The position numbers and the translations under genes were made by a program. A DNA stretch of 64,000 nt from Halococcus qingdaonensis (GTDB taxonomy: Archaea; Halobacteriota; Halobacteria; Halobacteriales; Halococcaceae): NCBI RefSeq assembly GCF_024508235.1, contig NZ_CP101943.1:2515112-2579111 (forward strand), in the 5' to 3' direction. The notes below the pieces were generated by a model. That model ran no database searches. It had not been told where the DNA came from and worked only from the letters and a program-made list of their open reading frames with translations. Positions 1 to 64,000 of this stretch are shown here, piece by piece (within the stretch, counting starts at the first letter, position 1; each line of letters starts with the position of its first letter).

Positions 1-107
1 TCGCGCTCGACCGCGTTGATCGTCTGGCGAGTGACGTCGACGGCCGCCGCGAGGTCGGCCTGGCTCATGTCCGCCCTGTTTCGATGCCGTCGAACCGTGT
101 TTTTCAT
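1..107 (-). CDS. XRE-family HTH regulator (partial, C-terminus outside window)
   Basis: The reverse strand from 107 reads MKNTVRRHRNRADMSQADLA and continues to a recognition-helix-like VTRQTINAVERE before the window edge. This is the compact haloarchaeal/bacterial Xre-type regulator (usually about 70 aa) that binds DNA as a dimer. Its ATG overlaps the TGA of the upstream membrane-protein gene (ATGA, 4 nt), so the two are probably translated together. Such small Xre proteins are commonly partnered with DUF2178 membrane proteins. Only about 35 codons are visible. Confidence 0.85.
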   Translation of the reverse strand, partial: MKNTVRRHRNRADMSQADLAAAVDVTRQTINAVER

Positions 108-520
108 CCGCGATACCGATACCACGCGGCGATGAACAGCGCCACCAGGAACAGTGCGATGTAGCCGTACAGTGCACCTGCGAGTTCCGGAGGAGCCGTG
201 TAGATTCCGGCCCACGCCAGCACTCTAGTGGCTGACGCGCCAATGACCAATACCGCCGCGAAAACATTCAGTGTGGTCATCGCTGTGCGTCGTTCGAGTT
301 CTTGATCGCGCTCGTCGAACAGTGTCAGGGAGGTGCTGCGCCAGATCGCGAGGACGCTGATGATCCCAAGCCAGTACACTGCTTCGCCAACGAATGGATA
401 GCCGATCGATCTGAGGACAAGGCCGATGGCGACGCCGGCGAGGAGTACACCGACCATCACACGTCGGTAACGGCGTCTCTTCGTGAAGCGCTTCCGTCCG
501 GTTGTTTCGGTTTGTGTCAT
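104..520 (-). CDS. DUF2178-type small membrane protein
   Basis: A 138-aa protein with a basic N-terminus (KRFTKRRRYRR) followed by four hydrophobic helices in two pairs, with an acidic stretch FDERDQELERR between the pairs. That DERxxE-type segment between helix pairs is typical of DUF2178 proteins paired with Xre regulators. I chose ATG 520 (MTQTETTG) over the codon at 538, which gives only a short extension. It overlaps the downstream regulator by 4 nt. The function is unknown; a membrane partner or sensor for the regulator is an inference. Confidence 0.75.
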   Translation of the reverse strand: MTQTETTGRKRFTKRRRYRRVMVGVLLAGVAIGLVLRSIGYPFVGEAVYWLGIISVLAIWRSTSLTLFDERDQELERRTAMTTLNVFAAVLVIGASATRVLAWAGIYTAPPELAGALYGYIALFLVALFIAAWYRYRG

Positions 521-525
521 GGTTC

Positions 526-582
526 GTGTGTAAAGCAAACGTTCCGTAAAGCTCGCTTTACAGTAAAGCGTATTTTACACAC
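526..582. promoter_or_regulatory. repeat-rich upstream region with GTAAAGC boxes (probable operator/promoter)
   Basis: Immediately upstream of the DUF2178/Xre operon, GTAAAGC occurs at 546-552, inverted as GCTTTAC at 555-561, direct again at 563-569, with a fourth near-copy at 529-536. An outer inverted pair GTGTGTAAA (526-534) / TTTACACAC (574-582) encloses them. The position fits autoregulation by the Xre protein. No protein-DNA evidence is available. Confidence 0.5.
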
Positions 583-664
583 CATGATAAATCTGTCGCT
601 GTTTGATCTCTGGCTCAGAACGGTCGATCGTACCCGAAACAGAGGCCAATGCTCGTCGACCCAC

Positions 665-2851
665 TCAGGGCGTCGGCGGGTCGCCGTCGTAGGCCGCGTG
701 ATCGGAGTAGAAGTTGAGCATGGCGAACTTGAGCTTCTCCGGCGCGACGTCGAGCAGTTCGGCGCGTTCCTCCTCGGGGAACGTCTCGCGGACGCCGTAC
801 TTGCCCATCTCTCGTCGGCCGCGCTCGGTGTAACGCGCGTCGAGCAGCGCGCGCACGCCGATCTCCTCGGGCGAGCGCAGCACACGCCCGAGCGCCTGCC
901 GCGTCTTGCGGATGGTGGGGATCTCGACGGCGTACTGCCAGCCAGCGCCGTAGGCGGCGTCGTAGGCGTCCTCGACGGCTTCGAGGCGATCGTCGAGATG
1001 CGGGTAGGGGACGCCGACCACGACGACAGTGTGGGCGTCGTTGCCGTCGAAACTCACGCCCTCGGCGAGCGTGCCCCACAGTGAGGTGAAGAGTGCGCCA
1101 TGCTCGCCGGCGGCGAACCGCTCGCGCAGCGGCTCGACGGCCTCGCCCGGTTCGTCGAGATACGTCGTCGCGTTCGTCGCGGCGGCGACCCGATCGTGAT
1201 AGCGCTCGGCCTCGCTGTAACTCGGGAAGAAGAGGAGCGTGTTGCCCGGCGTGAACCGGATCGCGTCGTCGAGCGTGTCGGTGATCGTTCGCTGCACATC
1301 CGTGTCGTCGCGCTCGCTGGCGAACAGCGCCGGCGTGTCGACGGCGAAGGTCCGGCGGCGCTCCTCGGGAAACGTGAGCCCGTAGGCCATCGTTTCCGGC
1401 TCTTCCAGCCCGAGCACGTCGGTGACGACGTCGAACGGCCGCAGCGTCGCGCTCATCAGCACGCTCGCGTGCAGGTTCGCAAAGAGCGGTTCGGTCACGT
1501 CGCGCGGGATCGACGCGAACGACTCCGCACGACCGTAGACCCCGTCGGGCCCCTCGCGCACCGAGATCACGGGATGGCGACCACCGGATGCGCCGTCTTC
1601 GAGCCACGATTCGACGAACCGAGCTGTTTGAAGGGTCTGACACTCTTTCCGGACCTGTGTCTCGCCGTTACGGTATTTCTGGTCGTACTCCCGATCGAGG
1701 GCTGCTCCAAGCGCGAGCGCTGCCTCGACGTCACCCTCGATACCCTGCCCAGTGTAGGCATCGAGAAAGGCGAGCGTGAGGTCGTCGCGCCCCTCGCTGT
1801 TGGCGATCTCCAGGTCCTCCCAGTCCTCGCCGATCTGCTCGCGCTCGCCGAAGCCCAATTCCTCGTCGTAGGTCGAAACGAGCGCCTTCCGGAAGGCGCT
1901 CACGACGTTTCTCGCCTGTGCGGCCCGCGGGTCGTCGCTGTCGTCGCACTCGGCGAGGGCGCTATCGAGAGTCGTCTCGGTGAGTGTTCGGGTGGCGTGT
2001 TCGCGCGCGGCGCTCTCGACGTTGTGGGCCTCGTCGAAGACGGCGATGACGTCCTCCGGATCGCGGCCGAGCCAGCGGAAGAACTGCTCACGGATCACGG
2101 GATCGAGCAGGTGGTGGTAGTTACAGACCACGAGATCCATCTCCTCCATCCCGTCCTTGAGGAGCTCGTAGCCACAGAGGTTCTCCTGCTCTGCGTACTC
2201 GTAGATCTCCTCCGGCGTGCGTACGTCGCTGGCGAGCCACGCGTAGAACGCCTCGGTGTCGACGGTGAGGTTGTTGTAGTAGTGCTCGCAGATCGACTCC
2301 TCGCGCAGTTCCTCGACCTCGCTCTCGACGCTTTCGAGTTCGTCCATCACCGCGCTGCGCGCTTCGGTCGCGTCGCCGTCACCGTCCTGGCTCGCCTCCA
2401 GGAGACTCTCCTCGCGTGCCTCAAGCTCGTCGAGATCCTCCTCGGCGTCGACGAGGTCCTTCGTGCTGTCGCGCAGCACCTGACACTCCTCGTAGTCGAC
2501 GTCGATGTGACACATCGAGGATTTCCCCTTGAACACCGTCGCGCGGAGCGGTTCGCGGTCGTTGATCGCGCGGGCGTCGGCGACGAACTGGCGCATCTGC
2601 TGGTGGACGTTCGTCGTGATCACGACGGTCTTGTCCTCCTCGCGGGCGAACTCCAGGGCGGGCACGAGCGCCGAGAGCGTCTTGCCCGTGCCGCAGGCGC
2701 CCTCGAAGAGGACGTCCGTTTCCGCTCCGAGCGCGTCGTGGATGCGTTCGATCGCCTCGCGCTGGTTCTCGTACGGCGACTCGTAGGGAAAGAACCGGAG
2801 GGGGGACGCGTCGGCAGCCACAGTGGTGAAGACTGGCGCGCCATCGATCAT
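665..2851 (-). CDS. XPD/Rad3/DinG-like Fe-S ATP-dependent DNA helicase
   Basis: A 728-aa superfamily-2 helicase. Visible motifs are Walker A GACGTGKT (residues 51-58) and Walker B DEAH (273-276), with a helicase C-terminal part containing VLMSATL and near the end QALGRVLRS (motif VI). Cysteines at about 114, 123, 188 and 226 are spaced like the 4Fe-4S ligands of XPD/DinG. Between the second and third lies an acidic coiled-coil insertion (about residues 130-186). It probably unwinds DNA 5' to 3' in repair. Haloarchaea carry several Rad3-type paralogues, so I give no symbol. It stands alone, 38 nt from the CDF gene start side. Confidence 0.85.
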   Translation of the reverse strand: MIDGAPVFTTVAADASPLRFFPYESPYENQREAIERIHDALGAETDVLFEGACGTGKTLSALVPALEFAREEDKTVVITTNVHQQMRQFVADARAINDREPLRATVFKGKSSMCHIDVDYEECQVLRDSTKDLVDAEEDLDELEAREESLLEASQDGDGDATEARSAVMDELESVESEVEELREESICEHYYNNLTVDTEAFYAWLASDVRTPEEIYEYAEQENLCGYELLKDGMEEMDLVVCNYHHLLDPVIREQFFRWLGRDPEDVIAVFDEAHNVESAAREHATRTLTETTLDSALAECDDSDDPRAAQARNVVSAFRKALVSTYDEELGFGEREQIGEDWEDLEIANSEGRDDLTLAFLDAYTGQGIEGDVEAALALGAALDREYDQKYRNGETQVRKECQTLQTARFVESWLEDGASGGRHPVISVREGPDGVYGRAESFASIPRDVTEPLFANLHASVLMSATLRPFDVVTDVLGLEEPETMAYGLTFPEERRRTFAVDTPALFASERDDTDVQRTITDTLDDAIRFTPGNTLLFFPSYSEAERYHDRVAAATNATTYLDEPGEAVEPLRERFAAGEHGALFTSLWGTLAEGVSFDGNDAHTVVVVGVPYPHLDDRLEAVEDAYDAAYGAGWQYAVEIPTIRKTRQALGRVLRSPEEIGVRALLDARYTERGRREMGKYGVRETFPEEERAELLDVAPEKLKFAMLNFYSDHAAYDGDPPTP

Positions 2852-2890
2852 AAGGATTTGCGTACCGCGGCGGAAGTGGTCTCGTGCGCG

Positions 2891-3832
2891 CTACACTTCG
2901 GGCTCGATATAGACCTTCTGTACCTGCGGGTTGGTCGCCACGAGCGCGTCCTCGATCTCGGTGATCCGCTCGTCGATCGACGTGGTTTCGAGACGCGGAT
3001 CGAACTCGACGTCGCCGGTCACGATGACCTCCTCGGGGCCGAAGTAGACGGTCCGGAAATCGACGACGGTCTCGACGCCGCTCCAGCCAGCGACGAGTTC
3101 GCGCAGTTCGCGCTCCTCGGCAGCCGGCAGGCTCTCGCCGAGCAGGAGGCGCTTGTTCTCCCACGCGAGCGCGACCGCGAAGCCCATCAGGAGGAGGCCG
3201 ATGAGCAGGGCGGCGACCGCGTCGTAGAGCGGATTGCCCGTGATCCGACTGAGGAACACCCCGAACAGCGCCAGCCCCGCGCCGCTTATCGCGATGGTGT
3301 CCTCGGTCAGTGCCGTCAGCGTGGTCACGTCGCTCGTCTTCCGGAACGCCTCGCGAAAGCCGCTCCAGCCGTGGTCGTCGATCTGACGGCGCATCGCCGT
3401 GTAGGCTTTCTTCAGCGCGTAGCTCTCGAAGGCGATCGCACCGACGAGCACCGCGTAGTTGACCCAGACGCCGGGGAAGGTCACGCCCAGCAGGCTGACC
3501 GCACCCGTGCCCGGTGGGTGTGGATGGACGATCGCGTCGTAGCCGTGTTTCGCGCTCTCCCAGCCCGCGATGCCGAAGAGGAGTACCGAGACGAGGAAGC
3601 TATAGAAGAACTGTGCTTTCCCGTAGCCGAACGGATGCTCGCGGTTGGCCTCCTTCTCCCCGTACCGGATCCCGATGAGCAGGAAGATCTGGTTGCCCGT
3701 ATCGGAGATCGAGTGGTAGGTCTCGGACAGCATCGCGGCGCTGCCGGTGAGGAGAAAGCCGGCGAATTTCAGCACGGCGATGGCTCCGTTGGCGACGAGA
3801 GCGGCGATGACGACGGATCTGCTTTCTGCCAT
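2891..3832 (-). CDS. cation diffusion facilitator (CDF) transporter
   Basis: A 313-aa membrane protein. It starts MAESRSVVIAALVANGAIAV (ATG 3832; the longer frame to 3859 adds 9 basic codons) and has about six TM segments. The metal site SETYHSISDTGNQ lies in TM2 and a second acidic site, TEDTIAIS, later in the protein. The last 90 residues form a soluble ferredoxin-like domain (VVDFRTVYFGPEEVIVTGD) typical of CDF efflux proteins. Probably exports Zn, Fe or Mn in exchange for protons. The ion cannot be told from the sequence. Confidence 0.85.
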   Translation of the reverse strand: MAESRSVVIAALVANGAIAVLKFAGFLLTGSAAMLSETYHSISDTGNQIFLLIGIRYGEKEANREHPFGYGKAQFFYSFLVSVLLFGIAGWESAKHGYDAIVHPHPPGTGAVSLLGVTFPGVWVNYAVLVGAIAFESYALKKAYTAMRRQIDDHGWSGFREAFRKTSDVTTLTALTEDTIAISGAGLALFGVFLSRITGNPLYDAVAALLIGLLLMGFAVALAWENKRLLLGESLPAAEERELRELVAGWSGVETVVDFRTVYFGPEEVIVTGDVEFDPRLETTSIDERITEIEDALVATNPQVQKVYIEPEV

Positions 3833-3892
3833 TGCCCGCCCTGCTCGCGCCGTTCGCAAAGGACTTTCTACGTACCAGTAGCCACTAGCCGG

Positions 3893-4546
3893 CTACTCGG
3901 CACAAAGCGCCACGAAGTTCCGCAGGATTCGCAGGCCGGTCTCGCCGCTTTTCTCGGGGTGGAACTGTGTGCCGAAGACGGTGCCCGACTCGTCGGCGAC
4001 GATGCTCGGGAACCGCGACCCGTACTCGGTGCTGGCGACGGTCGCATCCTCGTCGTCGGGTGCTGCGTAGTAGGAGTGGACGAAGTAGGCGTACTCGCCA
4101 TTGACACCTTCGACGAGCGGGTGGTCACGCTCGACGGCCAGTTCGTTCCAGCCCATGTGGGGCACTTTCAGATCGCCGGTGAACCGCCGGTTGCGACCGG
4201 GGATCAGATCGAGTCCTTCGACCTCGCCCTCACCGGCGCGGTCGGCCTCCTCGCTCGTGGTCAGCAGCATCTGCATGCCGAGACAGATGCCGAACACCGG
4301 CGTGCCGTCGTCCGCCGCCTCCAGGAGAGCCTCCCGATATGGCCCGGCGTTCTCGACGCCCTCACGGAACGCGCCGACTCCCGGAAGAACGATGCCGTCG
4401 GCGGCGGTGAATTCCGCCGAATCGTCGGAAACGTCCACGCTGGCCCCAGCGCGTTCGAGACCGCGCGTCACGCTCCGGAGGTTACCGAGCCCGTAATCGA
4501 CGACGGCCACCGACGCCGTCGCCTGCTGGGCGTGTCCCGTGCTCAT
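3893..4546 (-). CDS. hisH: imidazole glycerol phosphate synthase, glutaminase subunit HisH
   Basis: A 217-aa class-I glutamine amidotransferase. It starts with VAVVDYGLGNLRSV, contains the oxyanion/nucleophile motif FGICLGMQ with catalytic Cys, and carries GTQFHPEKSG with the catalytic His and Glu near the C-terminus. It hydrolyses glutamine and channels ammonia to HisF in histidine synthesis. hisF is not in the window, so the genes are dispersed. ATG 4546 (MSTGHAQQ) was chosen over 4597 because the upstream part is basic and unlike the family. Confidence 0.92.
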   Translation of the reverse strand: MSTGHAQQATASVAVVDYGLGNLRSVTRGLERAGASVDVSDDSAEFTAADGIVLPGVGAFREGVENAGPYREALLEAADDGTPVFGICLGMQMLLTTSEEADRAGEGEVEGLDLIPGRNRRFTGDLKVPHMGWNELAVERDHPLVEGVNGEYAYFVHSYYAAPDDEDATVASTEYGSRFPSIVADESGTVFGTQFHPEKSGETGLRILRNFVALCAE

Positions 4547-4679
4547 ACGAGCCGCACGCACCGCGCTGGCAAAGCGGTTTGGTATCGCGACAATCACACC
4601 GATCCACTTCGCGCAGCGGCCCCGAATTCGTCCGCTTTAGAATTTCTACTCGTGCATCGGTGGAATGCGATAGTCGCGA

Positions 4680-5282
4680 TCAGAACCCGCCGAGACGCGA
4701 CTGGCCGTCGCCCTCGCCCGCACCGACGACGCCGGCTGCCGTGGCGATCGTCTCGGTAAAGGTCTCCTTCTGTGAGCCGTCGTAGAGCGTCGCCGCCGGG
4801 TGGACGCAGACGAGCACTCGCTGTGGCGTTCCGTCGATCCGTGCTTCCTCGATGGAGCCCGCCTCCTCCGTCACGCGCGCGTCGCGCCCGAGCAGGTGTT
4901 CGGTCGGGACCTTCCCGAGCGTGACGACGAGCTCGGGATCGACGGTCGCGATCTCTTGCTCCAGAAACTCCCGACAGTTCGAGAGCTCGTCGGTGTGGGG
5001 ATCGCGGTTGTCCGGCGGATGACAGCGCACGCAGTTGGTGATGCGGATGTCCTCGCGGCCGAGCCCGGCGTCGCGCAGCGCGTCGTCGAGGACCGTCCCG
5101 CTCCGACCGATGAACGGCTCGCCGGTCTCGTCCTCGTTCTCGCCCGGCCCCTCGCCGACGAACAGCAGCTCGGCGTCGTCCGGTCCGTCGCCGTTGACGA
5201 TGCGACTCCGCGACTCGCAGAGTGCGGGACAGCGCTCGCAGGAATCGACCTCCAGCCCGTCCATGTGGCCCGTTTCGCTCAC
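4680..5282 (-). CDS. family-4 uracil-DNA glycosylase (Fe-S)
   Basis: A 200-aa protein with motif A GEGPGENEDETGEPFIGRSG and motif B HPAATLYDGS. Cys pairs (CERCPALC near the N-terminus; CVRCHPPDN and SNC in the middle) match the four 4Fe-4S ligands of thermophile/haloarchaeal family-4 UDGs. It removes uracil from DNA to start base-excision repair. Nothing unusual in length or residues. Confidence 0.92.
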   Translation of the reverse strand: MSETGHMDGLEVDSCERCPALCESRSRIVNGDGPDDAELLFVGEGPGENEDETGEPFIGRSGTVLDDALRDAGLGREDIRITNCVRCHPPDNRDPHTDELSNCREFLEQEIATVDPELVVTLGKVPTEHLLGRDARVTEEAGSIEEARIDGTPQRVLVCVHPAATLYDGSQKETFTETIATAAGVVGAGEGDGQSRLGGF

Positions 5283-5370
5283 ATACAGGGTGGGACGCGA
5301 CAGGTCTTAACCGTCCGGCTTTGGTGTGCTCCCCGTTTCTCCTTCGCTTCGACTGCGGTCGGCGCGCGCT

Positions 5371-5403
5371 CGCGTTCGGTGCTCACGACGAGCACCGAAC
5401 GCG
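5371..5403. repeat. perfect 14-bp inverted repeat, 5-nt loop
   Basis: CGCGTTCGGTGCTC at 5371-5384 and its exact reverse complement at 5390-5403, separated by ACGAC. It would form a stable hairpin in DNA or RNA. No T-tract follows, so it is not a simple intrinsic terminator. Confidence 0.85.
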
Positions 5404-5444
5404 AATACTGTGCGAGGTCTGCACGAGCACGGCGAGTGCAGGCT

Positions 5445-5465
5445 CGTCAGAACGGAGTTCTGACG
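5445..5465. repeat. 9-bp hairpin with GGA triloop
   Basis: CGTCAGAAC (5445-5453), GGA, GTTCTGACG (5457-5465): a perfect stem closed by C-G over a GGA loop. The same architecture recurs at 21507-21527. Confidence 0.8.
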
Positions 5466-5641
5466 GTGGATGAGTGAGCGACCGAAGGGAGTGAGCGAAT
5501 CGGTTGGGGAGGCGTGTGGGCGGTGCGGGGCGGTTGCGGTTTCTCATCGTCGTCAGCATTCGCGGTTTTCGCGCGGTTTCGAGATAGCGATGATATTAGC
5601 CCGAATCGGCCGTCGCTACCCGTCTTCGATTCGTCAGTCGA

Positions 5642-6190
5642 TCAGGAATCGGCGGCACGGGCGGCCAGTCGGGCGACCCGCAGCGGCTCGGGCCGTCCGC
5701 CCTCGGGTGTGAATCCTCGAACGACCGCTTCGGCATCGCCCCCATCGATCCCAACGCTTCTGACGAACAGCGTCTCGTCGTTGACCGAGCATCGATGGCG
5801 CGGCGGCTGTGCACGATACGTGTCGAGCCGTGTCGCGAGCCCATCGCCGGAAAATTCTGATCGAAGCGCTGGTTCCAGACCCGGACTCTCCTCGAAGGAA
5901 ATCGAGAGCACGGGCATCTCCGTCGCGTCGTGAAGATGCTTGAGGTCGAGAACGTTGTACCACGCGGGCGCGATGCCCGAGACGAAGAGATAGTTCACGT
6001 CCGCACGGTCGAGGCGGTCGTGGAGGGCGACGATAGCCTCGGTGGCGTCGGTGCCGCCGACGGTACAGGAGCCGAGAACGAACCCGTCGACGACGCGGCT
6101 GGCCCGGACGACCGCGCCGGCAAGCGTGCTCCGGCCGCGCTCGCCCCGGTAGGATTCGGCGATCCCGAGCGCGCGCGTCCCGGCTTTCAC
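5642..6190 (-). CDS. DUF99 family protein (endonuclease V-like fold)
   Basis: A 182-aa archaeal protein starting at GTG 6190 (MKAGTRALGIAES), with the family's DGFVLGSCTVGGTDATEAI block and SGIAPAWYNVLDL motif. DUF99 is structurally related to the RNase H-like endonuclease V family, but its activity is not established. The start overlaps the stop of the small DUF5786 gene (GTGA), implying co-translation. Confidence 0.85.
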   Translation of the reverse strand: MKAGTRALGIAESYRGERGRSTLAGAVVRASRVVDGFVLGSCTVGGTDATEAIVALHDRLDRADVNYLFVSGIAPAWYNVLDLKHLHDATEMPVLSISFEESPGLEPALRSEFSGDGLATRLDTYRAQPPRHRCSVNDETLFVRSVGIDGGDAEAVVRGFTPEGGRPEPLRVARLAARAADS

Positions 6191-6366
6191 TCCTCTTTGA
6201 TGTCTTCGAGTTTGTCGAGTAGCTCGTCGTTCGATGTGTCGAACTCGAAGTTCACCTCGCCCGCGTGCGCTTCTTCCTCGGTTTTGAGCCCGTCTTCGTC
6301 GTCCTCGAAATCGGTGTCGTACTCCTGATTCCCCTGTTCGGATTCATCGTAGCTCCCAAAGCCCAT
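6187..6366 (-). CDS. DUF5786 small acidic protein
   Basis: A 59-aa very acidic protein beginning MGFGSYDESEQGNQEYDTD and ending in a short charged helix (NDELLDKLEDIKEE). This is the haloarchaeal DUF5786 signature; the function is unknown. ATG 6366 is chosen because the conserved MGFGSYDES begins there. First gene of the pair with DUF99. Confidence 0.85.
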   Translation of the reverse strand: MGFGSYDESEQGNQEYDTDFEDDEDGLKTEEEAHAGEVNFEFDTSNDELLDKLEDIKEE

Positions 6367-6457
6367 ACGTGGACTACGGGAAGGCAACGGAAAAATCGTT
6401 TGTCAGCTTTCAGTCGTTTTTCGGCAGCCTCAAAACGCTCGCTCCCCCACGATCGGC

Positions 6458-7066
6458 ATGGCCGTCCACACCGTCACGGAGGGCGCAGAGACGTTCACGG
6501 CGAACGTCTATCTCGTCACGGGCGAGCGCACAGTGCTGATCGACGCCGGAACGATGGCCGGCGTCGAGGACGTCGTCGCCGAGCACACCGACGAACTCGA
6601 CGCGGTCGTCCTCACGCACCAGCACGGCGATCACGTCGGCGAACTCGACGCCGTGCTCGATCGTTTCGATGCCGACCTGCTCGCCTACGGGGATCACCCA
6701 CGACGAACGACGCAAATCGACGACGGCGACACTGTCGCTATCGGTGACGGGCAGTTCGACGTGATCCACACGCCGGGTCACGCCGACGATCACGTCTCGC
6801 TGGTCTCCGAGGACACGATCTTCTCCGGCGACGTCGTGGTCCACGACGACGGCGCGTTCGACGACGGCAGCTTCGGCCGCACGGACAGCCCTGGCCAGTC
6901 CAGAGACGTGCTCATCGAGAGCATCGAGCGGATCCTCGACCGACTGCCCGAGAGCGTCGAACGGATGTACGCGGGTCACGGCGACGAGTTCCACGGCGAT
7001 GTGCGCGCGGTGATCGAGCGGGCGCTCGAACGCGCCGAGCGCCGCGAACCGAAATATTCCGACTAA
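6458..7066 (+). CDS. MBL-fold metallo-hydrolase
   Basis: A 202-aa metallo-beta-lactamase fold protein with the dinuclear-metal motif HQHGDH, followed by HTPGHADDHVSL, FSGDVVV and a C-terminal YAGHGDEF. It belongs to the glyoxalase II-like hydrolase group; the substrate is unknown. Runs convergently to the DoxX gene with a 7-nt gap. Confidence 0.88.
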   Translation: MAVHTVTEGAETFTANVYLVTGERTVLIDAGTMAGVEDVVAEHTDELDAVVLTHQHGDHVGELDAVLDRFDADLLAYGDHPRRTTQIDDGDTVAIGDGQFDVIHTPGHADDHVSLVSEDTIFSGDVVVHDDGAFDDGSFGRTDSPGQSRDVLIESIERILDRLPESVERMYAGHGDEFHGDVRAVIERALERAERREPKYSD

Positions 7067-7073
7067 AAACGAC

Positions 7074-7445
7074 TCAGTTCTCTTCGGGGCCGCGTCCGAG
7101 GAAGAAGAGCGCGCCGCCGAGCATCGCGGTGTTCTTCAGGAAGTGGATCAGCTGGCCATCGCGCTCCTCCTCGTCCATGTTCCAGAAGTCGTGCATCGTC
7201 GGCGTGACGCCGACGAGAAACGCCGCGATTGCGCCGCCAGCGAGACGCGGCGCGCGCCCGAGAACGGTGGCGATGCCGCCGAACAGGAGCATGACGCTCG
7301 ATAGCGGCACGAGGCGGTCGGCCGCCGGCACACCCTTCGAATCGGCGTAGGCGCTCATTCCCTCGATGTCGCGCAGGTTGTCGATCGCCGTGTAGGCGAG
7401 CACGCCACCGAACAGCGCGCGTCCGAGCGTTTCGAGCCGTCCCAT
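7074..7445 (-). CDS. DoxX family membrane protein
   Basis: A 123-aa four-TM protein of the DoxX/SURF4 superfamily: MGRLETLGRALFGGVLAY at the N-terminus and GVTPTMHDFWNM between TM3 and TM4. It closely resembles the protein at 57209-57595 (shared AxDNxRDxEG, YADSKGVP, LLFGG, HDFWNM and QxIHFLKN blocks). Role unknown; DoxX relatives occur in thiol/quinone stress and sulfur metabolism. The 121 nt downstream of sufS give it a possible common transcript with that gene. Confidence 0.85.
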   Translation of the reverse strand: MGRLETLGRALFGGVLAYTAIDNLRDIEGMSAYADSKGVPAADRLVPLSSVMLLFGGIATVLGRAPRLAGGAIAAFLVGVTPTMHDFWNMDEEERDGQLIHFLKNTAMLGGALFFLGRGPEEN

Positions 7446-7566
7446 CAGCGGATCGCCTCCCGCGACTGTTCGTCGTATCGAGCCGCGAACACAGTGGTCG
7501 ATATCACGATACAGTCGTTCGGTGCGGGACTCACATAGCCCTTGCCAAACGCGACGAATCCGCCGA

Positions 7567-8814
7567 TCAGGCGAACAGCTCGCGCGCCTCGTCGATAGCG
7601 GCGATCAGCTCGTCGACCTCGTCTTTCGTGTTGTAGAGGTAGAACGACGCGCGTGCCGAAGCCGCCGTCCCCAGGACGTCGTGAAGCGGCTGCGTACAGT
7701 GATCGCCCGGCCGGATCGCCACGGCGTGGTCGTTCATGATGCTCGCGAGATCGTGGGCGTGGACGCCGTCGAGGTTGAACGAGACGAGTCCCGCGCGCTC
7801 GTCGGCCGGCGGCCCGTAGATCTCGATATCGTCGAACTCCTCTAACCTCCCCATCGCGTATTCGACGAGCTCGCGCTCGTGGCGTTCGATGCGGTCGAGA
7901 CCGACGTCGTCGAGGTAGTCGGCGGCCTCTGCGAGCGCGATTCCCTCGGCGATCGGCGGCGTACCGGCCTCGAATTTCTCGGGCACGTCCGCCCACGTCG
8001 TGCGGTCGAACTCCACCTTGCGAACCATCCCGCCGCCGTACATGAACGGCTCCATCGCCGCCAGCAGCTCCTTCTTGCCGTAGAGCCCGCCGATACCCGT
8101 TGGTCCACACATCTTGTGGCCCGAGAAGGCGTAGAAATCCACGTCCAGCTCCTCGACATCGACGGAGTGGTGGGGAACGGCCTGTGCGCCGTCGGCGAAG
8201 ATGAAGCTGTCCTCGGCGTGGGCGAGATCGGCGAGCTCGGCGATGGGGTTGATGGTTCCAAGCGTGTTCGAGACGTGTGCCACGGAGACCATCTCCGTGT
8301 TCGGGCCGATCAGTTCGCGCGCGTGATCCATGTTCAGGCGGCCCGCCTCGTCGACGCCGATGAACGTCAGGTCGGCTCCCGTCCGTTTGGCGATCTGCTG
8401 CCACGTGACCAGCGAGGAGTGGTGTTCCATCTCCGTGAGCACGACCTCGTCGCCGGGTTCGAGCTCGCGCAGTCCCCAGCCGTAGGCCACGAGGTTCAGC
8501 CCCTCGGTCGTGTTCTTCGTGAAGACCATCTCCTCGCGGCCACCCGAGGCCCCGACGAACTCGGCGAGGCGGTCGTGGGCGTTCTCGTAGGCCAGCGAGG
8601 CCTCCTGGCTCAGATGGTGGATGCCCCGGTGGACGTTCGCGTTCGTCTCCCGGTAGTAGTCGCTCATCGCGTCGACGACGCGGTCGGGCGTCTGGCTCGT
8701 GGCGGCGTTGTCGAGATAGACGACGCGCTGACCGTCGCCGACGTCGCGTTCGAGGATCGGGAACTCGTCCCTGATGCGCCCGATATCGAGCGGCTCCTCG
8801 GATCGAGTGCTCAT
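7567..8814 (-). CDS. sufS: cysteine desulfurase, SufS type
   Basis: A 415-aa PLP enzyme. YLDNAATSQTP sits at the N-terminus, the PLP lysine in SGHKMCGPTG (about K234), and the active-site Cys in AIRPGDHCTQPL (about C373) with the short loop of group-II enzymes. It mobilises sulfur from cysteine for Fe-S assembly. No other suf genes are adjacent. A 489-codon frame over the same DNA is a shadow with an implausible arginine-rich product. Confidence 0.92.
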   Translation of the reverse strand: MSTRSEEPLDIGRIRDEFPILERDVGDGQRVVYLDNAATSQTPDRVVDAMSDYYRETNANVHRGIHHLSQEASLAYENAHDRLAEFVGASGGREEMVFTKNTTEGLNLVAYGWGLRELEPGDEVVLTEMEHHSSLVTWQQIAKRTGADLTFIGVDEAGRLNMDHARELIGPNTEMVSVAHVSNTLGTINPIAELADLAHAEDSFIFADGAQAVPHHSVDVEELDVDFYAFSGHKMCGPTGIGGLYGKKELLAAMEPFMYGGGMVRKVEFDRTTWADVPEKFEAGTPPIAEGIALAEAADYLDDVGLDRIERHERELVEYAMGRLEEFDDIEIYGPPADERAGLVSFNLDGVHAHDLASIMNDHAVAIRPGDHCTQPLHDVLGTAASARASFYLYNTKDEVDELIAAIDEARELFA

Positions 8815-9024
8815 TGGCGATCCGTAGGAACCGAACGGCCAACACTCCTTCGGTCAGTCGCCCGCTCGACGATCTCCTAATCGTCGCCGAGTCCCCGTGC
8901 CGGTGGGCGCGCACTCACGCACTCGTTGTCGTGATCGACCGGTTCGGTGACTCGGGCAGCCGTGGCGATCGTGTCACTGACGAACGGAAAGAGTGTAGTG
9001 GGCGCGGCCCCATCTCCCGTTTGT

Positions 9025-9240
9025 ATGGTGCGTGATGCCAGGGAGCCATACGGGGCTGGGGAGCTTCGCTTCGAGCAGACGCCGTCGCTCGATCCGCTCG
9101 TGCGGCGGTGTCCGGAGGCCGACGACGGGGAACGTCACGACCTCTCGACGGCGACCGATACGAACTGTACCGACGGTCGTCGTGTGCTCGTCGCACGAAC
9201 CAAGTGTAGCTGTGGCTGGGAGGACGAACGGCTCGTCTGA
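9025..9240 (+). CDS. small Cys-containing hypothetical protein
   Basis: A 71-aa frame from ATG 9025 (MVRDAREPYGAGELRFEQT) to 9240, with four Cys, ending CSCGWEDERLV, which could bind Zn. Codon use is G/C-ending like its neighbours, and it fills an otherwise empty 440-bp interval together with the small gene at 9255-9398. I do not recognise a family; it could be a chance frame. Confidence 0.45.
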   Translation: MVRDAREPYGAGELRFEQTPSLDPLVRRCPEADDGERHDLSTATDTNCTDGRRVLVARTKCSCGWEDERLV

Positions 9241-9254
9241 GAGCCCGGGGTTCG

Positions 9255-9398
9255 TCAGAGTCGCCGCGACATCACGAGCAACCCCACGACGAGCAGCCCG
9301 ATCCCCCAGTAGAGCGAGTCGTACGGCGCGAGCTTCAACAGCAGCGTGACCACGCCGGAGGTGAACAGCGACCAGCCGATGGTCGACGAGTAGCTCAT
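9255..9398 (-). CDS. 47-aa predicted membrane microprotein
   Basis: The reverse strand from ATG 9398 encodes MSYSSTIGWSLFTSGVVTLL, then a short polar APYDSLYWG and a second hydrophobic helix ending MSRRL. Two TM segments, basic cytosolic end, good haloarchaeal codon use. Too short for ordinary ORF calling. Tail-to-tail with the gene at 9025-9240. Function unknown. Confidence 0.6.
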   Translation of the reverse strand: MSYSSTIGWSLFTSGVVTLLLKLAPYDSLYWGIGLLVVGLLVMSRRL

Positions 9399-9507
9399 GC
9401 GAACCCCTGTGGCGCGACACGGATACGATCACGGCCGGCACCGGCAAGCGGGCCGGGCTCGGATCGACGGCCGAAATCCCTTTACTGCGTGCCCGCCGAA
9501 CGCTCTC

Positions 9508-9792
9508 ATGCAGACGTGGCTATCGCTGGTCGACGCCGACGGAGCGGAGTTTCAGGATCTCCAGGAGCTCGCTTCGCTGTGGGGCGACATCAACCTCGAA
9601 GTCGAGGAACTCGACGCCGAGATAATCGACACTTACGCGCTGCTCGGCCGGTTCGACTTCCTCTTGGTCTTCGAAGCGCCCGACCGCGATACGGTGTTCG
9701 AGCTCTCGCTGGCCGCCGAGCGCCACGGGCTCGACATGACGACGATGGAGGGTGTGCCGATCGAACACTTCGGTCACCTGATCGACGAGTAG
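9508..9792 (+). CDS. GYD domain-containing protein
   Basis: A 94-aa protein, MQTWLSLVDADGAEFQDLQE, with the dimeric alpha/beta-barrel pattern of GYD-domain proteins (YALLGRFDFLLVFEAPDRDT and TMEGVPIEHF). ATG 9508 fits the family start; the longer frame upstream is Arg-rich noise. Function unknown; small ligand-binding or regulatory roles are possible. It ends 1 nt from the convergent DUF424 gene. Confidence 0.75.
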   Translation: MQTWLSLVDADGAEFQDLQELASLWGDINLEVEELDAEIIDTYALLGRFDFLLVFEAPDRDTVFELSLAAERHGLDMTTMEGVPIEHFGHLIDE

Positions 9793-9793
9793 C

Positions 9794-10087
9794 TCAGCCG
9801 AGCCGGACGAGCTGGGCGTGGCTCGTCCCGCCCACGTCGAGGACGTTCGTCTCCTCGACGAAGCCGTGTTCGACCGCGAGATCCACAGAACGAGAGCCGA
9901 CGATGTTCGCGACGCGAGCACGTGCGAGACTCGCCACGACGCGCTCCTCGTCGGCGGGTTCACCGTCGTAGAACTCCTCGGTGACTTCGAAGGTCACGCC
10001 GTCGTTCTCGAAGCTCTCGCCGAGCACGTCGTCGTCGCAGACGGCGACGAGCCGTCCTTCAGCCGTTTCGCGCTCGTTGACGATCAC
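9794..10087 (-). CDS. DUF424 family protein
   Basis: A 97-aa protein from GTG 10087 (reads VIVNERETAEGRLVAVCDDD) containing ENDGVTFEVTEEFYDGE and ANIVGSRSVDLAVEHGFV, the conserved blocks of archaeal DUF424, a small predicted RNA-associated/translation-linked family. The start lies 29 nt inside the end of the upstream TPR gene in another frame, so the two are translationally linked. Confidence 0.82.
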   Translation of the reverse strand: MIVNERETAEGRLVAVCDDDVLGESFENDGVTFEVTEEFYDGEPADEERVVASLARARVANIVGSRSVDLAVEHGFVEETNVLDVGGTSHAQLVRLG

Positions 10088-10838
10088 GGACGAGTTCCTC
10101 CTCGGCCTCCTCGCGCATTTCTCTGGCCTCCTCGGCGACCTCCTCTGCGCGCTCGTCCTCGCCGACCTCTTCGAGCGCGCGAGCCTTCTCCTCCAGCACC
10201 TCGGCGTTGCGGAAGCCGAGCCGGAGCGCGTTGTCGAAGCTGTCGATCGCGTCCTCGGCGAGCCCGCGTTCGAGCAGGAAGAAGCCACGGTTGTACCAGC
10301 CCTGTCCGAAGCGCTGGTCGCGCTCGACGGCTCGTTCGGCGTGTTCGAGCGCCTGCTCGCTCCGCCCGCTCTCCCAGAGCGCGTACGCCAGATTGGTCTC
10401 GGCGCTGGCGGTGTGGTCGGCATCGGCGTCGATGTCGAGCGCCTCGCGGTAGGCCCCGATGGCGGCGTCGTACTCCTCCAGTTCGGCGTGGGCCGCGCCC
10501 TTGTTCACCCGGGCCTCCTGTTCGACGCGTTCGTCGTCGGCGAACTGGGCGGCGCGCTCGAAGGTCTCGGTGGCCTGTTCGTACCGGTTGATCTCGATGT
10601 AGCTCAGTCCCACGTCGATGAGCTCCCCGACGTCGACGTTCTCGGTGCCGAGCTGGCGCTCGTCGAGCAGTTCTGTCAGGACGCGCGAGTCGATCGGGTC
10701 GACCTCGCTCGGGTCGACCGAAAGCTCGGGTGGGTCGAGATCGAACCCTTCGGGATCGTCGAACCCCTCGCCCTCGGAGAAGGGATGGTCGTCTTGCCCG
10801 TGGCCCGCGTCACGATCGCGCGGGTCGTCGTCGGTCAT
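10059..10838 (-). CDS. tetratricopeptide-repeat protein
   Basis: A 259-aa soluble protein. The first 50 residues are acidic and disordered; four to five TPR units follow from about residue 70 (for example GLSYIEINRYEQATETFERA, then GQGWYNRGFFLLERGLAEDA). A highly charged helical tail (about 225-255) ends in basic residues. TPRs are protein-interaction scaffolds; the partner is unknown. Overlaps the DUF424 gene by 29 nt. Confidence 0.85.
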   Translation of the reverse strand: MTDDDPRDRDAGHGQDDHPFSEGEGFDDPEGFDLDPPELSVDPSEVDPIDSRVLTELLDERQLGTENVDVGELIDVGLSYIEINRYEQATETFERAAQFADDERVEQEARVNKGAAHAELEEYDAAIGAYREALDIDADADHTASAETNLAYALWESGRSEQALEHAERAVERDQRFGQGWYNRGFFLLERGLAEDAIDSFDNALRLGFRNAEVLEEKARALEEVGEDERAEEVAEEAREMREEAEEELVRDRQRARNG

Positions 10839-10890
10839 AGCCGCCCTATGTGACGACCGTGATTAAGACCTGTGGCCTCCTCGTTCCACC

Positions 10891-11442
10891 ATGCGCCTGT
10901 TCGTCAGCGTCGATCTCGCGGGGTTCGATACCGAAATCGAGCGCATTCAGGACCGATTCGTCGACGCGAGCGGTGTTCGATCCGTCGATCCGAGCAACGT
11001 CCACGTCACGCTGAAGTTCCTCGGTGACGTGGACGAGGAGCGCGTCCCGGCCCTCACCAACGCGCTCGAAACGGCGATCGACGAGGCGGGCGTCGATCCC
11101 TTCACCGCCGAGTTCGGCGGACTCGGCGCGTTCCCGAGCGAGGAGTACATCCGCGTGCTCTGGCTCGGTGTTCGCGAGGGGAGCGACGAACTGACACGAC
11201 TCCACGAGTCGATCGAGGAACGCACCACCGAGATGGGCTTCGACCGGGAAGACCACGAGTTCACGCCGCACGCGACGATCGCGCGGATGGACCACGCTGG
11301 CGGGAAAGAGCACGTTCAGCGCGTGCTCCGTGAGAACGATCCCACGCTCGGCTCTCGGCGTGTCGAACACGTCGCACTCACGGAGAGCGTGCTCGGCGAC
11401 GACGGTCCCGACTACTCGACCGTCGAGCGGTTCGCCCTCTGA
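10891..11442 (+). CDS. thpR: RNA 2',3'-cyclic phosphodiesterase ThpR
   Basis: A 183-aa 2H phosphoesterase with the two catalytic motifs HVTLKFLGD and HATIARM about 80 residues apart. It starts MRLFVSVDLAGFDTEIE, normal family length. It opens 2',3'-cyclic phosphates in RNA (archaeal LigT-like) and may act in tRNA half processing. Confidence 0.92.
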   Translation: MRLFVSVDLAGFDTEIERIQDRFVDASGVRSVDPSNVHVTLKFLGDVDEERVPALTNALETAIDEAGVDPFTAEFGGLGAFPSEEYIRVLWLGVREGSDELTRLHESIEERTTEMGFDREDHEFTPHATIARMDHAGGKEHVQRVLRENDPTLGSRRVEHVALTESVLGDDGPDYSTVERFAL

Positions 11443-11524
11443 AATTGGGGATATCCGAACGAAAAATGAGGCGAGCCTAAAATTTGTTGGAAATATGTAA
11501 ATAGCGCGCGACGGTAGTCCGTGT

Positions 11525-12325
11525 ATGGCAGCGTTACTGGCGAGCCTCGTCTTGGTCTTCCTCGCGGGTCTCGTGACGGCGCTCGCGACGGGGCTCGGCG
11601 CGCTCCCCTTCTTCGTCATCGACGACGTGAGCGATCGTACCAGTGTGATCCTCTGGGGGCTCGCCTCGGGGATCATGGTCTCGGCGTCGCTGTTCGGGCT
11701 GGTCACTGAGGGGCTCGCCGAGGGCACTCCAGGAGAGCTCGCGATCGGACTCCTCGCCGGCGTGGTGCTGGTGATCGTGAGCCATCGCGTCATCTCGGGC
11801 GTCGAGGTCCATCCCCGGAAGTACGAGGAAGCCGATTACCGGAAACTGCTGCTCATCCTCGGCGTGCTCACGGTGCACAGTTTTCCGGAGGGCGTCGCTG
11901 TCGGCGTCTCCTTCGCCGAACTCGATCTCGGTGGTGGCCTCCCGATTTTCGGTTTTTCGGTCCCACTGCTGGCGGTGTTCATGACGCTCGCAATCTCGAT
12001 CCACAACGTTCCCGAGGGTGTTGCCGTGGCGATCCCGCTCCAGTCGATGGGCGTCCCGCGCGTCCGCATGGTGTGGTGGGCGATCTTTTCGAGCCTGCCC
12101 CAGCCGATCGGGGCGGTGATCGCCTTCGTCTTCGTCCGTACCGCCCGCGAGTTCATGGCCGTCGGCTTCGGCTTCGCCGCCGGCGCGATGGTCTATCTGG
12201 TGCTCACGGAGTTCATCCCCGAGGCCAGGGAGATCGGTGCGGAACTCCCACACGGCGGCCGGCGCGAACTCCTCGGCGGTATCGCCGTCGGTGTGGCGCT
12301 GATGGTTCCTCTGGGGTTCGTCTGA
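11525..12325 (+). CDS. ZIP family divalent metal transporter
   Basis: A 266-aa protein with eight predicted TM helices. The paired metal-site motifs HSFPEGVAVG and HNVPEGVAVA in TM4 and TM5 are diagnostic of the ZIP/ZupT family. A typical His-rich loop is short here. Likely imports Zn or Fe. It starts ATG 11525, after an A/T-rich promoter-like stretch at 11455-11500. Confidence 0.9.
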   Translation: MAALLASLVLVFLAGLVTALATGLGALPFFVIDDVSDRTSVILWGLASGIMVSASLFGLVTEGLAEGTPGELAIGLLAGVVLVIVSHRVISGVEVHPRKYEEADYRKLLLILGVLTVHSFPEGVAVGVSFAELDLGGGLPIFGFSVPLLAVFMTLAISIHNVPEGVAVAIPLQSMGVPRVRMVWWAIFSSLPQPIGAVIAFVFVRTAREFMAVGFGFAAGAMVYLVLTEFIPEAREIGAELPHGGRRELLGGIAVGVALMVPLGFV

Positions 12326-12379
12326 CGGCCTGTGCGAGAAGGACAAGGATTTAAGCACCGCGGCGGAAACGAATCCACC

Positions 12380-12532
12380 ATGAGCAAGAACTCGAAGGCG
12401 AAGAAGAAACGCCTCGGGAAACTCGAGCGTCAGAACTCCCGCGTGCCGGCGTGGGTCATCATGAAGACCGACCGCGACACGATGCGCAACCCCAAACGGC
12501 GCAACTGGCGGCGGAGTGACACGGACGAATGA
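12380..12532 (+). CDS. rpl39e: 50S ribosomal protein L39e
   Basis: A 50-aa basic protein, [20 protein letters not shown] then [23 protein letters not shown], the canonical archaeal L39e lining the exit tunnel. ATG 12380 chosen; 16 upstream codons are not conserved. Its stop overlaps the rpl31e start (ATGA), opening the translation/targeting operon. Confidence 0.97.
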
Positions 12533-12807
12533 GCGCCGAGGACTTCGAGGAGCGCGTCGTGACGGTCCCGCTCCGCAAGGTGAAGGCGGGCGCGAACCAC
12601 GAGGGTGCTGACCGAGCGATGACGCTCATCCGCGAGCATCTCGCCCAGCACTTCAAGGCCGATCCCGACACCGTTCGCCTCGACCCCTCGATCAACGAGG
12701 CGGTCTGGGCGCGCGGGCGCTCGAACCCGCCGAGCAAGCTTCGCGTGCGCGCGGCCCGCTTCGAGGAGGAGGGCGAGCGCGTCGTCGAAGCCGAGCACGC
12801 CGAATAA
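12529..12807 (+). CDS. rpl31e: 50S ribosomal protein L31e
   Basis: A 92-aa protein, with [21 protein letters not shown] near the start and [19 protein letters not shown] near the end, typical L31e. Sits near the tunnel exit where SRP docks. Four-nt overlap with rpl39e and 1 nt before the GTG of eif6. Confidence 0.96.
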
Positions 12808-12808
12808 C

Positions 12809-13474
12809 GTGCTCCGCGCGGCCTTTTCCGGTTCCTCGTACGTCGGCGTCTTCGCCCGTGCGACCGACCACTGCTTGCTCGTCAGACCCGACATCGATGA
12901 GTCGTTCCTCGACGATCTCACCGACGAACTCGACGTGCCTGCGATAAAGACGACCGTCGCCGGCTCCGGCACGGTGGGTGCGCTCGTCACCGGCAACGCG
13001 AACGGGCTGCTCACGAGCGACCGCATCACGTCGACCGAGCGCGAGCGCATCGCCGACGTCGTCGATCTCCCGGTCGCGACGCTGCCCGGCCGGATCAACG
13101 CCGCCGGCAACGTCGTGCTGGCCAACGACGAGGGTGCCTACGTCCATCCCGACCTCCCGGACGAGGCCGTCGAGGCGGTCGGCGACCATCTCGACGTGCC
13201 GGTCGAGCAGGGGATGCTCGCGGGCGTCCGCACCGTGGGGACGGCGGCGGTCGCCACCGACCGCGGCGTGCTCTGTCATCCACAGGCGACCGACGAGGAG
13301 CTCGACTTTCTGGAGGAGCTGCTCGGCGTGCCGGCGGACATCGGGACCGTGAACTACGGCGCGCCGCTCGTCGGCTCGGGGCTGCTCGCGAACGCGGCGG
13401 GCTACGTCGCCGGCGAGGAGTGTACCGGACCGGAGCTCGGCCGCATCGAGGACGCGCTCGGCTACATCGACTGA
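12809..13474 (+). CDS. eif6: translation initiation factor IF-6
   Basis: A 221-aa protein starting at GTG 12809, with the pentein pseudo-fivefold repeats (for example [19 protein letters not shown], then [47 protein letters not shown]). It binds the 50S subunit and blocks premature 30S joining. The GTG start right after rpl31e supports coupled translation. Confidence 0.95.
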
Positions 13475-13524
13475 GAGCGCCGACAGAGGACAACATACTT
13501 CCGGCGCGCTCACCCAGCGGGGAT

Positions 13525-13590
13525 ATGGATACGTTCGTCACTGACAGCGAGACGCATAGTCGAGTGTGCCGCACGGAGGCGGGCCGATGA
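13525..13590 (+). other. 21-codon leader-like frame where rpl18ae/LX is expected
   Basis: Between eif6 and pfdA only 112 nt remain. ATG 13525 opens a 21-codon frame whose TGA overlaps the pfdA ATG (ATGA). It has no resemblance to L18Ae/L20e/LX, the roughly 58-aa ribosomal protein usually encoded here in haloarchaea. It may be a translated leader aiding pfdA or a chance frame. Confidence 0.3.
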
Positions 13591-14060
13591 GTCTGGGTGG
13601 TGGCGGCGGTGGCGGCCAGCTCGAACAGCTCTCGCAGGAGCTCGATGCTCTCGAACGCCAGAAGGAGGCGATGGAGGACGAGATCGAGGGGTTCCGCGAG
13701 GAACAGCGGGAGATCGACGAGGCGACCGAGGCGCTCGAAAACCTCGAGAGCGGCGCGACGGTGCAGGTGCCCCTCGGTGGCGACGCTTACGTTCGCGCGG
13801 AGATCCAAGACGTCGACGAGACGGTCGTGAGCCTCGGTGGTGGCTACGCGGCCGAACGCAGCGAGGAGGAAGCCATCGAGACGCTCGAACGCAAGCGCGA
13901 CGCGCTCGACGACCGCATCGAGGAGGTCGACGAGGAGATCACGGAGATCGAGAGCGAGCGCGACCAGCTCGAACAGCAGGCCCAGCAGCTCCAACAGCAG
14001 CAGATGCAGCAGCTCCAGGGCCAGATGGGTGGGCTGGGAGAGGAATCGGACGACGAGTAG
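13587..14060 (+). CDS. pfdA: prefoldin alpha subunit
   Basis: A 157-aa protein starting MSLGGGGGGGQLEQLSQELD. An N-terminal coiled coil, a central beta-hairpin section (ATVQVPLGGDAYVRAEIQD, then VSLGGGYAAERSEEEA) and a second coiled coil give the prefoldin jellyfish architecture. The C-terminus is Gln-rich (QQAQQLQQQQMQQLQ). It captures nascent proteins for the thermosome. ATG 13587 chosen over a start 7 codons upstream. Confidence 0.93.
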   Translation: MSLGGGGGGGQLEQLSQELDALERQKEAMEDEIEGFREEQREIDEATEALENLESGATVQVPLGGDAYVRAEIQDVDETVVSLGGGYAAERSEEEAIETLERKRDALDDRIEEVDEEITEIESERDQLEQQAQQLQQQQMQQLQGQMGGLGEESDDE

Positions 14061-14063
14061 GCG

Positions 14064-15572
14064 ATGTTCGACGGACTCAAAGACCGACTCAGCAGTTTTC
14101 GCCGCGACGCCGAGGAGGAGATCAACGAGGCGGCTGCCGACGTCGAGGACGAAGAGATCATCGAGGAATCGGACGCGGCGGCAGAAACCGACGAAACCGC
14201 TCCCGAGAGCGCCGCCGACACGACCGACGAAACCGAACCCGCAGTCGATTCTGACGTTGCGACCGATGAATCGACCACAGCGACGCCTGAACCCGACGAG
14301 GCCGACGACCCAGTAGCCGAACCCGAAACATCTGATTCTCCACCAGCGGAGCCCGAAGCGCCGGTCGAATCCGAGACTCCGGTCGAATCCGACGTACCGG
14401 ACGAAACCGACACACAGACGGAACCCGATACGCCGGTCGACGAGTCGGTCGATAGCGAATTAGCTGATAGCGAACCGGTCGAATCCGAGGCCGCAGTCGA
14501 AGCCAGGGCGGCCGAACGGGCGATCGACGATGACGGGAGTGAGTCGGCAGGAGCGGCCGAAGCGAACGAAACCGGCGAAACGGAAGCGGAGTCCGCGGCT
14601 GCGGACGAGCGCGAACCAACCAGGCTGCGTCGACCGTCACCGTCATCGGCCGACGAGACCGAAGACGAGGACGACGACTCGCTCGGACTCGGGACGCGCG
14701 CGAAGCTGTTCGCCACCGGCCAGTCGCTCATCGAGGCCGCCGAGCTGGAGGAGCCGCTGTTCGAGCTGGAGATGGCGTTGCTCGAAAGCGACGTCGAGAT
14801 GAGCGTCACCGAGGCGATCCTCGACCGACTGCGCGAGGAGCTCACCGGCGCAACGCGTGCGCAGGTCAAGGGCACGGGCCTGGTCGTCGAGGAGGCGCTC
14901 GCCGAGGCGCTCCGCGAGGTCATCTCGGTCGGCCAGTTCGACTTCGAGCAGCGGATCGCCGAGGCGGACAAACCCGTGACGATCGTCTTCACCGGCGTCA
15001 ACGGCGTCGGCAAGACGACGACGATCGCCAAGCTCGCGCGCTACTTCGAGGAGCGCGGTCTCTCGACCGTGCTCGCGAACGGCGACACCTATCGTGCGGG
15101 CGCGAACCAGCAACTCGGCGAACACGCCGAGAACCTCGACAAGGAGTATATCGCCCACGAGCAGGGATCGGACCCGGCGGCCGTGCTCTACGACGCTGTC
15201 GAATACGCCGAAGCCCACGACATCGACGTGGTGCTCGGGGACACGGCGGGTCGGCTCCACACCTCGAACGACCTGATGGCCCAGCTGGAGAAGATCGACC
15301 GCGTCGTCGATCCGGACATGACGCTGTTCGTCGACGAGGCGGTCGCAGGCCAGGACGCCACGAACCGCGCCAGCGAGTTCGACGACGCCGCGACGATCGA
15401 CGGCGCGATCCTCGCGAAGGCCGACGCCGACTCGCAGGGTGGCGCAGCCATCTCGATCGCCCACGTCACCGGCAAACCCATCCTCTTTTTGGGCACCGGC
15501 CAGGGCTACGACGATCTCGAACGGTTCGATCCCGACGTGCTCGTCGATCGGCTGCTCGGCGACGAGGAGTAG
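14064..15572 (+). CDS. ftsY: SRP receptor FtsY
   Basis: A 502-aa protein. Residues 1 to about 200 are an extremely acidic, Thr/Glu/Pro-rich region (repeating ETDE/EPD/PVESE words). An N domain follows, then the GTPase G domain with P-loop GVNGVGKT (about 311-318), LGDTAGRLHTSNDLM and TGKPILFLGTGQGYDDLERF. It docks the SRP-ribosome complex at the membrane. The acidic region is long even for haloarchaea. Three nt downstream of pfdA. Confidence 0.96.
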   Translation: MFDGLKDRLSSFRRDAEEEINEAAADVEDEEIIEESDAAAETDETAPESAADTTDETEPAVDSDVATDESTTATPEPDEADDPVAEPETSDSPPAEPEAPVESETPVESDVPDETDTQTEPDTPVDESVDSELADSEPVESEAAVEARAAERAIDDDGSESAGAAEANETGETEAESAAADEREPTRLRRPSPSSADETEDEDDDSLGLGTRAKLFATGQSLIEAAELEEPLFELEMALLESDVEMSVTEAILDRLREELTGATRAQVKGTGLVVEEALAEALREVISVGQFDFEQRIAEADKPVTIVFTGVNGVGKTTTIAKLARYFEERGLSTVLANGDTYRAGANQQLGEHAENLDKEYIAHEQGSDPAAVLYDAVEYAEAHDIDVVLGDTAGRLHTSNDLMAQLEKIDRVVDPDMTLFVDEAVAGQDATNRASEFDDAATIDGAILAKADADSQGGAAISIAHVTGKPILFLGTGQGYDDLERFDPDVLVDRLLGDEE

Positions 15573-15662
15573 CGAAATTTCGTTCGAGCTGCACTCTTGA
15601 CTCTCCCTGAAATACTGGCTGTCCAGAAGGCCTTTAACCGCTACACGGCCTAACCCCGCCAA

Positions 15663-17063
15663 ATGGTACTCGACGATCTCGGGAGTTCCCTGCGGGGCAC
15701 TCTCGACCGACTGCAGGGAAAGACGCGCCTCGACGAGGAGGACGTCGAGGAGGTCGTCCGTGAGATCCAGCGCTCGCTGATCCAGGCCGACGTCGAGATC
15801 GACCTCGTGATGGAGCTCTCGGACGAGATCGAGCGGCGCGCGCTCGAAGAGGAGCCGCCGGGTGGGACGACCGCCCGGGATTTCGTCCTCCGAATCGTCT
15901 ACGAGGAGATGGTCGATCTCGTCGGCGATAGCACCGAGCTCCCGCTGGAATCACAGACGATCCTCCTCGCCGGGCTCCAGGGATCGGGGAAGACGACCAC
16001 GGCGGCGAAGATGGCCTGGTGGTTCTCGAAGAAGGGCCTCCGCCCTGCGATCATCCAGACCGATACCTTCCGTCCGGGTGCGTACGATCAGGCCGAGGAG
16101 ATGGCCAGCCGTGCCGAGGTCAGCTTCTACGGCGATCCGGACAACGACGACCCCGTCGAGATCGCCCGCGAGGGGCTCGCCGCCACCGAGGAGGCCGACG
16201 TCCACATCGTCGATACGGCGGGTCGCCACGCGCTGGAGGAGGGGCTCATCGACGAGATCGAGGCGATCGACGCGACCGTCGATCCGGACCGCAGACTGCT
16301 CGTGATGGACGCGGCGATCGGGCAGGGCGCGAAGGATCAGGCCCAGCGTTTCGAGGAGGCTATCGGCGTCGACGGCGTCGTGATCACGAAACTCGACGGG
16401 ACGGCGAAGGGCGGCGGGGCGCTCACGGCCGTCAACGAGACCGACTCGTCGATCGCGTTTCTCGGGACCGGCGAGACGGTTCAGGACGTCGAGCGCTTCG
16501 AGCCGAACGGCTTCATCTCCCGGCTGCTCGGGATGGGTGATCTCAAGCAGCTCGCCGAGCGCGTCGAGCGCGCGATGGAGACCGGCGACGAGGACGAGGA
16601 TTGGGACCCCGAAGACATCATGTCCGGCCAGTTCACGCTCAAGGACATGCGCCACCAGATGAACGCGATGAACAAGATGGGGCCGCTCGATCAGGTGCTC
16701 GACATGATCCCCGGGCTCGGCGGCGGGATCAAGGATCAGCTGCCCGACGACGCGATGGACGTCACGCAGGATCGAATGCGGAGCTTCGAGGTCGTCATGG
16801 ACTCGATGACCGAGAAGGAGCTCGAAAACCCTCGTTCCGTGGGCGCGAATCAGGTCCGCCGCGTCGCCCGCGGCTCCGGCCAGCCCGAGGAACGTGTCCA
16901 AGAACTGCTCGAACAACACCGGATGATGGAGCGCACCCTCAAACAGTTCCAGGGGATGGGCGACGCGGACATGCAGCGGATGATGAAGCGCATGGAACAG
17001 GGCGATGGTGGCGGCGGGATGGGCGGCATGGGTGGGATGGGCGGCGGTGGCGGCCCGTTCTGA
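15663..17063 (+). CDS. srp54: signal recognition particle protein SRP54
   Basis: A 466-aa protein with N domain, GTPase with GLQGSGKT (about 104-111), [16 protein letters not shown] and [15 protein letters not shown], then the Met-rich M domain that binds signal peptides and 7S RNA ([20 protein letters not shown]). It ends in a GGMGGM-type Gly/Met tail. Partner of the upstream ftsY, 90 nt away with a likely own promoter. Confidence 0.97.
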
Positions 17064-17112
17064 GTAGCGCGAAGCGGACGTGTTTTTACCGATGGCGGCG
17101 CTCGACACGCCA

Positions 17113-17697
17113 ATGAGCGTCGTCGAGGTCGCGCGCGAGGCCTACCGCGAGGCGCTGCCGGCGCTGTCGGTGAGTCTCGTCGCCGGGCTTCTCTCGGGGG
17201 TCGTTCTCGGCGGGATGCAGGACGAACTCCGGGTCGTCAGCGGACTGCTCATGCTCGTGCCGGCGTTTCTGGCCACGCGGGGCAACGTCTTCGGCTCCTT
17301 CGGCGCGCGGTTGGCGACCGCGCTTCACCAGGGGCTCATCGAACCGCGGGTGCGCGGTGGTGACGAGCGCCTTCGGGCGGCAGTCACGGCTGCTCTCGTG
17401 AACGCTCTGCTCGTGAGCGTCTTCGCCGCCGTCGCCACGTATTTCGTGCTGACGCTGCTCGGACTGCCCCACGCCTCGCTGCTCACGCTCGTTTCGATCG
17501 CCACTATCGCGGGCGCGCTCTCCGGTGCCGTCCTGGCGACGGCGGTCGTGGTGGTGGTCTTTGCGGGCTACCGGCGCGGCTACAACCCGGACACCATCGT
17601 GGGGCCGGTCGTGACGACCACCGGCGACGTCTTCGGACTCCTCTTTCTCCTTCTGGCCGTCCGGGTCGTCCTCGCGCTACTCGGAGGTGGCGGCTGA
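17113..17697 (+). CDS. MgtE/SLC41-like membrane domain protein, first half
   Basis: A 194-aa protein with five hydrophobic helices. The sequence LMLVPAFLATRGNVFGSFGARLATALHQG resembles the core of the MgtE integral domain, and it ends with NPDTIVGPVVTTTGDVFGLL, the TM5 motif containing the Mg-site region (TTxGD). It lacks the cytosolic CBS/N domains of bacterial MgtE. I chose ATG 17113 (MSVVEVAREAYREAL); 17092 is also possible. Followed without gap by a second, related half. Confidence 0.8.
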   Translation: MSVVEVAREAYREALPALSVSLVAGLLSGVVLGGMQDELRVVSGLLMLVPAFLATRGNVFGSFGARLATALHQGLIEPRVRGGDERLRAAVTAALVNALLVSVFAAVATYFVLTLLGLPHASLLTLVSIATIAGALSGAVLATAVVVVVFAGYRRGYNPDTIVGPVVTTTGDVFGLLFLLLAVRVVLALLGGGG

Positions 17698-18255
17698 GTG
17701 GCGACCGAGTGGTCGGTACGGGCAATCACGCGCGCGATGCTGCCGATCCTCCTCGTGCTCACGCTCGTCGAACTCGGGAGCGGTCTCGTGCTCGACTCGT
17801 TCGAGGCGACCCTGCTCCAGTTCCCCTCGCTGCTCGTGCTCGTGCCCGTCACCATCGGCACCGCCGGTAACCTCGGGAGTGTGCTCGCCGCGCGACTCTC
17901 GACGGCCCTCCATCTAGGACGGCTCTCCTTCGCACCCGACGACGAGGTGCTTGCGGGCAATGCTGTCGCGACTATCGCCCTCTCGTTCACTGTCTTTCCG
18001 ACCGTGGGTGCCGGCGCGTGGGCGTTGTCGGCGCTGGTCGCCGAAACCAAGCTCCCGCTCGCGACGGTCCTCCTGGTCGCGACGGCCAGCGGCGCGATCC
18101 TGGCCGTGCTCGCCGTTCTCATTACCGTCGTGGCGACCTACGCCGCCTACCGGTTCGGTCTCGATCCCGACGACGTGGTGATCCCCGTCGTGACGAACGT
18201 CTCGGACGTACTCGGTGTCGTGGTTCTGTTCGCCGTCGTCCAGGTCGTCGTCTGA
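17698..18255 (+). CDS. MgtE/SLC41-like membrane domain protein, second half
   Basis: A 185-aa protein starting at GTG 17698, directly after the TGA of the previous gene. It repeats the same layout: LLVLVPVTIGTAGNLGSVLAARLSTALHLG, then NPxD-like DPDDVVIPVVTNVSDVLGVV. Together the two proteins resemble a eukaryotic SLC41 transporter, which carries two MgtE domains in one chain, so a heterodimeric Mg or other divalent-cation channel is likely (inference). Confidence 0.8.
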   Translation: MATEWSVRAITRAMLPILLVLTLVELGSGLVLDSFEATLLQFPSLLVLVPVTIGTAGNLGSVLAARLSTALHLGRLSFAPDDEVLAGNAVATIALSFTVFPTVGAGAWALSALVAETKLPLATVLLVATASGAILAVLAVLITVVATYAAYRFGLDPDDVVIPVVTNVSDVLGVVVLFAVVQVVV

Positions 18256-18297
18256 GCAGGACGGCGGATTTACGGACCCGGCCCTGCTCGGTGACGC

Positions 18298-19269
18298 ATG
18301 GATCGCCGCGTGTGGCTGCTCGTCGGCTGTCTCGTGCTCGCCGGCTGCGTAGCCACCGGTCCGGGTGCCGACGGACCGACGAACGCCTCCGCGGCGACGA
18401 CGGCGCTCGACGGCCCCACCGCGAACGCGGACGTCGGCACGACCCCCGCGAAGACGACGCACTCCGGGCTTCGGGCGACCGTCACGCACGTCGTCGACGG
18501 CGATACACTCGACGTCAGATATCCCAACGGAACCACGGACACGGTCCGGCTACGCGGCGTCGACACGCCGGAAGTCCACGTCCCCACGAACCCGAGCGAG
18601 TACGAGGGCGTGCCCGACAGCGACGCCGGCGCGACGTGTCTCGACGACGCGGGCGACGAGGCGAGCGCGTTCACGACACGAGCGGTCGCCGGCGAGACGG
18701 TGCAGCTCGTGGGGATCGACGGGCGCGGGCGCTACGACCGTCTGCTGGCGCTCGTCCGCCACGACGGCCGCGATCTCAACTACCGGCTCGTCGCGACGGG
18801 TCATGCGCGGGTCTACGACAGCCAGTTCGCGGGCCGCGAGCGGTTCTCCCGAGCGGAAACGCGCGCCCGACGGAACGGAACGGCTCTCTGGGCGTGTGCG
18901 AGCGAGCCGTCGGCGACACCGACCGGGTCCGACGACGGCCCGCTCGCGATCGCCGCGATCGCCGCCGATGCACCGGGCAACGATAACGCGAACCTCGACG
19001 AGGAAACCGTCACCCTCGAAAACAGCGGGTCGACCCCGATCGCCCTCGACGACTGGACGGTCAGCGACGAAGTGGATCATACCTACTCGTTCCCGAGCGA
19101 CGCCACCCTCGCCGCCGGTGCGAGTCTCACGCTGCACACGGGCCGGGGAACCGACACGGACACCGACCGTTACTGGGGAGCGACGAGCGCCGTCTGGAAC
19201 AACGACGGCGACACCGTGGTCATCGCGAACGCGAGCGGCGCGGTCGTCGCGCGGCGCTCGTACGGCTGA
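18298..19269 (+). CDS. secreted lipoprotein nuclease: SNase domain plus lamin-tail domain
   Basis: A 323-aa protein. The lipobox LVLAGC at residues 14-19 indicates membrane anchoring outside the cell. A staphylococcal nuclease-like domain spans about 60-205 (THVVDGDTLDVRYP, VRLRGVDTPEVH, GRYDRLLALVRHDGRDLN, FSRAETRARRNGTALWACA). An LTD (lamin-tail) beta-sandwich spans about 220-323 (DEETVTLENSGSTPIALDDW, then GDTVVIANASG). Probably degrades extracellular nucleic acids for nutrients. Confidence 0.88.
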   Translation: MDRRVWLLVGCLVLAGCVATGPGADGPTNASAATTALDGPTANADVGTTPAKTTHSGLRATVTHVVDGDTLDVRYPNGTTDTVRLRGVDTPEVHVPTNPSEYEGVPDSDAGATCLDDAGDEASAFTTRAVAGETVQLVGIDGRGRYDRLLALVRHDGRDLNYRLVATGHARVYDSQFAGRERFSRAETRARRNGTALWACASEPSATPTGSDDGPLAIAAIAADAPGNDNANLDEETVTLENSGSTPIALDDWTVSDEVDHTYSFPSDATLAAGASLTLHTGRGTDTDTDRYWGATSAVWNNDGDTVVIANASGAVVARRSYG

Positions 19270-19306
19270 GCGCAGCACTCAACCGGCTGGCAGCCGTAGT
19301 CGAGCC

Positions 19307-20383
19307 GTGGTATCGCGCCTCGAACTCCCGCCACGGCTGGTCGACCTATCGATCCTCGTAACCGTGGGTTTCGCGGTCGCCACCGGCCTGCTAACCCTTA
19401 TTTCTGGTCGGCCCGGCGACGCGGTCGTGTTCGTCCTCCACGGGATGGGTGGGCTGGCGCTCGTTCTCCTCCTCTTCTGGAAGCTCCGCCGAGTGCGCCC
19501 GCGACTGACCAACCGGGTGGCGTGGAACCGGGGCACGATCGTCTCGGTTCTCCTGACCGGTCTCGCGCTCGCAGCGCTCGCCACCGGGTTCGTCTGGACC
19601 TCGGGCGGAACCCCTACGATCGGTCCGTGGCTGCTCCTGTTCGTTCATATGGCGCTCGGCGCTCTCGTCGTTCCCGTCCTGCTCGTCCACCTCCGGGGGC
19701 GGATCCATCTCCCGAGCACGGACGACTTCGAGGGCCGGCGGACGGCGCTCTCCTCGCTCGCGGTCGTCGGTTTCGGCGCGCTCGCGTGGCGCTTCCAGCG
19801 CGGGGCGAACCGCCTGCTCGGACTCGCCACCGATCAGCGCTTCACCGGCTCGACCGAGGAGGGAACGGACGCGGGCAACGCTTTTCCGGTAACAAGCTGG
19901 GTCGCCGATGATCCCGACCCGATCGATCCCGACGAGTGGGAGCTCCGGGTCGGCGGTGCGGTCGAACGCGAGCAGACACTCTCGATCGACGATCTCGACC
20001 CCGACAGCGCGGGGCGCACGACCCTCGACTGCACGAGCGGCTGGTACTCGACCCACGACTGGCGTGGCCTCCGAGTCGGCGATCTCCTCGATACGGTCGA
20101 ACCCGACCCTGCGGCGGAATGGGTCTCCTTCCGTTCGGTGACGGGCTATCGCTGGAGCCTCCCGATCGAGGAGGCACGCGACGCGCTGCTGGCGACCCAC
20201 ACCGACGGCGAGCGGCTCTCGCACGGCCACGGCTTCCCGCTCAGGCTGGTCGCACCCGGCCGGCGCGGCTTCCAGTGGGTGAAGTGGATCGACAGAATTG
20301 AGATCAGCCGCCAGCGCGACACGAGCGAGTGGCTGGCGATCTTCGTCAGCGGGTTCGAGGAGAACGCTACGAACGATCGTTGA
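19307..20383 (+). CDS. membrane-anchored molybdopterin-dependent oxidoreductase (sulfite-oxidase fold)
   Basis: A 358-aa protein from GTG 19307. The N-terminal 150 residues hold about four TM helices resembling a cytochrome b561-like or YedZ-like anchor. The C-terminal sulfite-oxidase-type Moco domain shows ELRVGGAVEREQTLSIDDL, the Mo-ligand Cys in TTLDCTSGWYSTHDWRGL, and GFPLRLVAPGRRGFQWVKW. Substrate unknown (sulfite or methionine sulfoxide are family options). A much longer frame upstream of GTG 19307 overlaps the nuclease gene and is not coding. Its 3' end overlaps the convergent UPF0201 gene by 17 nt. Confidence 0.85.
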   Translation: MVSRLELPPRLVDLSILVTVGFAVATGLLTLISGRPGDAVVFVLHGMGGLALVLLLFWKLRRVRPRLTNRVAWNRGTIVSVLLTGLALAALATGFVWTSGGTPTIGPWLLLFVHMALGALVVPVLLVHLRGRIHLPSTDDFEGRRTALSSLAVVGFGALAWRFQRGANRLLGLATDQRFTGSTEEGTDAGNAFPVTSWVADDPDPIDPDEWELRVGGAVEREQTLSIDDLDPDSAGRTTLDCTSGWYSTHDWRGLRVGDLLDTVEPDPAAEWVSFRSVTGYRWSLPIEEARDALLATHTDGERLSHGHGFPLRLVAPGRRGFQWVKWIDRIEISRQRDTSEWLAIFVSGFEENATNDR

Positions 20384-20780
20384 CCGGTGTTCCGTCCTCG
20401 GTCGGCGGCGCGATATGGTTGATGTACTCCTCGACGCTCGGCTCGTGGACTCGGATCCGTAGCTCGATATCGCCGAGTTCGTCCGGTTCGCCGACCGCGA
20501 AGTTGACGACGCCCTCGAAGGCGGCCTGTTTCTTCAGCGCGACGCGCACGACGTCGCCCTGACGGTCGGCGAAGAACTCGTTGCGGGCGCTGTCGAGGAT
20601 CTCCTGGTCGTGGAGCAGTTCCGAAAAGTGGTCCAAACTGTGGGTTTCGGCACGTACCTCGCCGGGCGCGCGCTCGATCTCCGCGCCGGGCACGAGGTTC
20701 TCGACGGCCGTGACGATCCGCTCGGTGACTTCGGTGTCGTTGACCGGTGCGGCGAGTTCCACGTCGATGCGATACATCAT
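20367..20780 (-). CDS. UPF0201 RNA-binding-domain protein
   Basis: A 137-aa archaeal protein; RIDVELAAPVNDTEVTERIV and LHDQEILDSARNEF are conserved UPF0201 (DUF54) blocks with an RNA-binding-like fold. Start could be ATG 20780 or 20777; either way it overlaps the UPF0200 stop. The UPF0200-UPF0201 pairing is typical in archaea, though the joint function is unknown. Confidence 0.88.
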   Translation of the reverse strand: MMYRIDVELAAPVNDTEVTERIVTAVENLVPGAEIERAPGEVRAETHSLDHFSELLHDQEILDSARNEFFADRQGDVVRVALKKQAAFEGVVNFAVGEPDELGDIELRIRVHEPSVEEYINHIAPPTEDGTPVNDRS

Positions 20781-21328
20781 TCACCTTCCTCCGCGAGCAG
20801 CGTCCGGATACGATCCTGAAACGCCGCGAGCGAGTCGGTGTTCTCAATCCGCCTGTCGGCGCGCTCGATGGCATCGTCCATCCCGAAGCCGATTTCGCGC
20901 TCGTCGCGTGCTTCGAGGCTCTCACCGCCGTCGGCGCTCGTGACGTCGCGTCCCCGTGCATCGACGCGCTCGGCGCGCACATCGAAGGGAGCCTCGATGG
21001 CGATCAACGAGAACGCCTCGCCAAAGCGCTCCTCGAACCGTTCGACCTCCACCCCAGAACGGATGCCGTCGACGAGCACCGTGGACGAGTCGGCGAGCTC
21101 GCGCTCGATGATCGGCAGCGACCGCTCGGCGATGGCCCCCTGACCGCTCTCCTCGCGGAGCGCCTGCGCCACGCGGCCGTGGTGCTCGGCGGGATCGAGC
21201 CCCCGATCGCGGCAGGCCTCCCTGATGACGTCGCCCATCGTCACGACCGGGATCCCCATCTCGCGGGCGACGGCGGCGGCCTCGCTCTTGCCGCTGCCCG
21301 GCAGGCCGACGATACCGATGACGCTCAT
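20777..21328 (-). CDS. UPF0200 nucleotide kinase-like protein
   Basis: A 183-aa P-loop protein, MSVIGIVGLPGSGKSEAAA, with GDVIREACRDRG and VLVDGIRSGVEVERF, an adenylate/dephospho-CoA-kinase-like family of archaea (UPF0200). True substrate not established. ATG 21328 chosen; the open frame beyond runs through the tRNA-Arg gene. Confidence 0.88.
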   Translation of the reverse strand: MSVIGIVGLPGSGKSEAAAVAREMGIPVVTMGDVIREACRDRGLDPAEHHGRVAQALREESGQGAIAERSLPIIERELADSSTVLVDGIRSGVEVERFEERFGEAFSLIAIEAPFDVRAERVDARGRDVTSADGGESLEARDEREIGFGMDDAIERADRRIENTDSLAAFQDRIRTLLAEEGE

Positions 21329-21411
21329 TGCGCCCTCTTGTGGAGAATCGCTGTTAAACGCTCCGCACCGGACCCAATCGCTTTTGAACCGCTCGCTCTC
21401 ACCCCCCATGA

Positions 21412-21486
21412 GGGCACGTAGCTCAGCCCGGATAGAGCGTCGGACTTCTAATCCGACGGCCGTGGGTTCGAATCCCACCGTGCCCG
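21412..21486 (+). tRNA. tRNA-Arg (anticodon TCT)
   Basis: A 75-nt cloverleaf: acceptor GGGCACG pairs with CGTGCCC before discriminator G; D arm TAGCTCAGCCCGG; anticodon stem-loop TCGGA-CTTCTAA-TCCGA with anticodon TCT; T-loop GGTTCGAATCC. No intron, and CCA is not encoded. Confidence 0.95.
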
Positions 21487-21886
21487 AGTACCTTTTTACT
21501 TCGTCGGGTTCGCGCGGAGCGCGAACCACTCCTCGCAAAAAGCTACGCTAAAAACTCCCGCTCGCTCCCTACGGTCGCTCACGGCGAACCGCGCTCACTG
21601 CGTTCGCGCGGACACGATCACTCCGCACCGCACTGCAACACACCGCTCGTACCGCCGAAGCCCTCGGCACGCGCTCACTCCGTTCGCTACTCGCTCGGCC
21701 TGCGGCCTCGCTCGCGCCCCTCGCCCTTCATCCGCCAGGAGAGCAAACTCGCCTGAGCCTCGGCTCGCGTCGCTCGCCGAGACGCCAGGCACCGCACCGC
21801 TCCCGCCACCGCCCGGCGACCGCAACCGCCACCCGCAGCGCGGGCGGACCACGCGCTTTTTGCTCGCGGAGGTGAAACGGGGGGCG
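21487..21886. other. 400-bp gene-free region rich in haloarchaeal intergenic repeat words
   Basis: Between tRNA-Arg and nadK no coding frame looks real. The DNA holds a GGA-triloop hairpin at 21507-21527 and repeated CGCTCACT(G/C)CGTTCGC / TACGGTCGCTCACGG / CTACTCGCTCGG words (21570-21720), the mirror strand of those at 5466-5510. From about 21740 it becomes very Arg-codon-like GC-rich sequence without features. Confidence 0.6.
21507..21527. repeat. 9-bp hairpin with GGA triloop
   Basis: GGTTCGCGC (21507-21515), GGA, GCGCGAACC (21519-21527). Perfect stem, same C-(GGA)-G closing as 5445-5465. It lies 21 nt after tRNA-Arg and could stop or stabilise that transcript; no T-tract directly follows, although CCTTTTTAC precedes it. 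Confidence 0.8.
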
Positions 21887-22705
21887 ATGAGGGCCGGTAT
21901 CGTCGCCCGTCGCGGCAACGATCGGGCGGCCGCGCTCGCCGCCGAGGTCCGCGAACACCTCCGCGAGTCGGGTGCCCAAGTGTGGGTCGACGAGGCGACC
22001 GCCGACACGCTCGCAGTCGATGGCTACCCCGTCGCGCGGATGAGCGACTGCACGCTCGTCGTCTCGATCGGCGGCGACGGCACCTTCCTCTTTACCGCCC
22101 GCGAGGTCGGCACGACGCCGATCATGGGCGTCAATCTCGGCGAGGTCGGCTTCCTCAACGCGACCTCGCCCGACGACGCGCTCGCCGAACTCACGCGCGA
22201 ACTCGACCACATCGAGCGCGAGGGCGAGCCACGGACCCGGACCGTCCCCAGACTTCGTGTCTCTGGCGAGGATATCTCGCTCCCGCGCGCACTCAACGAG
22301 ATCGTCGTAATGGGTGATCGCGGTCCCGGTCGCGGTGCCGAATTCACCGTCGAGATCGACGGCAGCGAGTATCTCGACAGCCACGCCGACGGCGTGCTCG
22401 TCGCCACGCAGACCGGGAGCACGGCCTACAACCTGAGCGAGGGCGGCCCGCTGGTCCATCCCGACGTGCCGGCGCTCGTCGTCACAGATATGGCCGCGAC
22501 CGACCCGATGCCGCCGCTGGTCGTCGGTCGGGACAGCGAGATCGCGATCACGGTCGGTGACGGCGACACGGCCGTGGTCGCCGACGGCCGCAATCGTGTC
22601 GCCCTCGCCGCGCCTGCGACGGTCACGATCGGTGTCGCCGACGAGCCGACGCGCATCGCCGGTCCGCCGCTGGAGTTCTTCAGCGCGCTCGACAAACTCG
22701 ACTGA
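21887..22705 (+). CDS. nadK: NAD(+)/NADH kinase
   Basis: A 272-aa protein with the NAD-kinase motif VSIGGDGTFLFTAREV, GVNLGEVGFLNA, ALNEIVVMGDRGPGRG and DGVLVATQTGSTAYNLSEGG. Makes NADP(H) from NAD(H) with ATP or polyphosphate. ATG 21887 chosen over 21860 because MRAGIVARRG matches the beta-strand start of the family. Confidence 0.93.
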   Translation: MRAGIVARRGNDRAAALAAEVREHLRESGAQVWVDEATADTLAVDGYPVARMSDCTLVVSIGGDGTFLFTAREVGTTPIMGVNLGEVGFLNATSPDDALAELTRELDHIEREGEPRTRTVPRLRVSGEDISLPRALNEIVVMGDRGPGRGAEFTVEIDGSEYLDSHADGVLVATQTGSTAYNLSEGGPLVHPDVPALVVTDMAATDPMPPLVVGRDSEIAITVGDGDTAVVADGRNRVALAAPATVTIGVADEPTRIAGPPLEFFSALDKLD

Positions 22706-22810
22706 CCACGGGATGGCGATGGTGTGGGTGGGAAAACGGGGTGAGTGGTGGGGGCAAGACTGGGGACGTTTCGCAAGGTGTAACGGGGAGGAGCACCAAC
22801 GAACAGCCGA

Positions 22811-23737
22811 ATGAGCCAGCAGCTGCCGGACGTACAGGCTGCCCAGCCAGATGTAACCGTGGGACTCAATCACGTCGGCGTCACCGGCGTCGAGAAACTC
22901 GTCAAACTCGGTCGGGAGAACAAACGCCCGATCGTGCTGATGGCGACCTTCGAGGTGTTCGTCGACCTGCCGTCGTGGCGCAAGGGTGCGGACATGAGCC
23001 GGAACATGGAGGTCGTCGACGAGACCCTCGAAGCGGCCGTCGCCGAGCCTGCCTACCGCGTGGAGGACGTCTGTGGCGACGCCGCCGAGCGCCTACTCGA
23101 CAAACACGAGTACACGACCGAGGCCACCGTCGAGATGGAAGCCGAATACGTCACGCGCGAGCAGACACCCGCGAGCGACAAGGAGACTCAGGGCACGGCG
23201 ACGATCATCGCCAGCGCCTGCGCGACCGAGGAGGGGACGACCGAGGAGATCGGTACCAGGGTCACGGGGATGACCGTCTGTCCGTGCTCGCAGGGCATGT
23301 CGGCCTCGCGCGCCCGCGAAACCCTCGCCGAACTGGGCGTCGACGACGAAACCACCGAACAATTCCTGGAGGAGGTGCCACAGGCCGGCCACTCCCAGCG
23401 CGGACACGCGACGCTGCGGGTGAAAAGCGACGGTGCACCCGAGGTCGACATGCGCGATCTCATCGACGTGGCACGCGATTCGATGAGCGCCCGCATCTAC
23501 AACCTCGCCAAACGTCCCGACGAGGATCACATGACGGAGGCCGCCCACGCGAACGCGAAGTTCGTCGAGGACTGCGTGCGCGACATGGCTGAGGGCGTCG
23601 TGGGCGAGTTCCCCGATCTCGCCGACGACGCGGTGGTGACGATGAAACAGTCGAACGACGAATCGATCCACCAGCACAACGCCCACGCCGAGCGGGTCGC
23701 GACGGTCGGCCAGCTCCGATCCGAACTCGACGACTGA
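22811..23737 (+). CDS. mptA: GTP cyclohydrolase MptA
   Basis: A 308-aa FolE2/MptA-type enzyme. It has [20 protein letters not shown], the catalytic Cys region [20 protein letters not shown] and [11 protein letters not shown]. It starts pterin/7-deazaguanine biosynthesis (folate-like cofactor and archaeosine precursors) from GTP using a divalent metal. The end reads [20 protein letters not shown]; this tail is repeated downstream at 23845-23941, so the present stop may not be the ancestral one. Confidence 0.93.
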
Positions 23738-23844
23738 GTTTTGGTGCAGATTTTTGCGAACGAGCGCGCGGCGCGAAGCGCCGCGATCTGCGCGAACGGT
23801 GAAACCGTGAGCGCGACGCGAGCGACGCAAAAAGGTGCAACTGA
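23738..23844. repeat. palindromic insert separating duplicated mptA 3' ends
   Basis: A 107-bp segment between the mptA stop and the copied tail. Outer arms TTTTTGCG (23751-23758) and CGCAAAAA (23826-23833) face each other; inside are an 8-bp hairpin CGCGGCGC-GAA-GCGCCGCG (23767-23785) and ACGGT-GAA-ACCGT (23796-23808). GGTGCA occurs on both flanks. It looks like a structured intergenic repeat inserted at the gene end. Confidence 0.6.
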
Positions 23845-23941
23845 CGGATCGATCCACCAGCACAACGCCCACGCCGAACGGGTTGCAACGGTCGGTCAGC
23901 TTCGATCCGAGATCGACGAAACGGCTTCGGCCGACGACTAG
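23845..23941 (+). pseudogene. duplicated C-terminal fragment of mptA
   Basis: Encodes [20 protein letters not shown] and on to RSEIDETASADD before a TAG at 23939-23941. It is nearly the same as the last 26 codons of mptA but differs at about nine codons, six of them synonymous. It is in an open frame from 23741 but has no own start close to the homology. It may be the remnant of the original mptA 3' end. It overlaps the TrmB gene stop by 4 nt. Confidence 0.75.
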
Positions 23942-24744
23942 CCGAGATCGAGGCGCTTGGCCCCCTCCCAGCGCGGCTCGAACTCGCGGGTAATCTCGCC
24001 GGCGAAGGCGGGATCCTTGATGTCGATCATCGCGAACAGCTGCGTGCTGTCGAGCGGGTGTGGCACCTCGATACAGGTCTCGACGCCGTCGATCACGGTG
24101 AAGGTCCGCTCGACGGCGTCGCTGGTCCGCGTGCTGACGCGATCGTGGGGCAAGAGCGTGTTCACGTAGCGCTCGTTGACGGCATCGGGGAGCTCCGTGA
24201 CGAGGTCGGGATGCATCAGCAGCGAGACGTCCACGCCACGATCGACGGCCGCGCCCAGTCGCTCGGTGACGCGGTTGCCGACCGATGCCGTGTCGAACTG
24301 GGCCGACAGCACCGCCGCGACGACCACCACGCTCTCCTCGGCGGCCGCGAGGCGCTCTTCGAGCAGATCGATCGTCTCCTCGGCACCGACCGCCGCCGTC
24401 CAGAACCGTTCGTTGGCGGGTTCGCTGGCGTCGAGTTCGCAGACGAGCTCGTCGACGACCTCCTCGTACTGGTCGGCTCTGGCTTCGAGCTCGCGCCGAC
24501 GATCCTCGAGCAGCCGCGACAGCGCCGTCTCGGGTTCGACCGCGACGTATTTCTTGGGCCGCGAGGCGCTCTGCGATCTGATGAGGCTGTGGGTCTCGAT
24601 GGTCGCGAGCACGTCGTAGATGCGACCCATCGGCACGCCGCTGGCGCGCGAGAGCTCCTTTGCGGTCGTCGGACCGGTATCGAGCAGCGCTCGATAGACG
24701 CGCGCCTCGTATTCGGAGAGGCCGAGGTCGCTGAGATCAGCCAT
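23938..24744 (-). CDS. TrmB family transcriptional regulator
   Basis: A 268-aa protein. N-terminal wHTH: LGLSEYEARVYRALLDTGPT, then ELSRASGVPMGRIYDVLATIE. A coiled coil follows (about residues 80-110) and then a phospholipase D-like/TrmB C-terminal sensor domain. The sugar-binding extension seen in maltose regulators is short, so the ligand is unknown. ATG 24744 or 24747 both possible. Divergent from fxsA. Confidence 0.85.
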   Translation of the reverse strand: MADLSDLGLSEYEARVYRALLDTGPTTAKELSRASGVPMGRIYDVLATIETHSLIRSQSASRPKKYVAVEPETALSRLLEDRRRELEARADQYEEVVDELVCELDASEPANERFWTAAVGAEETIDLLEERLAAAEESVVVVAAVLSAQFDTASVGNRVTERLGAAVDRGVDVSLLMHPDLVTELPDAVNERYVNTLLPHDRVSTRTSDAVERTFTVIDGVETCIEVPHPLDSTQLFAMIDIKDPAFAGEITREFEPRWEGAKRLDLG

Positions 24745-24866
24745 CATCCCACCGTTTCGGGCCACAGCAATAAACTCATCGGCAGTTCATCGCCCGTCGC
24801 CAGTGCGTCCGCTGGTTCGCACGTCCGTCAGGAAAGGGTTTTGCGTGCGCGACCGGTAGGGAGGCT

Positions 24867-25367
24867 ATGCTGCTCCGGATACTCGGATTGCTCCTTCTGA
24901 TCCCGCTGTTCGACATGGTGGTGCTCGTCGCCGTGGCGACACAGACGTCGCTCGGTTTCGTCGGGGCCGTGGCGCTGGTCGTTCTCACGGCGCTGATCGG
25001 CATGTTGCTCGTGCGTTCCGAGGGCCGCCACACCGCCCGGAAGATCCAGGAGCGTATCCGGAACGGCTCGTTGCCGGGCGACGAACTGCTCGACGGCGGG
25101 CTGCTCATCGGTGCGGGCGCGTTCCTGCTCACGCCGGGGTTCGTGACGGATCTCGTCGGGCTGGTACTTGTCGTGCCGGTGACGCGCTGGCCCGTCCGGA
25201 AGGCGCTCAAGCGCTGGCTCGTCATCCCGTATCTCGACCGGAAGATGGGGGGGATCGCCAGCGGTGTCGCCTACGGCGGTGGCTTTCCCGACGGGGAGGA
25301 CACCTACGACGTCGATGCCGGCAGTTACGAGGTCCACGACCGCGATGGCGATACGAGCCGCGACTGA
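24867..25367 (+). CDS. fxsA: FxsA family membrane protein
   Basis: A 166-aa protein with four TM segments. FxsA signature includes LLLIPLFDMVVLVAVA at the start, GDELLDGGLLIGAGAFLLTPGFVTDLVGL centrally, and a cytoplasmic acidic tail DTYDVDAGSYEVHD. E. coli FxsA relieves phage exclusion when overproduced; the archaeal role is unknown. Confidence 0.9.
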   Translation: MLLRILGLLLLIPLFDMVVLVAVATQTSLGFVGAVALVVLTALIGMLLVRSEGRHTARKIQERIRNGSLPGDELLDGGLLIGAGAFLLTPGFVTDLVGLVLVVPVTRWPVRKALKRWLVIPYLDRKMGGIASGVAYGGGFPDGEDTYDVDAGSYEVHDRDGDTSRD

Positions 25368-25416
25368 GGACGCGAAGAGAAACGCTTACAAACCGATGGG
25401 AGCAATCACTGGTGTC

Positions 25417-25490
25417 GGGCCAATAGCTCAGTTAGGTTGAGCGCTCGGCTGATAACCGGGAGGTCCGCGGTTCAAATCCGCGTTGGCCCA
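25417..25490 (+). tRNA. tRNA-Ile (anticodon GAT)
   Basis: A 74-nt cloverleaf: acceptor GGGCCAA / TTGGCCC with discriminator A, D arm TAGCTCAGTTAGGTTGAGC, anticodon loop CTGATAA (GAT), T-loop GGTTCAAATCC. No intron. Confidence 0.95.
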
Positions 25491-25709
25491 CTGTTCTTCG
25501 ATCGTTTTCCTCGTAGTGGCGACACCGCTGTCGCTCGCCGGTAACTCTCTGAAAAGACAGCAGGGGGACGTTACAGGTGATGCCACGCAACGGAGCCCCG
25601 CTGTCCCGGAGCGCGCCTTGCTCCATCGTTTTCTTTGTGCTTGGACAGCATAAGCTTTGTGTGGTGTGCAGGCGGATGACATGACTGTCGTCGGGCGCAC
25701 TGCCGACCG

Positions 25710-26012
25710 TCAGGACTGCTGGAAGCGCGTCGTTCCGGCGGGGCCGGCAGCCAGCTCGTGGCGTGGGGTGTGGTGGACCGGTGGCTCGGCTCGACGGCTC
25801 CCGGCGATCGCCGGCTCCACGGTGATCGACGCGTCGTTCCACGGCGCGAACATCGCGTGCGGGATGAACTGCTCGCTGTCGTTTCGGCGCAGCGTCACGC
25901 CAGCCGGGTCGGTGGCGACGACGACGGCGTAGCGCTCGTGACTGTCGGTCTCGTAGAGAACGTCCCCGACATCGGGGTCGGCGCGGTCGGTCGTGGCATC
26001 GGTGGCTGTCAT
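25710..26012 (-). CDS. hypothetical acidic protein
   Basis: A 100-aa frame, MTATDATTDRADPDVGDVLY, with an ordered-looking middle part (HERYAVVVATDPAGVTLRRN, EQFIPHAMFAPW) and a low-complexity tail. Acidic residues and codon use fit a real haloarchaeal gene. I do not recognise a family. The 219 bp between tRNA-Ile and this gene contain nothing I can name. Confidence 0.55.
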   Translation of the reverse strand: MTATDATTDRADPDVGDVLYETDSHERYAVVVATDPAGVTLRRNDSEQFIPHAMFAPWNDASITVEPAIAGSRRAEPPVHHTPRHELAAGPAGTTRFQQS

Positions 26013-26247
26013 GGTGGGCTGTCGGCGGGAGCGGGGACCGCTGTGACACCGCCGCCGTGTTCGGTCGGACGACCGACCGGCTATTGAATCACGATCACCG
26101 TTGCCGGTCGTTTCTCACCGTTCCGGGCGTGAAGCGACCGAAATCGTCCGGCCCGGTCGCGTGACGGAATCGTGTGATTGAGACGTTTCGAGCCCGTACC
26201 GGGGGTATGAATCGTTCACGACGCCGAAACGGTCGGGTGAGCTGCCC

Positions 26248-26454
26248 GTGAGCATCGACGAGCGGGTGCTGTTCGCCATCGTGCTCGCCATCGGCGTCGT
26301 GCTCCCCGGCGGTGCGAACTACGCCCTTTCGTCCCTCGGCTTCGAGACGGCCGGAACGGCCGTCTGGGCGCTCGGCTATCTGGGGGTGGCGCTGTTCGTC
26401 TGGTATCGCTGGATTCGCCCGCTCGATTTCGGTGCGCACGGCGACGGGTCGTAA
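26248..26454 (+). CDS. small two-TM membrane protein
   Basis: A 68-aa protein from GTG 26248 (MSIDERVLFAIVLAIGVVLP) with two hydrophobic helices and a WYRWIRPLDF connector to a short acidic tail. Family unknown, codon use as neighbours. Followed 36 nt later by another small membrane protein, probably co-transcribed. Confidence 0.65.
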   Translation: MSIDERVLFAIVLAIGVVLPGGANYALSSLGFETAGTAVWALGYLGVALFVWYRWIRPLDFGAHGDGS

Positions 26455-26490
26455 CCTTGAAATCTGGGACCGACTCATCCCACCACGAGA

Positions 26491-26748
26491 ATGTTTCCGT
26501 TCCCGCTGCAGGCGCTCGACCGGTTCCTGCTCCAGTACAATCTCGGGCAGGTGCTGTTGCTCGTCTTCGTGCTCGCGCTGCTCGCCGCGCTCGCCCAGCG
26601 GTCCAGGAAGGTGCTCTCCATCCAAGTGATGACCTTTGGCCTCCTGTTCGCGATCGTCCCGAGCATCGACGGCCCCGGCTACTATCTCTATCTCGGCCTC
26701 GGACTCCTCGTGGTCGCACCGCTGCTGTTCACCACCGCCAACCGCTGA
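26491..26748 (+). CDS. small three-TM membrane protein
   Basis: An 85-aa protein, MFPFPLQALDRFLLQYNLGQ, with three predicted TM helices and a PSIDGPGYYLYLGLGLLVV turn. It looks like one of the conserved small haloarchaeal membrane proteins; no function known. Confidence 0.65.
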   Translation: MFPFPLQALDRFLLQYNLGQVLLLVFVLALLAALAQRSRKVLSIQVMTFGLLFAIVPSIDGPGYYLYLGLGLLVVAPLLFTTANR

Positions 26749-26905
26749 CCGCTCTCGCGGCGTTTTAGCCACCTATCGCGTCCGGTAGCGACGGACCACA
26801 ATCCCTTCTCGTCGACGAACGCGCCGAGAGACATCGACCGAGAATCGCGTCGAAAATCACCGGCGAACCACGACTGTTCGCCGATCCGCTCTCCTGCGTC
26901 GATCC

Positions 26906-28546
26906 CTATTCGCCGGTCGCGTTCGTCGGGAGATCGACGCGCAGCGTGTGCGTGCCCGACTCGAACGTCCGCGTGTCGCTATCGACGTAGTTCTGGAGCT
27001 GTTCGGTCGCGGGCGACCAGACCGGTCCGGGTTTCGTGTAGCTCACCAGCGAGAGCGTCACCGACTCGCCGTCGGCGACCGTGAACGTCGTCGTCGCCGT
27101 GCCGTTCTCGACGGTGACGTTCCGACTCTCGATGCGATCGGCGAGCGCCGCGTCGGTGGTGAACTCGCCGTCGGAGCGCCGCGTGATCGGCTCCTCGCTG
27201 CTACCGTGTGCGAACCGGAGCAGCTCCTCGTTCGTGTAGGTGCCGTTCGGCCCTTGCAGCTGCTCGATCGGCTCGCCGCGCACGAGATCGACCTGGTAGT
27301 AGGTCGTTTCGTCGCTGCCGAGGAAGCCAAGCGCGTCTCGTTCGGCGTTCGTGAGGCTGCCGTCGTCGAGCGCCTCGCTCAGCGCCACGAGCTGGTCGTC
27401 GGAGAGATCGCCGCCCGCGATAGCGTCGGCGATCGCGGTGCGCTGCTCGTCGCTCAACCCATTGCCGGCGAGCGCGTCGGTGATGGCCGACGTCTTTGCG
27501 TCGGTGAGGCCGCTCGCGGCGAGCGTGCTGCTCACTCCGGAGACCTGCTCGTCCGAGAGTCCGCTGTCGGCGAGCGACGCGGCGACAGCCCCCGCGTCCG
27601 CACCGCCGTCCGCTCCGTTACCGCTGTCCGCGCTACCGCCGGCATCACCGCCTGCTTGCGCACCGTTGCCGTCACTGCCCGTTCCGACCCCGCTCGTTTC
27701 CGTTTCCGTCGAGGTGGTGTCGGTTTCGATCCCCGTTCTCGACGAATTGTCCGTCGTTTCGGTCGGGGCTGCGGTCGCCTCCGTTTCGCTCGGTGCGCTC
27801 GTTTCGGTGTCCGTCACGGTCGGTCCCGTAGTGCTATCGGTCGGGCTGGTCGTCCCCGCTTCCGTGTCCGTCGGCGCGGCCGTGGTCGTCGCCGTCGGCG
27901 TGTCGGTTCCGGTCGTCGCCGTCGGCTCCGGAGCACTCGTTTCGGTTGCGGTGGCCGTGTCCGTCTCGGTGGCCGTCTCCGTTTCCGTCGGCTGCTCGGT
28001 GCTGGTCGGCGTGCCCGTGCCTGCACCGGCAACTGTCAGCGTACCGGGCGTGGTTTCAGTGACGTCGTAGAGTCCGCCCGCCGAATCGCTGATTTCGTTG
28101 ACGTCGAGCGTGAGTGCACTTTCCCCGGTCGCGGTTCCATTAACCGTTACTGTCGCTACCGTAACACCATCCGCATCGCCGGAAAGCGCGTTGCCGAAGT
28201 ATATGACATCGAAACTCGCCGCCGAGCCGTCGTCAGTGATGTTGACGTTGCTGTCGGCGGGACTACCCGCTAGTTCGATGTTCGTTATCTCGCCGACCGA
28301 AGGGTTCGACAGTTCGATCGATGCGTTCGTCGTGCCGACACCATTGTCCGTGTTGTCGACGACGATGTCGTATGTCGCCATTTCACCAGCCGCGACCGTC
28401 GAGGATTGCGGCGAGAAGCTGACTGTCGTACTTCCGGCCGCGCTGGCCGTGAACGACACGGCCGCGCCCGCGGAGAGAAGCACGACCGTGACGAGGGCGA
28501 TGGTTGCAAGCGTTCGCTTCGAGGAACCGTGTGTGTCCTTACTCAT
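26906..28546 (-). CDS. secreted cohesin-like domain protein with Thr-rich linker and 17-residue repeats
   Basis: A 546-aa exported protein. Residues 1-37 form a signal sequence (RTLATIALVTVVLLSAGAAV). Residues about 38-172 resemble a type-I-like cohesin beta-sandwich (AGEMATYDIVVDNTDNGVGT, ASFDVIYFGNALSGDADG, VTVATVTVNGTATGESALTL). Residues 173-300 are a Thr/Glu/Ser/Pro linker, likely O-glycosylated. Residues 325-409 are five 17-residue repeats, then an Asn-glycosylation-rich C-terminal domain follows. No C-terminal TM or PGF motif is seen. It lies 57 nt downstream of, and in the same direction as, a dockerin-bearing protein, suggesting the two bind each other outside the cell. Confidence 0.75.
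   Translation of the reverse strand: MSKDTHGSSKRTLATIALVTVVLLSAGAAVSFTASAAGSTTVSFSPQSSTVAAGEMATYDIVVDNTDNGVGTTNASIELSNPSVGEITNIELAGSPADSNVNITDDGSAASFDVIYFGNALSGDADGVTVATVTVNGTATGESALTLDVNEISDSAGGLYDVTETTPGTLTVAGAGTGTPTSTEQPTETETATETDTATATETSAPEPTATTGTDTPTATTTAAPTDTEAGTTSPTDSTTGPTVTDTETSAPSETEATAAPTETTDNSSRTGIETDTTSTETETSGVGTGSDGNGAQAGGDAGGSADSGNGADGGADAGAVAASLADSGLSDEQVSGVSSTLAASGLTDAKTSAITDALAGNGLSDEQRTAIADAIAGGDLSDDQLVALSEALDDGSLTNAERDALGFLGSDETTYYQVDLVRGEPIEQLQGPNGTYTNEELLRFAHGSSEEPITRRSDGEFTTDAALADRIESRNVTVENGTATTTFTVADGESVTLSLVSYTKPGPVWSPATEQLQNYVDSDTRTFESGTHTLRVDLPTNATGE
27320..27574 (-). repeat. five tandem 17-residue coding repeats
   Basis: Within the cohesin-like protein, residues 325-409 divide into LADSGLSDEQVSGVSST, LAASGLTDAKTSAITDA, LAGNGLSDEQRTAIADA, IAGGDLSDDQLVALSEA and LDDGSLTNAERDALGFL. 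Consensus: hydrophobic, two small, turn, (S/T)(D/N)xx, then a short amphipathic helix. Probably a helical solenoid spacer. Confidence 0.85.
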
Positions 28547-28603
28547 TTTCGTCGTGTTTGGGGTGTTGTCGCACTGTGGTCCATACGTCGCATCTCGCGA
28601 GCG

Positions 28604-30763
28604 TCATTTCGAATCCGCCCATTTGGCGTACAGCGCCTGTGCGTCGGCCTGTGTGACCTTTCCTTCGCCGTTGAAGTCGAACGCATCGGGATTGTTCTTG
28701 ACCGCCGGATCGTCGAGGTTGTCGTACAGCGCCTGCGCGTCGGCTTTCGTCAGCTCGCCGTCGCCGTCGACGTCCTCGTATTTGCCGTCTTCGTCGAGGT
28801 CCTGCGGCGGGTTCTCGAACTCACCGACCGGCTCCGGACTGGCGGTGTACTCACCGCGCTCGACGATTGTCCCGCTCGCTCCAACGGCAACGTCGGGATA
28901 CGAACCCGTCGTGTCGAGAACGATCCCTTCGAGACCGTTGCTCGTCGGCGTCTCGTCGGATTGCCAGCCCGAGCCGGTGCGTTCGAGGACCGTCCCGCTG
29001 CTGCCGGCGGCCAACCCCTTCTTCCCTTCGCGGGTGATGGCGTTGAGCGTGTTCTGTCCGGCGTAGAGCTTCGTCCAGACCGAACCGTTGTACCGGAAGA
29101 TCGAGCCGTCGCCGCCCGCGACGTTGATCTCGTCTGAACTCACCGCGGCGACGTCGTACAGCCCGACGCTGCCGCCGCCGATGCCGATCTCCTCCCAACT
29201 GTCGCCACCGTTGGTCGTCTCGTACACCTTCGAGTTCGTATCGCAGATGTAGCCCGTGCTCTCGTCGATGAAGTCGAGTCCCTTCGCGCTGGAGCCACCG
29301 CCGGGCTTGACCGCCGATCCCCAGTCCATCCCGCCGGAGCCGTTCTTCGTCCCGGAGAAGAACTCGCCGGAGCCGTTGATCAGGAACACCGTCTCGGAGC
29401 CGGCCGCGCCGACGACCGCGATGTCCTCCCAGGTGCTAGATTTTCCCTCGGGTTTCGAGTAATCGGTCTTCGTCCCGCTCCCGACATCGTACTGGCCGAT
29501 GACGCCGCTGCCGCCGGCGAACCAGACGTGGTTGCCGTCGTCGGTGACGCCGGCCCCGGTGAGGGTGTTGCCCTGCGTCGTCGGCCCTTTCTCGATGACC
29601 GTCGTCCAACCCGTCGATCCCCGCTCCAGAACCCGCCCGCCACCGCCGACGGCGTACGGCCCCTGGCTCGAGAGAACCGTGTCGTTGAGCCCTTTCCCGG
29701 TCGGCGAACTCGCCTCGGTCCAGTTGGCCGAATCGGGTCGTGGCTTCCGTTCGGCCGGCGGATCGGCGGTGTACTCGCCGCGCTCGACGATCGTTCCGCT
29801 GGAGCCGACGGCCACGTCCGGGTAGCCTCCGGCGGTGTCGAGCGCCGCTCCCCGCAGCGTGTTCGTCGTCGGCGTCTCGACCTCGCTCCACGTACCGGGT
29901 CCGTTCCGTTCGTACACCCGACCGCCCGAGCCGGCGGCCAGCCCCATCTCCCCGTCACGATCGATGCCGTAGATGGTGTTCTGTCCGACTTTCAGCGGCG
30001 ACCACGTCGACCCGTCGTACCGGTATATCGTCCCGCTGCCGCCGGCCACGTTGACGTCCGATTCGCTCACGCTCGCCACGCCGTAGAGTCCGATGCTGCC
30101 GCCGTCGATGCCGATTTCTTGATAGCTACCGCCGTCGTCGGTCGTCTCGTAGACCTTCGTGCTCGTGTTCGAGATGTGCCCGACTGAACTACTGGCGAAA
30201 TCGATCCCTTTCATGCTGGAACCTGAGCCCGGTTTCTGGGCTTCTCCCCAATCCATCCCGCCGGAATCGTTTTTCGTCCCGTTGAGCACCTCGCCGGAGC
30301 CGTTGACGAGGTGGACGGTTTCGGATCCGGATTTCCCGGTGACTGCGAGGTCCTCCCAGGTGCTCGTCTTTCCCATCGGCGCGGAGTAGTCGGTGAGCTC
30401 TTCGTCGGCCACGTCGTACTGGCCGATCACGCCGCTGCCGCCGGCGAACCAGACGTGGTTGCCGTCGTCGGTCACGCCGGCTCCTTTCAGAGTGTTCGAC
30501 TCGACCGTCGGTCCCTTCGAGATAACGGTCTCCCAGCCGTCGTCACGGCGGGCGAGCACCAGTCCCCCGCTCCCGACGGCGTACGGTCCTTCGCTGGTCT
30601 GTACGACGTCATTCAGTGTCTTGCCCGTTGACGAGTCGGCCGCGGACCATGCCGACGCCTGTGCGCCGGCTGTCCCCGAGACCGCCGTCCCGACGCCGGC
30701 CGCGAGGGCCGCCGCGCCAGTGAGTTCCAGGAACCGTCGCCGGTTCCGGTTGATGTCCGTCAT
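28604..30763 (-). CDS. Tat-exported duplicated beta-propeller protein with C-terminal dockerin
   Basis: A 719-aa protein. The Tat signal NRNRRRFLELTGAAALAAG is followed by AGAQA. Two homologous blocks of about 300 residues (about 38-335 and 345-640) share GAGVTDDGNHVWFAGGSGVI and GYPDVAVGSSGTIVERGEYT-type blocks, with repeated VAGG/AAGSSG strand ends, like YCF48/BNR-type propellers. Residues 647-719 hold two EF-loop repeats (DVDGDGELTKADAQALY and DFNGEGKVTQADAQALY), the dockerin arrangement. Likely binds the cohesin-like protein encoded next. Confidence 0.82.
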   Translation of the reverse strand: MTDINRNRRRFLELTGAAALAAGVGTAVSGTAGAQASAWSAADSSTGKTLNDVVQTSEGPYAVGSGGLVLARRDDGWETVISKGPTVESNTLKGAGVTDDGNHVWFAGGSGVIGQYDVADEELTDYSAPMGKTSTWEDLAVTGKSGSETVHLVNGSGEVLNGTKNDSGGMDWGEAQKPGSGSSMKGIDFASSSVGHISNTSTKVYETTDDGGSYQEIGIDGGSIGLYGVASVSESDVNVAGGSGTIYRYDGSTWSPLKVGQNTIYGIDRDGEMGLAAGSGGRVYERNGPGTWSEVETPTTNTLRGAALDTAGGYPDVAVGSSGTIVERGEYTADPPAERKPRPDSANWTEASSPTGKGLNDTVLSSQGPYAVGGGGRVLERGSTGWTTVIEKGPTTQGNTLTGAGVTDDGNHVWFAGGSGVIGQYDVGSGTKTDYSKPEGKSSTWEDIAVVGAAGSETVFLINGSGEFFSGTKNGSGGMDWGSAVKPGGGSSAKGLDFIDESTGYICDTNSKVYETTNGGDSWEEIGIGGGSVGLYDVAAVSSDEINVAGGDGSIFRYNGSVWTKLYAGQNTLNAITREGKKGLAAGSSGTVLERTGSGWQSDETPTSNGLEGIVLDTTGSYPDVAVGASGTIVERGEYTASPEPVGEFENPPQDLDEDGKYEDVDGDGELTKADAQALYDNLDDPAVKNNPDAFDFNGEGKVTQADAQALYAKWADSK

Positions 30764-30895
30764 GTCTCATCCCGTCATCAATGGTTGCGGGGTTATGGTT
30801 GTTGCTTGCAGGAACGTTGGAACAACCGATTCCCGAACCGATCGCAGGACGGATCCGACGAGAACCGACCGCCACCACCGGGGCGAACGGCCGAT

Positions 30896-31936
30896 CTAAT
30901 TTTCGAGCAGCTCCTCGTACTGCGCGCCGGTCTGCTTCAACGTCTCAGTCGAGAAGAGCCGCTCGTGGGTGTGGGGAAGATGTTCGTCGGCGAGTTCGTC
31001 GATCTTCTCGTCGACCATCTCGGCGTCGCGACCGTGTATCATCGTGAACAGGTTGTACGGCCACTCCTGGTCGGGTCTGCGCGGGCGGTGATAACAGAGC
31101 GTGACGTATGGCAGCGACCCGACTTCGGTCCCACGGGCGTCGAGATCGTCGTCGGGCACGTCCCAGACGACCATACAATTGGCGTCGAAACCCGTGACGA
31201 CGTGGTTGACGATGCAGCCGATGCGCTTGATGCAGCCCGTCTCACGTAGCTGGCGGATGGCGTCGATCACGTCTTCGACCGGCTCGTCGAGCTCCGCGGC
31301 GATGTCACGATAGGGCGTCGCCGTCAGCGGGAACCCGCCCTGAATGGCCAGTAGGAGCCGTGCATCGAGCGCCGAGAGATCGCCGGTCGCCGACTCGCTG
31401 ATGGCGGTCGCGCGCACGTCCTCGCCCCCGCCGCTCGACTCGCGGGCAAAGCGATCGCCGTTCACGACCGGAAATTCGAGATTGATGTAGAAATCCGTCA
31501 GCATCGGGAGGTTCAGCACCGAACAGCCGGTTCGCTCCTCGATGTCGGCGAGGATCGCGTCGCGCGTCTCGCGCGAACCGGCGGTGACGACGAACCACAT
31601 GTTCCAGGGATGATCGCGCCGGTAGTTGTGGTTGACCTGCCGGTGTTCGTTGACGATCTCGGCGATCTCGTCGAACCGGTCCTCGGGAGCCTGCACCGCC
31701 GCGAGCGTCGACGAGCCGATGACGGGCGGGTTGAGCACCGCGCCGAACCGTCGGAAGATCCCCTGCTCGCGCAGCGTCTCAACGCGGGCGAGCGCCTCGT
31801 CCTCACCGATGCCGAGCGCCGCGCCGATCGCGCGGAACGGCCGCTCCTCGACCGGGAACCCGCTCTGGTAGTCGTCGATCAGGCGGCCGTCGACCGCGTC
31901 GAGATCGGCCCGCCAGTCCTCGGCCAGCGAACTCAT
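30896..31936 (-). CDS. siroheme decarboxylase, AhbA-AhbB-type fusion (Lrp/AsnC fold)
   Basis: A 346-aa protein made of two Lrp/AsnC-like halves. Residues 1-170 contain RDHPWNMWFVVTAGSRE and residues 185-346 contain YHRPRRPDQEWPYNLFTMIH. The conserved His/Arg and HPWNMWF / EWPYNLF motifs are those of AhbA/AhbB (NirDLHG-like) enzymes, which decarboxylate siroheme to didecarboxysiroheme in the alternative haem pathway. The family is often mis-named as a regulator. Here both halves are in one chain, linked by a Ser/Gly-rich stretch. Confidence 0.82.
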   Translation of the reverse strand: MSSLAEDWRADLDAVDGRLIDDYQSGFPVEERPFRAIGAALGIGEDEALARVETLREQGIFRRFGAVLNPPVIGSSTLAAVQAPEDRFDEIAEIVNEHRQVNHNYRRDHPWNMWFVVTAGSRETRDAILADIEERTGCSVLNLPMLTDFYINLEFPVVNGDRFARESSGGGEDVRATAISESATGDLSALDARLLLAIQGGFPLTATPYRDIAAELDEPVEDVIDAIRQLRETGCIKRIGCIVNHVVTGFDANCMVVWDVPDDDLDARGTEVGSLPYVTLCYHRPRRPDQEWPYNLFTMIHGRDAEMVDEKIDELADEHLPHTHERLFSTETLKQTGAQYEELLEN

Positions 31937-32013
31937 TGGATTCCCTACGCGACGGCCGAACTACGGTCTGTCGGTTCCCGCGCGGTTATGACGCTCCCGC
32001 TCGACCGCTCGGC

Positions 32014-32871
32014 ATGACCGATTCCAGGAATCTGACCGGACAGGTCGCGCTCGTCACCGGTGCGACTGGTGGCATCGGGCGCGAAATCGCCCGCCGACTC
32101 GGCGCTCGCGGGGCACACGTCGTCGTGACGGGCCGCTCGCGCGAGCGCGGGGAGGAGGCCGTCGCCACCGTCGAGCGGGCTGGCGGCAGCGCGCAGTTCT
32201 TCCGGGCCGATCTCGCAACGATGGCGACCGTCCGCGCGCTCGCCGAGGAGTTCCGTCGCCGCTACGATCGCCTCGACGTGCTCGTGACCAACGCCGCCTG
32301 CTCGCGCGACAGCCGTCAGCTCACCGCCGACGGCCACGAACTGACGCTCGCGGTCAACCATCTCGCGCCGTACCTGCTCACACACGACCTGCTCGACATG
32401 CTCGTCGAAACTCCCGACGCTCGCATCGTCGCCACCTCCTCGACCGTCCATTCGACCGGCGAAATCGACTTCGCCGACCTCCGACTCGAGACCGACTACG
32501 ACGCGTTCGCGGCCTACGCGCGCTCGAAACTGTCGAACTTGCTCTTCACGACCGAACTTGCCACACGGGTCGATTTCCCTGTGAACGCCGTCCATCCCGG
32601 GTTCGTGCCCGGCAGCGGGCTCTACCGCCACGCTTCGCTGCCGACCCGGGCGTTCATGGCGCTCGCCGCACGCCTCCCGCTCCTCGGCACGTCGGTCGAC
32701 GAGGCCGCCGACCCGCTCGTCGAGCTCGCCGTCGATCCCGACGGCGATCACACCTACTTCGATCGCCACGATCCGACCGATCCCGACCCGCGCGTCGACG
32801 ACGATCGACTGCGCGAACAGCTCTGGAACGTCAGCGCCGCGCTCGTCGACGTCGATCCCGACTGGCCGTAA
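32014..32871 (+). CDS. short-chain dehydrogenase/reductase
   Basis: A 285-aa SDR: GQVALVTGATGGIGREIARR (NAD(P)-binding TGxxxGIG), VLVTNAACS (NNAG variant TNAA), catalytic YARSK with preceding Ser. Resembles the retinol-dehydrogenase/WW-oxidoreductase-like subgroup (FRADLATMATVRAL). Substrate unknown. ATG 32014 chosen (MTDSRNLTGQ). Divergent from the siroheme decarboxylase. Confidence 0.88.
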   Translation: MTDSRNLTGQVALVTGATGGIGREIARRLGARGAHVVVTGRSRERGEEAVATVERAGGSAQFFRADLATMATVRALAEEFRRRYDRLDVLVTNAACSRDSRQLTADGHELTLAVNHLAPYLLTHDLLDMLVETPDARIVATSSTVHSTGEIDFADLRLETDYDAFAAYARSKLSNLLFTTELATRVDFPVNAVHPGFVPGSGLYRHASLPTRAFMALAARLPLLGTSVDEAADPLVELAVDPDGDHTYFDRHDPTDPDPRVDDDRLREQLWNVSAALVDVDPDWP

Positions 32872-32926
32872 CTCGCGATCGACCCCACAGCAATCGTGTA
32901 GCAGTATGGACGACACGCGACGGGGT

Positions 32927-33553
32927 TCAAAAATCGGCGAGCGCGGACTGATCGGCGGCTTCCAGAACGTCGCGACTGGTCTTCCAGGATTCGCGCGCGA
33001 ACGGCGGGAGATCACCGTGCTCGCGGACGTATTCGCGGAGGAACGAACGGGTACTGCTATCGCCCGGATAGCCGCTGCCGATCGCGCCGTGTTCGGCAGC
33101 GAGATCGGCGATGTGTTCGTCACGGGCGACTTTGGCGACGATGCTCGCCGCACCGACGTGCTCGTGGGATTCGTCGGCACCGTGCTCGGCCGTGATCGCC
33201 ACGTCGGTCGCGGTCTCGGCCCTCACGCGGCGACCGAACCGTGCCGCATCGGTGTCGCAGGCGTCGACGACGCCGGATTCGCCGGTGGCAGTCGCGCGAT
33301 CGATCGTGTCGGCCATCGCCGCAGCCGTGAGCGCGTTCAGGCTTCCGTCGTCGATCTCGGTGGGGGTGACCTCGCTCACGGCGATCGTGACCTGCTCGTC
33401 GGCGCGGAGCTCGGCGGCCAGCGCCTCGCGGCGGGCGGGCGCGAGCCGTTTCGAGTCGTCGATCCCGTCGGGCAGCGTGGCGTCGGCGCTGACGCACGCG
33501 ACGAACAGCGAGCCCAGGACGGGCCCGCGCCCCGCCTCGTCGACGCCGAACAT
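32927..33553 (-). CDS. rnhB: ribonuclease HII
   Basis: A 208-aa protein beginning MFGVDEAGRGPVLGSLFVA (catalytic Asp-Glu in DEAGRGP), with DACDTDA, ADESHEHVGAASIVAKVARD and GSGYPGD. Removes RNA from RNA-DNA hybrids and single ribonucleotides. ATG 33553 chosen because the family begins with this motif. Confidence 0.94.
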   Translation of the reverse strand: MFGVDEAGRGPVLGSLFVACVSADATLPDGIDDSKRLAPARREALAAELRADEQVTIAVSEVTPTEIDDGSLNALTAAAMADTIDRATATGESGVVDACDTDAARFGRRVRAETATDVAITAEHGADESHEHVGAASIVAKVARDEHIADLAAEHGAIGSGYPGDSSTRSFLREYVREHGDLPPFARESWKTSRDVLEAADQSALADF

Positions 33554-33602
33554 ACCGACGGCTCGCGCGGCAGGCAGAAAGCGGTTGGCAAAAACGGCGG
33601 TG

Positions 33603-33752
33603 TTAGTCGGCCGTCCCTGGCGTGAACGGCTCCGGTTCGTCCTCCTCCTCGTCGTCCGTCTCGCCGTCTCCCTCGATTGCCCACTCCGGGAGCTCCTCGT
33701 GCTCGTCGTCCTCATACAGCCGCGTGGAATCGGTCGTTCGATGGTGACACAT
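33603..33752 (-). CDS. 49-aa acidic microprotein
   Basis: The reverse strand from ATG 33752 encodes MCHHRTTDSTRLYEDDEHEE, then LPEWAIEGDGETDDEEEDE and ends FTPGTAD. Strong Asp/Glu bias and haloarchaeal codons suggest a real small protein between rnhB and pus10. The Cys-His-His N-terminus might bind metal. Not recognised. Confidence 0.55.
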   Translation of the reverse strand: MCHHRTTDSTRLYEDDEHEELPEWAIEGDGETDDEEEDEPEPFTPGTAD

Positions 33753-33791
33753 GGGTTGCTGCCTCTATGCTATGGTATGGCATGAAAGAAC

Positions 33792-35093
33792 TTAACCGCT
33801 CGGCTCGACGAGATAGTCGGGATCGGCGAACGCCTCGTCCTCGCCCTCGACGGCGATCACGTCGAGCGCCGTTACCTCGCTGTCGACGCCGAGTAGCCCC
33901 GCGAGACTCGGCTCCGTCCGGCCTTCGTCGCTGCTCACGAGTTCTTTCACGTAGAGACCGCCAGCGCCGCGCAGCTCTACGGTGGCGTGGCGGTCGTCGT
34001 CGAGCTCGCCCTCGATTTCGTAGACGTCGCGCACGCGAGTCCGACTCGCCCGCCGGTGATCGACCCGCTGGGGCGTCTCCTGTTCGATCGTCGCGCCGTC
34101 GAGTTCGGCGAGCGCGTCGGCGAACGCCGTCTCCTCGATCGGTTCGGCGAACTCGATGGCCATCGAGTAGGTCTTGTGCGCGTCGAGCTCCTTCACGCGC
34201 TCGACCATTTCGTGGGTCGCACGCCGGAGCCCCTCGACCTCGACGCTCTCGTCGGCGAACTCGTTGATCTCCGTCTCCAGTTCCTCGGCGTCGACCGCGC
34301 GCCGCTGCGGGTGTTTGACCTCGATGACGAACGGGCGGCCGGTGCCCTGCATCGTCGCGTCGACGTCCTCACGACCCGCGCCGTGGAAGATCGATTCCGA
34401 GCCATCCATCGCCTCCTCGACGACCGGCGCGGTCAGCTCCTCGACGCTCCTGTCGTAGAGATAGCCGCTGCCGCCGCAGTAGTCGCAGGGCTCCTCGCCG
34501 CCGTCCGCGACGAACTGCTTGCCGCTGCCGCCGCACTCCCGGCAGGGCCACTCGGTCTGGGGGATTCCGCGTTCGAGCTTCCGGTAGCGCCCGTAGACGA
34601 ACGCTGGATTCACCTGGACGTCGACGTCGCCGCGGTCGAGGTTGACGAGTGCGAGCACGTCCGGGCGCTCGAAATCCACCTCTGTGTCCGTGCGCTCGCC
34701 GAGACGCTTGCCGACCTCGCGGTTGAGTGCGGATTTGAACGACTCGCCGGCGTCGGTGGGGAGATCGCTCTCCTCGCGCAGCAGGCGGTCGTTCTCCTCG
34801 ATCAGCGGCGGGACGCGCGTGCCGACCTGGTACGTCTCGAACTCGACGTCCCCGAGTGCGGCGACCGCGCGCTCGGCCCACTCGTCGAACCGATCGCACT
34901 CACCCTCGCAGACCCAGCAGTCCTCGGGTCCCTCGAACGGTTCGTCCGCGTCGAGCGCGACCGTGGTTCTGAGCGCGCGTCCGCGCGCCCGGTTCGTGAG
35001 GCCGAAACTCCGGTCGGCGAAGACGCGGCCGAGACAGGAATCACAGATAGGGCCGTTGTCGAGGACGGCCCGCGCGTCGTCGAGGATGGACAT
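33792..35093 (-). CDS. pus10: tRNA pseudouridine(54/55) synthase Pus10
   Basis: A 433-aa protein. N-terminal Zn part CDSCLGRVFAD with EDCWVCEGEC, a THUMP-related middle region, and the catalytic region GREDVDATMQGTGRPFVIEV with the active Asp in REDVD. An inserted CRECGGSGK and CDYCGGSGY (about 185-215) resembles DnaJ-type zinc repeats. It makes the T-arm pseudouridines in archaeal tRNA. ATG 35093 chosen over 35117. Confidence 0.93.
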   Translation of the reverse strand: MSILDDARAVLDNGPICDSCLGRVFADRSFGLTNRARGRALRTTVALDADEPFEGPEDCWVCEGECDRFDEWAERAVAALGDVEFETYQVGTRVPPLIEENDRLLREESDLPTDAGESFKSALNREVGKRLGERTDTEVDFERPDVLALVNLDRGDVDVQVNPAFVYGRYRKLERGIPQTEWPCRECGGSGKQFVADGGEEPCDYCGGSGYLYDRSVEELTAPVVEEAMDGSESIFHGAGREDVDATMQGTGRPFVIEVKHPQRRAVDAEELETEINEFADESVEVEGLRRATHEMVERVKELDAHKTYSMAIEFAEPIEETAFADALAELDGATIEQETPQRVDHRRASRTRVRDVYEIEGELDDDRHATVELRGAGGLYVKELVSSDEGRTEPSLAGLLGVDSEVTALDVIAVEGEDEAFADPDYLVEPSG

Positions 35094-35159
35094 GCGATGG
35101 AAACGCGCTCTTGGCACTCACCTGTTGTGGTTCGTCACCGGAATCGTTGCCGCGAACCT

Positions 35160-36689
35160 TCACGAGACGACGGTACGGGCCAGCCGGCGACAGAGCGCCA
35201 CGCTGTCGTACTCCGAGAACCGTTCGACCGCGAGCGCGAGCACGCCGTAGACGACGACGCCGACCAGAACGAGGAGAGTGAACTCGACGACGCCGGTGGC
35301 GACGCCCATACGGTGGACGGCGACGACGGCGATCCCCATGAGGATGCTGGGCACGGCAGGGTAGGCGACGAGGCGAAGCAGGCGTGCGTAGCTCCCGTCG
35401 ACCGCCCGCGTCGCGAGATACGTCGCGACCGGCTCGGAGAACAGCAGCGAGTTGCCGACGATCACCAGTCCCGTGCCGACCGCACCGTAGCGCGCTGTCG
35501 CGGGATAGATGAACGCCGCGATGATCACTAGCTTGCCGAACTGGATCTTCGTCGGCACGTCGGGTTTGCCGATGGCCTGGAACAGCGGGCCGGTCGTCGC
35601 CCCCAGCGAGCGCAGCAGGCCCCACGCGGCGAGCAGCTGGATCATGGGGATCATCGCGTCCCACTGCTCGGTGAGGAAGGTGTCGACGAACGTCGGTGCG
35701 ACGGCGGCGACGCCGACCGCGATCGGGAAGGAGATGAACGTCGTGAGCTGAACAGTTTTAAAGAAGCCGTCGCGCAGCTGGCGGTCGTCGCTCTGCATCT
35801 TCGAGTACGTCGGGAAGATCACGCTCGAAATGGTCTGGGTCACCTCCGTCGCGGGCGCGTTCGAGACGCGGTAGGCCAGCTGGTAGAGCCCGACGACGGC
35901 GGTCCCGAGATACCAGCCGACGAAGGCGTCGTCGCCCTCCATGATCAGAAACAACACCACTCCGGAGGCGAAGATCCACTTCCCGTAGCCGAACAGTTCG
36001 CGCGCGTGATCGAGATCGAACCGCGGTCGCGGCCGATAGTCGGCGACGAAGTAGGAGGCCACCAGCCGCACGAAGTCGCTCGCGACCAGCCCGAGCACGA
36101 GCGCCCACACCGAGCGGGTGAGAAAGGCCACGACGACGGCGACCGCCACGTAGAAGACCGTCCCCGACAGCGTGTAGGCGAACTGTTTGTCGAAGCGGAG
36201 GTCCTTCTTGAGATAGAGCAGTCCCGGGTTCTGGAGCCCCGAGAGCAGCGGCGAGAGCGCGAGCACTCTGAGAACGGGCGCGAGCTGCGGCTCGTCGAAG
36301 ACGAGCGGCGAGGCGACGATCGGTGCGCTGGCGAACAGGATGGCGGCGACGACGAGTCCGCGCGCGTTCTGCATCATCCAGGCCGTGTCGAGATAGGCGT
36401 CGACGTCGTCGGCCTCGCGCTGGATGAGCGCGGCGTCGATACCGAGCCTGGAGAGCTTGGTCAGTGCGCTCATCACGACGAGTGCGAGCGCCATCACGCC
36501 GTACGATCCGGGGCCGATGAGCCGCGCGACGAGCAGCACCATCGCGAGCTGGAGCACTCTGTCGACGACGTTCGTGAGCATGACCCAGACGCCGCTGGTG
36601 ACCGCGCGTTCGGTGAGGTCGCCGCCCGGGCTGAGCACGCGCCTGACGAGGGCGACGACGCTGCTGATCGACACACACCCGATTTCCAT
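35160..36689 (-). CDS. polysaccharide/oligosaccharide flippase (MOP superfamily)
   Basis: A 509-aa protein with about 12-14 TM helices; residues 30-60 (SGVWVMLTNVVDRVLQLAMV) and LLVARLIGPGSYGVMALALV are typical of Wzx/RfbX/MurJ-like flippases. It probably moves lipid-linked glycans across the membrane for S-layer glycosylation or exopolysaccharide. It begins the glycan cluster, divergent from the GlmU-like gene 105 bp away. Confidence 0.88.
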   Translation of the reverse strand: MEIGCVSISSVVALVRRVLSPGGDLTERAVTSGVWVMLTNVVDRVLQLAMVLLVARLIGPGSYGVMALALVVMSALTKLSRLGIDAALIQREADDVDAYLDTAWMMQNARGLVVAAILFASAPIVASPLVFDEPQLAPVLRVLALSPLLSGLQNPGLLYLKKDLRFDKQFAYTLSGTVFYVAVAVVVAFLTRSVWALVLGLVASDFVRLVASYFVADYRPRPRFDLDHARELFGYGKWIFASGVVLFLIMEGDDAFVGWYLGTAVVGLYQLAYRVSNAPATEVTQTISSVIFPTYSKMQSDDRQLRDGFFKTVQLTTFISFPIAVGVAAVAPTFVDTFLTEQWDAMIPMIQLLAAWGLLRSLGATTGPLFQAIGKPDVPTKIQFGKLVIIAAFIYPATARYGAVGTGLVIVGNSLLFSEPVATYLATRAVDGSYARLLRLVAYPAVPSILMGIAVVAVHRMGVATGVVEFTLLVLVGVVVYGVLALAVERFSEYDSVALCRRLARTVVS

Positions 36690-36794
36690 CCGTGGTTCAT
36701 ATCGTCGTCGGAGTCGCCCGCGGCCTTCTCGGAGCGGTCGACGACCACGTGGCCAGCCAGAACGTTGAAATCGTCGCCCCGTGGATAGGGTGCA

Positions 36795-37994
36795 ATGAGC
36801 GTCCGTACCGCCGTCGTCCTCGCGGCCGGGGAGGGTAACCGCCTCCGCCCGCTGACGTACAACCGCCCCAAACCGATGCTACCAGCGGCGAACCGGCCGA
36901 TCCTCGGCTACGTCTTCGACGCGCTGATCGACGCCGGGATCGAGGAGATCACCGTCGTCATCGGCTACAAGCGCGATCGCGTCCAGGAACACTTCGGGCC
37001 GACCTACCGCGACACGCCGCTCGACTACGTGATCCAGGACAAACAGCTCGGCAGCGGCCACGCCCTGCTCGCCGCGCGCTCGGCGGTCGACGAACCCTTC
37101 CTGCTCGTCAACGGTGACCGCGTGTTCGACTCCGGACTGGTGGCCGACGTCGTCGCCGAGTTCGAGGCCTATCCCGATGCGCCCGCCGCCCTCGGCGTGC
37201 TCGAACATCGCGACGTGCGCCGCTACGGCGCGGTCGCCCTCCACGAGGGTCGCATCGACGAGATCGTCGAGAAGCCCGAATCCGACGACTTCCGCCTGAT
37301 CAACGCCGGCGTCTACGCCTTTCGAACGGGGATCTTCGATGCGATCGAGGCGACCGAGCGCCGCGACGGCGAGCTTCAGCTGCCCGACACGCTCGCGCGA
37401 CTCATCGACGAGGGCGAGGACGTCCGCGGGGTGCGCGTCGATGGCCTTTCACCGCACGCTACCTACCCGTGGGACCTCCTGACCGTGACCCAGGAGATCC
37501 TCGCGCGCGGTCGCGTCGACGAGCCGGCCCGCGAGCAGGGCGTCTGGGTCGACGACACGTCGCTCGTCCACGAGTCGGCGACGCTTCAGGCACCCGTCGT
37601 GGTGGGGCCGGACTGCGAGGTCGGTCCCGGCGCGGTCGTCGGGCCGGACGTCGCACTCGGCCGCAACGTCACCGTCGAGGCGAACGCGACCGTCACACGC
37701 AGCGTGCTCGACGGCGATACGCGCGTCGGACCGGGGAGCACGGTTCTGGACTGTGTTGCCGGTCAGGACGTGACGCTCGGACCGGGTACTCTCGTGCCCG
37801 GCGGGCAGACCGACGTCCGGATCGGCACGCACGTTCACGAGGACCGCTCGCTCGGGGCGGTCGTCGCCGACCGGGTCGACGCCGACGGTGGGGTCACGCT
37901 CGAACCGGGCACACTGGTCGGGCCGGGCGCACGGCTGCACGTCGGCGTGCGGGCACGTGGCGAGATCCCCGCGGGTGCGGAGGTGCTCGACTGA
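36795..37994 (+). CDS. glmU: bifunctional sugar-1-P nucleotidylyltransferase / acetyltransferase (GlmU-like)
   Basis: A 399-aa protein. The nucleotidyltransferase domain spans 1-230 (VVLAAGEGNRLRPLTYNRPK, LLVNGDRVFDS, INAGVYAF) and a left-handed beta-helix of hexapeptides about 250-399 (VVVGPDCEVGPGAVVGPDVA). This matches archaeal GlmU-type enzymes making UDP-GlcNAc from GlcN-1-P. Stop and glmS start overlap (TGATG), consistent with consecutive steps. Confidence 0.85.
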   Translation: MSVRTAVVLAAGEGNRLRPLTYNRPKPMLPAANRPILGYVFDALIDAGIEEITVVIGYKRDRVQEHFGPTYRDTPLDYVIQDKQLGSGHALLAARSAVDEPFLLVNGDRVFDSGLVADVVAEFEAYPDAPAALGVLEHRDVRRYGAVALHEGRIDEIVEKPESDDFRLINAGVYAFRTGIFDAIEATERRDGELQLPDTLARLIDEGEDVRGVRVDGLSPHATYPWDLLTVTQEILARGRVDEPAREQGVWVDDTSLVHESATLQAPVVVGPDCEVGPGAVVGPDVALGRNVTVEANATVTRSVLDGDTRVGPGSTVLDCVAGQDVTLGPGTLVPGGQTDVRIGTHVHEDRSLGAVVADRVDADGGVTLEPGTLVGPGARLHVGVRARGEIPAGAEVLD

Positions 37995-39781
37995 TGTGTG
38001 GGATCGTCGGCTGCGTCGGTCGGCCGGACGAGACCCTCGACGTGTTGATGCACGGGCTCTCGAAGCTCGAATATCGGGGCTACGACTCGGCGGGCGTCGC
38101 GCTCGCCAACAGCGCCGTCGAGATCGAAAAGCACGAGGGCGAACTCGCGAACCTCGAACGCGCGGTCGACGACGACGCCCCGTCCGGCCCCGTCGGCATC
38201 GGTCACACCCGCTGGAGCACGCACGGCCCGCCGAGCGACCGTAACTCCCACCCGCACGCCGACTGCGAGGGCGAGGTCGCGGTCATCCACAACGGGATCA
38301 TCGAGAACTATCAAACTGTCAAGGACGAACTCACCGCTGCGGGCCACGAGTTCACGAGCGACACCGACACCGAGGTCGTCCCCCATCTCATCGAATCTGC
38401 GCTCGCCGACGGCGCGAGCCACGAGGAGGCCTTCCGCGCGGCGATCGAACGCATCGAGGGGAGCTACGCCATCGCCGCCGTCTTCGCCGGCGGTGATTCG
38501 GTGTTCTGTACGCGCCAGGACTCGCCGCTCGTGCTCGGTATCGACGACGGCGCGACCTATCTCGCGAGCGACGTGCCCGCCTTTCGGGAGTTCACCGATC
38601 GCGTCGTCTACCTGGAGGACGGCGAGTTCGCGCGCATCGACGCCGACGGCTGGGACGTCTCGACGGCCGACGGCGAGCCGGTCGAGAAGACGATCCACAC
38701 CGTGAACTGGGACGCCGAGGAGACGGGCAAGAGCGGCTACGACCACTTCATGCTGAAGGAGATCCACGAGCAGCCGCGCGCGCTCCGGCAGTGTCTGCGC
38801 GGGCGCGTCGACGAACTCGGCGGGCAGGTCGAATTGGAGGAGCTCGCCGGCGTCAGGCCCACGAGCGTGCAGTTCGTCGCCTGCGGCACCTCCTATCACG
38901 CGGCGCTGTACGGTGCGGAGCTGTTCCGCGAGGCTGGCGTCCCCGCACAGGCGTTTCTGGCCAGCGAGTACGTCACCTCGCCGCCGCCGATCGGTGACGC
39001 GCTCGTCGTCGGCGTCACCCAGAGCGGCGAGACCGCCGACACGCTGAGTGCGCTCCGGGAGGCACGCCAGCGCGGCGCGCGCACGCTTGCGCTCACCAAC
39101 GTGGTCGGCTCGACGGTCGCCCGCGAGTGCGATCACACCCTCTACATCCGTGCCGGCCCCGAGATCGGCGTCGCGGCCTCGAAGACGTTCGCGAGCCAGC
39201 TGGCCGCGCTCAACCTCTTCGCGTTCGCGGCCACCGACGACCACGACCGCGAGGCGATCGGCGCGCTGCGCGACCTTCCGAGCACAGTTCAAGAAGTCAT
39301 CGACGACTCGACGGCCGAATCGGTCGCCGAGGCGTATCTCGATGCCGACGCCTACTTCTTCATCGGCCGCGGGCTGAACTATCCGGTGGCGCTCGAAGGC
39401 GCGCTCAAGCTCAAGGAGATCACCTACCGCCACGCCGAAGGGTTCGCCGCCGGTGAGCTCAAACACGGGCCGTTGGCCCTGGTGACGGACAACTCGCCGG
39501 TGATCGCCATCACCACGGGCGACGGCGAGCTCGCGCGCAAGACGGTGAACAACGTCAAAGAGGTCGAGGCGCGCGACGCGCCCGTCATCGCCGTCACCGA
39601 CGGCCAGTCGGACATCGAGCGCTACGCCGATCACGTCCTCACCATTCCCGAGACGCAGCCGCGGACCGCCGCCGTCCTCGCGAACGTCCAGCTCCAGCTG
39701 CTCGCCTACCACACCGCCGACCAGCTCGGCCGCTCGATCGACAAACCCCGCAACCTCGCGAAAAGCGTCACCGTCGAGTAG
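37994..39781 (+). CDS. glmS: glutamine-fructose-6-phosphate aminotransferase (isomerizing)
   Basis: A 595-aa protein starting MCGIVGCVGRPDETLDVLMH with catalytic Cys2. The glutaminase domain has GHTRWSTHGPPSDRNSHPH. Two SIS domains follow (VACGTSYHAALYGAELF, VTQSGETADTLSALREA, FASQLAALNLF). It makes GlcN-6-P, the first step toward UDP-GlcNAc. The reading frame stays open 525 nt upstream, but MCGIVG fixes the start. Confidence 0.96.
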   Translation: MCGIVGCVGRPDETLDVLMHGLSKLEYRGYDSAGVALANSAVEIEKHEGELANLERAVDDDAPSGPVGIGHTRWSTHGPPSDRNSHPHADCEGEVAVIHNGIIENYQTVKDELTAAGHEFTSDTDTEVVPHLIESALADGASHEEAFRAAIERIEGSYAIAAVFAGGDSVFCTRQDSPLVLGIDDGATYLASDVPAFREFTDRVVYLEDGEFARIDADGWDVSTADGEPVEKTIHTVNWDAEETGKSGYDHFMLKEIHEQPRALRQCLRGRVDELGGQVELEELAGVRPTSVQFVACGTSYHAALYGAELFREAGVPAQAFLASEYVTSPPPIGDALVVGVTQSGETADTLSALREARQRGARTLALTNVVGSTVARECDHTLYIRAGPEIGVAASKTFASQLAALNLFAFAATDDHDREAIGALRDLPSTVQEVIDDSTAESVAEAYLDADAYFFIGRGLNYPVALEGALKLKEITYRHAEGFAAGELKHGPLALVTDNSPVIAITTGDGELARKTVNNVKEVEARDAPVIAVTDGQSDIERYADHVLTIPETQPRTAAVLANVQLQLLAYHTADQLGRSIDKPRNLAKSVTVE

Positions 39782-39799
39782 CGGCGGTTCGGCTCGCCA

Positions 39800-40174
39800 T
39801 CAAGACTTCTCAGTAAGCTGTTCGCGCGTGGACGGTTCGCGTGCGTCGTCCTCGGTTTCGAGCAACCGGTCGAGACGGCGCTCGAACTCCTCGTCCGTGA
39901 GTTCGCCGCGCGCGTAGCGCTCGCGCACGATCAACAGCGGATCGCGCTCTGCGTGCGCTGTCGAGGATGCCGATGAGGACTCCGTCGCTGTCACCGATTC
40001 CCTGAACACGGCCAGTCCACCGAGCCCGAACGCCATCAACAGCACGCCGTATTCGATGGTCAGAGCGAGCATGACTGCACCGCCGACGAAGACCGCGAGA
40101 CAGATCAGAAAAGCGACCGTATCGAGAGTCGTTCTCCCGAGCAGCGGCCGTTCACCGTCTACCGGGTCGGCCAT
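39800..40174 (-). CDS. SHOCT domain membrane protein
   Basis: A 124-aa protein: two TM helices (TLDTVAFLICLAVFVGGAVM and the next), a Ser/Thr linker, then the SHOCT motif RERYARGELTDEEFERRLDRL (two short helices). Typical of small haloarchaeal membrane proteins; role unknown, possibly oligomerisation. ATG 40174 chosen over 40216. Interrupts the plus-strand glycan genes. Confidence 0.85.
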   Translation of the reverse strand: MADPVDGERPLLGRTTLDTVAFLICLAVFVGGAVMLALTIEYGVLLMAFGLGGLAVFRESVTATESSSASSTAHAERDPLLIVRERYARGELTDEEFERRLDRLLETEDDAREPSTREQLTEKS

Positions 40175-40280
40175 GCGCCGACGTTTCTCTCGAATGATCA
40201 AAAACCTTCGCTGCATCTTTCGCCGACAGAAACGGCAAACGTTTTGGCCGCTCAGGAGTTACTCGGACAACGAGTAACTA

Positions 40281-41447
40281 ATGTCGATCATCGTCACCGG
40301 GGCCGACGGCTACGTCGGCTGGCCGACCGCGCTGCGAATCGCCGACCGCACCGACGAACGCGTGCTCTGTGTCGACAACTTCGCCCGCCGCGAGTGGGTC
40401 GCCTCGGTCGGCGCGACGAGCGCCACGGCGGTCGCCTCGATGGACGACCGACTGGCGGCCGCCGAGGAGGAGGGCTACACGAACCTCTCGTTCGTCGAGG
40501 GCGACCTCACGGATCGGGCGTTCGTCGACCGCTTGCTCGCGGTGCACGAGCCGCGCGCGATCGTCCACACCGCCGCCCAGCCCTCCGCGCCCTACTCGCA
40601 GATCAACGGCGAGCGCGCCAACGAAACCCAGCACAACAACCTCCAGGCGACGCGCAACCTCGTCTGGGGGCTCCAGGAGGCCGGACTCACCGACACCCAC
40701 TTCGTCGAGACGACCACGACGGGTGTCTACGGCGCGCCCGAGTTCCCGATCCCGGAGGGCGGTGCGACGATGGAGAACGAGGGCGCGCGTGACGAGGTGC
40801 CGTTCCCTGCGATGGCCGGCAGCTGGTATCATCTCACCAAGAGCCACGACGCGGCCAACCTCCGGCTGGCCCACAGCCAGTTCGACATCCCGATCAGCGA
40901 CGTACGAACGGCGATCGTCTACGGCGCGGGCACCGACGAGACGCGCGCGGACGAGCGCCTCGCGACGCGCCTCGACTTCGACTACTACTTCGGCGTCGTC
41001 GCCCACCGCTTCGCGGCGCAGGCGGTCGCGGGCTACCCGCTGACGGTGTACGGCAAGGGCGAGCAGCGAAAGCCGTTCGTGAGTCTCGACGACGCCGTCG
41101 AGGGGCTCGCACGGCTCGCGCTCGTCGATCCCGCCGAGCGCCCCGCCGCCCACACCGTCTACAACCAGACCACGCGCGCGATCAGCATCGTCGAGATCGC
41201 CGAGACGATCGCGGCGGTCGGTGACGAGCACGATCTCGACGTCGACGTCGAACACGTCGAGAACCCGCGCGACGAGGACGAGACACACAAGATGGAGATC
41301 CGTCACGAGAAGTACGACGAGCTCATCGACGGGCAGTCCGTCGATTTCCGGGCGGGCATCGACGAAGTCGTCGGCGCGATGAACGATCGTCGCTCGGTGA
41401 TCGAGAGCCACGAGGACCGCTTTCTGCCGGACATGCTCGAATCGTGA
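40281..41447 (+). CDS. UDP-sulfoquinovose synthase-like epimerase (SQD1/Agl3 type)
   Basis: A 388-aa extended SDR: IIVTGADGYVGWPTALRIAD, TAAQPSAPYSQINGE, TTTGVYGAPE, catalytic WYHLTKSHDAAN (YxxxK), RLDFDYYFGVVAHRFAAQAV and GYPLTVYGKGEQRKPFVSL. The insertion pattern and the APYS and YHLTKxHD motifs match SQD1 and archaeal Agl3, which convert UDP-glucose plus sulfite to UDP-sulfoquinovose. Start ATG 40281. Overlaps the next epimerase by 4 nt. Confidence 0.75.
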   Translation: MSIIVTGADGYVGWPTALRIADRTDERVLCVDNFARREWVASVGATSATAVASMDDRLAAAEEEGYTNLSFVEGDLTDRAFVDRLLAVHEPRAIVHTAAQPSAPYSQINGERANETQHNNLQATRNLVWGLQEAGLTDTHFVETTTTGVYGAPEFPIPEGGATMENEGARDEVPFPAMAGSWYHLTKSHDAANLRLAHSQFDIPISDVRTAIVYGAGTDETRADERLATRLDFDYYFGVVAHRFAAQAVAGYPLTVYGKGEQRKPFVSLDDAVEGLARLALVDPAERPAAHTVYNQTTRAISIVEIAETIAAVGDEHDLDVDVEHVENPRDEDETHKMEIRHEKYDELIDGQSVDFRAGIDEVVGAMNDRRSVIESHEDRFLPDMLES

Positions 41448-42370
41448 GCGACCTGCTCGTCACGGGCGGCTGTGGCTACATCGGCAGCGCGCTGGTGCCC
41501 CTGTTGGCGAACGACGATCGCGTAGATCGGCTGGTCGTGCTCGATTCGCTCGCCTCGGGTTCGCCACGAAACCTGCGCGGTTCGGTCGAAGCGATCGCGT
41601 TCCGGCAGGGCGACGTCCGTGAGTACGGCGACGTCGAGAGCGCGATGCGCGGGGTGGATACTGTCGTTCACCTGGCGGCGATCACCGGTGCCGACAGCAC
41701 GCACGACCGCCGCGAGGAGACCTACGCGACGAATCTGGAGGGGACGCGCAACGTGCTCACCGCCGCCCGGAAGATGGGCGTCGAGCGCGTCGTCCTCGCC
41801 TCCTCGTGTAACATCTACGGGCGCGCAACGAGCACCGATATCGACGAGGGGATCGAGCCGGATCCGATCAACCCCTATGCCGAGACGAAATACGAAGCGG
41901 AGCAACTCCTCGCCGAGTACGCCGACGACTACGGTCTCGACGGGACGGCGCTTCGTCTGAGCACCGTCCACGGCGACGCACCGGGCATCCGGTTCAACCT
42001 CGTCGTCAACCAGTTCGTCTTCCGCGCGCTCACGGACCGTCCCCTGACGGTGTACGGCGACGGCTCGAACTGGCGGCCGTTCATCCACGCGCGCGACGCT
42101 GCCCGTGCCTACCGCGAGGCGGCGCTCGCGCCCGACGACTGGTCGGAGCCCGTCTACAACGTCGGTGCGAACGAAGCGAACTACCGGATCAGCGACGTCG
42201 CTACACTCATTAGCGAGGAACTTGCTACTGTGGACGTGACATACCTCGAAGACGAACATCCCGGCCCCTCCTATCACGTGAACTTCGATCGCGTGGCCGA
42301 GACGGGCTTCGAGCCCGCGATCGACCTCCGCGAGGGCGTCCGCGATCTCGCCCGGAGGTTCCGCGGATGA
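41444..42370 (+). CDS. NAD-dependent epimerase/dehydratase
   Basis: A 308-aa extended SDR from GTG 41444: LLVTGGCGYIGSALVPLLAN, SSCNIYGRA, catalytic NPYAETKYEAE (YxxxK), VYGDGSNWRPFIHARDAARA. Likely a UDP-hexose 4-epimerase or dehydratase-like enzyme. GTGA overlap with the SQD1-like gene and ATGA overlap with the next. Confidence 0.87.
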   Translation: MSDLLVTGGCGYIGSALVPLLANDDRVDRLVVLDSLASGSPRNLRGSVEAIAFRQGDVREYGDVESAMRGVDTVVHLAAITGADSTHDRREETYATNLEGTRNVLTAARKMGVERVVLASSCNIYGRATSTDIDEGIEPDPINPYAETKYEAEQLLAEYADDYGLDGTALRLSTVHGDAPGIRFNLVVNQFVFRALTDRPLTVYGDGSNWRPFIHARDAARAYREAALAPDDWSEPVYNVGANEANYRISDVATLISEELATVDVTYLEDEHPGPSYHVNFDRVAETGFEPAIDLREGVRDLARRFRG

Positions 42371-43338
42371 GCGCCGACGAACCGCCGACGATCGCCGTGA
42401 CGGGTGCGGCGGGCTACATCGGGAGCTGCGTCGTCAAACACCTCCGCAACGACCATCCCGACTGGTGCGTAGCGGCACTCGATAACTTCTATCTGGGCGA
42501 CGTACGGTCGATCGGCGACGTGACCGTCGAACACGTCGATGTCCGCAACCGTGATCGGCTGGAGCACGCGCTCGACGGGGCGGACATCGTGATGCATCTC
42601 GCCGCCCTTTCGGGGGTTCCCGACTGCGAGAACCGGAAGGATCTCGCCTACGAGGTCAACGTGCAGGGCACCGAGAACGTGGCGTGGTACTGCCGGAAAC
42701 ACAGTACAGGACTGGTCTTCCCGTTCAGCATGGCGACGATTGGCGATCCCGTCGAGTTCCCGATCACCGTCGACCATCCGCGCGACCCGCTCAACTGGTA
42801 CGGGCGGAGCAAACTGCTGAACGAGCGCGCCATCGAGGGGCTCGTCGACGGAGCGTTCCCGGCACACCTCTTCCTGAAATCGAATCTCTACGGCGACCAC
42901 GAGATCGACGGCAAGCGCGTCTCGAAGGGCACAGTCACCAATTTCTTCCTGGATCGCGCGCTCGCCGGCGAGACGATCACGGTTCACGAGCCGGGCACGC
43001 AGTCGCGAAACTACATCCACGTCGAGGACGTCGCCCGCGCCTACGTCAGAAGCGCCGAGCGGATGATCGATCAGCTCGCCGCCGGCGAGACGGGAGTGGA
43101 AAAGTACGAGCTCGCGAGCGACGAGGATCCCAGCGTGATGGCAATCGCCGAGCTCGTCGCCCGCGTCGCCCGCGAGGAGCGCGGGGCCGATCCCGACGTC
43201 GAACTGATCGAGAACCCGCGCGAGAGCGAGACGCTGGTCGATCGGTTCCCGGTCGACACGACGCGAACACACGACGTACTCGGCTGGAGCGTCGAACGCT
43301 CGCTCGAAGACACGGTTAGAGAACGGCTGCGACCGTAG
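42367..43338 (+). CDS. NAD-dependent epimerase/dehydratase
   Basis: A 323-aa extended SDR: IAVTGAAGYIGSCVVKHLRN, MHLAALSGVPDCENRKDLAY, then NWYGRSKLLNE with YxxxK, and PGTQSRNYIHVEDVARAYVR. Sugar substrate unknown. Third in a row of overlapping SDR genes, and tail-to-tail with aglF without spacing. Confidence 0.87.
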   Translation: MSADEPPTIAVTGAAGYIGSCVVKHLRNDHPDWCVAALDNFYLGDVRSIGDVTVEHVDVRNRDRLEHALDGADIVMHLAALSGVPDCENRKDLAYEVNVQGTENVAWYCRKHSTGLVFPFSMATIGDPVEFPITVDHPRDPLNWYGRSKLLNERAIEGLVDGAFPAHLFLKSNLYGDHEIDGKRVSKGTVTNFFLDRALAGETITVHEPGTQSRNYIHVEDVARAYVRSAERMIDQLAAGETGVEKYELASDEDPSVMAIAELVARVAREERGADPDVELIENPRESETLVDRFPVDTTRTHDVLGWSVERSLEDTVRERLRP

Positions 43339-44115
43339 CTACTCGGTATCGACGGCTGCGTCGGCACCCGCTTCGTTTTCCCCATCGGTATCGAGCTCGC
43401 CACGTGCGTCCTGGATACGGCGTTCGGCTTCGTCGCGGTCCTCGGGATAGCCGACGTCGATGCGCCAGCCGTTCATCCGCACGGCGTCGATGGTGCGGCC
43501 CGATCGCAGGAGCAGATCGACGGCTTCCGAGAGCTCGTACTCGCCGCGCGCGGAGGGCTGGACGAGATGGCAGGCGTGGAAGATCGCGGGCGTGAACGTG
43601 TAGAAACCCGTGAGAACGAGGTTCGTCGGCGGTTCGTCGGGTTTCTCGATGACGTCGGTGACCTCACCATAGTCGTTGGTGTCGCAGACGCCGTACCTGT
43701 TGGCCTCCTCCATCGGGACCTCCTCGACGAGGAAGGCGGCGTCGGCACGGTCCTCGCGCTGGCGGTCGACGACGTCCGCGAGGTTCGCCTCGAAGACGTT
43801 GTCGCCGAGGATGAGCATGAAGTCGTCGTCGATGTGCTCCTCGACGGTGAGGAGGGCGTGGGCCAGTCCGGCCTGCTCGCGCTGGTGGGTGTAGGTGATC
43901 GGGATGCCGTCGAACTCGTCGCCGTAGTGCTCGATGATGACTTCCTTCTGGTAGCCGACGACGACGAGCAGTTCGCTCGCGCCGAGTTCGGCCAGCTGCT
44001 CGAAACAGTGCGTGAGGATGGGTTTGTCGTCGACCTCGACCATCCCCTTTGGCTTGTCCTCGGTCAGTGGCCGGAGGCGCGTGCCCTCGCCGGCGGCCAG
44101 CACGACGGCTTTCAT
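43339..44115 (-). CDS. aglF: sugar-1-phosphate nucleotidylyltransferase AglF
   Basis: A 258-aa protein MKAVVLAAGEGTRLRPLTED, with LAHALLTVEEHIDDDFMLIL, GDNVFEANL and WRIDVGYPEDRDEAERRI; single domain without beta-helix. Matches AglF/glucose-1-phosphate uridylyltransferase of the haloarchaeal N-glycosylation pathway. ATG 44115 chosen; the upstream in-frame 40 codons are not conserved. An AT-rich box near 44143 fits a leaderless promoter. Confidence 0.8.
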   Translation of the reverse strand: MKAVVLAAGEGTRLRPLTEDKPKGMVEVDDKPILTHCFEQLAELGASELLVVVGYQKEVIIEHYGDEFDGIPITYTHQREQAGLAHALLTVEEHIDDDFMLILGDNVFEANLADVVDRQREDRADAAFLVEEVPMEEANRYGVCDTNDYGEVTDVIEKPDEPPTNLVLTGFYTFTPAIFHACHLVQPSARGEYELSEAVDLLLRSGRTIDAVRMNGWRIDVGYPEDRDEAERRIQDARGELDTDGENEAGADAAVDTE

Positions 44116-44155
44116 GGGCCTACAACGCGGGGGCCGTCGCAAATATCTGTCGCCA

Positions 44156-44638
44156 CTCGACGATAAACCGGTAACGACGATAGCAATCGTTGCTATTAAC
44201 GAAGACGAGATGGCGACGAAATACGCTGAGCTCATGGCATGGGCCGCAGACCTCGAACGCTACTTCCTGCGCAAGCGCGTCCAGTCGGGTGTTGATCGGG
44301 CACAACGAGCAGGCAAGTGGACCGGACGGCCACCCTATGGATTTACGACCCACGATGGCTACCCCGTCGTCGAACCCGAGGACTACCTCCGAATGCAGGC
44401 TGCTCTCGAACTGCTCGAAACTGATCCCAATCAGACGCTTACGTCCGTCGCTACTCACGCTGGTATTGCGAAGTCATCGCTCTCTCGGATACGTAACGAC
44501 CCTGAACGCCGACAACTCTATCTCTACGGTGAAGCATCCGATGAACGCGTCGAAGAGGCTGTCAACGCTGCTGGCATTGAATCCGAGAGCGAACTTGCGG
44601 AACTGCGTAAACGTATTGAGACACTTGAAGAACGATGA
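44156..44638 (+). pseudogene. serine recombinase, N-terminally truncated
   Basis: About 150 codons encode the tail of a resolvase-type recombinase: VTTIAIVAINEDEM, then LERYFLRKRVQSGVDRAQRA, GKWTGRPPYGF and an HTH-like SVATHAGIAKSSLSRIRN. The catalytic N-terminal domain with Ser nucleophile is missing; upstream DNA is the aglF promoter. ATG 44210 might still start a short protein. A 7-bp palindrome ATAGCAA-TCG-TTGCTAT lies at 44180-44196. Marks the start of the accessory region. Confidence 0.75.
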
Positions 44639-44737
44639 TCCAGATACCGAACCAGCCACTAACCCAGCCAGCTACCGAGGAACAGTCCGTTGTCAATTTC
44701 AAAGTTCGTTGATAGCTGGCCGTGGAGTCACTTTGCG

Positions 44738-45106
44738 CTAGACTTCCTCGGGCTTGGTGATCTCGTGCGTCCCGGATGGTCCCTGATCCTCGGATGATCT
44801 GGACGGAGCAATCAGACACGTCGTGTTGGCGGGTTCGCCACCAACCACCTCGAATGTGTGTTCGGTCTCGGGAGGTGTGACGATTGTGTCACCGGCTTCT
44901 GCGTGGAACTCTTCGCCCTCGACTACCCACTGCATCTCGCCGGTCCGCACGAAGATGATGTGCGTTTCCTCGTGCGTGTGTGGCTCGCTGGCTTTGTCCG
45001 GGCCGTGAGCGCGCACGTCTACTTCACAATCTTCAAGCACGATGTGTTCGTCCTCGTCCTCGCTTCCGATGAACGGGTGGTAGGCTGTTGTGTCGGGTTC
45101 AGTCAT
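44738..45106 (-). CDS. cupin domain protein
   Basis: A 122-aa single-domain cupin: PHTHEETHIIFVRTGEMQWV (motif 1 with His/His/Glu metal ligands) and AGDTIVTPPETEHTFEVVGG (motif 2). Small metal-binding beta-barrel; may be an isomerase, dioxygenase or sensor. ATG 45106 preferred to GTG 45115. Confidence 0.82.
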   Translation of the reverse strand: MTEPDTTAYHPFIGSEDEDEHIVLEDCEVDVRAHGPDKASEPHTHEETHIIFVRTGEMQWVVEGEEFHAEAGDTIVTPPETEHTFEVVGGEPANTTCLIAPSRSSEDQGPSGTHEITKPEEV

Positions 45107-45299
45107 TGTTTTCACCTGTTTGCTCGCGCACTACTCGTCAGCGTTCGTGTCGTGTAGGATTAACCTTTCTGCTGGGATTGGATATCCTCGACACAGGGAT
45201 CGAGATGACTTCGGCGAACCGGGACTCGGAACGGATGATCGGTTTTCCAGGAGACGACACCCTTCGTGAGAGAATAATATTTGAGGCCGCCATTGCTCC

Positions 45300-46469
45300 A
45301 TGAGATCATCGATGAGTACGAACGGCTCGGCGTCTACGGCGCGAGATGCTGGCAGCGAAGAACAGGACGTCACTCCCTTGGAGCTGTTTTTCGATCTGGT
45401 GTTCGTGTTCGCGTTCACTCAGGTTACCGGCTTCCTCGTCGAGAACCTCACGTGGACCGGTATGGCGCGTGGCGCGGCGCTGTTCGCGGCACTGTGGTGG
45501 GCGTGGGTCACCTACTCGTGGCTCACTGGTGCAGTGCCCGCCGAGGAGCGCCTCCCCGCACGGCTGGTGATTCTCACCGCGATGGTGGCCATGCTCGTCG
45601 TTGCGCTCGCGGTCCCTGACGCGTTCGGCGACGACGCGGTACTGTTCGGGGGCGCTTACTTCGTCGTTCGACTGTTGCACGTCGCACTCTACGCGGTCGC
45701 CACCCCGCCTGAAACCCACGACGCGGTCCTACGAGCTGCACCGGGATTCTTGGGTGGACCGGCGCTGCTCGTTCTCGCTGGGTTCCTCGACGGGCCGCTT
45801 GCAGCCGTCCTCTGGGTCGTGGCACTCGCTGTCGATTACGGTATCGTGTTCGTCCGCGGTGTCGAGGGGTTTCACGTCACCGTCGGACACTTCGTCGAAC
45901 GTCACCGGCTCGTGCTCATCATCGCGCTGGGCGAGTCGCTCGTCGCCATCGGCGTCGGAGCCGAAGGGTTGAACCTCAGCGCTTTGGTCGTTCTCGCGGC
46001 GCTGTTCGGCATCGTTCTCGTTATCACGCTGTGGTGGCTCTACTTCGATTACGTCGTGCTCGCCGCAGAACAGCGCCTCGCGGGAGAGAGCGGCCACCAA
46101 CAAGCGATACTGGCGCGCGATTCGTACAGCTACATCCACCTGTCGATGGTCGGGAGCATCATCTTCATCGCACTCGGAATCGAGCAGACGATCGCCCATG
46201 CCGGCGAGCCGCTCGGGACAGTCGCCGCCGTCGCGCTCTTCGGTGGCGGTGCGCTCTATCTGCTCGGCCACAATGCCTTCCGATACCGCGACCATGGCAC
46301 CGTCAGTGCTCTCCGACTCGTCGTGGCGGTCGTTGCTCTCGTGTTGCTCATCGTGGCCGTGCAGGTCCCAGCTATCGTTGCCCTCGCGGTTCTCACCGCG
46401 CTATTCGTCGGGCTCGCGGCCTACGAGACGGTGCGATCCGAACACCGGGACAGACTCCGTGCAGGCTGA
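45300..46469 (+). CDS. low temperature requirement protein A (LtrA) family
   Basis: A 389-aa protein with about 11-12 TM helices. N-terminal signature VTPLELFFDLVFVFAFTQVT, RLLHVALYAVATPP, and ERHRLVLIIALGESLVAIGV, typical of LtrA. First seen in Listeria cold growth; biochemical role unknown. Confidence 0.9.
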   Translation: MRSSMSTNGSASTARDAGSEEQDVTPLELFFDLVFVFAFTQVTGFLVENLTWTGMARGAALFAALWWAWVTYSWLTGAVPAEERLPARLVILTAMVAMLVVALAVPDAFGDDAVLFGGAYFVVRLLHVALYAVATPPETHDAVLRAAPGFLGGPALLVLAGFLDGPLAAVLWVVALAVDYGIVFVRGVEGFHVTVGHFVERHRLVLIIALGESLVAIGVGAEGLNLSALVVLAALFGIVLVITLWWLYFDYVVLAAEQRLAGESGHQQAILARDSYSYIHLSMVGSIIFIALGIEQTIAHAGEPLGTVAAVALFGGGALYLLGHNAFRYRDHGTVSALRLVVAVVALVLLIVAVQVPAIVALAVLTALFVGLAAYETVRSEHRDRLRAG

Positions 46470-46617
46470 CCGACGAGCCGCTCCGGGAGATCCAGCCCCG
46501 AACGTAGTTCGCGAGCGAACGGTCCTCTCGCTGGCTAACTTCGGGCAACGGTCGCTGATCAGATCCAGAAAGGAAACGGGCGAACGATTATGGCCATCCA
46601 CTGTGAAAGAGAGTGGT

Positions 46618-46926
46618 ATGACAGACTTCGTCTCGGTGGCGACGACCGACGAACTTGACGACGGCGAGGGAACCGTCGTCGAAACGAACGGCCACACGAT
46701 CGCACTCTTCAGAGTCGAGGGCGATTTTTACGCCATCGGCAACGAGTGTACGCATGAGGGTGGACCGCTCGGAGAGGGGGACCTCGATGGAACGACCGTC
46801 ACCTGTCCGTGGCATGGCGCACGGTTCGACGTCACCTCCGGCAAGGTGCTCGAACCGCCCGCCGACGATTCGGAACCGGAATACGAGGTCCACATCGACG
46901 GTGATACGGTTCGCGTCGGTGTTTGA
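46618..46926 (+). CDS. Rieske 2Fe-2S ferredoxin
   Basis: A 102-aa protein with both Rieske motifs, CTHEGGPLGEG (CxH) and CPWHGARFDV (CxxH). Small soluble electron carrier of dioxygenase/NirD type. Occurs between LtrA and the TauE exporter; could serve an oxygenase in the region. Confidence 0.9.
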   Translation: MTDFVSVATTDELDDGEGTVVETNGHTIALFRVEGDFYAIGNECTHEGGPLGEGDLDGTTVTCPWHGARFDVTSGKVLEPPADDSEPEYEVHIDGDTVRVGV

Positions 46927-47017
46927 GCCGCCCGGAGAACTCCTTAGAGACGCTTTCTCTTCAGCCAACGCTCGCAGCCTCCATTCGCAACGGTAGTGCT
47001 CGCTCGACAGTCGCTCC

Positions 47018-47797
47018 TCAGACCCCGACACTGGTAGAGATGAGCCGAATCCCGATAATGGCCAGCAAGACCAACACGAATTCGTCGATGTACCGATCCG
47101 GCAGCAGGTGGCGAACCCGTCGGCCGCTCTCCACACCGACCAGCCCGACGAGTGCCGCTCCAACCGAAAGCCACACGAGCGCTCCTGTGCCGTAGAGATC
47201 GAATGCCCATGCCGCGCCGACGCGGATCGACGAAATACCGAGGAAGATCAACGCGAGAACTCCCACGAAGATCGACCGCTGGAGATCGAGGCTATCGAGA
47301 TAGGCGACCATCGAGACGCCGACGTTACTCGCTCCGAAGATCAGCCCGCTTCCGAAGCCGATCCCGAGTTGGGCGTTCGGGTGTCGTTCGAAGTAGTTCG
47401 ACGTGACGTATCCCTTGCCGGGGACTGGAACCGTATCCTGCGTGAACGCGACGTACCCCAACGTAAACACACCGAGTGCGAACGTCAGTATCGTCGTCGG
47501 AATCCACTGGAGTATCGCCATTCCGACGATGGTTCCAACGGCAGCCGCCACGATGAACGACGCAAACCGACGCCCGCAGGTCCGTAATCGGTCACGGTCG
47601 AGCTCACGTACGAGAGGGACGTTCGAAACAAACACCGGGATGATCATGAGGACGACGGCCTGCTGTGGACCGAGAACGGCCGCCGACCCGACGGTTCCGA
47701 TGAGTGCATAGCCGAATCCAGTGATGCCGGTCACGGTTCCGGCGAAGAACACGATGATCGCAATGAGAACGAGGACGTCCACCGAAAAGCCAACCAT
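47018..47797 (-). CDS. TauE/SafE family exporter (DUF81)
   Basis: A 259-aa membrane protein with about eight TMs in two repeats: FFAGTVTGITGFGYALIGTV and FGSGLIFGASNVGVSMVAYL show the family GxxxGxxxG-type repeats. Family members export sulfite, sulfonates or organosulfur anions. Substrate unknown. Confidence 0.85.
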   Translation of the reverse strand: MVGFSVDVLVLIAIIVFFAGTVTGITGFGYALIGTVGSAAVLGPQQAVVLMIIPVFVSNVPLVRELDRDRLRTCGRRFASFIVAAAVGTIVGMAILQWIPTTILTFALGVFTLGYVAFTQDTVPVPGKGYVTSNYFERHPNAQLGIGFGSGLIFGASNVGVSMVAYLDSLDLQRSIFVGVLALIFLGISSIRVGAAWAFDLYGTGALVWLSVGAALVGLVGVESGRRVRHLLPDRYIDEFVLVLLAIIGIRLISTSVGV

Positions 47798-47914
47798 CTC
47801 GCTACGAACCTCCTACCCGGGCGTTCTCCAATCTATCATAACGTTTCGCGCAGTCGTGGCCGACTGTGCAACCTGACTGACCAAGACGTTCCAAGCACTG
47901 ATTTGTCAGTTCAG

Positions 47915-48589
47915 TCACCGATTGGATCCTTCCTCGCTCGAAAAGCCGATCTCTGCGTGCGTTCCATCGCAGAACGGTTTGGTCCCCGAAGCGCCACAGC
48001 GGCACAGAGCGGCATCGCTGTCCCGGACCGTCGAGTCGTCGTCCGTCCCGTGGAGTTCGAACGCGCCGTCGAGGAGGACTGGTCCATCCGGTTTCGGGAC
48101 CACCTGCAGCGTGCCTCCATCGTCTACGTCTTCAGCTCCCTCGTGGTCTTTCGGTATCGAACTATCGGCCTCGAAGTCGGCCTCCACGTGACTGTTGTCA
48201 CAGAGTGGTTTGTTATCCGACAGTCCACAGCGACACAGCGCGACCCGTGTGTCCGCGAGCAGCGTTTCGTCGTTGGGTGTCGTGACCTCGATGTCACCGT
48301 GGAGATAGAGCGGTCCATCGGGTGCCACTGTGACCGAGTTCTCGTCCGGGATGGTTTCCGTGGGACCATCGTCCGTTCGCTCGAAATGGAGTGCACCGGT
48401 GGGACATGCCGTGATGACATCCGCTAGCTCGTCGGCGTCGGCGTTGTCAGGGTCGATCCATGGCCGCTTGTCGGGGTCGAACACCTCGGGCAGCCCACGG
48501 ACGCACTCTCTGACGTGAATGCACCGCTCGACGTCGTAGCTAACCTCGATCTCCTCGCCGGAATATTGGTGAATGTCTTCTTCCATCAT
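47915..48589 (-). CDS. divergent ferredoxin plus two CDGSH iron-sulfur domains
   Basis: A 224-aa protein. N-terminal (4Fe-4S mono-cluster binding) domain with CIHVRECVRGLPEVFDPDKR and ITACPTGAL; then two CDGSH-type 2Fe-2S motifs, CRCGLSDNKPLCDNSH and CRCGASGTKPFCDGTH. Probably an electron or Fe-S carrier. The three-domain architecture is known in prokaryotes. About 290 bp of AT-rich, gene-free DNA lies upstream to 48882. Confidence 0.9.
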   Translation of the reverse strand: MMEEDIHQYSGEEIEVSYDVERCIHVRECVRGLPEVFDPDKRPWIDPDNADADELADVITACPTGALHFERTDDGPTETIPDENSVTVAPDGPLYLHGDIEVTTPNDETLLADTRVALCRCGLSDNKPLCDNSHVEADFEADSSIPKDHEGAEDVDDGGTLQVVPKPDGPVLLDGAFELHGTDDDSTVRDSDAALCRCGASGTKPFCDGTHAEIGFSSEEGSNR

Positions 48590-48882
48590 GAATCACTCTC
48601 GGTTAGTGCTGTACTCAGGGTACCGAAGCATGTTAGCATTGGGCTTTTACGCTTTCCATCACTGCGATCAACCCATATCGAACGTTTCCAAATACAATAA
48701 AAACATCATTTTAGATCGATAATAGTGTCTGCGTTCAACGGACGAATCGCTCCGTCCAATGGGCGATGCAATCGAATACTGGCTGGAGGAATGAGTTCAC
48801 GATGGGCGGTAACCACGGAGTCACCCGCTGTTTCGGGTGTTAGCAGAGATATAAGTGGCTCCGCCGCGTTAGACATGACATA

Positions 48883-49851
48883 ATGTCGCCGACAACACCG
48901 GGGCTTCATCACGTGACCGCCATTGCGAGCGATCCGCAACGCACCGCCGAGTTCTACGTCGAAACACTCGGTCTGCGCTTCGTCAAGAAGACCGTCAACC
49001 ATGACGACAAGTACACCTATCACCTCTATTTCGGCGACAGCGAAGGCACGCCCGGGACGAACATCACGCTCTTCCCGTGGGGCGAGCGCGGTCGTTCGGG
49101 ACAGTTCGGCGACGGACAGACCCGAACGACGGCATATTTCGTTCCCGACGGCTCGCTCGATTACTGGCGCGAGCGACTGGAATCGCACGGTATCTCGGTC
49201 GATGGCCCGACCGAACGGTTCGGCGAGACCGTCATCGAATTCGACGATCCGGACGGCATCACGCTCGCACTCGTCGCCACGGACGATGCACCGGACGGAC
49301 AGCCGTGGGATGATAGCCCGGTTCCCACAGAGCACCAGTTGCGCGGCTTTCACAGCGTCACCCTCGCGGTTAGCGAAATCGATCCAACCGCCACGGTGCT
49401 AACTGACGGGCTTGGGTACGAATTCGAAGTCGAAGAGAACGGTCGTCACCGCTATCGCTCCGACGCTGGCGGCGGCCCGGGCTCTATCATCGATCTCGTC
49501 GAAACCGATCATGGACGGGGACGAATGGGCGTCGGCACGGTCCACCACGTCGCCTACAAGGCCGAGGATACGGACGAACAGGAGCAGTGGCGCGAGCAAC
49601 TGAGCGAACAGGGGCTTCGCGTCACCGACATCGTCGACCGGGTGTACTTCAAGTCGATCTACTTCCGCGAACCGGGCGGCGTCCTGTTCGAGATCGCCAC
49701 GATGGAACCCGGCTTCACTGCCGATCAGAGCCAGGACGAACTCGGCAGAGACCTCGCGCTACCGGAGTGGTTAGAGAACGAACGCGACGAAATCGAATCG
49801 CGGCTTCCGTCGTTCGAGAGTCCATCCGTCGACCCCGATTCCGACCGATAA
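48883..49851 (+). CDS. ring-cleaving dioxygenase, MhqO/LinE-like (VOC fold)
   Basis: A 322-aa two-domain vicinal-oxygen-chelate protein: GLHHVTAIASDPQRTAEFYV, HSVTLAVSE, VHHVAYKAEDTDEQEQWREQ, and YFREPGGVLFEIATMEPGFT with the Fe-ligand Glu. Bacterial MhqO enzymes open hydroquinone rings under quinone stress. A TATA-like GATATAAGT at 48848-48856 suggests a leaderless transcript, and GACAT-A-ATGTC spans the start. A deleted relic of a second copy is at 55541. Confidence 0.87.
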   Translation: MSPTTPGLHHVTAIASDPQRTAEFYVETLGLRFVKKTVNHDDKYTYHLYFGDSEGTPGTNITLFPWGERGRSGQFGDGQTRTTAYFVPDGSLDYWRERLESHGISVDGPTERFGETVIEFDDPDGITLALVATDDAPDGQPWDDSPVPTEHQLRGFHSVTLAVSEIDPTATVLTDGLGYEFEVEENGRHRYRSDAGGGPGSIIDLVETDHGRGRMGVGTVHHVAYKAEDTDEQEQWREQLSEQGLRVTDIVDRVYFKSIYFREPGGVLFEIATMEPGFTADQSQDELGRDLALPEWLENERDEIESRLPSFESPSVDPDSDR

Positions 49852-49963
49852 CGGAACATCCGCTTGCCGTACATCCTCGGATTCAGTGATTTCCTCTTCA
49901 CTTGGGTTTTGAGCCCCATCGAATGACATATCTGGCTCCGCAAGTCGTGTGATTATAGCAGCT

Positions 49964-50833
49964 TCACTTGTGCCACTCGTGATTTTGAAGATACGTGGCG
50001 AGCGAGTGGAACTGGTGGTCGAACTCCGTTTCGAGTGCGTCGATATCGGCCGTGTATCCCTTCTCGTTGAACCATTCGTACATCGTGACGAGGTCTTCCG
50101 GGAGCCGTTCTCGGGCCTCGTCGAGCGGAACGTGAGTTGCCTCGACGTCGGTATCGAGCACGTCCGTGAACGTCGCAGCCATGCTTTCGAGCGTCTGCTC
50201 GTCACTAGCGATTTCGATGGTCTCACCGACGTATTCGTCCGGCGTTGCGAAGACATGGGCTGCCACCGCACCGTAGTCGGAGACGTCGAGCAGCTGCAAG
50301 CTCACTCCCTCGTTCAGGGGGAGCGCGAGCCTTCCGTTCTGGATGTCTTCGCGGTTCCCCTCGAGATTCCCCATGAAATAGACCGGGCGAAGGATCGTCG
50401 CAGGGAGGTCGAGATCGGCGATTCGCTGTTCGACGCGATACTTCGAGACGAAGTGTTCGACTGCCTCGGTACGGTCGGCTCCGCCGACCGAGCTGTAGAC
50501 GAAGTGGTCGATGTCGCTCTCGGCGGCGACTTCGGCGATGTTCGTGCCTTGCTCGATTTCGCCCTCGAAGCCGGCGATGAAGTAGTTCGTGACGGCGAAC
50601 ACTGCATTGACGTCCTCGACCGCAGTCCGAAGACTCTCCTTGTCACCGAGATCGCCCTCGACGACCGTGACACCGCGGTCCGCGAGTGCTTGGGCCTTCT
50701 CACTCGACGCATCACGAGTCAATCCACGAACAGCGAATTCGTCCTCCGTATCGTCGTTCGCTGCAAGTAGTTGATCGACGACTGCGCCTCCCTGATTGCC
50801 GGTTGCACCGACGACGAGAACAGTTGTGGACAT
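49964..50833 (-). CDS. NmrA-like NAD(P)-binding protein
   Basis: A 289-aa atypical SDR: TTVLVVGATGNQGGAVVDQL, VEGDLGDKESLRTAVEDVNA, AAESDIDHFVYSSVGGADRT, and LRPVYFMGN. NmrA/HSCARG/QOR2-like proteins sense NADPH or reduce quinones. The setting beside a quinone-cleaving enzyme favours a redox role, unproven. About 170 bp without genes follow before 51009. Confidence 0.85.
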   Translation of the reverse strand: MSTTVLVVGATGNQGGAVVDQLLAANDDTEDEFAVRGLTRDASSEKAQALADRGVTVVEGDLGDKESLRTAVEDVNAVFAVTNYFIAGFEGEIEQGTNIAEVAAESDIDHFVYSSVGGADRTEAVEHFVSKYRVEQRIADLDLPATILRPVYFMGNLEGNREDIQNGRLALPLNEGVSLQLLDVSDYGAVAAHVFATPDEYVGETIEIASDEQTLESMAATFTDVLDTDVEATHVPLDEARERLPEDLVTMYEWFNEKGYTADIDALETEFDHQFHSLATYLQNHEWHK

Positions 50834-51008
50834 GAGTGGTGGGTAGTGACGACGGGTTCTGTGCCCGTTCGTTCGTGGTCCGTACGTGGACTGCCAACGC
50901 CTTTGTTGTACTGGTTAACCGAAGGGAATCAGATGACACGCCTGATACCAGGTTCCGCGGTTGTCAGTCTCATCTTTTTATAGGGCGAGGGCGTGGTGTG
51001 AACCAACG

Positions 51009-52058
51009 ATGCTCTACGATCACTTCGCCGACCTCGAACTCCGAGTCGACGAGTACGACCTCGAACAGCACGAGCGGGACACGTCGAGTGGTTTCACCCG
51101 GACGACGACCGTCGTCTCGTTGCACGGCGACGGCGAAACCGGGCAGGGCGAGGATGTCACCTACGACAACGAGGCCCACTACACGCTTGACGATTCGCCC
51201 GAGGAATTCCCCGTCACGGGCGAATACACCCTCGACGAGTTCTCGGACCAGCTCTCCGAGGTCGATCTCTTCCTCGGGAACGAGCCGAACCAATCGATCT
51301 TCCGGAACTATCGGCGGTGGGCGTTCGAGAGTGCCGCGCTCGACCTCGCGTTGAAGCAGGCGGGAACGGACCTCGCCGACCGACTCGACCGCGAGTATAG
51401 TCCTGTGCGATTCGTCGTGAGCACGCGGCTTCAGGACCCACCGACGGGCGACCGCATCCGCGACTGGCTCGATCGCAACCCCGACCTCGAATTCAAACTC
51501 GACCCGACCTCGGACTGGACTGCCGAAGTCGTCGACCGATTGGCCGACACCGATTCGGTTCGTGCGCTCGACCTCAAAGGTCAGTACCATGGAACGACAG
51601 TGGACCAGCCCGCCGATCCCGACCTCTACGAACGGGTCGTCGAGGGCTTTCCGGATGCGCTCGTCGAGGACCCGGAACTGAACGACGACACGCGACCGCT
51701 ATTCGACGGCCACGAGGAGCGCGTGACGTGGGACTACCCGATTCGGAGCGTCGAGACCGTCGAAGATCTCCCGTGGGAACCCGAGTGGCTCAACATCAAG
51801 CCCTCGCGGTTCGGCTCCGTCGAATCGCTGCTCGATACGATCGATTACTGCCGGGAGAACGACATCGGAATGTTCGGTGGCGGTCAGTTCGAACTCGACG
51901 TCGGGCGCGAGCACATCCATGCGGTCGCATCACTGTTCTATCCGGACGCGCCGAACGACGTCGCACCGAAGGAGTACAACGCCCCCGAGCCAAGTAGCGG
52001 TCTTCCATCGAGTCCGCTTTCGCCACCGACGTCCTCACAGGGGCTCGAGTGGAAGTAA
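51009..52058 (+). CDS. enolase-superfamily-like protein
   Basis: A 349-aa protein. The N-terminal capping-like part has TTTVVSLHGDGETGQGEDVT and a helical AFESAALDLALKQAGTDLAD; barrel strands include LEFKLDPTS, VRALDLKGQY, DALVEDPEL, LNIKPSRFGSVESLLDTIDY and GGGQFELDVGREH. These resemble the mandelate-racemase/OSBS groups, but the usual KxK is KLD and metal ligands are not obvious, so activity is uncertain. First gene of a likely operon with Fe-ADH and BKACE. Confidence 0.7.
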   Translation: MLYDHFADLELRVDEYDLEQHERDTSSGFTRTTTVVSLHGDGETGQGEDVTYDNEAHYTLDDSPEEFPVTGEYTLDEFSDQLSEVDLFLGNEPNQSIFRNYRRWAFESAALDLALKQAGTDLADRLDREYSPVRFVVSTRLQDPPTGDRIRDWLDRNPDLEFKLDPTSDWTAEVVDRLADTDSVRALDLKGQYHGTTVDQPADPDLYERVVEGFPDALVEDPELNDDTRPLFDGHEERVTWDYPIRSVETVEDLPWEPEWLNIKPSRFGSVESLLDTIDYCRENDIGMFGGGQFELDVGREHIHAVASLFYPDAPNDVAPKEYNAPEPSSGLPSSPLSPPTSSQGLEWK

Positions 52059-52072
52059 ATGGGAATCGACGA

Positions 52073-53269
52073 ATGAGCCAGTACGATCGATTTCGATTCG
52101 AGTACCGTTCAGGTGTCCTCAAGTACGGAACGGGTTGTGTCGGAGAGCTTTCGGAGGAGCTAGAAAGGCAGGGGTTTCGGAGCGGACTCGTCGTCAGCGG
52201 ATCGACTGTTGGAGCTACAGCAGAAGTAATCGATCCGGTAATCGATGGACTTGATGAAGAACTGGCGGGCGTGTTCGCCGAGACAACACCTGAAAAACGA
52301 CTCGAAACCGCCTACAAGGGCCTCGAAGCGATGGAAGACAACGATGCTGATGTCCTCGTTAGCCTCGGTGGCGGCAGCAGTCTCGATGTCGCCAAGGTCA
52401 TTAGTGTCCTCGCTGCGGACGACCGCGATCCAACGGTCGTTGGTCAGGAACTCGCTGAGACCGGATCGATTTCTATACCGTCCGGTTCGCTACCACCCAT
52501 CGTTGCCGTTCCCACCACGTTGGCCGGTGCCGACCAATCTATCGTGGCAGGCGTGACCGCCACGCCGAAATCCGGACTCAACGAGGCTGTGAGTGGCGGG
52601 ATCTCCGATCCACGACTGATGCCGCGAGCGATCTTCTACGATCCTGCACTGTTCGCCACCACGCCGAAGCGGATTCTCGCCGCGTCTGCTATGAACGGGT
52701 TCGACAAAGGACTCGAAACGATCTATGCTCGAAACGCGACGCCAATAACGGATGCGACGGCCGCTCAGGGGCTCAGTCTGCTCGAAGGTAGTCTCAAAGA
52801 GCTCGGAGAACAGTCTATCTCCGAGGAAGTTCTCGAACCGATCGTCGAAGGACTACTGCTCGTCCAGTACGGCATTTCGAGACGTGACGGAACAACACTC
52901 TCGATTATCCATGCGTTCGGGCACGGGCTAACCCGTACCTACGATGTCCAGCAAGGAGCTGCACACGGTATCGTTGCACCACACGTGCTCAGCTACCTCT
53001 TCGAGAATGCCGATGGACGACGCGAGCTACTCGCGGAGGCACTCGTCGGTGACGGTTCAGCGGCCGCCGAGGAAATCGTCGAGTCCGTGGAACGAATTCG
53101 CGATGCACTGGATCTTCTGTCACGGCTCAGGGATGTCGATGGGCCGGAGCCGTCTGCATTCCCCGACGTGGCTGAATCGATACTCACGGACTCGTTCATG
53201 GAGAACAGACCACGCGATTTCGATCCGACAGTAAGCGATATCGAAGAAGTACTACGGGATGCGTATTAA
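52073..53269 (+). CDS. iron-containing alcohol dehydrogenase family protein
   Basis: A 398-aa protein from ATG 52073 (MSQYDRFRFEYRSG). VLVSLGGGSSLDVAKVISVL binds NAD(P); GADQSIVAGVT; metal-site region AMNGFDKGLE and HAFGHGLTRTYDVQQGAAHG. The two later His ligands are present, but the His usually four residues after the Asp is Glu here. Probably oxidises an alcohol or reduces an aldehyde in the pathway of the flanking genes. 14 nt after the enolase-like gene. Confidence 0.83.
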   Translation: MSQYDRFRFEYRSGVLKYGTGCVGELSEELERQGFRSGLVVSGSTVGATAEVIDPVIDGLDEELAGVFAETTPEKRLETAYKGLEAMEDNDADVLVSLGGGSSLDVAKVISVLAADDRDPTVVGQELAETGSISIPSGSLPPIVAVPTTLAGADQSIVAGVTATPKSGLNEAVSGGISDPRLMPRAIFYDPALFATTPKRILAASAMNGFDKGLETIYARNATPITDATAAQGLSLLEGSLKELGEQSISEEVLEPIVEGLLLVQYGISRRDGTTLSIIHAFGHGLTRTYDVQQGAAHGIVAPHVLSYLFENADGRRELLAEALVGDGSAAAEEIVESVERIRDALDLLSRLRDVDGPEPSAFPDVAESILTDSFMENRPRDFDPTVSDIEEVLRDAY

Positions 53270-53316
53270 TTATCGCCTGTATTAACTAAAATATATATAT
53301 ATTCAACGGGAGTAGT

Positions 53317-53610
53317 ATGGGTCGCAAAGAGACAGCCACGCAATCTCATGACGCCATAGTAACCACGTGTCTTCACTGTCCACGAATCGTTTTATTCAGC
53401 ACTACCGAACATCTGCTTGTGACCTGCCCATATCTCGACTACCGCGATGAAGCCGGTGAACGCTCGTTCGACGAGCCGCGCGCGTACTGCACAGCAGCTA
53501 CCACGTTCGTCCAGCCGATGCGCGCCGACATCTGTAACGACCGCTACGATCTCGACCACGAGACCGACTGTGAGATATACCGCGAAGCAGAGGCCGAAAA
53601 TGGGATATGA
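53317..53610 (+). CDS. Cys-rich hypothetical protein
   Basis: A 97-aa protein with about seven Cys, including TTCLHCPRIV, VTCPYLDY, RAYC and ADICNDRYDLDHETDCEIY. The pattern suggests an Fe-S or Zn site. Not recognised. The interval before it has TATA-like ATATATATATA (53292-53302). It overlaps the BKACE gene by 11 nt, so the two probably work together. Confidence 0.72.
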   Translation: MGRKETATQSHDAIVTTCLHCPRIVLFSTTEHLLVTCPYLDYRDEAGERSFDEPRAYCTAATTFVQPMRADICNDRYDLDHETDCEIYREAEAENGI

Positions 53611-54442
53611 GGCGTATCTAAACGGCGAACCCGTCGTCATCACCGCCGCGCTGACCGGCGGCGTTCACGGCAAGGAGGCGAATCCGAACCTTCCGGAAAC
53701 ACCGGAAGAGATCGGGAGCGCAGCCGCCGACGCGGAGTCCGCCGGTGCCGCTATCGTTCACCTCCACGCACGACGAGAAAACGGTGAACGTGCCTTTTCG
53801 ACCGAACGTTTTCAAGCAGTGACGGACGCTGTGCGTGAACGGACCGATGACGTCATCATCCAGCACTCGACCGGCGGGACTGGCGCACCGATCGAACAAC
53901 GGCGGCAGTCGCTCCACACCGATCCGTCACCGGAGATGGCATCGCTCGATATGGGACCGCTGAATCGTTACGACCACCTGACCAGCGAGAACACGCGCGC
54001 AACCATCGACGCACTCTACGACGAAATGGCTGACCGCGGCATCAAGCCGGAACTCGAAGTGTTCAACGATGGTCACCGTAACGAAGTCCACGGACTGCTC
54101 GAGAGACGCGATCTCGACGACCCCGTGTACACGACGCTCATCTTCGGATCGGGAACGCTCACGCGCCCACGCCCACGGAATTTCCTGAATGCCATCGATG
54201 ACCTCCCCGACGGCGCGATGTTCAACACGCTTGGTTTCGGCCCGCATCAGCTTCCCTTTACGACGATGGGGATTCTCTTCGGTGGACACGTCCGTGTCGG
54301 CCTCGAGGACAACGTCTATTACCGACGCGGCGACCTCGCGGAGAGTACTGCACAACTCGTCGGGAGAACCGCAGACATCGCCGGAACCCTCGGTCGGGAG
54401 GTCGCAACGCCGACGCAGGCACGGCGGATCCTCGGCCTCTGA
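53600..54442 (+). CDS. 3-keto-5-aminohexanoate cleavage-type enzyme (BKACE, DUF849)
   Basis: A 280-aa TIM-barrel protein: VVITAALTGGVHGKEANPNL, AAIVHLHARRENGER (HxH Zn ligands), DVIIQHSTGGTG, EVFNDGHRNE, and GHVRVGLEDNVYYRRG. BKACE enzymes condense a beta-keto acid with acetyl-CoA to give acetoacetate plus a CoA ester. Substrate differs among members. ATG 53600 (MGYEAYLNGE) chosen. Confidence 0.88.
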   Translation: MGYEAYLNGEPVVITAALTGGVHGKEANPNLPETPEEIGSAAADAESAGAAIVHLHARRENGERAFSTERFQAVTDAVRERTDDVIIQHSTGGTGAPIEQRRQSLHTDPSPEMASLDMGPLNRYDHLTSENTRATIDALYDEMADRGIKPELEVFNDGHRNEVHGLLERRDLDDPVYTTLIFGSGTLTRPRPRNFLNAIDDLPDGAMFNTLGFGPHQLPFTTMGILFGGHVRVGLEDNVYYRRGDLAESTAQLVGRTADIAGTLGREVATPTQARRILGL

Positions 54443-54459
54443 TTGCCGAGCGTGGTGTG

Positions 54460-54831
54460 TTAGTCAGATCCCATGTTGTTGGCTGTGGGTTCCTGGACCC
54501 ACTCCTCGGCCCATGCCTCGATTTCGTCGAAGACGGGACAGAGCGATGTCCCTTTCTCTGTCAGCGCGTAGTACGTCGCCACGGGGGCGTCCTCTTCGAG
54601 TCGGCGCGTGATGAACCCCGTCTCTTGAAGATCACTCAGGACGCGTGACAGCGTTCGAGAGCTCGCGTCAGTGGAGCGCTTGAGTTCGTTGAACCGCTTT
54701 TCACCCTCCTGGAGGTCGTGCAGCACGATGAGTCGCCACTGCGACCCGATCTGCTCCAACGAATCGATGACCGAACACGCTCCCTCGTCGTACAGGCCGT
54801 CCACTTCCTTCTGCGCCTTGTTCACTGCCAT
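54460..54831 (-). CDS. HxlR-type winged-helix regulator
   Basis: A 123-aa protein: CSVIDSLEQIGSQWRLIVLH, FNELKRSTDASSRTLSRVLS, and LEEDAPVATYYALTEKGTSL, the HxlR/DUF24 fold. Several relatives (YodB, CatR, HypR) sense quinones or aldehydes through one N-terminal Cys; here Cys19 lies at that position (GACSVI). Divergent from doxX at 55076, with a palindrome between. Confidence 0.88.
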   Translation of the reverse strand: MAVNKAQKEVDGLYDEGACSVIDSLEQIGSQWRLIVLHDLQEGEKRFNELKRSTDASSRTLSRVLSDLQETGFITRRLEEDAPVATYYALTEKGTSLCPVFDEIEAWAEEWVQEPTANNMGSD

Positions 54832-54897
54832 GAGATGCTACCTAGACTACGATCTTCCACACACATATAGGTTCGCATCCGAATCTGGTTACAAAAT

Positions 54898-54912
54898 GAT
54901 ACTGCCAGTATC
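54898..54912. promoter_or_regulatory. 15-bp palindrome, candidate HxlR operator
   Basis: GATACTG-C-CAGTATC, perfect 7-bp arms. It lies just upstream of a TATA-like CCTATATGTG (about 54866-54875, reverse strand) for the HxlR gene and about 165 bp before doxX. A second similar imperfect dyad, GGTACTG...GATACC, is at 54993-55009 after an ATTATAAGT box (54966). Confidence 0.55.
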
Positions 54913-55075
54913 CCATCTGTCTCCGGATAACACCCATACAACCTGGTGTCACTGATGACAGCAAGATTATAAGTAGGTTCCAGAACGAACTAGGTACTGT
55001 AGTGATACCGAATACTGCTACCGTGACTGTTGCACAACCCGACAATCATCCGATCACACCGGGGGTGAGAGCCTA

Positions 55076-55498
55076 ATGGCAATCGATGCTGGACTGGGAG
55101 CCATCGTGTTCCTAATCGCGCGTATTCTCTTCGGTGGACTGTTCATATATCAGGGCCTCAACCACTTCCTGAATACCGATGCGATGGCCGAGTATGCCGA
55201 GTTCAAGAACGTGACCGCGGCGCGATTCGGTGTTCTCGCCTCGGGTGGACTGCTCGTACTCGGCGGACTCGGTATCCTCCTCGGCGTGTATCCAGCAATC
55301 GCCGCAGGACTACTCGTGCTGTTCCTCCTCGTCGTGACACCACAGATGCACGACTTCTGGGCCGTATCAGAGGACCAACAACAAGACGAGATGACGAGCT
55401 TCATCAAGAACGTCGAACTCCTCGCTGCCTCGTTGATCTTCCTCGCTCTCAGCAGTGAGACGTGGGCCTATGCACTGGGCATTGGGCTCGGGCTATAA
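55076..55498 (+). CDS. DoxX family membrane protein (CatD-like context)
   Basis: A 140-aa four-TM DoxX protein: ARILFGGLFIYQGLNHFLNT, VTPQMHDFWAVSEDQQQDEM, FIKNVELLAASLIFLALS. In Bacillus, DoxX-type CatD pairs with a ring-cleaving dioxygenase CatE under HxlR regulators; here the downstream dioxygenase is deleted. Likely quinone/thiol stress protection. Confidence 0.87.
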   Translation: MAIDAGLGAIVFLIARILFGGLFIYQGLNHFLNTDAMAEYAEFKNVTAARFGVLASGGLLVLGGLGILLGVYPAIAAGLLVLFLLVVTPQMHDFWAVSEDQQQDEMTSFIKNVELLAASLIFLALSSETWAYALGIGLGL

Positions 55499-55540
55499 TA
55501 GAGCGAGAGAACTCCGTTCCACAACTACCTAAGACAGCAC

Positions 55541-55732
55541 ATGAATAACGAAACAAGCGGACTTCACCACGTAGTGTCCATCGAAACCAACAAACCGGGC
55601 TTCACTTGTGACAAATCATTTACAATACTGGGAACAAGGCTAAGGCTTTCGTCACGGTTAGAGAGTGGACAAGGTATGTTCGAACAGCACCTTCCCGAGA
55701 TCGAATCAGCTCGCATACCGGAGGCACACTAA
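55541..55732 (+). pseudogene. internally deleted ring-cleaving dioxygenase
   Basis: A 63-codon frame beginning MNNETSGLHHVVSIETNKPG and ending FEQHLPEIESARIPEAH. The first 11 residues match the start of the 322-aa dioxygenase at 48883 (TTPGLHHV), and the rest matches its end (EIATMEPGFTADQS and EWLENERDEIESRLPSFES). About 240 central residues, including both metal sites, are missing. Still in frame, with possible small point changes. Confidence 0.78.
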
Positions 55733-55733
55733 C

Positions 55734-56384
55734 GTGACTGGACCCCATCAAAACCAACCCCTCGTGACGGCCGGCGTGTCCTTGGAGGCTGCCGAGGCCG
55801 CTGTCGTTCTCGTTCACGGCCGCGGAGCGACCGCTCGGAGTATCGTCCAGATGACCGATGAGTTCGATCACGACGATATCGCGTATCTCGCCCCACAAGC
55901 CGCCCGCAACACGTGGTATCCGAACGCGTTTACCGCACCCGTCGAGTCGAACGAACCCGGGCGCACGTCGGGGCTGCAAGCCATCGCTGACGCCGTGAGT
56001 AAAGCCAACGAAGCGGACATTCCAACGGACCGTGTGATGATTCTTGGCTTCTCACAGGGCGCGTGTCTCGCGAGCGAGTTCGTCGGGCGCAACCCAACGC
56101 GTTACGGTGGGCTTGCAGTCTTGAGCGGCGGTCTCATCGGTGAAGACGTCGCCCCCGACGACTACGACGGTGACCTCGCGGACACGTCCGTGTTCCTCGG
56201 CTGTAGCGACGTGGACCCACACATCCCCGAAGAACGAGTCCGTACGACAGCCGATGTCTTCGAACGGATGGACGCCGACGTGACCATGCGTCTCTACGAA
56301 GGAATGAGCCACGGCATCAACGAGGACGAACTTCGTGCGGTGGCCGATCTCCTCGATGGCCTCACTCGGGATGGATCCCAGTGA
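55734..56384 (+). CDS. phospholipase/carboxylesterase-type hydrolase (MhqD-like)
   Basis: A 216-aa alpha/beta hydrolase from GTG 55734: AAVVLVHGRGATARSIVQMT, nucleophile elbow GFSQGA, Asp in SDVDPHIPEERV, His in MSHGIN. MhqD-like esterases often accompany MhqO dioxygenases, matching the relic 2 nt upstream. Substrate unknown. Confidence 0.87.
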   Translation: MTGPHQNQPLVTAGVSLEAAEAAVVLVHGRGATARSIVQMTDEFDHDDIAYLAPQAARNTWYPNAFTAPVESNEPGRTSGLQAIADAVSKANEADIPTDRVMILGFSQGACLASEFVGRNPTRYGGLAVLSGGLIGEDVAPDDYDGDLADTSVFLGCSDVDPHIPEERVRTTADVFERMDADVTMRLYEGMSHGINEDELRAVADLLDGLTRDGSQ

Positions 56385-56440
56385 GAACTGAATGAGAAGA
56401 GATAACCGTCGTTGCTAGTCAGTTGGCAAGCACTGATCAC

Positions 56441-56827
56441 ATGGTTTCACGAGAAGTCGAGGAGTTGATCGCCGACGCGCCTCTGAGTGCCCACCTCGCC
56501 ACCGCAGATGAGAATCGACCACACGTCGCACCCGTCTGGTATGGCTATCGTGACGGCGTGCTGAGCGTGCTCACTGGTGACAAGAAATTGGCCAATATTC
56601 GGTCGAATCCGCGTGTCGCCGTCTCGATCGAAAAACAAGGCGAGCACGGTCCTGAATGGTCGGTTACGCTACTTGGGACCGCCACCGTCATCGAGGATGC
56701 CGAACGAGCGCGGACCGCTCGCGAACGCGTGTTCGGCAAATATCGGGAGTTCGATCCCGAAACCGAGGATGAACGGGGGACGTTGGTCGAAATCGAAGTC
56801 GCCTCGGCGACGAGCGGGCGGTATTGA
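56441..56827 (+). CDS. pyridoxamine 5'-phosphate oxidase family protein (split-barrel flavoprotein)
   Basis: A 128-aa protein, MVSREVEELIADAPLSAHLA, RPHVAPVWYGYRDGVLSVLT, KLANIRSNPRVAVSIE, typical FMN/F420-binding split barrel. ATG 56441 preferred to TTG 56423. Could reduce quinones or nitro compounds; cofactor not determinable. Confidence 0.85.
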   Translation: MVSREVEELIADAPLSAHLATADENRPHVAPVWYGYRDGVLSVLTGDKKLANIRSNPRVAVSIEKQGEHGPEWSVTLLGTATVIEDAERARTARERVFGKYREFDPETEDERGTLVEIEVASATSGRY

Positions 56828-57208
56828 ATCGGGTAGTCGTTCGTCGACCGATCTCGTGTGGATCGTCTATCACGTTGGTTCCTGAGAAATTGCATTTCTC
56901 TGTACCATGCGTTCTAGTTTAAGGCTGTGATCTGTCGCTGTCTGCTGATTGGAGACCACGAAATTACCGACGGTAGAAACCGCTCAACTGCCAGTTTTGC
57001 GCCCCAAACACGCTAATTACGTCTAATTATGCTTCCCCCAACTATCACCGATGAAGATGACGGTGCCGATTCAACCGTCGAAGTAGTATCTGATAGTCTA
57101 GAAAAACCATATGAAGGCTCATCTTCTATTGGTCGTTGTGATGGCGACTACTTCGCTTGGAAAAGCAGACGGAAATCGACAGACGCACCGGATGGAGGCG
57201 GGCGTCTG
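56828..57208. other. gene-free AT-rich interval
   Basis: About 380 bp. The open frame from 57029 continuing into the DoxX gene (acidic then SRRKSTDAPDGGGRL) has no family resemblance and A/T-rich codons. AATTACGTCTAATTATGC near 57015 may be promoter-like. Nothing else seen. Confidence 0.5.
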
Positions 57209-57595
57209 ATGGGAAATTTGACGGATCGTCTCTCGGCTTCGGGCCTTGGACGCGCACTGTTCGGCAGCGTGCTCGCGTTTATGGCGTTCGACAACTTTCG
57301 TGACTTGGAAGGATCGATTGGCTACGCTGACTCGAAGGGTGTTCCAGAACCCGAAACACTTGTGCCGTTTTCGAGTGGAATGTTGCTGTTCGGTGGTCTT
57401 GGTATCGCACTCGGACGATTCAAGCGACTCGCGCCAGGAGCAGTTGTGTCGTGGTTCGTCGCCGTGACGCCACAGATGCACGACTTCTGGAACATGGAGG
57501 ACGATCAGCGCGAGGGCCAGCAGATTCACTTTCTGAAGAATCTCATCATCCTTGGCGGAGCGTTCTATTTCCTCGCCAATGAGAACGAAGACTGA
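57209..57595 (+). CDS. DoxX family membrane protein
   Basis: A 128-aa four-TM protein, MGNLTDRLSASGLGRALFGS, with FRDLEGSIGYADSKGVPEPE and VTPQMHDFWNMEDDQREGQQ. Close paralogue of 7074-7445, more distant from 55076-55498. ATG 57209 gives the family start. Directly followed, in the same frame, by a universal stress protein relic. Confidence 0.87.
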   Translation: MGNLTDRLSASGLGRALFGSVLAFMAFDNFRDLEGSIGYADSKGVPEPETLVPFSSGMLLFGGLGIALGRFKRLAPGAVVSWFVAVTPQMHDFWNMEDDQREGQQIHFLKNLIILGGAFYFLANENED

Positions 57596-57682
57596 CTCTC
57601 GAATCGCTACCTTCTCGGAAGCACGGCTGAGCGAGTCATCAGACACGCTGAAATGCCGGTGTTAGCGATCAACGTGCGGTAA
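57596..57682 (+). pseudogene. C-terminal relic of a universal stress protein (UspA)
   Basis: Right after the DoxX TGA, the same frame reads LSNRYLLGSTAERVIRHAEM, then PVLAINVR and TAA. LLGSTAERVIRHAxxPVL is the ATP-binding C-terminal signature of UspA. The remaining ~110 residues are absent. The 57683-57840 stretch has no recognisable gene. Confidence 0.75.
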
Positions 57683-57840
57683 AACGTGATCCGATGACGG
57701 TCGCCGGAATCGAGGTTGAGGCGACTTCGTTGCACGTTCACAGAGTTCGGTTTCGCGACCGGGAAAGCCGACATCATAGAGGCGGTCAAACAGGCTGTCG
57801 TGACGGTTCCACCAGTCGTAGATGAATTAATCGCGCTCGG

Positions 57841-59916
57841 TCACGAGAGGTCCACCTCACTGAGTCGGCGTGCATTGATGGCGACGATGATCGTCGACAG
57901 CGACATGAGCACTGCACCCACTGCGGGCGAAAGCAGGATGCCAATCGGTGCGAGTACCCCCGCAGCGAGCGGGAGCGCAAAGACGTTGTAGCCGGTTGCC
58001 CACACGAGATTCTCCTGCATCTTTCGGTAGCTTGCCTTCGAGAGGCGCACGAGGCGCATTACGTCGAGCGGGTTGTTCTCGACGAGGATGATGTCGCCCG
58101 ACTCGATGGCGACGTCGGTCCCCGAGCCGATGGCGATACCGACGTCCGCACGGGTCAACGCGGGCGCGTCGTTGACGCCATCGCCGACCATCGCCACCAA
58201 TTTCCCCTCTTCTTGCAACTGTGTGACCATCTGGTCTTTTTCTTCGGGGAGAACCTCCGCGAAGTACTGGTCGATGTCGAGTTCCTTCGAAACCGCGGAC
58301 GCAACGTCCTCGGAATCGCCGGTGATCATTGCCACCTCGATGTCCATATCGTGGAGCGCCCGAATCGTCCGATGGCTCTCCTCGCGGATCACGTCCGCGA
58401 GCGCGAACGCGGCGACCACGTCGGTTTCCTCCCGAACCAGATAGATGACCGTCTGTGCGTTCGCACCGGCTTCTTCGGCGAACGACGTGATGGATTCGGG
58501 CCGCTCGATACCGAACTTTCTGAGGAGGTTCGGTCCGCCGAGATGCACGGTCGTCCCATCCACGGTAGCGCGGACGCCGAGACCACGGAGGTTCTCGAAT
58601 TCTGAGACGACTGGACGGTCGACATCGCGCTCGGCGGCGGCGTTCCGAATGGCGCGGGCGATCATGTGCTCGGAGTCGCCCTCGACGGCAGCGGCCACGC
58701 CGAACGCCCGCTCTTCGTTCCAGTTGTCGGCCGTTTCGACGCCGACGACACCCTGCTCGCCTTTGGTGAGCGTTCCCGTCTTGTCGAACATCACCGTGTC
58801 GAGATTACGGGACTCTTCCATGGCAATGCGGTCGCGGATGAGCATCCCGTTTTGGGCCGCCGTCGAGGTGTTGATGGCGACCACGAGCGGAACGGCTAGC
58901 CCCAGTGCGTGCGGACACGCAATGATGAGCACGGTGACGACGCGTTCGAGCACACCGATATTGAAGCCAGTCGCAACCACCCAGCCGACCAGCGTGATAG
59001 CTGCGACACCCAGCGCGACGTAGAACAGCCAGCCGGCAGCGCGGTCGGCGAGCAGCTGTGTCCGGGACTTCGATTCCTGGGCCTCGTCGACGAGACGCAT
59101 GATTCCCGCCAGTGTCGTGTCGTCACCCGTCGTGGTCACCCGCACACGGAGACTGCCGTCCTGGTTGACCGTCCCGGCGACGACTTCGCTACCGGGTTCC
59201 TTCTCGACCGAGCGAGACTCGCCGGTAATCATCGATTCGTCGACCGACGATTCGCCCTCGGCAACCTCGCCGTCGGCGGGGACGCTCGCACCCGGACGGA
59301 CGAGCACGACGTCGTCCTCGGTCAATTCATCGATCGGAACTTCCTCTGTATCGCCGCCCTCGGTGACGCGCTCCGCGGTGTCGGGCATGAGCTTTGCGAG
59401 TTCATCGAGCGCGCCCGAGGCCTGCCGAACCGAGCGCATCTCCATCCAGTGGCCCAGCAGCATGATATCGATCAGCGTCACCAGCTCCCAGAAAAACGGC
59501 GTCGTGCCCGGCAGGACGAGGCTTGCCAGCGAGTAGACGAACGCGACGGTGATCGCCAGCGAGATGAGCATCATCATGCCCGGCTCGCGATTTTCGAACT
59601 CCGTGCGAGCCATCGAGAGGAACGGTACGCCTCCATACGCGAAGACGACCACCGAGAGAACCGGTGTTATCCATTCGCTGCCGGGGAAGGCAGGCGCGGT
59701 GTAGTTGAAAACGTCCTGGATGAATTCGCTGAAGACGATAACCGGAATGGAGAGAACCAGCGATATCCAGAATCGTCGGCGGAACATCTGTTCGTGGCCA
59801 GAGTGGTCGGTCTGGGTGACGTCATCGCCGCTATCGCCCCGGTGGGCCGGCGGTGTGTCGGTGGTCGCAGGCTCGTTTCCTCGTTCGGCCTCGTCACGTG
59901 TCGAATGTTCGCTCAT
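57841..59916 (-). CDS. copB: CopB-type copper-translocating P-type ATPase
   Basis: A 691-aa P1B ATPase without an N-terminal HMA domain but with a His-containing start ([13 protein letters not shown]). MITGES (A domain), transport motif [15 protein letters not shown] with CPH, phosphorylation [10 protein letters not shown], and [23 protein letters not shown] marks the CopB/IB-3 group, mostly Cu2+ or Cu+ export. It lies downstream of a multicopper oxidase relic in the same direction, suggesting a former copper operon. Confidence 0.92.
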
Positions 59917-59940
59917 TGGTGATGTGTCCTGTTTTCGTGT

Positions 59941-60111
59941 TCAGCCGGTGTATTCGACGATACGTGCTGTGCCTTCGTCAAGATAATAGATGTTGTGTCA
60001 GTGAAAGAGCCAGTCGCCGGGATCGTCGGCGACGAAATTCATCGTGACTCGTCCTATATGGCCGGGATTCGTCAGATGATCATTCAAGACAACGACCGCA
60101 ACCATACACGT
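59941..60111 (-). pseudogene. multicopper oxidase C-terminal relic with in-frame TGA
   Basis: The reverse strand reads RVTMNFVADDPGDWLFH, TGA, HNIYYLDEGTARIVEYTG and TGA. DPGDWLFHCHN is the copper site of laccase-type oxidases; the TGA replaces the Cys ligand codon (TGC to TGA). Homology fades beyond about 60110 and the N-terminal part is absent. A/T-rich DNA without genes continues to the IS at 60192. Confidence 0.75.
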
Positions 60112-60183
60112 CAAAATATTGTATTTCAGAATTGTACAAGAGGCGAGACCGGGTTTTGCGGATTTTCTGTAAATCAATCATCC

Positions 60184-60191
60184 GGTAATTC
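60184..60191. repeat. left 8-bp target duplication of the IS
   Basis: GGTAATTC immediately before the left terminal repeat; the identical 8 bp is at 61132-61139. Confidence 0.92.
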
Positions 60192-61131
60192 GGCTCTGTT
60201 GAATCGCCATAAGGCGATGGAATTCACTGTTTCACTGCTCGTTTGATGTTGTAGACGATACACATCAGGGCAATCTCTCGAAACTCACGGAACCAGGTAC
60301 GCGCTCGCACGGCGTAGCCGAGCGAGCGCTTGACGGCCGAATTCACGGTTTCGGTCATCGACCGCTGTGCGTAGAGATCCGCGTCGATTCGGGCGTTATG
60401 GGCGTGGTCGTACGGTGCGCGGATGCAGTGCTTGATGAGCGGGCGGATCTCGAGTTCACGCAGCCGTTCGCGGAGAGCGGTCTTGTCGTAGCCTTTGTCC
60501 GCAGTGAGAGTCCGCAGATCGCCCGCATTCCGGCGGGCGATCTGCTCGCAGAGGTCGGCGTCACTTCCTTTGAGTGTGGTCGAACAGTGAACGTCGAGGA
60601 CGGCTTGGGATTCTGTATCGACGAGTTTCGTGACTTTAAGCGTCTGCACGCGGTAGTTCGTGCGCTGGCAGTAGTGGCGGCTTGCGCGGTCTCGGTCGTA
60701 GAACGTGGCGTCGAGAGCAGCGTGTTTGGACGGATCGTGCAACTGCGCCGACTGGCGCAGTAGCACTCGACAGAGGCTCATCTCGATTCGGTCGAGTGCT
60801 TTACACAACGTCGACGGTGCAGGGAGATCGGCCGCGTCAAGGCCGATCTCCCGGGTTATTTGTGGCATCTCCTTCAGCAGATCGATGGTCATGCGGTAGG
60901 ACGTATCGAGGTAAATCCGGAGACAATGCAGGGAAACGAGGGCGTAATCGGCGAATCCGCCGCCACCGTTCGGGGCGGCGGATTCGCTTCCATCGCCAGT
61001 AACTCTTTGTGCGACCAAGACGCATCGCTCGGTGAAGCGAGAGATTTGGGTCATGGACAACGCAAGTCTCTCGCTTCAATGCCTTTGATCTAGCGACCGA
61101 TCCCGACGCCGTCTAGTGATTCAACAGAGCC
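60192..61131. mobile_element. intact IS5-family-like insertion sequence, 940 bp
   Basis: Terminal inverted repeats GGCTCTGTTGAATC at 60192-60205 and its exact complement at 61118-61131, flanked by 8-bp direct repeats GGTAATTC. One transposase gene fills the element. Complete termini and ORF imply a recent, possibly active copy. It landed in DNA between the multicopper oxidase relic and the IS4-type relic. Confidence 0.95.
60224..61054 (-). CDS. IS5-family-like transposase
   Basis: A 276-aa DDE transposase from ATG 61054 (MTQISRF). Catalytic regions: KHAALDATFYDRD (first Asp), LRTLTADKGYDKTALRERLR (second Asp) and MTETVNSAVKRSLGYAVRAR (Glu), with typical IS5 spacing. It spans nearly the whole IS and shows no internal stop. 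Confidence 0.92.
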   Translation of the reverse strand: MTQISRFTERCVLVAQRVTGDGSESAAPNGGGGFADYALVSLHCLRIYLDTSYRMTIDLLKEMPQITREIGLDAADLPAPSTLCKALDRIEMSLCRVLLRQSAQLHDPSKHAALDATFYDRDRASRHYCQRTNYRVQTLKVTKLVDTESQAVLDVHCSTTLKGSDADLCEQIARRNAGDLRTLTADKGYDKTALRERLRELEIRPLIKHCIRAPYDHAHNARIDADLYAQRSMTETVNSAVKRSLGYAVRARTWFREFREIALMCIVYNIKRAVKQ

Positions 61132-61139
61132 GGTAATTC
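61132..61139. repeat. right 8-bp target duplication of the IS
   Basis: GGTAATTC, matching 60184-60191. Confidence 0.92.
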
Positions 61140-61179
61140 ACCTTCTCTGCGGCCATTTGGCCGAATCTCGTCCAATTCG

Positions 61180-61891
61180 CACCTGTCGCTACTCTCTTTG
61201 ACGGTCGATATTTGGCGTTAGACTTCTTCTGCCCACAATACTGTATCCCTGGCGTACGTGCAAAGCTGAGTGATTACTACGGATTCGACACTTCATCTCG
61301 TCGATCAATTGTTGAAACAGGCCGAGCAGCATGTCGATATCCATAAAGTGTTCTGTGACCGCGGGTTCGACGCGAACGGCGTTCGGGATGTAATCGACCG
61401 CCACGAGACGACTCACCTCACCCGAAACGAAAGTATACAGCCGAAATCAAGGACATCGAGGAATTAGAACGTGAGTCCGTTACCAGTGCGGGCGTCGTAC
61501 GGAACGTGCCGCACGAGATGAGGGCCGCATCCGTACAGGGAGCATCATGTACGTGCCATCGACGAAGAAAGAGGGTGCCTACGCGGTGTTCACGACCAAC
61601 CGCGATGTTCCAGTAGAGCAGGCTCAAGGATTCGTGGGCCAGTACGAGCAGCGGTGGGAGATCGAAAACGAGTACAAGACGATCAAGAAGCACTTCCTAC
61701 CGGCGGTCGGATCGATGGATTACCGAATACGGTTCCTGTATTTCGTGATTGGCGTTGTGATGTACAACGTGTGGCGGCTGACGAATCTCTTGTTTCGTGA
61801 GGCTGTAGACGTACATCTCGGGGAGCGACCGCCGATTCCGGCCGGCGAGTTCATCGAGATCCTCGCGTTCTGCATCGTACCGGGTGACTGA
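61180..61891 (+). pseudogene. decayed IS4-superfamily transposase
   Basis: Homologous pieces occur in different frames: HLVDQLLKQAEQHVDIHKVF, then CDRGFDANGVRDVIDRHE (61285-61440, second Asp), and from about 61547 FVGQYEQRWEIENEYKTIKK, FLPAVGSMDYRIR to the TGA at 61889-61891. YEQRWEIENEYKTIK fits the Y-(2)-R-(3)-E-(6)-K signature of IS4-type enzymes. Frameshifts near 61440-61550 and loss of the N-terminus make it inactive. Confidence 0.8.
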
Positions 61892-62328
61892 CGAGGAGCA
61901 CCCCGTTCTCGCGTTCATTGAATTCTCGCTAGCTGCGGGACGCGCCTGCTGACCCCATTCTTGGCTGTTTCGCTCTTGTGTAGACTGGCGGAATAGCATT
62001 TCACTACAGGAACGCTGGGGTGAGAGACCGTCGCTACGTCACGAATACGGGGCTATTCAGAAACTGAATTGCTTGTCATCTCGTGGTTCCGCTGTACTAC
62101 AGAAGAGCGGGCTGTTTTCACCGACTGAGCATCAGTCATGCAGTGAATAGCGGGTCGCATTCGCTCTAATCGCGGTTTTCATCGACGAATACGGTCACTG
62201 TTCGTCGGTTTCGCTTGTAGAATCAGCCATCTTCCGAAGTTGTGGATGCCGAGAGGGCAATAGTGGAACCTATCTCTGCTGATATATCCCCCTGTGGCTG
62301 CAGTGCTCATCCCTCCCCACAGGACTAA
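61892..62328. other. gene-free interval, probable IS debris
   Basis: About 440 bp of mixed composition with no supportable gene. It might hold terminal remains of the IS4-type element; I could not define inverted ends. Confidence 0.45.
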
Positions 62329-62349
62329 GGTAATACAGCGAGTATTACC
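62329..62349. promoter_or_regulatory. palindrome at antitoxin start, probable autoregulatory operator
   Basis: GGTAATAC-AGCGA-GTATTACC, perfect 8-bp arms, ending 4 nt before the antitoxin ATG at 62354. Antitoxins of the AbrB type usually bind such dyads to repress their own operon. Confidence 0.7.
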
Positions 62350-62353
62350 GGAT

Positions 62354-62614
62354 ATGAGCGAATCCACACGCGTCACGGAGAAGGGACAGGCGACGATTCC
62401 GAAGGAACTCCGCGAAAAATACGATCTGGAGCCCGGTGACGAGGTCGTCTGGGTCGACACTGACGAGGGCATCGTCGTGCAGAAGCGTACGCGCACCAGC
62501 GGGCGCGGGCTACTCGTGCCCGACGATATCTCCGAGGGAAAGCGTACGGAGATCGCCGACGAGTTGGCACGGCGCGTCCGCGACCGCCGGGATCGCAACT
62601 ACGAGGAAGTCTGA
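62354..62614 (+). CDS. AbrB/MazE-type antitoxin (VapB-like)
   Basis: An 86-aa protein, MSESTRVTEKGQATIPKELR, EKYDLEPGDEVVWVDTDEG, the swapped-hairpin AbrB fold, with a charged C-terminal toxin-binding tail ELARRVRDRRDRNYEEV. ATG 62354 chosen. The PIN toxin starts 1 nt after its stop. Confidence 0.9.
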   Translation: MSESTRVTEKGQATIPKELREKYDLEPGDEVVWVDTDEGIVVQKRTRTSGRGLLVPDDISEGKRTEIADELARRVRDRRDRNYEEV

Positions 62615-62615
62615 A

Positions 62616-63023
62616 ATGCCGACGTACACCGCTGACGCCGTCGCCCTCCTCGTCTATCTCGTCGATGCGCTTCCGAGCGGGGCGGATCGGGTTTTCACCG
62701 AAGCCGAAGCCGCGAAAACCGTTATTCAGGCACCGAGCACGGCGCTCGCCGAAGTGTTGTATTCGGTCTCCCGCGACAAGGACGTCCGCGGTATCAGTCT
62801 CACGGGAACGCCCGAGGACGCTCGACAGGCACTGGTTGGAAACGGTCCCGTCGCCGTCGCACCAATCGACGACGCCGAACTGATCGAGTACGCGCAGGTG
62901 GTGGACGCGTTCAGCATCCACGATGCCCTGGTCGTCGGTAGCCACCGAGCACAGGGCACGGATGCGATCCTCACGACGGACGGCGTTATCCACGATGCCA
63001 GCTACGAGACCGTGTGGGACTGA
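62616..63023 (+). CDS. PIN-domain toxin (VapC-like)
   Basis: A 135-aa PIN nuclease, MPTYTADAVALLVYLVDALP. Putative acidic active-site residues: Asp7 (TADAV), Glu in TALAEVLYSV, Asp in VVDAFSIHDALVV, Asp in AILTTDGVIHD. Cleaves RNA when not bound by antitoxin, by family analogy. Confidence 0.88.
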   Translation: MPTYTADAVALLVYLVDALPSGADRVFTEAEAAKTVIQAPSTALAEVLYSVSRDKDVRGISLTGTPEDARQALVGNGPVAVAPIDDAELIEYAQVVDAFSIHDALVVGSHRAQGTDAILTTDGVIHDASYETVWD

Positions 63024-63122
63024 TACGGGCGACACCACGGACCGGAAACCGTCGTTCGTCCATCTCGACACCTGTTGCTGGGCTATCCAAATCCTCAAAG
63101 CGGCTGCCGCGGAACACAACGC

Positions 63123-64000
63123 ATGAACGTGAGCGTCGTCGGCAGCGGCTACGTCGGCACCACGGTCGCGGCGTGTCTCGCCGATCTCGGACATCGTGTG
63201 ACCGCCATCGACATCGATACGGAGATCGTCGAGACGATCAATTCGGGCGAGACGCCGATCCACGAACCGGGCCTCGCCGAACTGGTCGAAACCCACGCCG
63301 GCGAGCGACTGCACGCGACGACCGACCACGCTGCCCTCCGCGAGACGGACATTACCTTTCTCGCGCTCCAGACGCCCTCGCGCGAGGACGGCAGCATCGA
63401 TCTCGGTGCGCTCGAAGCCGGCACGCGCGACGTGGGTGAGACTCTCGCCGAGAAAGAGGACTATCACCTCGTCGTCGTCAAGAGCACGGTGATTCCCGGA
63501 ACCGTCGAAGAACGGCTCGAACCGCTGCTCGAAGATGTCTCGGGGAAGGAAGCGGGCGAGGAGTTCGGCGTCGCGGTCAACCCCGAGTTCCAGAGCCAGG
63601 GATCGGCCGTCGCCGATTTCATGGGTCCTGACAAACTCGTCTTCGGCGCTGAGGACGAGCGCGCGCTCGATCGCCTCGACGAACTGTACGAACCGCTTGT
63701 CGCCGACAACGACGGGATACCGATCGTCGAGACCGGTCGCCGCGAGGCGATGATGGTCAAATACGCCAACAACGTCTTCCTCGCGGGGAAGATCAGCTTG
63801 ATCAACGAGCTCGGCAACCTCTGCAAGGAGTTCGGCGTCGATTCCTACGACGTGGCGGAGGCCATCGGGCTCGACGAGCGCATCAGCTCGAAATTCCTCC
63901 GTTCCGGTGTGGGGTGGGGTGGGTCGTGCTTCCCGAAGGATACCGACGCCCTCCGCGCAGCGGGTCGCGAAGCGGGCTACGAGCCGGAACTGCTCGACAG
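63123..64000 (+). CDS. aglM: UDP-glucose 6-dehydrogenase AglM-like (3' end outside window)
   Basis: At least 292 codons: MNVSVVGSGYVGTTVAACLA (NAD fold), ALQTPSREDGSIDL, VVKSTVIPGT, VNPEFQSQGSAVADF, KYANNVFLAGKISLINELGN, active-site Cys in GWGGSCFPKDTDALRAAG. Oxidises UDP-Glc to UDP-GlcA for the haloarchaeal N-glycan; probably works with AglF (43339-44115). The gene runs off the window. Confidence 0.85.
   Translation, partial: MNVSVVGSGYVGTTVAACLADLGHRVTAIDIDTEIVETINSGETPIHEPGLAELVETHAGERLHATTDHAALRETDITFLALQTPSREDGSIDLGALEAGTRDVGETLAEKEDYHLVVVKSTVIPGTVEERLEPLLEDVSGKEAGEEFGVAVNPEFQSQGSAVADFMGPDKLVFGAEDERALDRLDELYEPLVADNDGIPIVETGRREAMMVKYANNVFLAGKISLINELGNLCKEFGVDSYDVAEAIGLDERISSKFLRSGVGWGGSCFPKDTDALRAAGREAGYEPELLD

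Follow-up and report, generated by a model that had tools for sequence, protein, structure and literature searches.

Adjacent Genes of Halococcus qingdaonensis Probably Encode a Private Cohesin–Dockerin Pair with a Beta-Propeller as Cargo

Two adjacent genes of the haloarchaeon Halococcus qingdaonensis very probably encode a private cohesin–dockerin pair, in which a 546-aa protein would be the surface-held socket and a 719-aa propeller protein its Ca2+-stabilized plug-in cargo; that the two bind we infer from comparative and structural evidence. The pair is related to the plug and socket of cellulose-degrading machines, and in this case it most likely holds a propeller at the cell surface. That the cohesin and the dockerin are cognate partners is supported by their co-occurrence, their adjacency, their co-divergence, the exchange of a cassette spanning both, and a co-folding model. 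The genes lie in a window of 64,000 nucleotides, the whole stretch of DNA analyzed here (contig NZ_CP101943.1, positions 2,515,112 to 2,579,111), from a genome of 2.70 Mb assembled as a single contig and 95% complete.

Layout of the Locus

Both genes are on the minus strand, the 546-aa gene lying 57 nt downstream of the 719-aa gene (table 1). The initial annotation had described these two ORFs, a duplicated propeller, two dockerin Ca loops at the end of the 719-aa protein, and a Thr-rich stalk behind a cohesin-like first domain in the 546-aa protein, and all of these elements were recovered: the propeller halves are alike across 295 aa, the stalk is as rich in Thr as described, both Ca loops are present in a dockerin that exceeds its Pfam cut-off, and residues 38–172 of the 546-aa protein are predicted to adopt a cohesin fold (pLDDT 96). 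The twin-arginine signal of the 719-aa protein was matched by the NCBIfam models TAT_signal_seq (E 0.062) and formate_TAT (E 0.0026). In the 546-aa protein, the segment with four short repeats is kept in Halococcus homologues. Propeller relatives with a single unit and no dockerin are common in haloarchaea.

Table 1. Features of the two-gene locus (positions in the window)
Feature	Positions	Strand	Basis
Cargo gene with dockerin, 719 aa: two propeller units between a Tat signal and the C-terminal dockerin	28604..30763	(-)	
Twin-arginine signal (RNRRRFLELTG...), residues 1–37 of the 719-aa protein	30653..30763	(-)	Sequence and NCBIfam
Tandem beta-propeller (Ycf48/BNR-like), residues 38–642, two units 66% identical	28838..30652	(-)	
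Dockerin, residues 653–719 of the 719-aa protein	28607..28807	(-)	PF00404, E 1.4e-7, and alignment
Cohesin-bearing anchor gene, 546 aa	26906..28546	(-)	
Hydrophobic export signal, residues 1–36 of the 546-aa protein	28439..28546	(-)	Sequence
Cohesin domain (predicted), residues 37–175 of the 546-aa protein	28022..28438	(-)	AlphaFold2, Foldseek, VIA
Thr-rich stalk and Gly/Ala/Asp-rich linker of the 546-aa protein	27647..28021	(-)	39% Thr, residues 173–290
Four short repeats (GLSDEQ...-like) in a segment spanning residues 317–405 of the 546-aa protein	27332..27598	(-)	Sequence
C-terminal domain, residues 406–546 of the 546-aa protein; candidate wall-attachment module	26909..27331	(-)	
Exchange cassette: dockerin repeat 2, intergenic gap, signal, and cohesin	28050..28670	(-)	DNA identity with H. 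thailandensis

A Cohesin by Predicted Fold and a Dockerin by Profile

Searches of Pfam, NCBIfam, and the PDB with the 546-aa protein gave no significant cohesin match, a blank that we did not read as absence of a cohesin because structure prediction came out cohesin. Built from an alignment of 30 relatives, the AlphaFold2 model of the first domain (mean pLDDT 95.8, pTM 0.89) has the all-beta jelly-roll fold of cohesins. With this model, Foldseek retrieved 4ums (E 5.8e-10) and 2xdh of Archaeoglobus fulgidus (E 3.4e-9), the matches listed being all cohesins, and VIA-align superposed it on 1g1k (Z 15.7, rmsd 2.0 Å over 130 residues) and 1ohz (Z 15.2). An unrelated Ig-like fold, the outcome that the initial annotation had named as speaking against a cohesin, did not emerge, the best 48 PDB rows in VIA-align being filled by cohesins. 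At the level of profiles, none of the 30 aligned domains reaches the cut-off of the Pfam cohesin family (PF00963), 4 of the 30 matching it with a best E of 0.026, and two homologous domains from other haloarchaea fall just under that cut-off (E 1.5e-4 and 2.3e-4); a profile made from the 30 relatives ranks cohesins first in the PDB, though with E values of only 0.26–0.39. As a prediction, the assignment of the domain as a cohesin is firm, and it is made by fold, not by Pfam profile.

The dockerin of the 719-aa protein is directly recognized by Pfam Dockerin_1 (PF00404), with 32.0 bits against a curated cut-off of 22.9. Its Ca loops are DVDGDGELTKAD and DFNGEGKVTQAD, the first fully canonical and the second with an unusual Glu at position 5, and each is predicted to be followed by a helix (residues 21–29 and 53–72 of the read-through model described below). 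The motif TxADAQALY is common to both repeats (TKADAQALY and TQADAQALY). A genome search, proposed earlier to find further dockerins, returned this single dockerin, on the propeller, and the genome holds one cohesin of the present kind.

Co-folding of the two partners was run on a read-through chain: the genes are in the same frame, and reading the lone TGA between them as Gly gives a dockerin–signal–cohesin chain of 262 residues. For this cognate chain only, with 101 aligned rows, AlphaFold2 returned a model with pLDDT 85.7 and pTM 0.76, in which the partners are covalently joined; 207 of the 262 residues (0.79) are folded and the linker, at about residues 73–123, is disordered. Because we estimated a pTM of about 0.54 for two domains without relative placement, the value obtained implies that the dockerin is confidently placed on the cohesin in this model, a placement in which AlphaFold2 may be drawing on known complexes that it has learned. 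Compared with the PDB, the fused model gave cohesin matches only.

Proposed Surface Attachment of the Cohesin Side

A C-terminal hydrophobic segment, that is, a membrane anchor, ends 25 of the 50 cohesin proteins that lack a dockerin and none of the 165 dockerin proteins, which argues that, of the two partners, the cohesin protein is the one at the surface. In haloarchaea, the PGF motif marks archaeosortase substrates, and it is found in 4 of the 25 anchored proteins. We propose that the 546-aa protein would be exported and remain attached to the cell surface, its cohesin held out on the Thr-rich stalk, and that the 719-aa propeller would be exported folded via Tat. Its C-terminal dockerin, stabilized by Ca2+, would then plug into the adjacent cohesin, and the propeller would thereby be displayed non-covalently on the cell. 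The near-identical motifs of the two dockerin repeats might allow binding in two orientations, as in type I dockerins; in other dockerins, such binding is permitted by the internal symmetry of the repeats (PMC8063739).

The two proteins could also bind and yet form a soluble secreted complex, the cohesin protein being released instead of anchored. Such a complex would agree with the sequences of the 546-aa protein and its Halococcus relatives, in which we found neither a C-terminal membrane segment nor a PGF motif, but we consider it rather unlikely, both in view of the membrane anchors that end half of the cohesin-only proteins of other haloarchaea and because the C-terminal domain found in Halococcus recurs, internally, in other exported Halococcus proteins, as might be expected of a common attachment module. 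Our guess is that this domain attaches the 546-aa protein to the Halococcus polysaccharide wall. As it is internal in these other proteins, we rejected a role as C-terminal anchor in every case, and its restriction to Halococcus became less likely with a Halomicroarcula scaffold whose end is similar. With respect to the two-component extracellular scaffold envisaged in the initial annotation, the cognate pair is supported, whereas the single cohesin makes the 546-aa protein an anchoring receptor and not a scaffold.

Adjacency, Co-occurrence, and Co-divergence

By searching 60 relatives with the first 172 residues of the 546-aa protein, with no reference to dockerins, we obtained 27 matches, including the window's own, and a dockerin lies within 1.5 kb in 19 of them, versus 0/25 control loci of the propeller and 0/11 of the C-terminal domain. 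Across 194 Halobacteria genomes, cohesins of this family and dockerins were each found in 87, both families together in 81, either one without the other in 6 each, and neither in 101 (Fisher p 1.8e-39, a value that overstates independence because the genomes are related). Archaeal examples, which had earlier been called scattered, are thus common in this class, where cohesin and dockerin genes mostly adjoin.

Partners also diverge together. In 40 adjoining pairs, the distances between dockerins correlate with those between cohesins (Mantel r 0.77, against a maximum of 0.29 in 10,000 permutations), shared descent being only partly removed in this test. Several types recur, in which a dockerin motif goes with a cohesin motif: TQADAQALY with VENTDxGIGT, VDVVDVQKLF with GVGAYDFTV, VNVGDAQALF with GVGAAEL/EF, and DYDDI with APxGxxGxx. 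At multi-cohesin loci, the cohesin encoded by the next gene was the one predicted from the dockerin type 22 times out of 24 (9.8 expected), sister loci making these cases partly dependent.

A Cassette Exchanged within Halococcus

Over most of the propeller, the corresponding locus of H. thailandensis JCM 13552 (L074) is about 90% identical in DNA to the window, and beyond the cohesin, through to where the gene ends, identity is about 87–100%. It drops to 37–52% in the approximately 620 bp that separate these flanks, from about 28670 to about 28050. The divergent stretch extends from between the two dockerin repeats into the final strand of the cohesin; besides the second dockerin repeat, it covers the intergenic gap, the signal sequence, and the cohesin itself. 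Within it, the window is of the TQADAQALY type, whereas H. thailandensis and another Halococcus genome (G004) are of the RIDYDDIVTL type, and their cohesin is 27% identical to that of the window. A divergent cassette between conserved flanks indicates that the partner halves changed in concert, with cargo and stalk retained. This exchange is a natural experiment that isolates the determinants of specificity.

These observations bear on whether the two domains are partners at all. Haloarchaeal dockerins have been read as substrate-binding in two papers, one of them on the dockerin-bearing hydrolases of Natronoglomus mannanivorans, where cohesin goes unmentioned (PMC10963439; PMC13260240), and 6 of the 87 dockerin genomes have no detectable cohesin of this type, as would be the case if the dockerin were a stand-alone Ca2+-dependent module binding a substrate or matrix and the neighboring cohesin-fold domain an unrelated adhesin. 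We regard this as highly improbable, as neither the adjacency, co-occurrence, and co-divergence of the two families nor the joint exchange of dockerin repeat 2 and cohesin would be expected of unrelated modules. It is hardly credible that the dockerin's true partner is a different cohesin, of another cell or kind, and that the adjoining one serves something else: Pfam-type cohesins do exceed the cut-off in 73 of 194 haloarchaeal genomes, mostly at other loci, but none was found in the window genome, which has only the one cohesin of the present family, and dockerin type points to the next gene's cohesin in nearly all the cases above.

The Wider Haloarchaeal System

The window pair is part of a large haloarchaeal system, which in other species includes multi-cohesin scaffolds and dockerin-bearing enzymes. 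Dockerin cargoes in relatives comprise S8 peptidases, penicillin amidase, GMC oxidoreductase, and PrpD-like, rhamnosidase-like, and PhoX-like proteins, as well as sugar dehydrogenase and 3-keto-disaccharide hydrolase. Genome G004 encodes, among dockerin enzymes, a protein with three cohesins plus a dockerin (L072:7649-9274). In Halomicroarcula rubra and Haloarcula pellucida, a gene row consists of a cargo, two cohesin–cohesin–dockerin proteins, and a three-cohesin protein, and every dockerin of the row matches the cohesins of the next gene. The 73 genomes exceeding the Pfam cut-off also led us to drop the notion that Pfam is blind to haloarchaeal cohesins altogether.

We are inclined, if cautiously, to see here a general modular system of surface assembly in haloarchaea, in which operon order would be assembly order, each dockerin fitting the cohesin of the next gene and the chain ending in a surface-held cohesin protein, and in which partner specificity would be rewired by exchange of a single cassette (dockerin repeat 2 plus cohesin). 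With the pairing described here, isolated haloarchaeal "dockerin" annotations would be recast as a surface display of plugs and sockets that lends itself to testing and is present in about 40% of the genomes sampled, and as a potential source of salt-tolerant, orthogonal interaction pairs.

Comparison with Known Systems

Cohesin–dockerin pairs as such are known; the haloarchaeal type, the exchange of cassettes, and the ordered chains appear to be undescribed, and we found no description of haloarchaeal cohesin–dockerin operons in the open-access literature. With the type I cellulosome pairs of Clostridium thermocellum and C. cellulolyticum, the window pair shares the predicted cohesin fold and a Dockerin_1 domain made of two EF-hand-like repeats with the same motif. 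It differs from them by a cohesin of only about 14–20% sequence identity, below Pfam detection, and by a genome with one cohesin and one dockerin, the cargo being a propeller and not a cellulase. In place of a scaffold with several cohesins, a single one is present in both the protein and the genome, and in place of several dockerin-bearing polysaccharide-degrading enzymes, the only dockerin of the genome is on the propeller; alone, the window pair is outside the definition of a cellulosome.

The pair of Archaeoglobus fulgidus (2xdh), a top Foldseek match at 20–23% identity, is likewise archaeal and non-cellulosomal, but belongs to another lineage and has another cargo, whereas the window pair is one member of a haloarchaeal family that is large and has diversified into several types of specificity. 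As in the hydrolases of N. mannanivorans, a Dockerin_1 domain is borne in the window by an exported haloarchaeal protein. Archaeal cohesins are also known from ANME scaffoldin-like proteins, which have several cohesins plus a dockerin (PMC9012536). Unlike these, the window anchor has a single cohesin, of a haloarchaeal family that lies largely under the Pfam cut-off; some of its haloarchaeal relatives do, like them, combine several cohesins with a dockerin.

Related cohesin and dockerin loci

In the four-gene rows of Halomicroarcula rubra and Haloarcula pellucida, the cohesins of the next gene are matched by the dockerin type of the preceding one. The tri-cohesin protein of Halococcus genome G004 sits within a ~30 kb stretch whose enzymes bear dockerins; they comprise 3-keto-disaccharide hydrolases, sugar dehydrogenases, a multicopper oxidase and ThuA-like proteins. 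The stretch has the appearance of a complete scaffold locus for several enzymes. Self-chaining is conceivable for the PhoX-like proteins carrying both modules (the Pfam run covered L079 and L090, L080 being assigned by homology); in L079 and L080, a membrane-anchored cohesin protein comes next.

Features at related loci
Feature	Position	Remarks
Cargo, two coh-coh-dockerin proteins, three-cohesin protein	L094:1197-15127	
Same four-gene row	L096:1860-15258	
Three cohesins + a dockerin	L072:7649-9274	G004, contig 1; loci L072 and L073
PhoX-like, cohesin + dockerin in single chain	L079:4215-6836	Pfam
Same	L080:5960-8581	close homologue
Same	L090:4731-7385	Pfam
Second copy of cohesin protein's C-terminal domain (residues 406-546)	G000:C1:1530996-1531391 (L175)	same genome as window

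The second copy of the C-terminal domain lies inside an uncharacterised exported protein of ~610 aa.

Base composition and bacterial matches

Across window positions 44000-64000, which include genes for LtrA, TauE, Fe-ADH, BKACE and a P-type ATPase, G+C is ~0.56-0.62, down from 0.64-0.70; this segment is possibly acquired DNA. Bacterial proteins ordered cohesin-dockerin-cohesin-dockerin, from MAGs named Fraserbacteria and Bipolaricaulota (L132, L136, L149), match the haloarchaeal profiles, and these matches may reflect transfer between domains.

Follow-up and report, generated by a model that had tools for sequence, protein, structure and literature searches.

The closest described systems are Mhq cassettes, Pcp-type hydroquinone pathways and the family of beta-keto acid cleavage enzymes (BKACE). 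The mhqRED operon of Staphylococcus has a role in quinone resistance, cleavage of quinone-S-adducts is attributed to MhqO-type enzymes, and regulators of the DUF24 family respond to quinones, according to the section of PMC6798810 drawn on here. Excerpts of PMC5741723 describe maleylacetate reductases as carrying a LHHKLCHTLGG signature, with His172 and Lys238 essential in PcpE. One BKACE group uses beta-ketoadipate as substrate (PMC4922564, in part), and in bacteria of three genera a BKACE plays an important part in the use of deoxyribonate (PMC6365646, in part). No description of an archaeal cluster joining Mhq-type and BKACE genes was found among the matches listed in open-licence literature.

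Here we analyse a window of 64,000 nucleotides from Halococcus qingdaonensis (GCF_024508235.1, contig NZ_CP101943.1, positions 2,515,112-2,579,111 of the forward strand). An earlier note had read four of its genes, encoding enolase-like, iron-dependent alcohol dehydrogenase-like (Fe-ADH-like, hereafter ADH), Cys-rich and BKACE proteins, as possibly one degradative operon. The four plus-strand reading frames were recovered with the spacing it gave, gaps of 14 nt and 47 nt followed by an 11-nt overlap. It overlooked the flanking genes for an MhqO-like dioxygenase, an MhqD-like hydrolase, a DoxX protein and an HxlR regulator, and these point to a more specific pathway. We propose, with a probability of about 0.5, that the locus encodes a haloarchaeal (hydro)quinone ring-cleavage route that opens toxic rings and delivers the pieces into ordinary metabolism. 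The chances are similarly balanced that this ring-cleavage locus spans ~7.5 kb (48.9-56.4 kb), beyond the four genes (Table 1). Three of the four are part of a larger haloarchaeal gene set.

Table 1. Genes of the proposed ring-cleavage locus and its surroundings (positions within the window)
Feature	Position	Strand	Basis
Two-domain VOC (glyoxalase) protein, putative MhqO/PcpA-type ring-cleaving dioxygenase	48883..49851	+	PDB matches, Fe ligands present
NmrA-type NAD(P)-binding protein	49964..50833	-	PF05368 197 bits
Enolase-superfamily protein, K163-x-D165 replacing KxK	51009..52058	+	Profile alignment, AF2 model
Fe-ADH-superfamily dehydrogenase, N208/K212/Q294 at metal-ligand positions	52073..53269	+	PF00465 93 bits
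Small four-Cys protein, 63 aa, inferred GTG start	53419..53610	+	Homologue starts, congener comparison
BKACE (DUF849)	53600..54442	+	PF05853; catalytic residues kept
HxlR winged-helix regulator with Cys19	54460..54831	-	PF01638
DoxX-family membrane protein	55076..55498	+	PF07681 40 bits
Abhydrolase_2 (phospholipase/carboxylesterase), MhqD-like; start position uncertain	55665..56384	+	PF02230 74 bits

The substrate that we infer would be a substituted hydroquinone, arising from a quinone as a thiol adduct or in a methoxy/halo form. The MhqO-type Fe(II) dioxygenase would open the ring beside the substituent, and the MhqD-like hydrolase would then take off the acyl substituent, bound as a thioester or ester, to yield an unsaturated beta-keto acid of the maleylacetate type. 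Reduction of this acid by the ADH would give a beta-ketoadipate-type acid, from which the BKACE and its four-Cys partner would pass the acetyl part to acetyl-CoA, yielding acetoacetate together with succinyl-CoA or an analogue. The HxlR protein is a probable quinone-sensing switch, and the NmrA-type protein is possibly a quinone oxidoreductase. A hydroquinone without substituent would also require an aldehyde dehydrogenase, and none is present among the 20 window proteins scanned.

The dioxygenase matches MhqO (3oaj) with an E-value of 6e-81 and a 2,6-dichlorohydroquinone dioxygenase (4huz) with 1.1e-56. It retains the iron ligands H10, H222 and E270 at the positions given for MhqO-type dioxygenases in part of PMC12673573, and these ligands together with the similarity to 3oaj argue at the sequence level for a ring-cleaving enzyme of the MhqO type. 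The hydrolase scores weakly against the MhqD profile NF047577 (29.6 bits, far below the equivalog cut-off of 325). The dioxygenase and hydrolase families lie within 500 bp of each other in 56 of 82 genomes, among the matches listed. The HxlR protein scores 77.2 bits on PF01638 (gathering score 20.8), a family that we take to be DUF24. Quinone-sensing DUF24 regulators of the YodB/CatR type carry an N-terminal sensing cysteine, and Cys19 is present in every homologue row covering this position. An HxlR gene is found at 13 of 80 named loci, downstream of the BKACE gene on the opposite strand, with 67-83% identity at 12 of them; DoxX is found only at L217 and L232. The NmrA-type gene is almost entirely missing from the congener G053, indicating that it is not a core part of the cluster.

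The metal site of metal-dependent Fe-ADHs consists of Asp-His-His-His. When a profile built from 27 ADHs (the window protein and 26 of 27 listed references) is aligned with 3jzd and with lactaldehyde reductase, whose metal-ligand positions we assume for the comparison, the four places are occupied by Asn208, Lys212, His280 and Gln294, all invariant in 27/27 rows. Three of the four ligands are thus replaced, and this loss of most of the metal site suggests that the enzyme is likely metal-independent. The alteration reaches beyond the single residue that the earlier note had seen, and the Glu it had placed at the first metal His, E215, aligns instead with the Glu of HAxE. The profile scores level against 3jzd (129 bits), which bears the maleylacetate reductase signature, and lactaldehyde reductase (130.5 bits). 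The signature is missing from the window ADH, where PcpE His172 and Lys238 align with Lys212 and Ala281, and a canonical maleylacetate reductase is ruled out on these residues; by alignment, the protein appears maleylacetate-reductase-like in some motifs only. In G053 the ADH gene is largely deleted, and a 60% homologue is encoded elsewhere in that genome.

The BKACE scores 281.8 bits on PF05853 (gathering score 24.8) and places H54, H56, E236, R232, D237 and S90 at the positions of Kce (2y7d) residues to which we attribute metal-binding and catalytic roles. Val22 occupies the position of Glu (chain residue 20) in this aminohexanoate enzyme, presumably the ammonium binder. The protein scores higher on the 3-keto-5-aminohexanoate cleavage enzyme profile NF052387 (257 bits, cut-off 382) than on the 3-oxoadipate:acetyl-CoA acetyltransferase profile NF053568 (196 bits, cut-off 350), staying below both equivalog cut-offs. 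We reject an aminohexanoate-cleaving BKACE on the sub-cut-off score and the Val in place of Glu.

The conserved core of the cluster is the Cys-rich protein with the BKACE. Among the matches listed from 146 genomes, 61 of 62 Cys-rich places have a BKACE gene no more than 500 bp away, the sole exception being a partial 28-residue row in G041. Conversely, 61 of the 66 BKACE places assigned to this subfamily (rows below 50% identity excluded, except fragments) have the Cys-rich partner; the five without are three fragments and G045 and G052, at 50-52% identity. The reading frame reported earlier (53317-53610, overlapping the BKACE start by 11 nt) exists, with the overlap, but its start is probably GTG 53419 rather than ATG 53317, since homologues mostly begin M-T-C-P and G053 keeps the GTG. 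In that congener a deletion has removed the equivalent ATG and a TGA stands upstream. Given this start, the N-terminal CLHC would probably fall outside the protein. C3, C24, C39 and C51 are invariant in 48/48 aligned rows; the homologue sets omit near-identical, over-long, short and X-containing rows. The protein has no match in Pfam and NCBIfam profile scans. Against PDB sequences hmmsearch gives nothing below E 1.3, the best Foldseek hit has E 2.1 and the best VIA-align hit Z 3.8 over 46 residues, which leaves the fold without assignment; such absence of a structural match is no proof of a new fold.

Around this core, an ADH, dioxygenase or hydrolase gene lies within 5 kb of the BKACE gene in 21 of 60 genomes, and the ADH in 11 of the 38 genomes holding both, among the matches listed (ADH rows below 40% identity left out). 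Uniform scatter would link 0.16, 0.28 and 0.23 cases for ADH, dioxygenase and hydrolase, as estimated on a 58-genome subset in which 20 are linked; this subset omits 23/150 dioxygenase rows, 24/150 hydrolase rows, the BKACE fragments G047 and G120 and the partial G041 Cys row. The linked BKACEs group on the tree, with 6 label changes against a shuffled mean of 26.5, indicating that the associations go back to few inherited events and not to many independent ones. At the 80 named loci, some covering less than 4 kb on one side, an ADH, dioxygenase, hydrolase or HxlR marker lies within ~4 kb in 41 cases, leaving 39 without any; the ADH is present at 22. The markers follow BKACE identity, being found at 37 of 50 loci with at least 70% identity (13 without) and at 2 of 28 below, with L219 and L268 giving partial BKACE matches only. 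L217 and L232 keep the window's order of ADH, Cys, BKACE, HxlR, DoxX and hydrolase, with the ADH reversed. Against the ring-cleavage route stand the sub-cut-off BKACE and hydrolase scores, the absent maleylacetate reductase signature, the few inherited events behind the linkages, the loci without markers and the ADH deletion in G053.

The enolase-like gene behaves differently. Its product has nothing in Pfam at E 0.001 and scores weakly on TIGR01928 (o-succinylbenzoate synthase; 33 bits, cut-off 201). Profile alignment to 1wuf bears out the missing KxK, replaced by K163-x-D165, with both residues invariant in 29/29 rows, and brings D188, E220, D242 (the acidic metal ligands) and K264 to known positions. 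The AF2 model (pLDDT 93.1, pTM 0.92) superimposes on 2ggg_C with Z 26.8 and rmsd 3.2 over 312 aligned residues. The predicted fold and the three aligned ligands place the protein in the enolase superfamily. The unusual chemistry suggested earlier for this protein and the ADH finds its support at the residue level only. The family occurs in 123 of 146 genomes, and the window gene is a paralogue of this widespread haloarchaeal gene. Over 134 places (split pieces in G066 and G043 and one in G127 left out), the only ones with a BKACE gene no further than 10 kb away are in the window genome (G000) and G053, and the enolase-like gene is found at 0 of 80 named BKACE loci. It is a local addition to the cluster.

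These counts bear on the route first proposed, in which an enolase-like dehydratase/racemase, an alcohol oxidation and a beta-keto acid cleavage would act in turn. We consider it highly improbable. The same-strand genes and short gaps in the window speak for it, as does an enolase-like gene 52 nt from a dioxygenase gene in G013 and ~3.4 kb from one in G073, but the BKACE linkage is confined to the two congeners and other enolase-like copies keep separate neighbourhoods. The second G000 copy has neighbours in common, without BKACE, with G061, G077 and partly G072 (other family); in 20 loci (L186 and L191 gave no enolase-like call), no neighbour readily explained the family. The neighbourhood counts rule out the four-gene operon as a conserved unit. 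Linkage elsewhere, the condition set by the earlier note, holds for Cys-BKACE and in part for the ADH, which supports grouping these three, and fails for the enolase-like gene.

Two further explanations keep the conserved core and divide the remaining genes otherwise. The Cys-BKACE pair could cleave another beta-keto acid, such as 2-deoxy-3-ketoribonate from a deoxynucleoside sugar, in a pathway apart from the adjoining Mhq-type genes. The importance of a BKACE for deoxyribonate use (PMC6365646, in part) fits this, as do the 26 of 28 BKACEs below 70% identity without Mhq-type neighbours. Genes resembling cytidine deaminase, uridine phosphorylase and phosphomannomutase, assigned by eye from their sequences, turn up in 7, 7 and 6 of 61 neighbourhoods, including those of congeners G069 and G085 (single-genome gene calls in this clustering are rough). 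However, of the 80 named loci only one has such nucleoside genes and 41 have Mhq-type markers, the Mhq-type linkage is far above uniform scatter and the order is kept in L217 and L232, which makes this explanation unlikely. We regard as slightly less likely still a quinone-stress island, in which detoxification is the sole task of dioxygenase, hydrolase, DoxX and HxlR while ADH and BKACE serve a different, co-regulated compound. In its favor, the consulted portion of PMC6798810 links mhqRED to quinone resistance with BKACE unmentioned, and several genomes pair BKACE and hydrolase without a close ADH. These four genomes (G041, G097 and G124 with no ADH match, G058 with one at 30% identity) also weigh against the ring-cleavage route, as do dioxygenase matches of only 3.6e-5 in G058 and 1e-16 to 1e-17 in G097 and G124. 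Against the stress island, 9 of 56 genomes have the ADH no more than 500 bp from the dioxygenase gene, among the matches listed, and 18 of the 80 named Cys-BKACE loci hold both.

The ring-cleavage route can be extended, rather doubtfully, to a complete salvage of quinone adducts in haloarchaea, beginning with ring opening and ending in succinyl-CoA and acetoacetate. It would comprise a new Fe-ADH subfamily with replaced metal site and a two-component BKACE, whose partner would be a four-Cys protein of 63 residues, of zinc or iron-sulfur type and lacking known relatives. The hydrolase would then release the adduct thiol, and detoxification and carbon use would be one pathway. If the ring-cleavage reading is right, haloarchaeal quinone detoxification ends in central metabolism via BKACE. 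Genes of unclear role in dozens of haloarchaeal species thereby gain a concrete, testable pathway, and two families are singled out: the BKACE companion, without library or structure match here, and the ADH subfamily with its replaced metal site.

An Mhq cassette combined with a BKACE and its four-Cys partner is a variant on a known kind of system. With the Firmicutes cassettes (mhqRED of Staphylococcus, mhqNOP/mhqED of Bacillus, the mhq operon of Paenibacillus sp. B2) the locus shares the dioxygenase-hydrolase pair and a nearby regulator of the quinone-response type. The regulator here is an HxlR protein (DUF24, as YodB/CatR), whereas theirs is the MarR-type MhqR, and the locus adds ADH, Cys protein and BKACE in an archaeal host. 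A VOC p-diol dioxygenase and an Fe-ADH-superfamily reductase are common to the PcpA/PcpE pathway, and the window ADH resembles 3jzd in its PTT-x-AG motif and in having Asn as the first metal-position residue. Unlike PcpE, it lacks the HHKLCH signature and equivalents of His172 and Lys238, and in contrast to the hydroquinone/pentachlorophenol pathway the last step here would be a BKACE. With the BKACE family (Kce, beta-ketoadipate group) the window enzyme shares the family profile and H54, H56, E236, R232 and D237; it differs in Val22 (Kce Glu20), in falling below both equivalog cut-offs and in a subfamily nearly always accompanied by the four-Cys partner gene. The enolase-like protein shares fold, D188, E220, D242 and K264 with the N-acylamino acid racemase/OSBS/muconate-lactonising group, and is set apart from it by K163-x-D165 and weak sequence similarity.

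The earlier note read four plus-strand ORFs as one possible catabolic operon, and the order and gaps that it described are confirmed in the window, which lies in a single-contig assembly of 2.70 Mb (G000), placed among the haloarchaea by its relatives. Fe-ADH and BKACE are the two proteins named by Pfam and NCBIfam; in the same databases the enolase-like protein displays a weak o-succinylbenzoate synthase match alone, and the Cys-rich protein has no match. As for conservation of the four-gene order, the pairing of the Cys-rich gene with BKACE holds, but the enolase-like gene falls away.

Positions of the reported ORFs, their neighbours and other elements in the window
Feature	Position	Remark
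Rieske ferredoxin, TauE-type permease, CDGSH/Fer4_19 iron-sulfur protein	46618-48589	just upstream of dioxygenase gene; order of TauE and CDGSH genes unchanged in congener G053
MhqO-type VOC dioxygenase	48883-49851	
NmrA	49964-50833	nearly all missing from G053 locus L122
TATA-like stretch	50975-50982	by eye; about 30 nt before enolase ATG
Enolase-like	51009-52058	+ strand
Fe-ADH	52073-53269	+ strand
TATA-like stretch	53291-53303	by eye; just before Cys ATG of earlier note; within segment deleted in G053
Cys-rich	53317-53610	+ strand; as first reported
BKACE	53600-54442	+ strand
HxlR	54460-54831	
DoxX	55076-55498	
MhqD-like hydrolase	55665-56384	
PNPOx-like	56423-56827	
Second DoxX-family gene	57029-57595	downstream of hydrolase
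P-type ATPase	57841-59916	
DDE transposase	60224-61054	beside P-type ATPase gene

Family matches with an E-value of 0.001 or lower were counted across 146 genomes of the order, with distant homologues included for all families except the Cys-rich one, giving 55 genomes for Cys-rich, 123 for enolase-like, 84 for BKACE, 102 for ADH, 133 for dioxygenase and 132 for hydrolase. Among the listed Cys-rich places, 61 of 62 lie within 500 bp of BKACE, the remaining one being a 28-residue partial match; the gene is upstream on the same strand in 50, downstream on the same strand in 8 and downstream on the opposite strand in 3. It accompanies 61 of the 66 listed BKACE places of the window's subfamily, and the other five comprise three fragments and two places of 50-52% identity. 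A 4-nt frame overlap is present in half of the loci with Cys called directly before BKACE (15/30). At 80 loci fetched by the Cys-rich profile (named loci), a BKACE match adjoins in 78 and partial BKACE matches occur in the other two. Relatives number 100 among 84,980 bacterial and archaeal species, the best 80 of the 100 all carrying archaeal titles, and a phylum sample of 294 genomes yielded 19 matches, every one inside the window's own order.

Most Cys-rich homologues start with M-T-C-P, and the equivalent stretch in the window begins at GTG 53419, 102 nt inside the ORF reported earlier. Congener G053 has lost window 52207-53324 by deletion, and with it the ATG at 53317 and the greater part of the ADH gene; a TGA is left upstream there and the GTG remains. 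On both grounds we take the protein as 63 residues from GTG 53419. Its Cys3, 24, 39 and 51 are invariant in 48/48 aligned rows. The AF2 model reaches a mean pLDDT of 92.3 and pTM of 0.75, with the five models spanning 92.3 down to 62.7, and no firm match emerged from fold comparison.

An ADH, dioxygenase or hydrolase homologue stands no more than 5 kb from BKACE in 21/60 genomes among the listed places. In the 58-genome subset first used, 20 were linked, against 0.16, 0.28 and 0.23 predicted for ADH, dioxygenase and hydrolase, respectively, by uniform scatter in 3.4-Mb genomes; these 20 genomes span six families (f1, f6, f7, f8, f12 and f17). Among listed places, at most 500 bp separate dioxygenase and hydrolase genes in 56/82 genomes, and ADH and dioxygenase genes in 9/56. 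The named loci contain ADH in 22, dioxygenase in 26, hydrolase in 22, HxlR in 13 and DoxX in 2; at least one of ADH, dioxygenase, hydrolase or HxlR is present at 41/80 and none at 39/80. The linked fraction is 37/50 where BKACE is at least 70% identical to that of the window and 2/28 below 70%. In a Haloarculaceae archaeon (L217) and a Salinibaculum sp. (L232) the window order is repeated: ADH (reversed), Cys, BKACE, HxlR (reversed), DoxX, hydrolase. All 12 close HxlR homologues are encoded opposite to BKACE and downstream of it, at distances of 6 to 1437 nt; HxlR and DUF24 we take to be one family. A BKACE-hydrolase pair occurs in G058, G097 and G124, genomes that have no close homologue of ADH or dioxygenase, and in G041, which has no close ADH homologue.

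Linkage is inherited within one part of the BKACE family. A 79-row BKACE tree requires 6 changes of the linked label versus a shuffled mean of 26.5, so that the argument from linkage rests on retention, not repeated origin. The substrate of the Cys-BKACE pair may instead be of deoxyribose type, nucleoside-type genes lying near the pair in 7/61 clustered neighbourhoods. Genes that by eye resemble those for cytidine deaminase and uridine phosphorylase are near Cys-BKACE in L139, L147, L156, L160, L163, L164 and L169.

The enolase-like family served as contrast: 4/134 places are no more than 10 kb from a dioxygenase-family gene, and 2/134 no more than 10 kb from BKACE; copies outside the window locus retain neighbours of their own. 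A second copy in G000 (C1:472810-473853; L002, L182), 77% identical, is probably the ancestral one, and its neighbours are common to congeners G061 and G077 and partly to G072, from another family. As the earlier note had remarked, the standard KxK is missing, K163-x-D165 standing there instead, while profile alignment finds D188, E220, D242 and K264 kept. The AF2 model (pLDDT 93.1, pTM 0.92) best matches N-acylamino acid racemases (Z 26.8, rmsd 3.2, 312 aligned); dipeptide epimerases and muconate-lactonising enzymes follow at Z 24-26.

The window VOC protein closely resembles MhqO (3oaj, E 6e-81) as well as the dichlorohydroquinone dioxygenase 4huz (1.1e-56), and the hydrolase retains GFSQG plus candidate Asp and His. 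BKACE keeps its catalytic residues, whose roles we presume from the Kce structure, and has Val in place of the Kce Glu that presumably binds the aminohexanoate ammonium group. The His-His-Glu ligands named in PMC12673573 are kept in the VOC protein. In bacteria, dioxygenase-hydrolase pairs serve in defence against quinones, controlled by MhqR or accompanied by DUF24 regulators; quinone-S-adducts are the said substrates of MhqO-type dioxygenases (PMC6798810). The genes may encode a quinone-ring cleavage route, every step of which is predicted. If the ring were cut next to a carbon that carries S, O or Cl, the product would be a maleylacetate thioester, ester or acid chloride, which an esterase/thioesterase-type enzyme could hydrolyse. 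An Fe-ADH-superfamily enzyme lacking an intact metal site could then reduce maleylacetate to 3-oxoadipate, which would pass to BKACE; 3-oxoadipate is a substrate type of one BKACE group, according to PMC4922564.

The third-position GC of ADH is 0.58, versus 0.80 for enolase-like, 0.70 for BKACE and 0.74 for dioxygenase, the second DoxX being lower still (0.55). This low value, together with the deletion of most of the gene in G053, suggests that ADH may be a later arrival at the locus. Aligning L122 (G053:C6) 9211-9640 to window 52059-53610 gives flanks about 92-95% identical around a 1.1 kb deletion, which takes ADH from about codon 45 onward and the Cys ATG region. Glu had been proposed to replace the first metal His of ADH; the site is indeed altered, but E215 aligns with the Glu of HAxE, and the metal positions are Asn208, Lys212, His280 and Gln294 in a 27-row profile aligned to lactaldehyde reductase and 3jzd. 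Because the signature of maleylacetate reductases and two residues essential in PcpE, as described in PMC5741723, are absent, we withhold that name from the window ADH. It nevertheless resembles these enzymes in Asn208, in PTT-x-AG and in a profile score of 129 bits to 3jzd.
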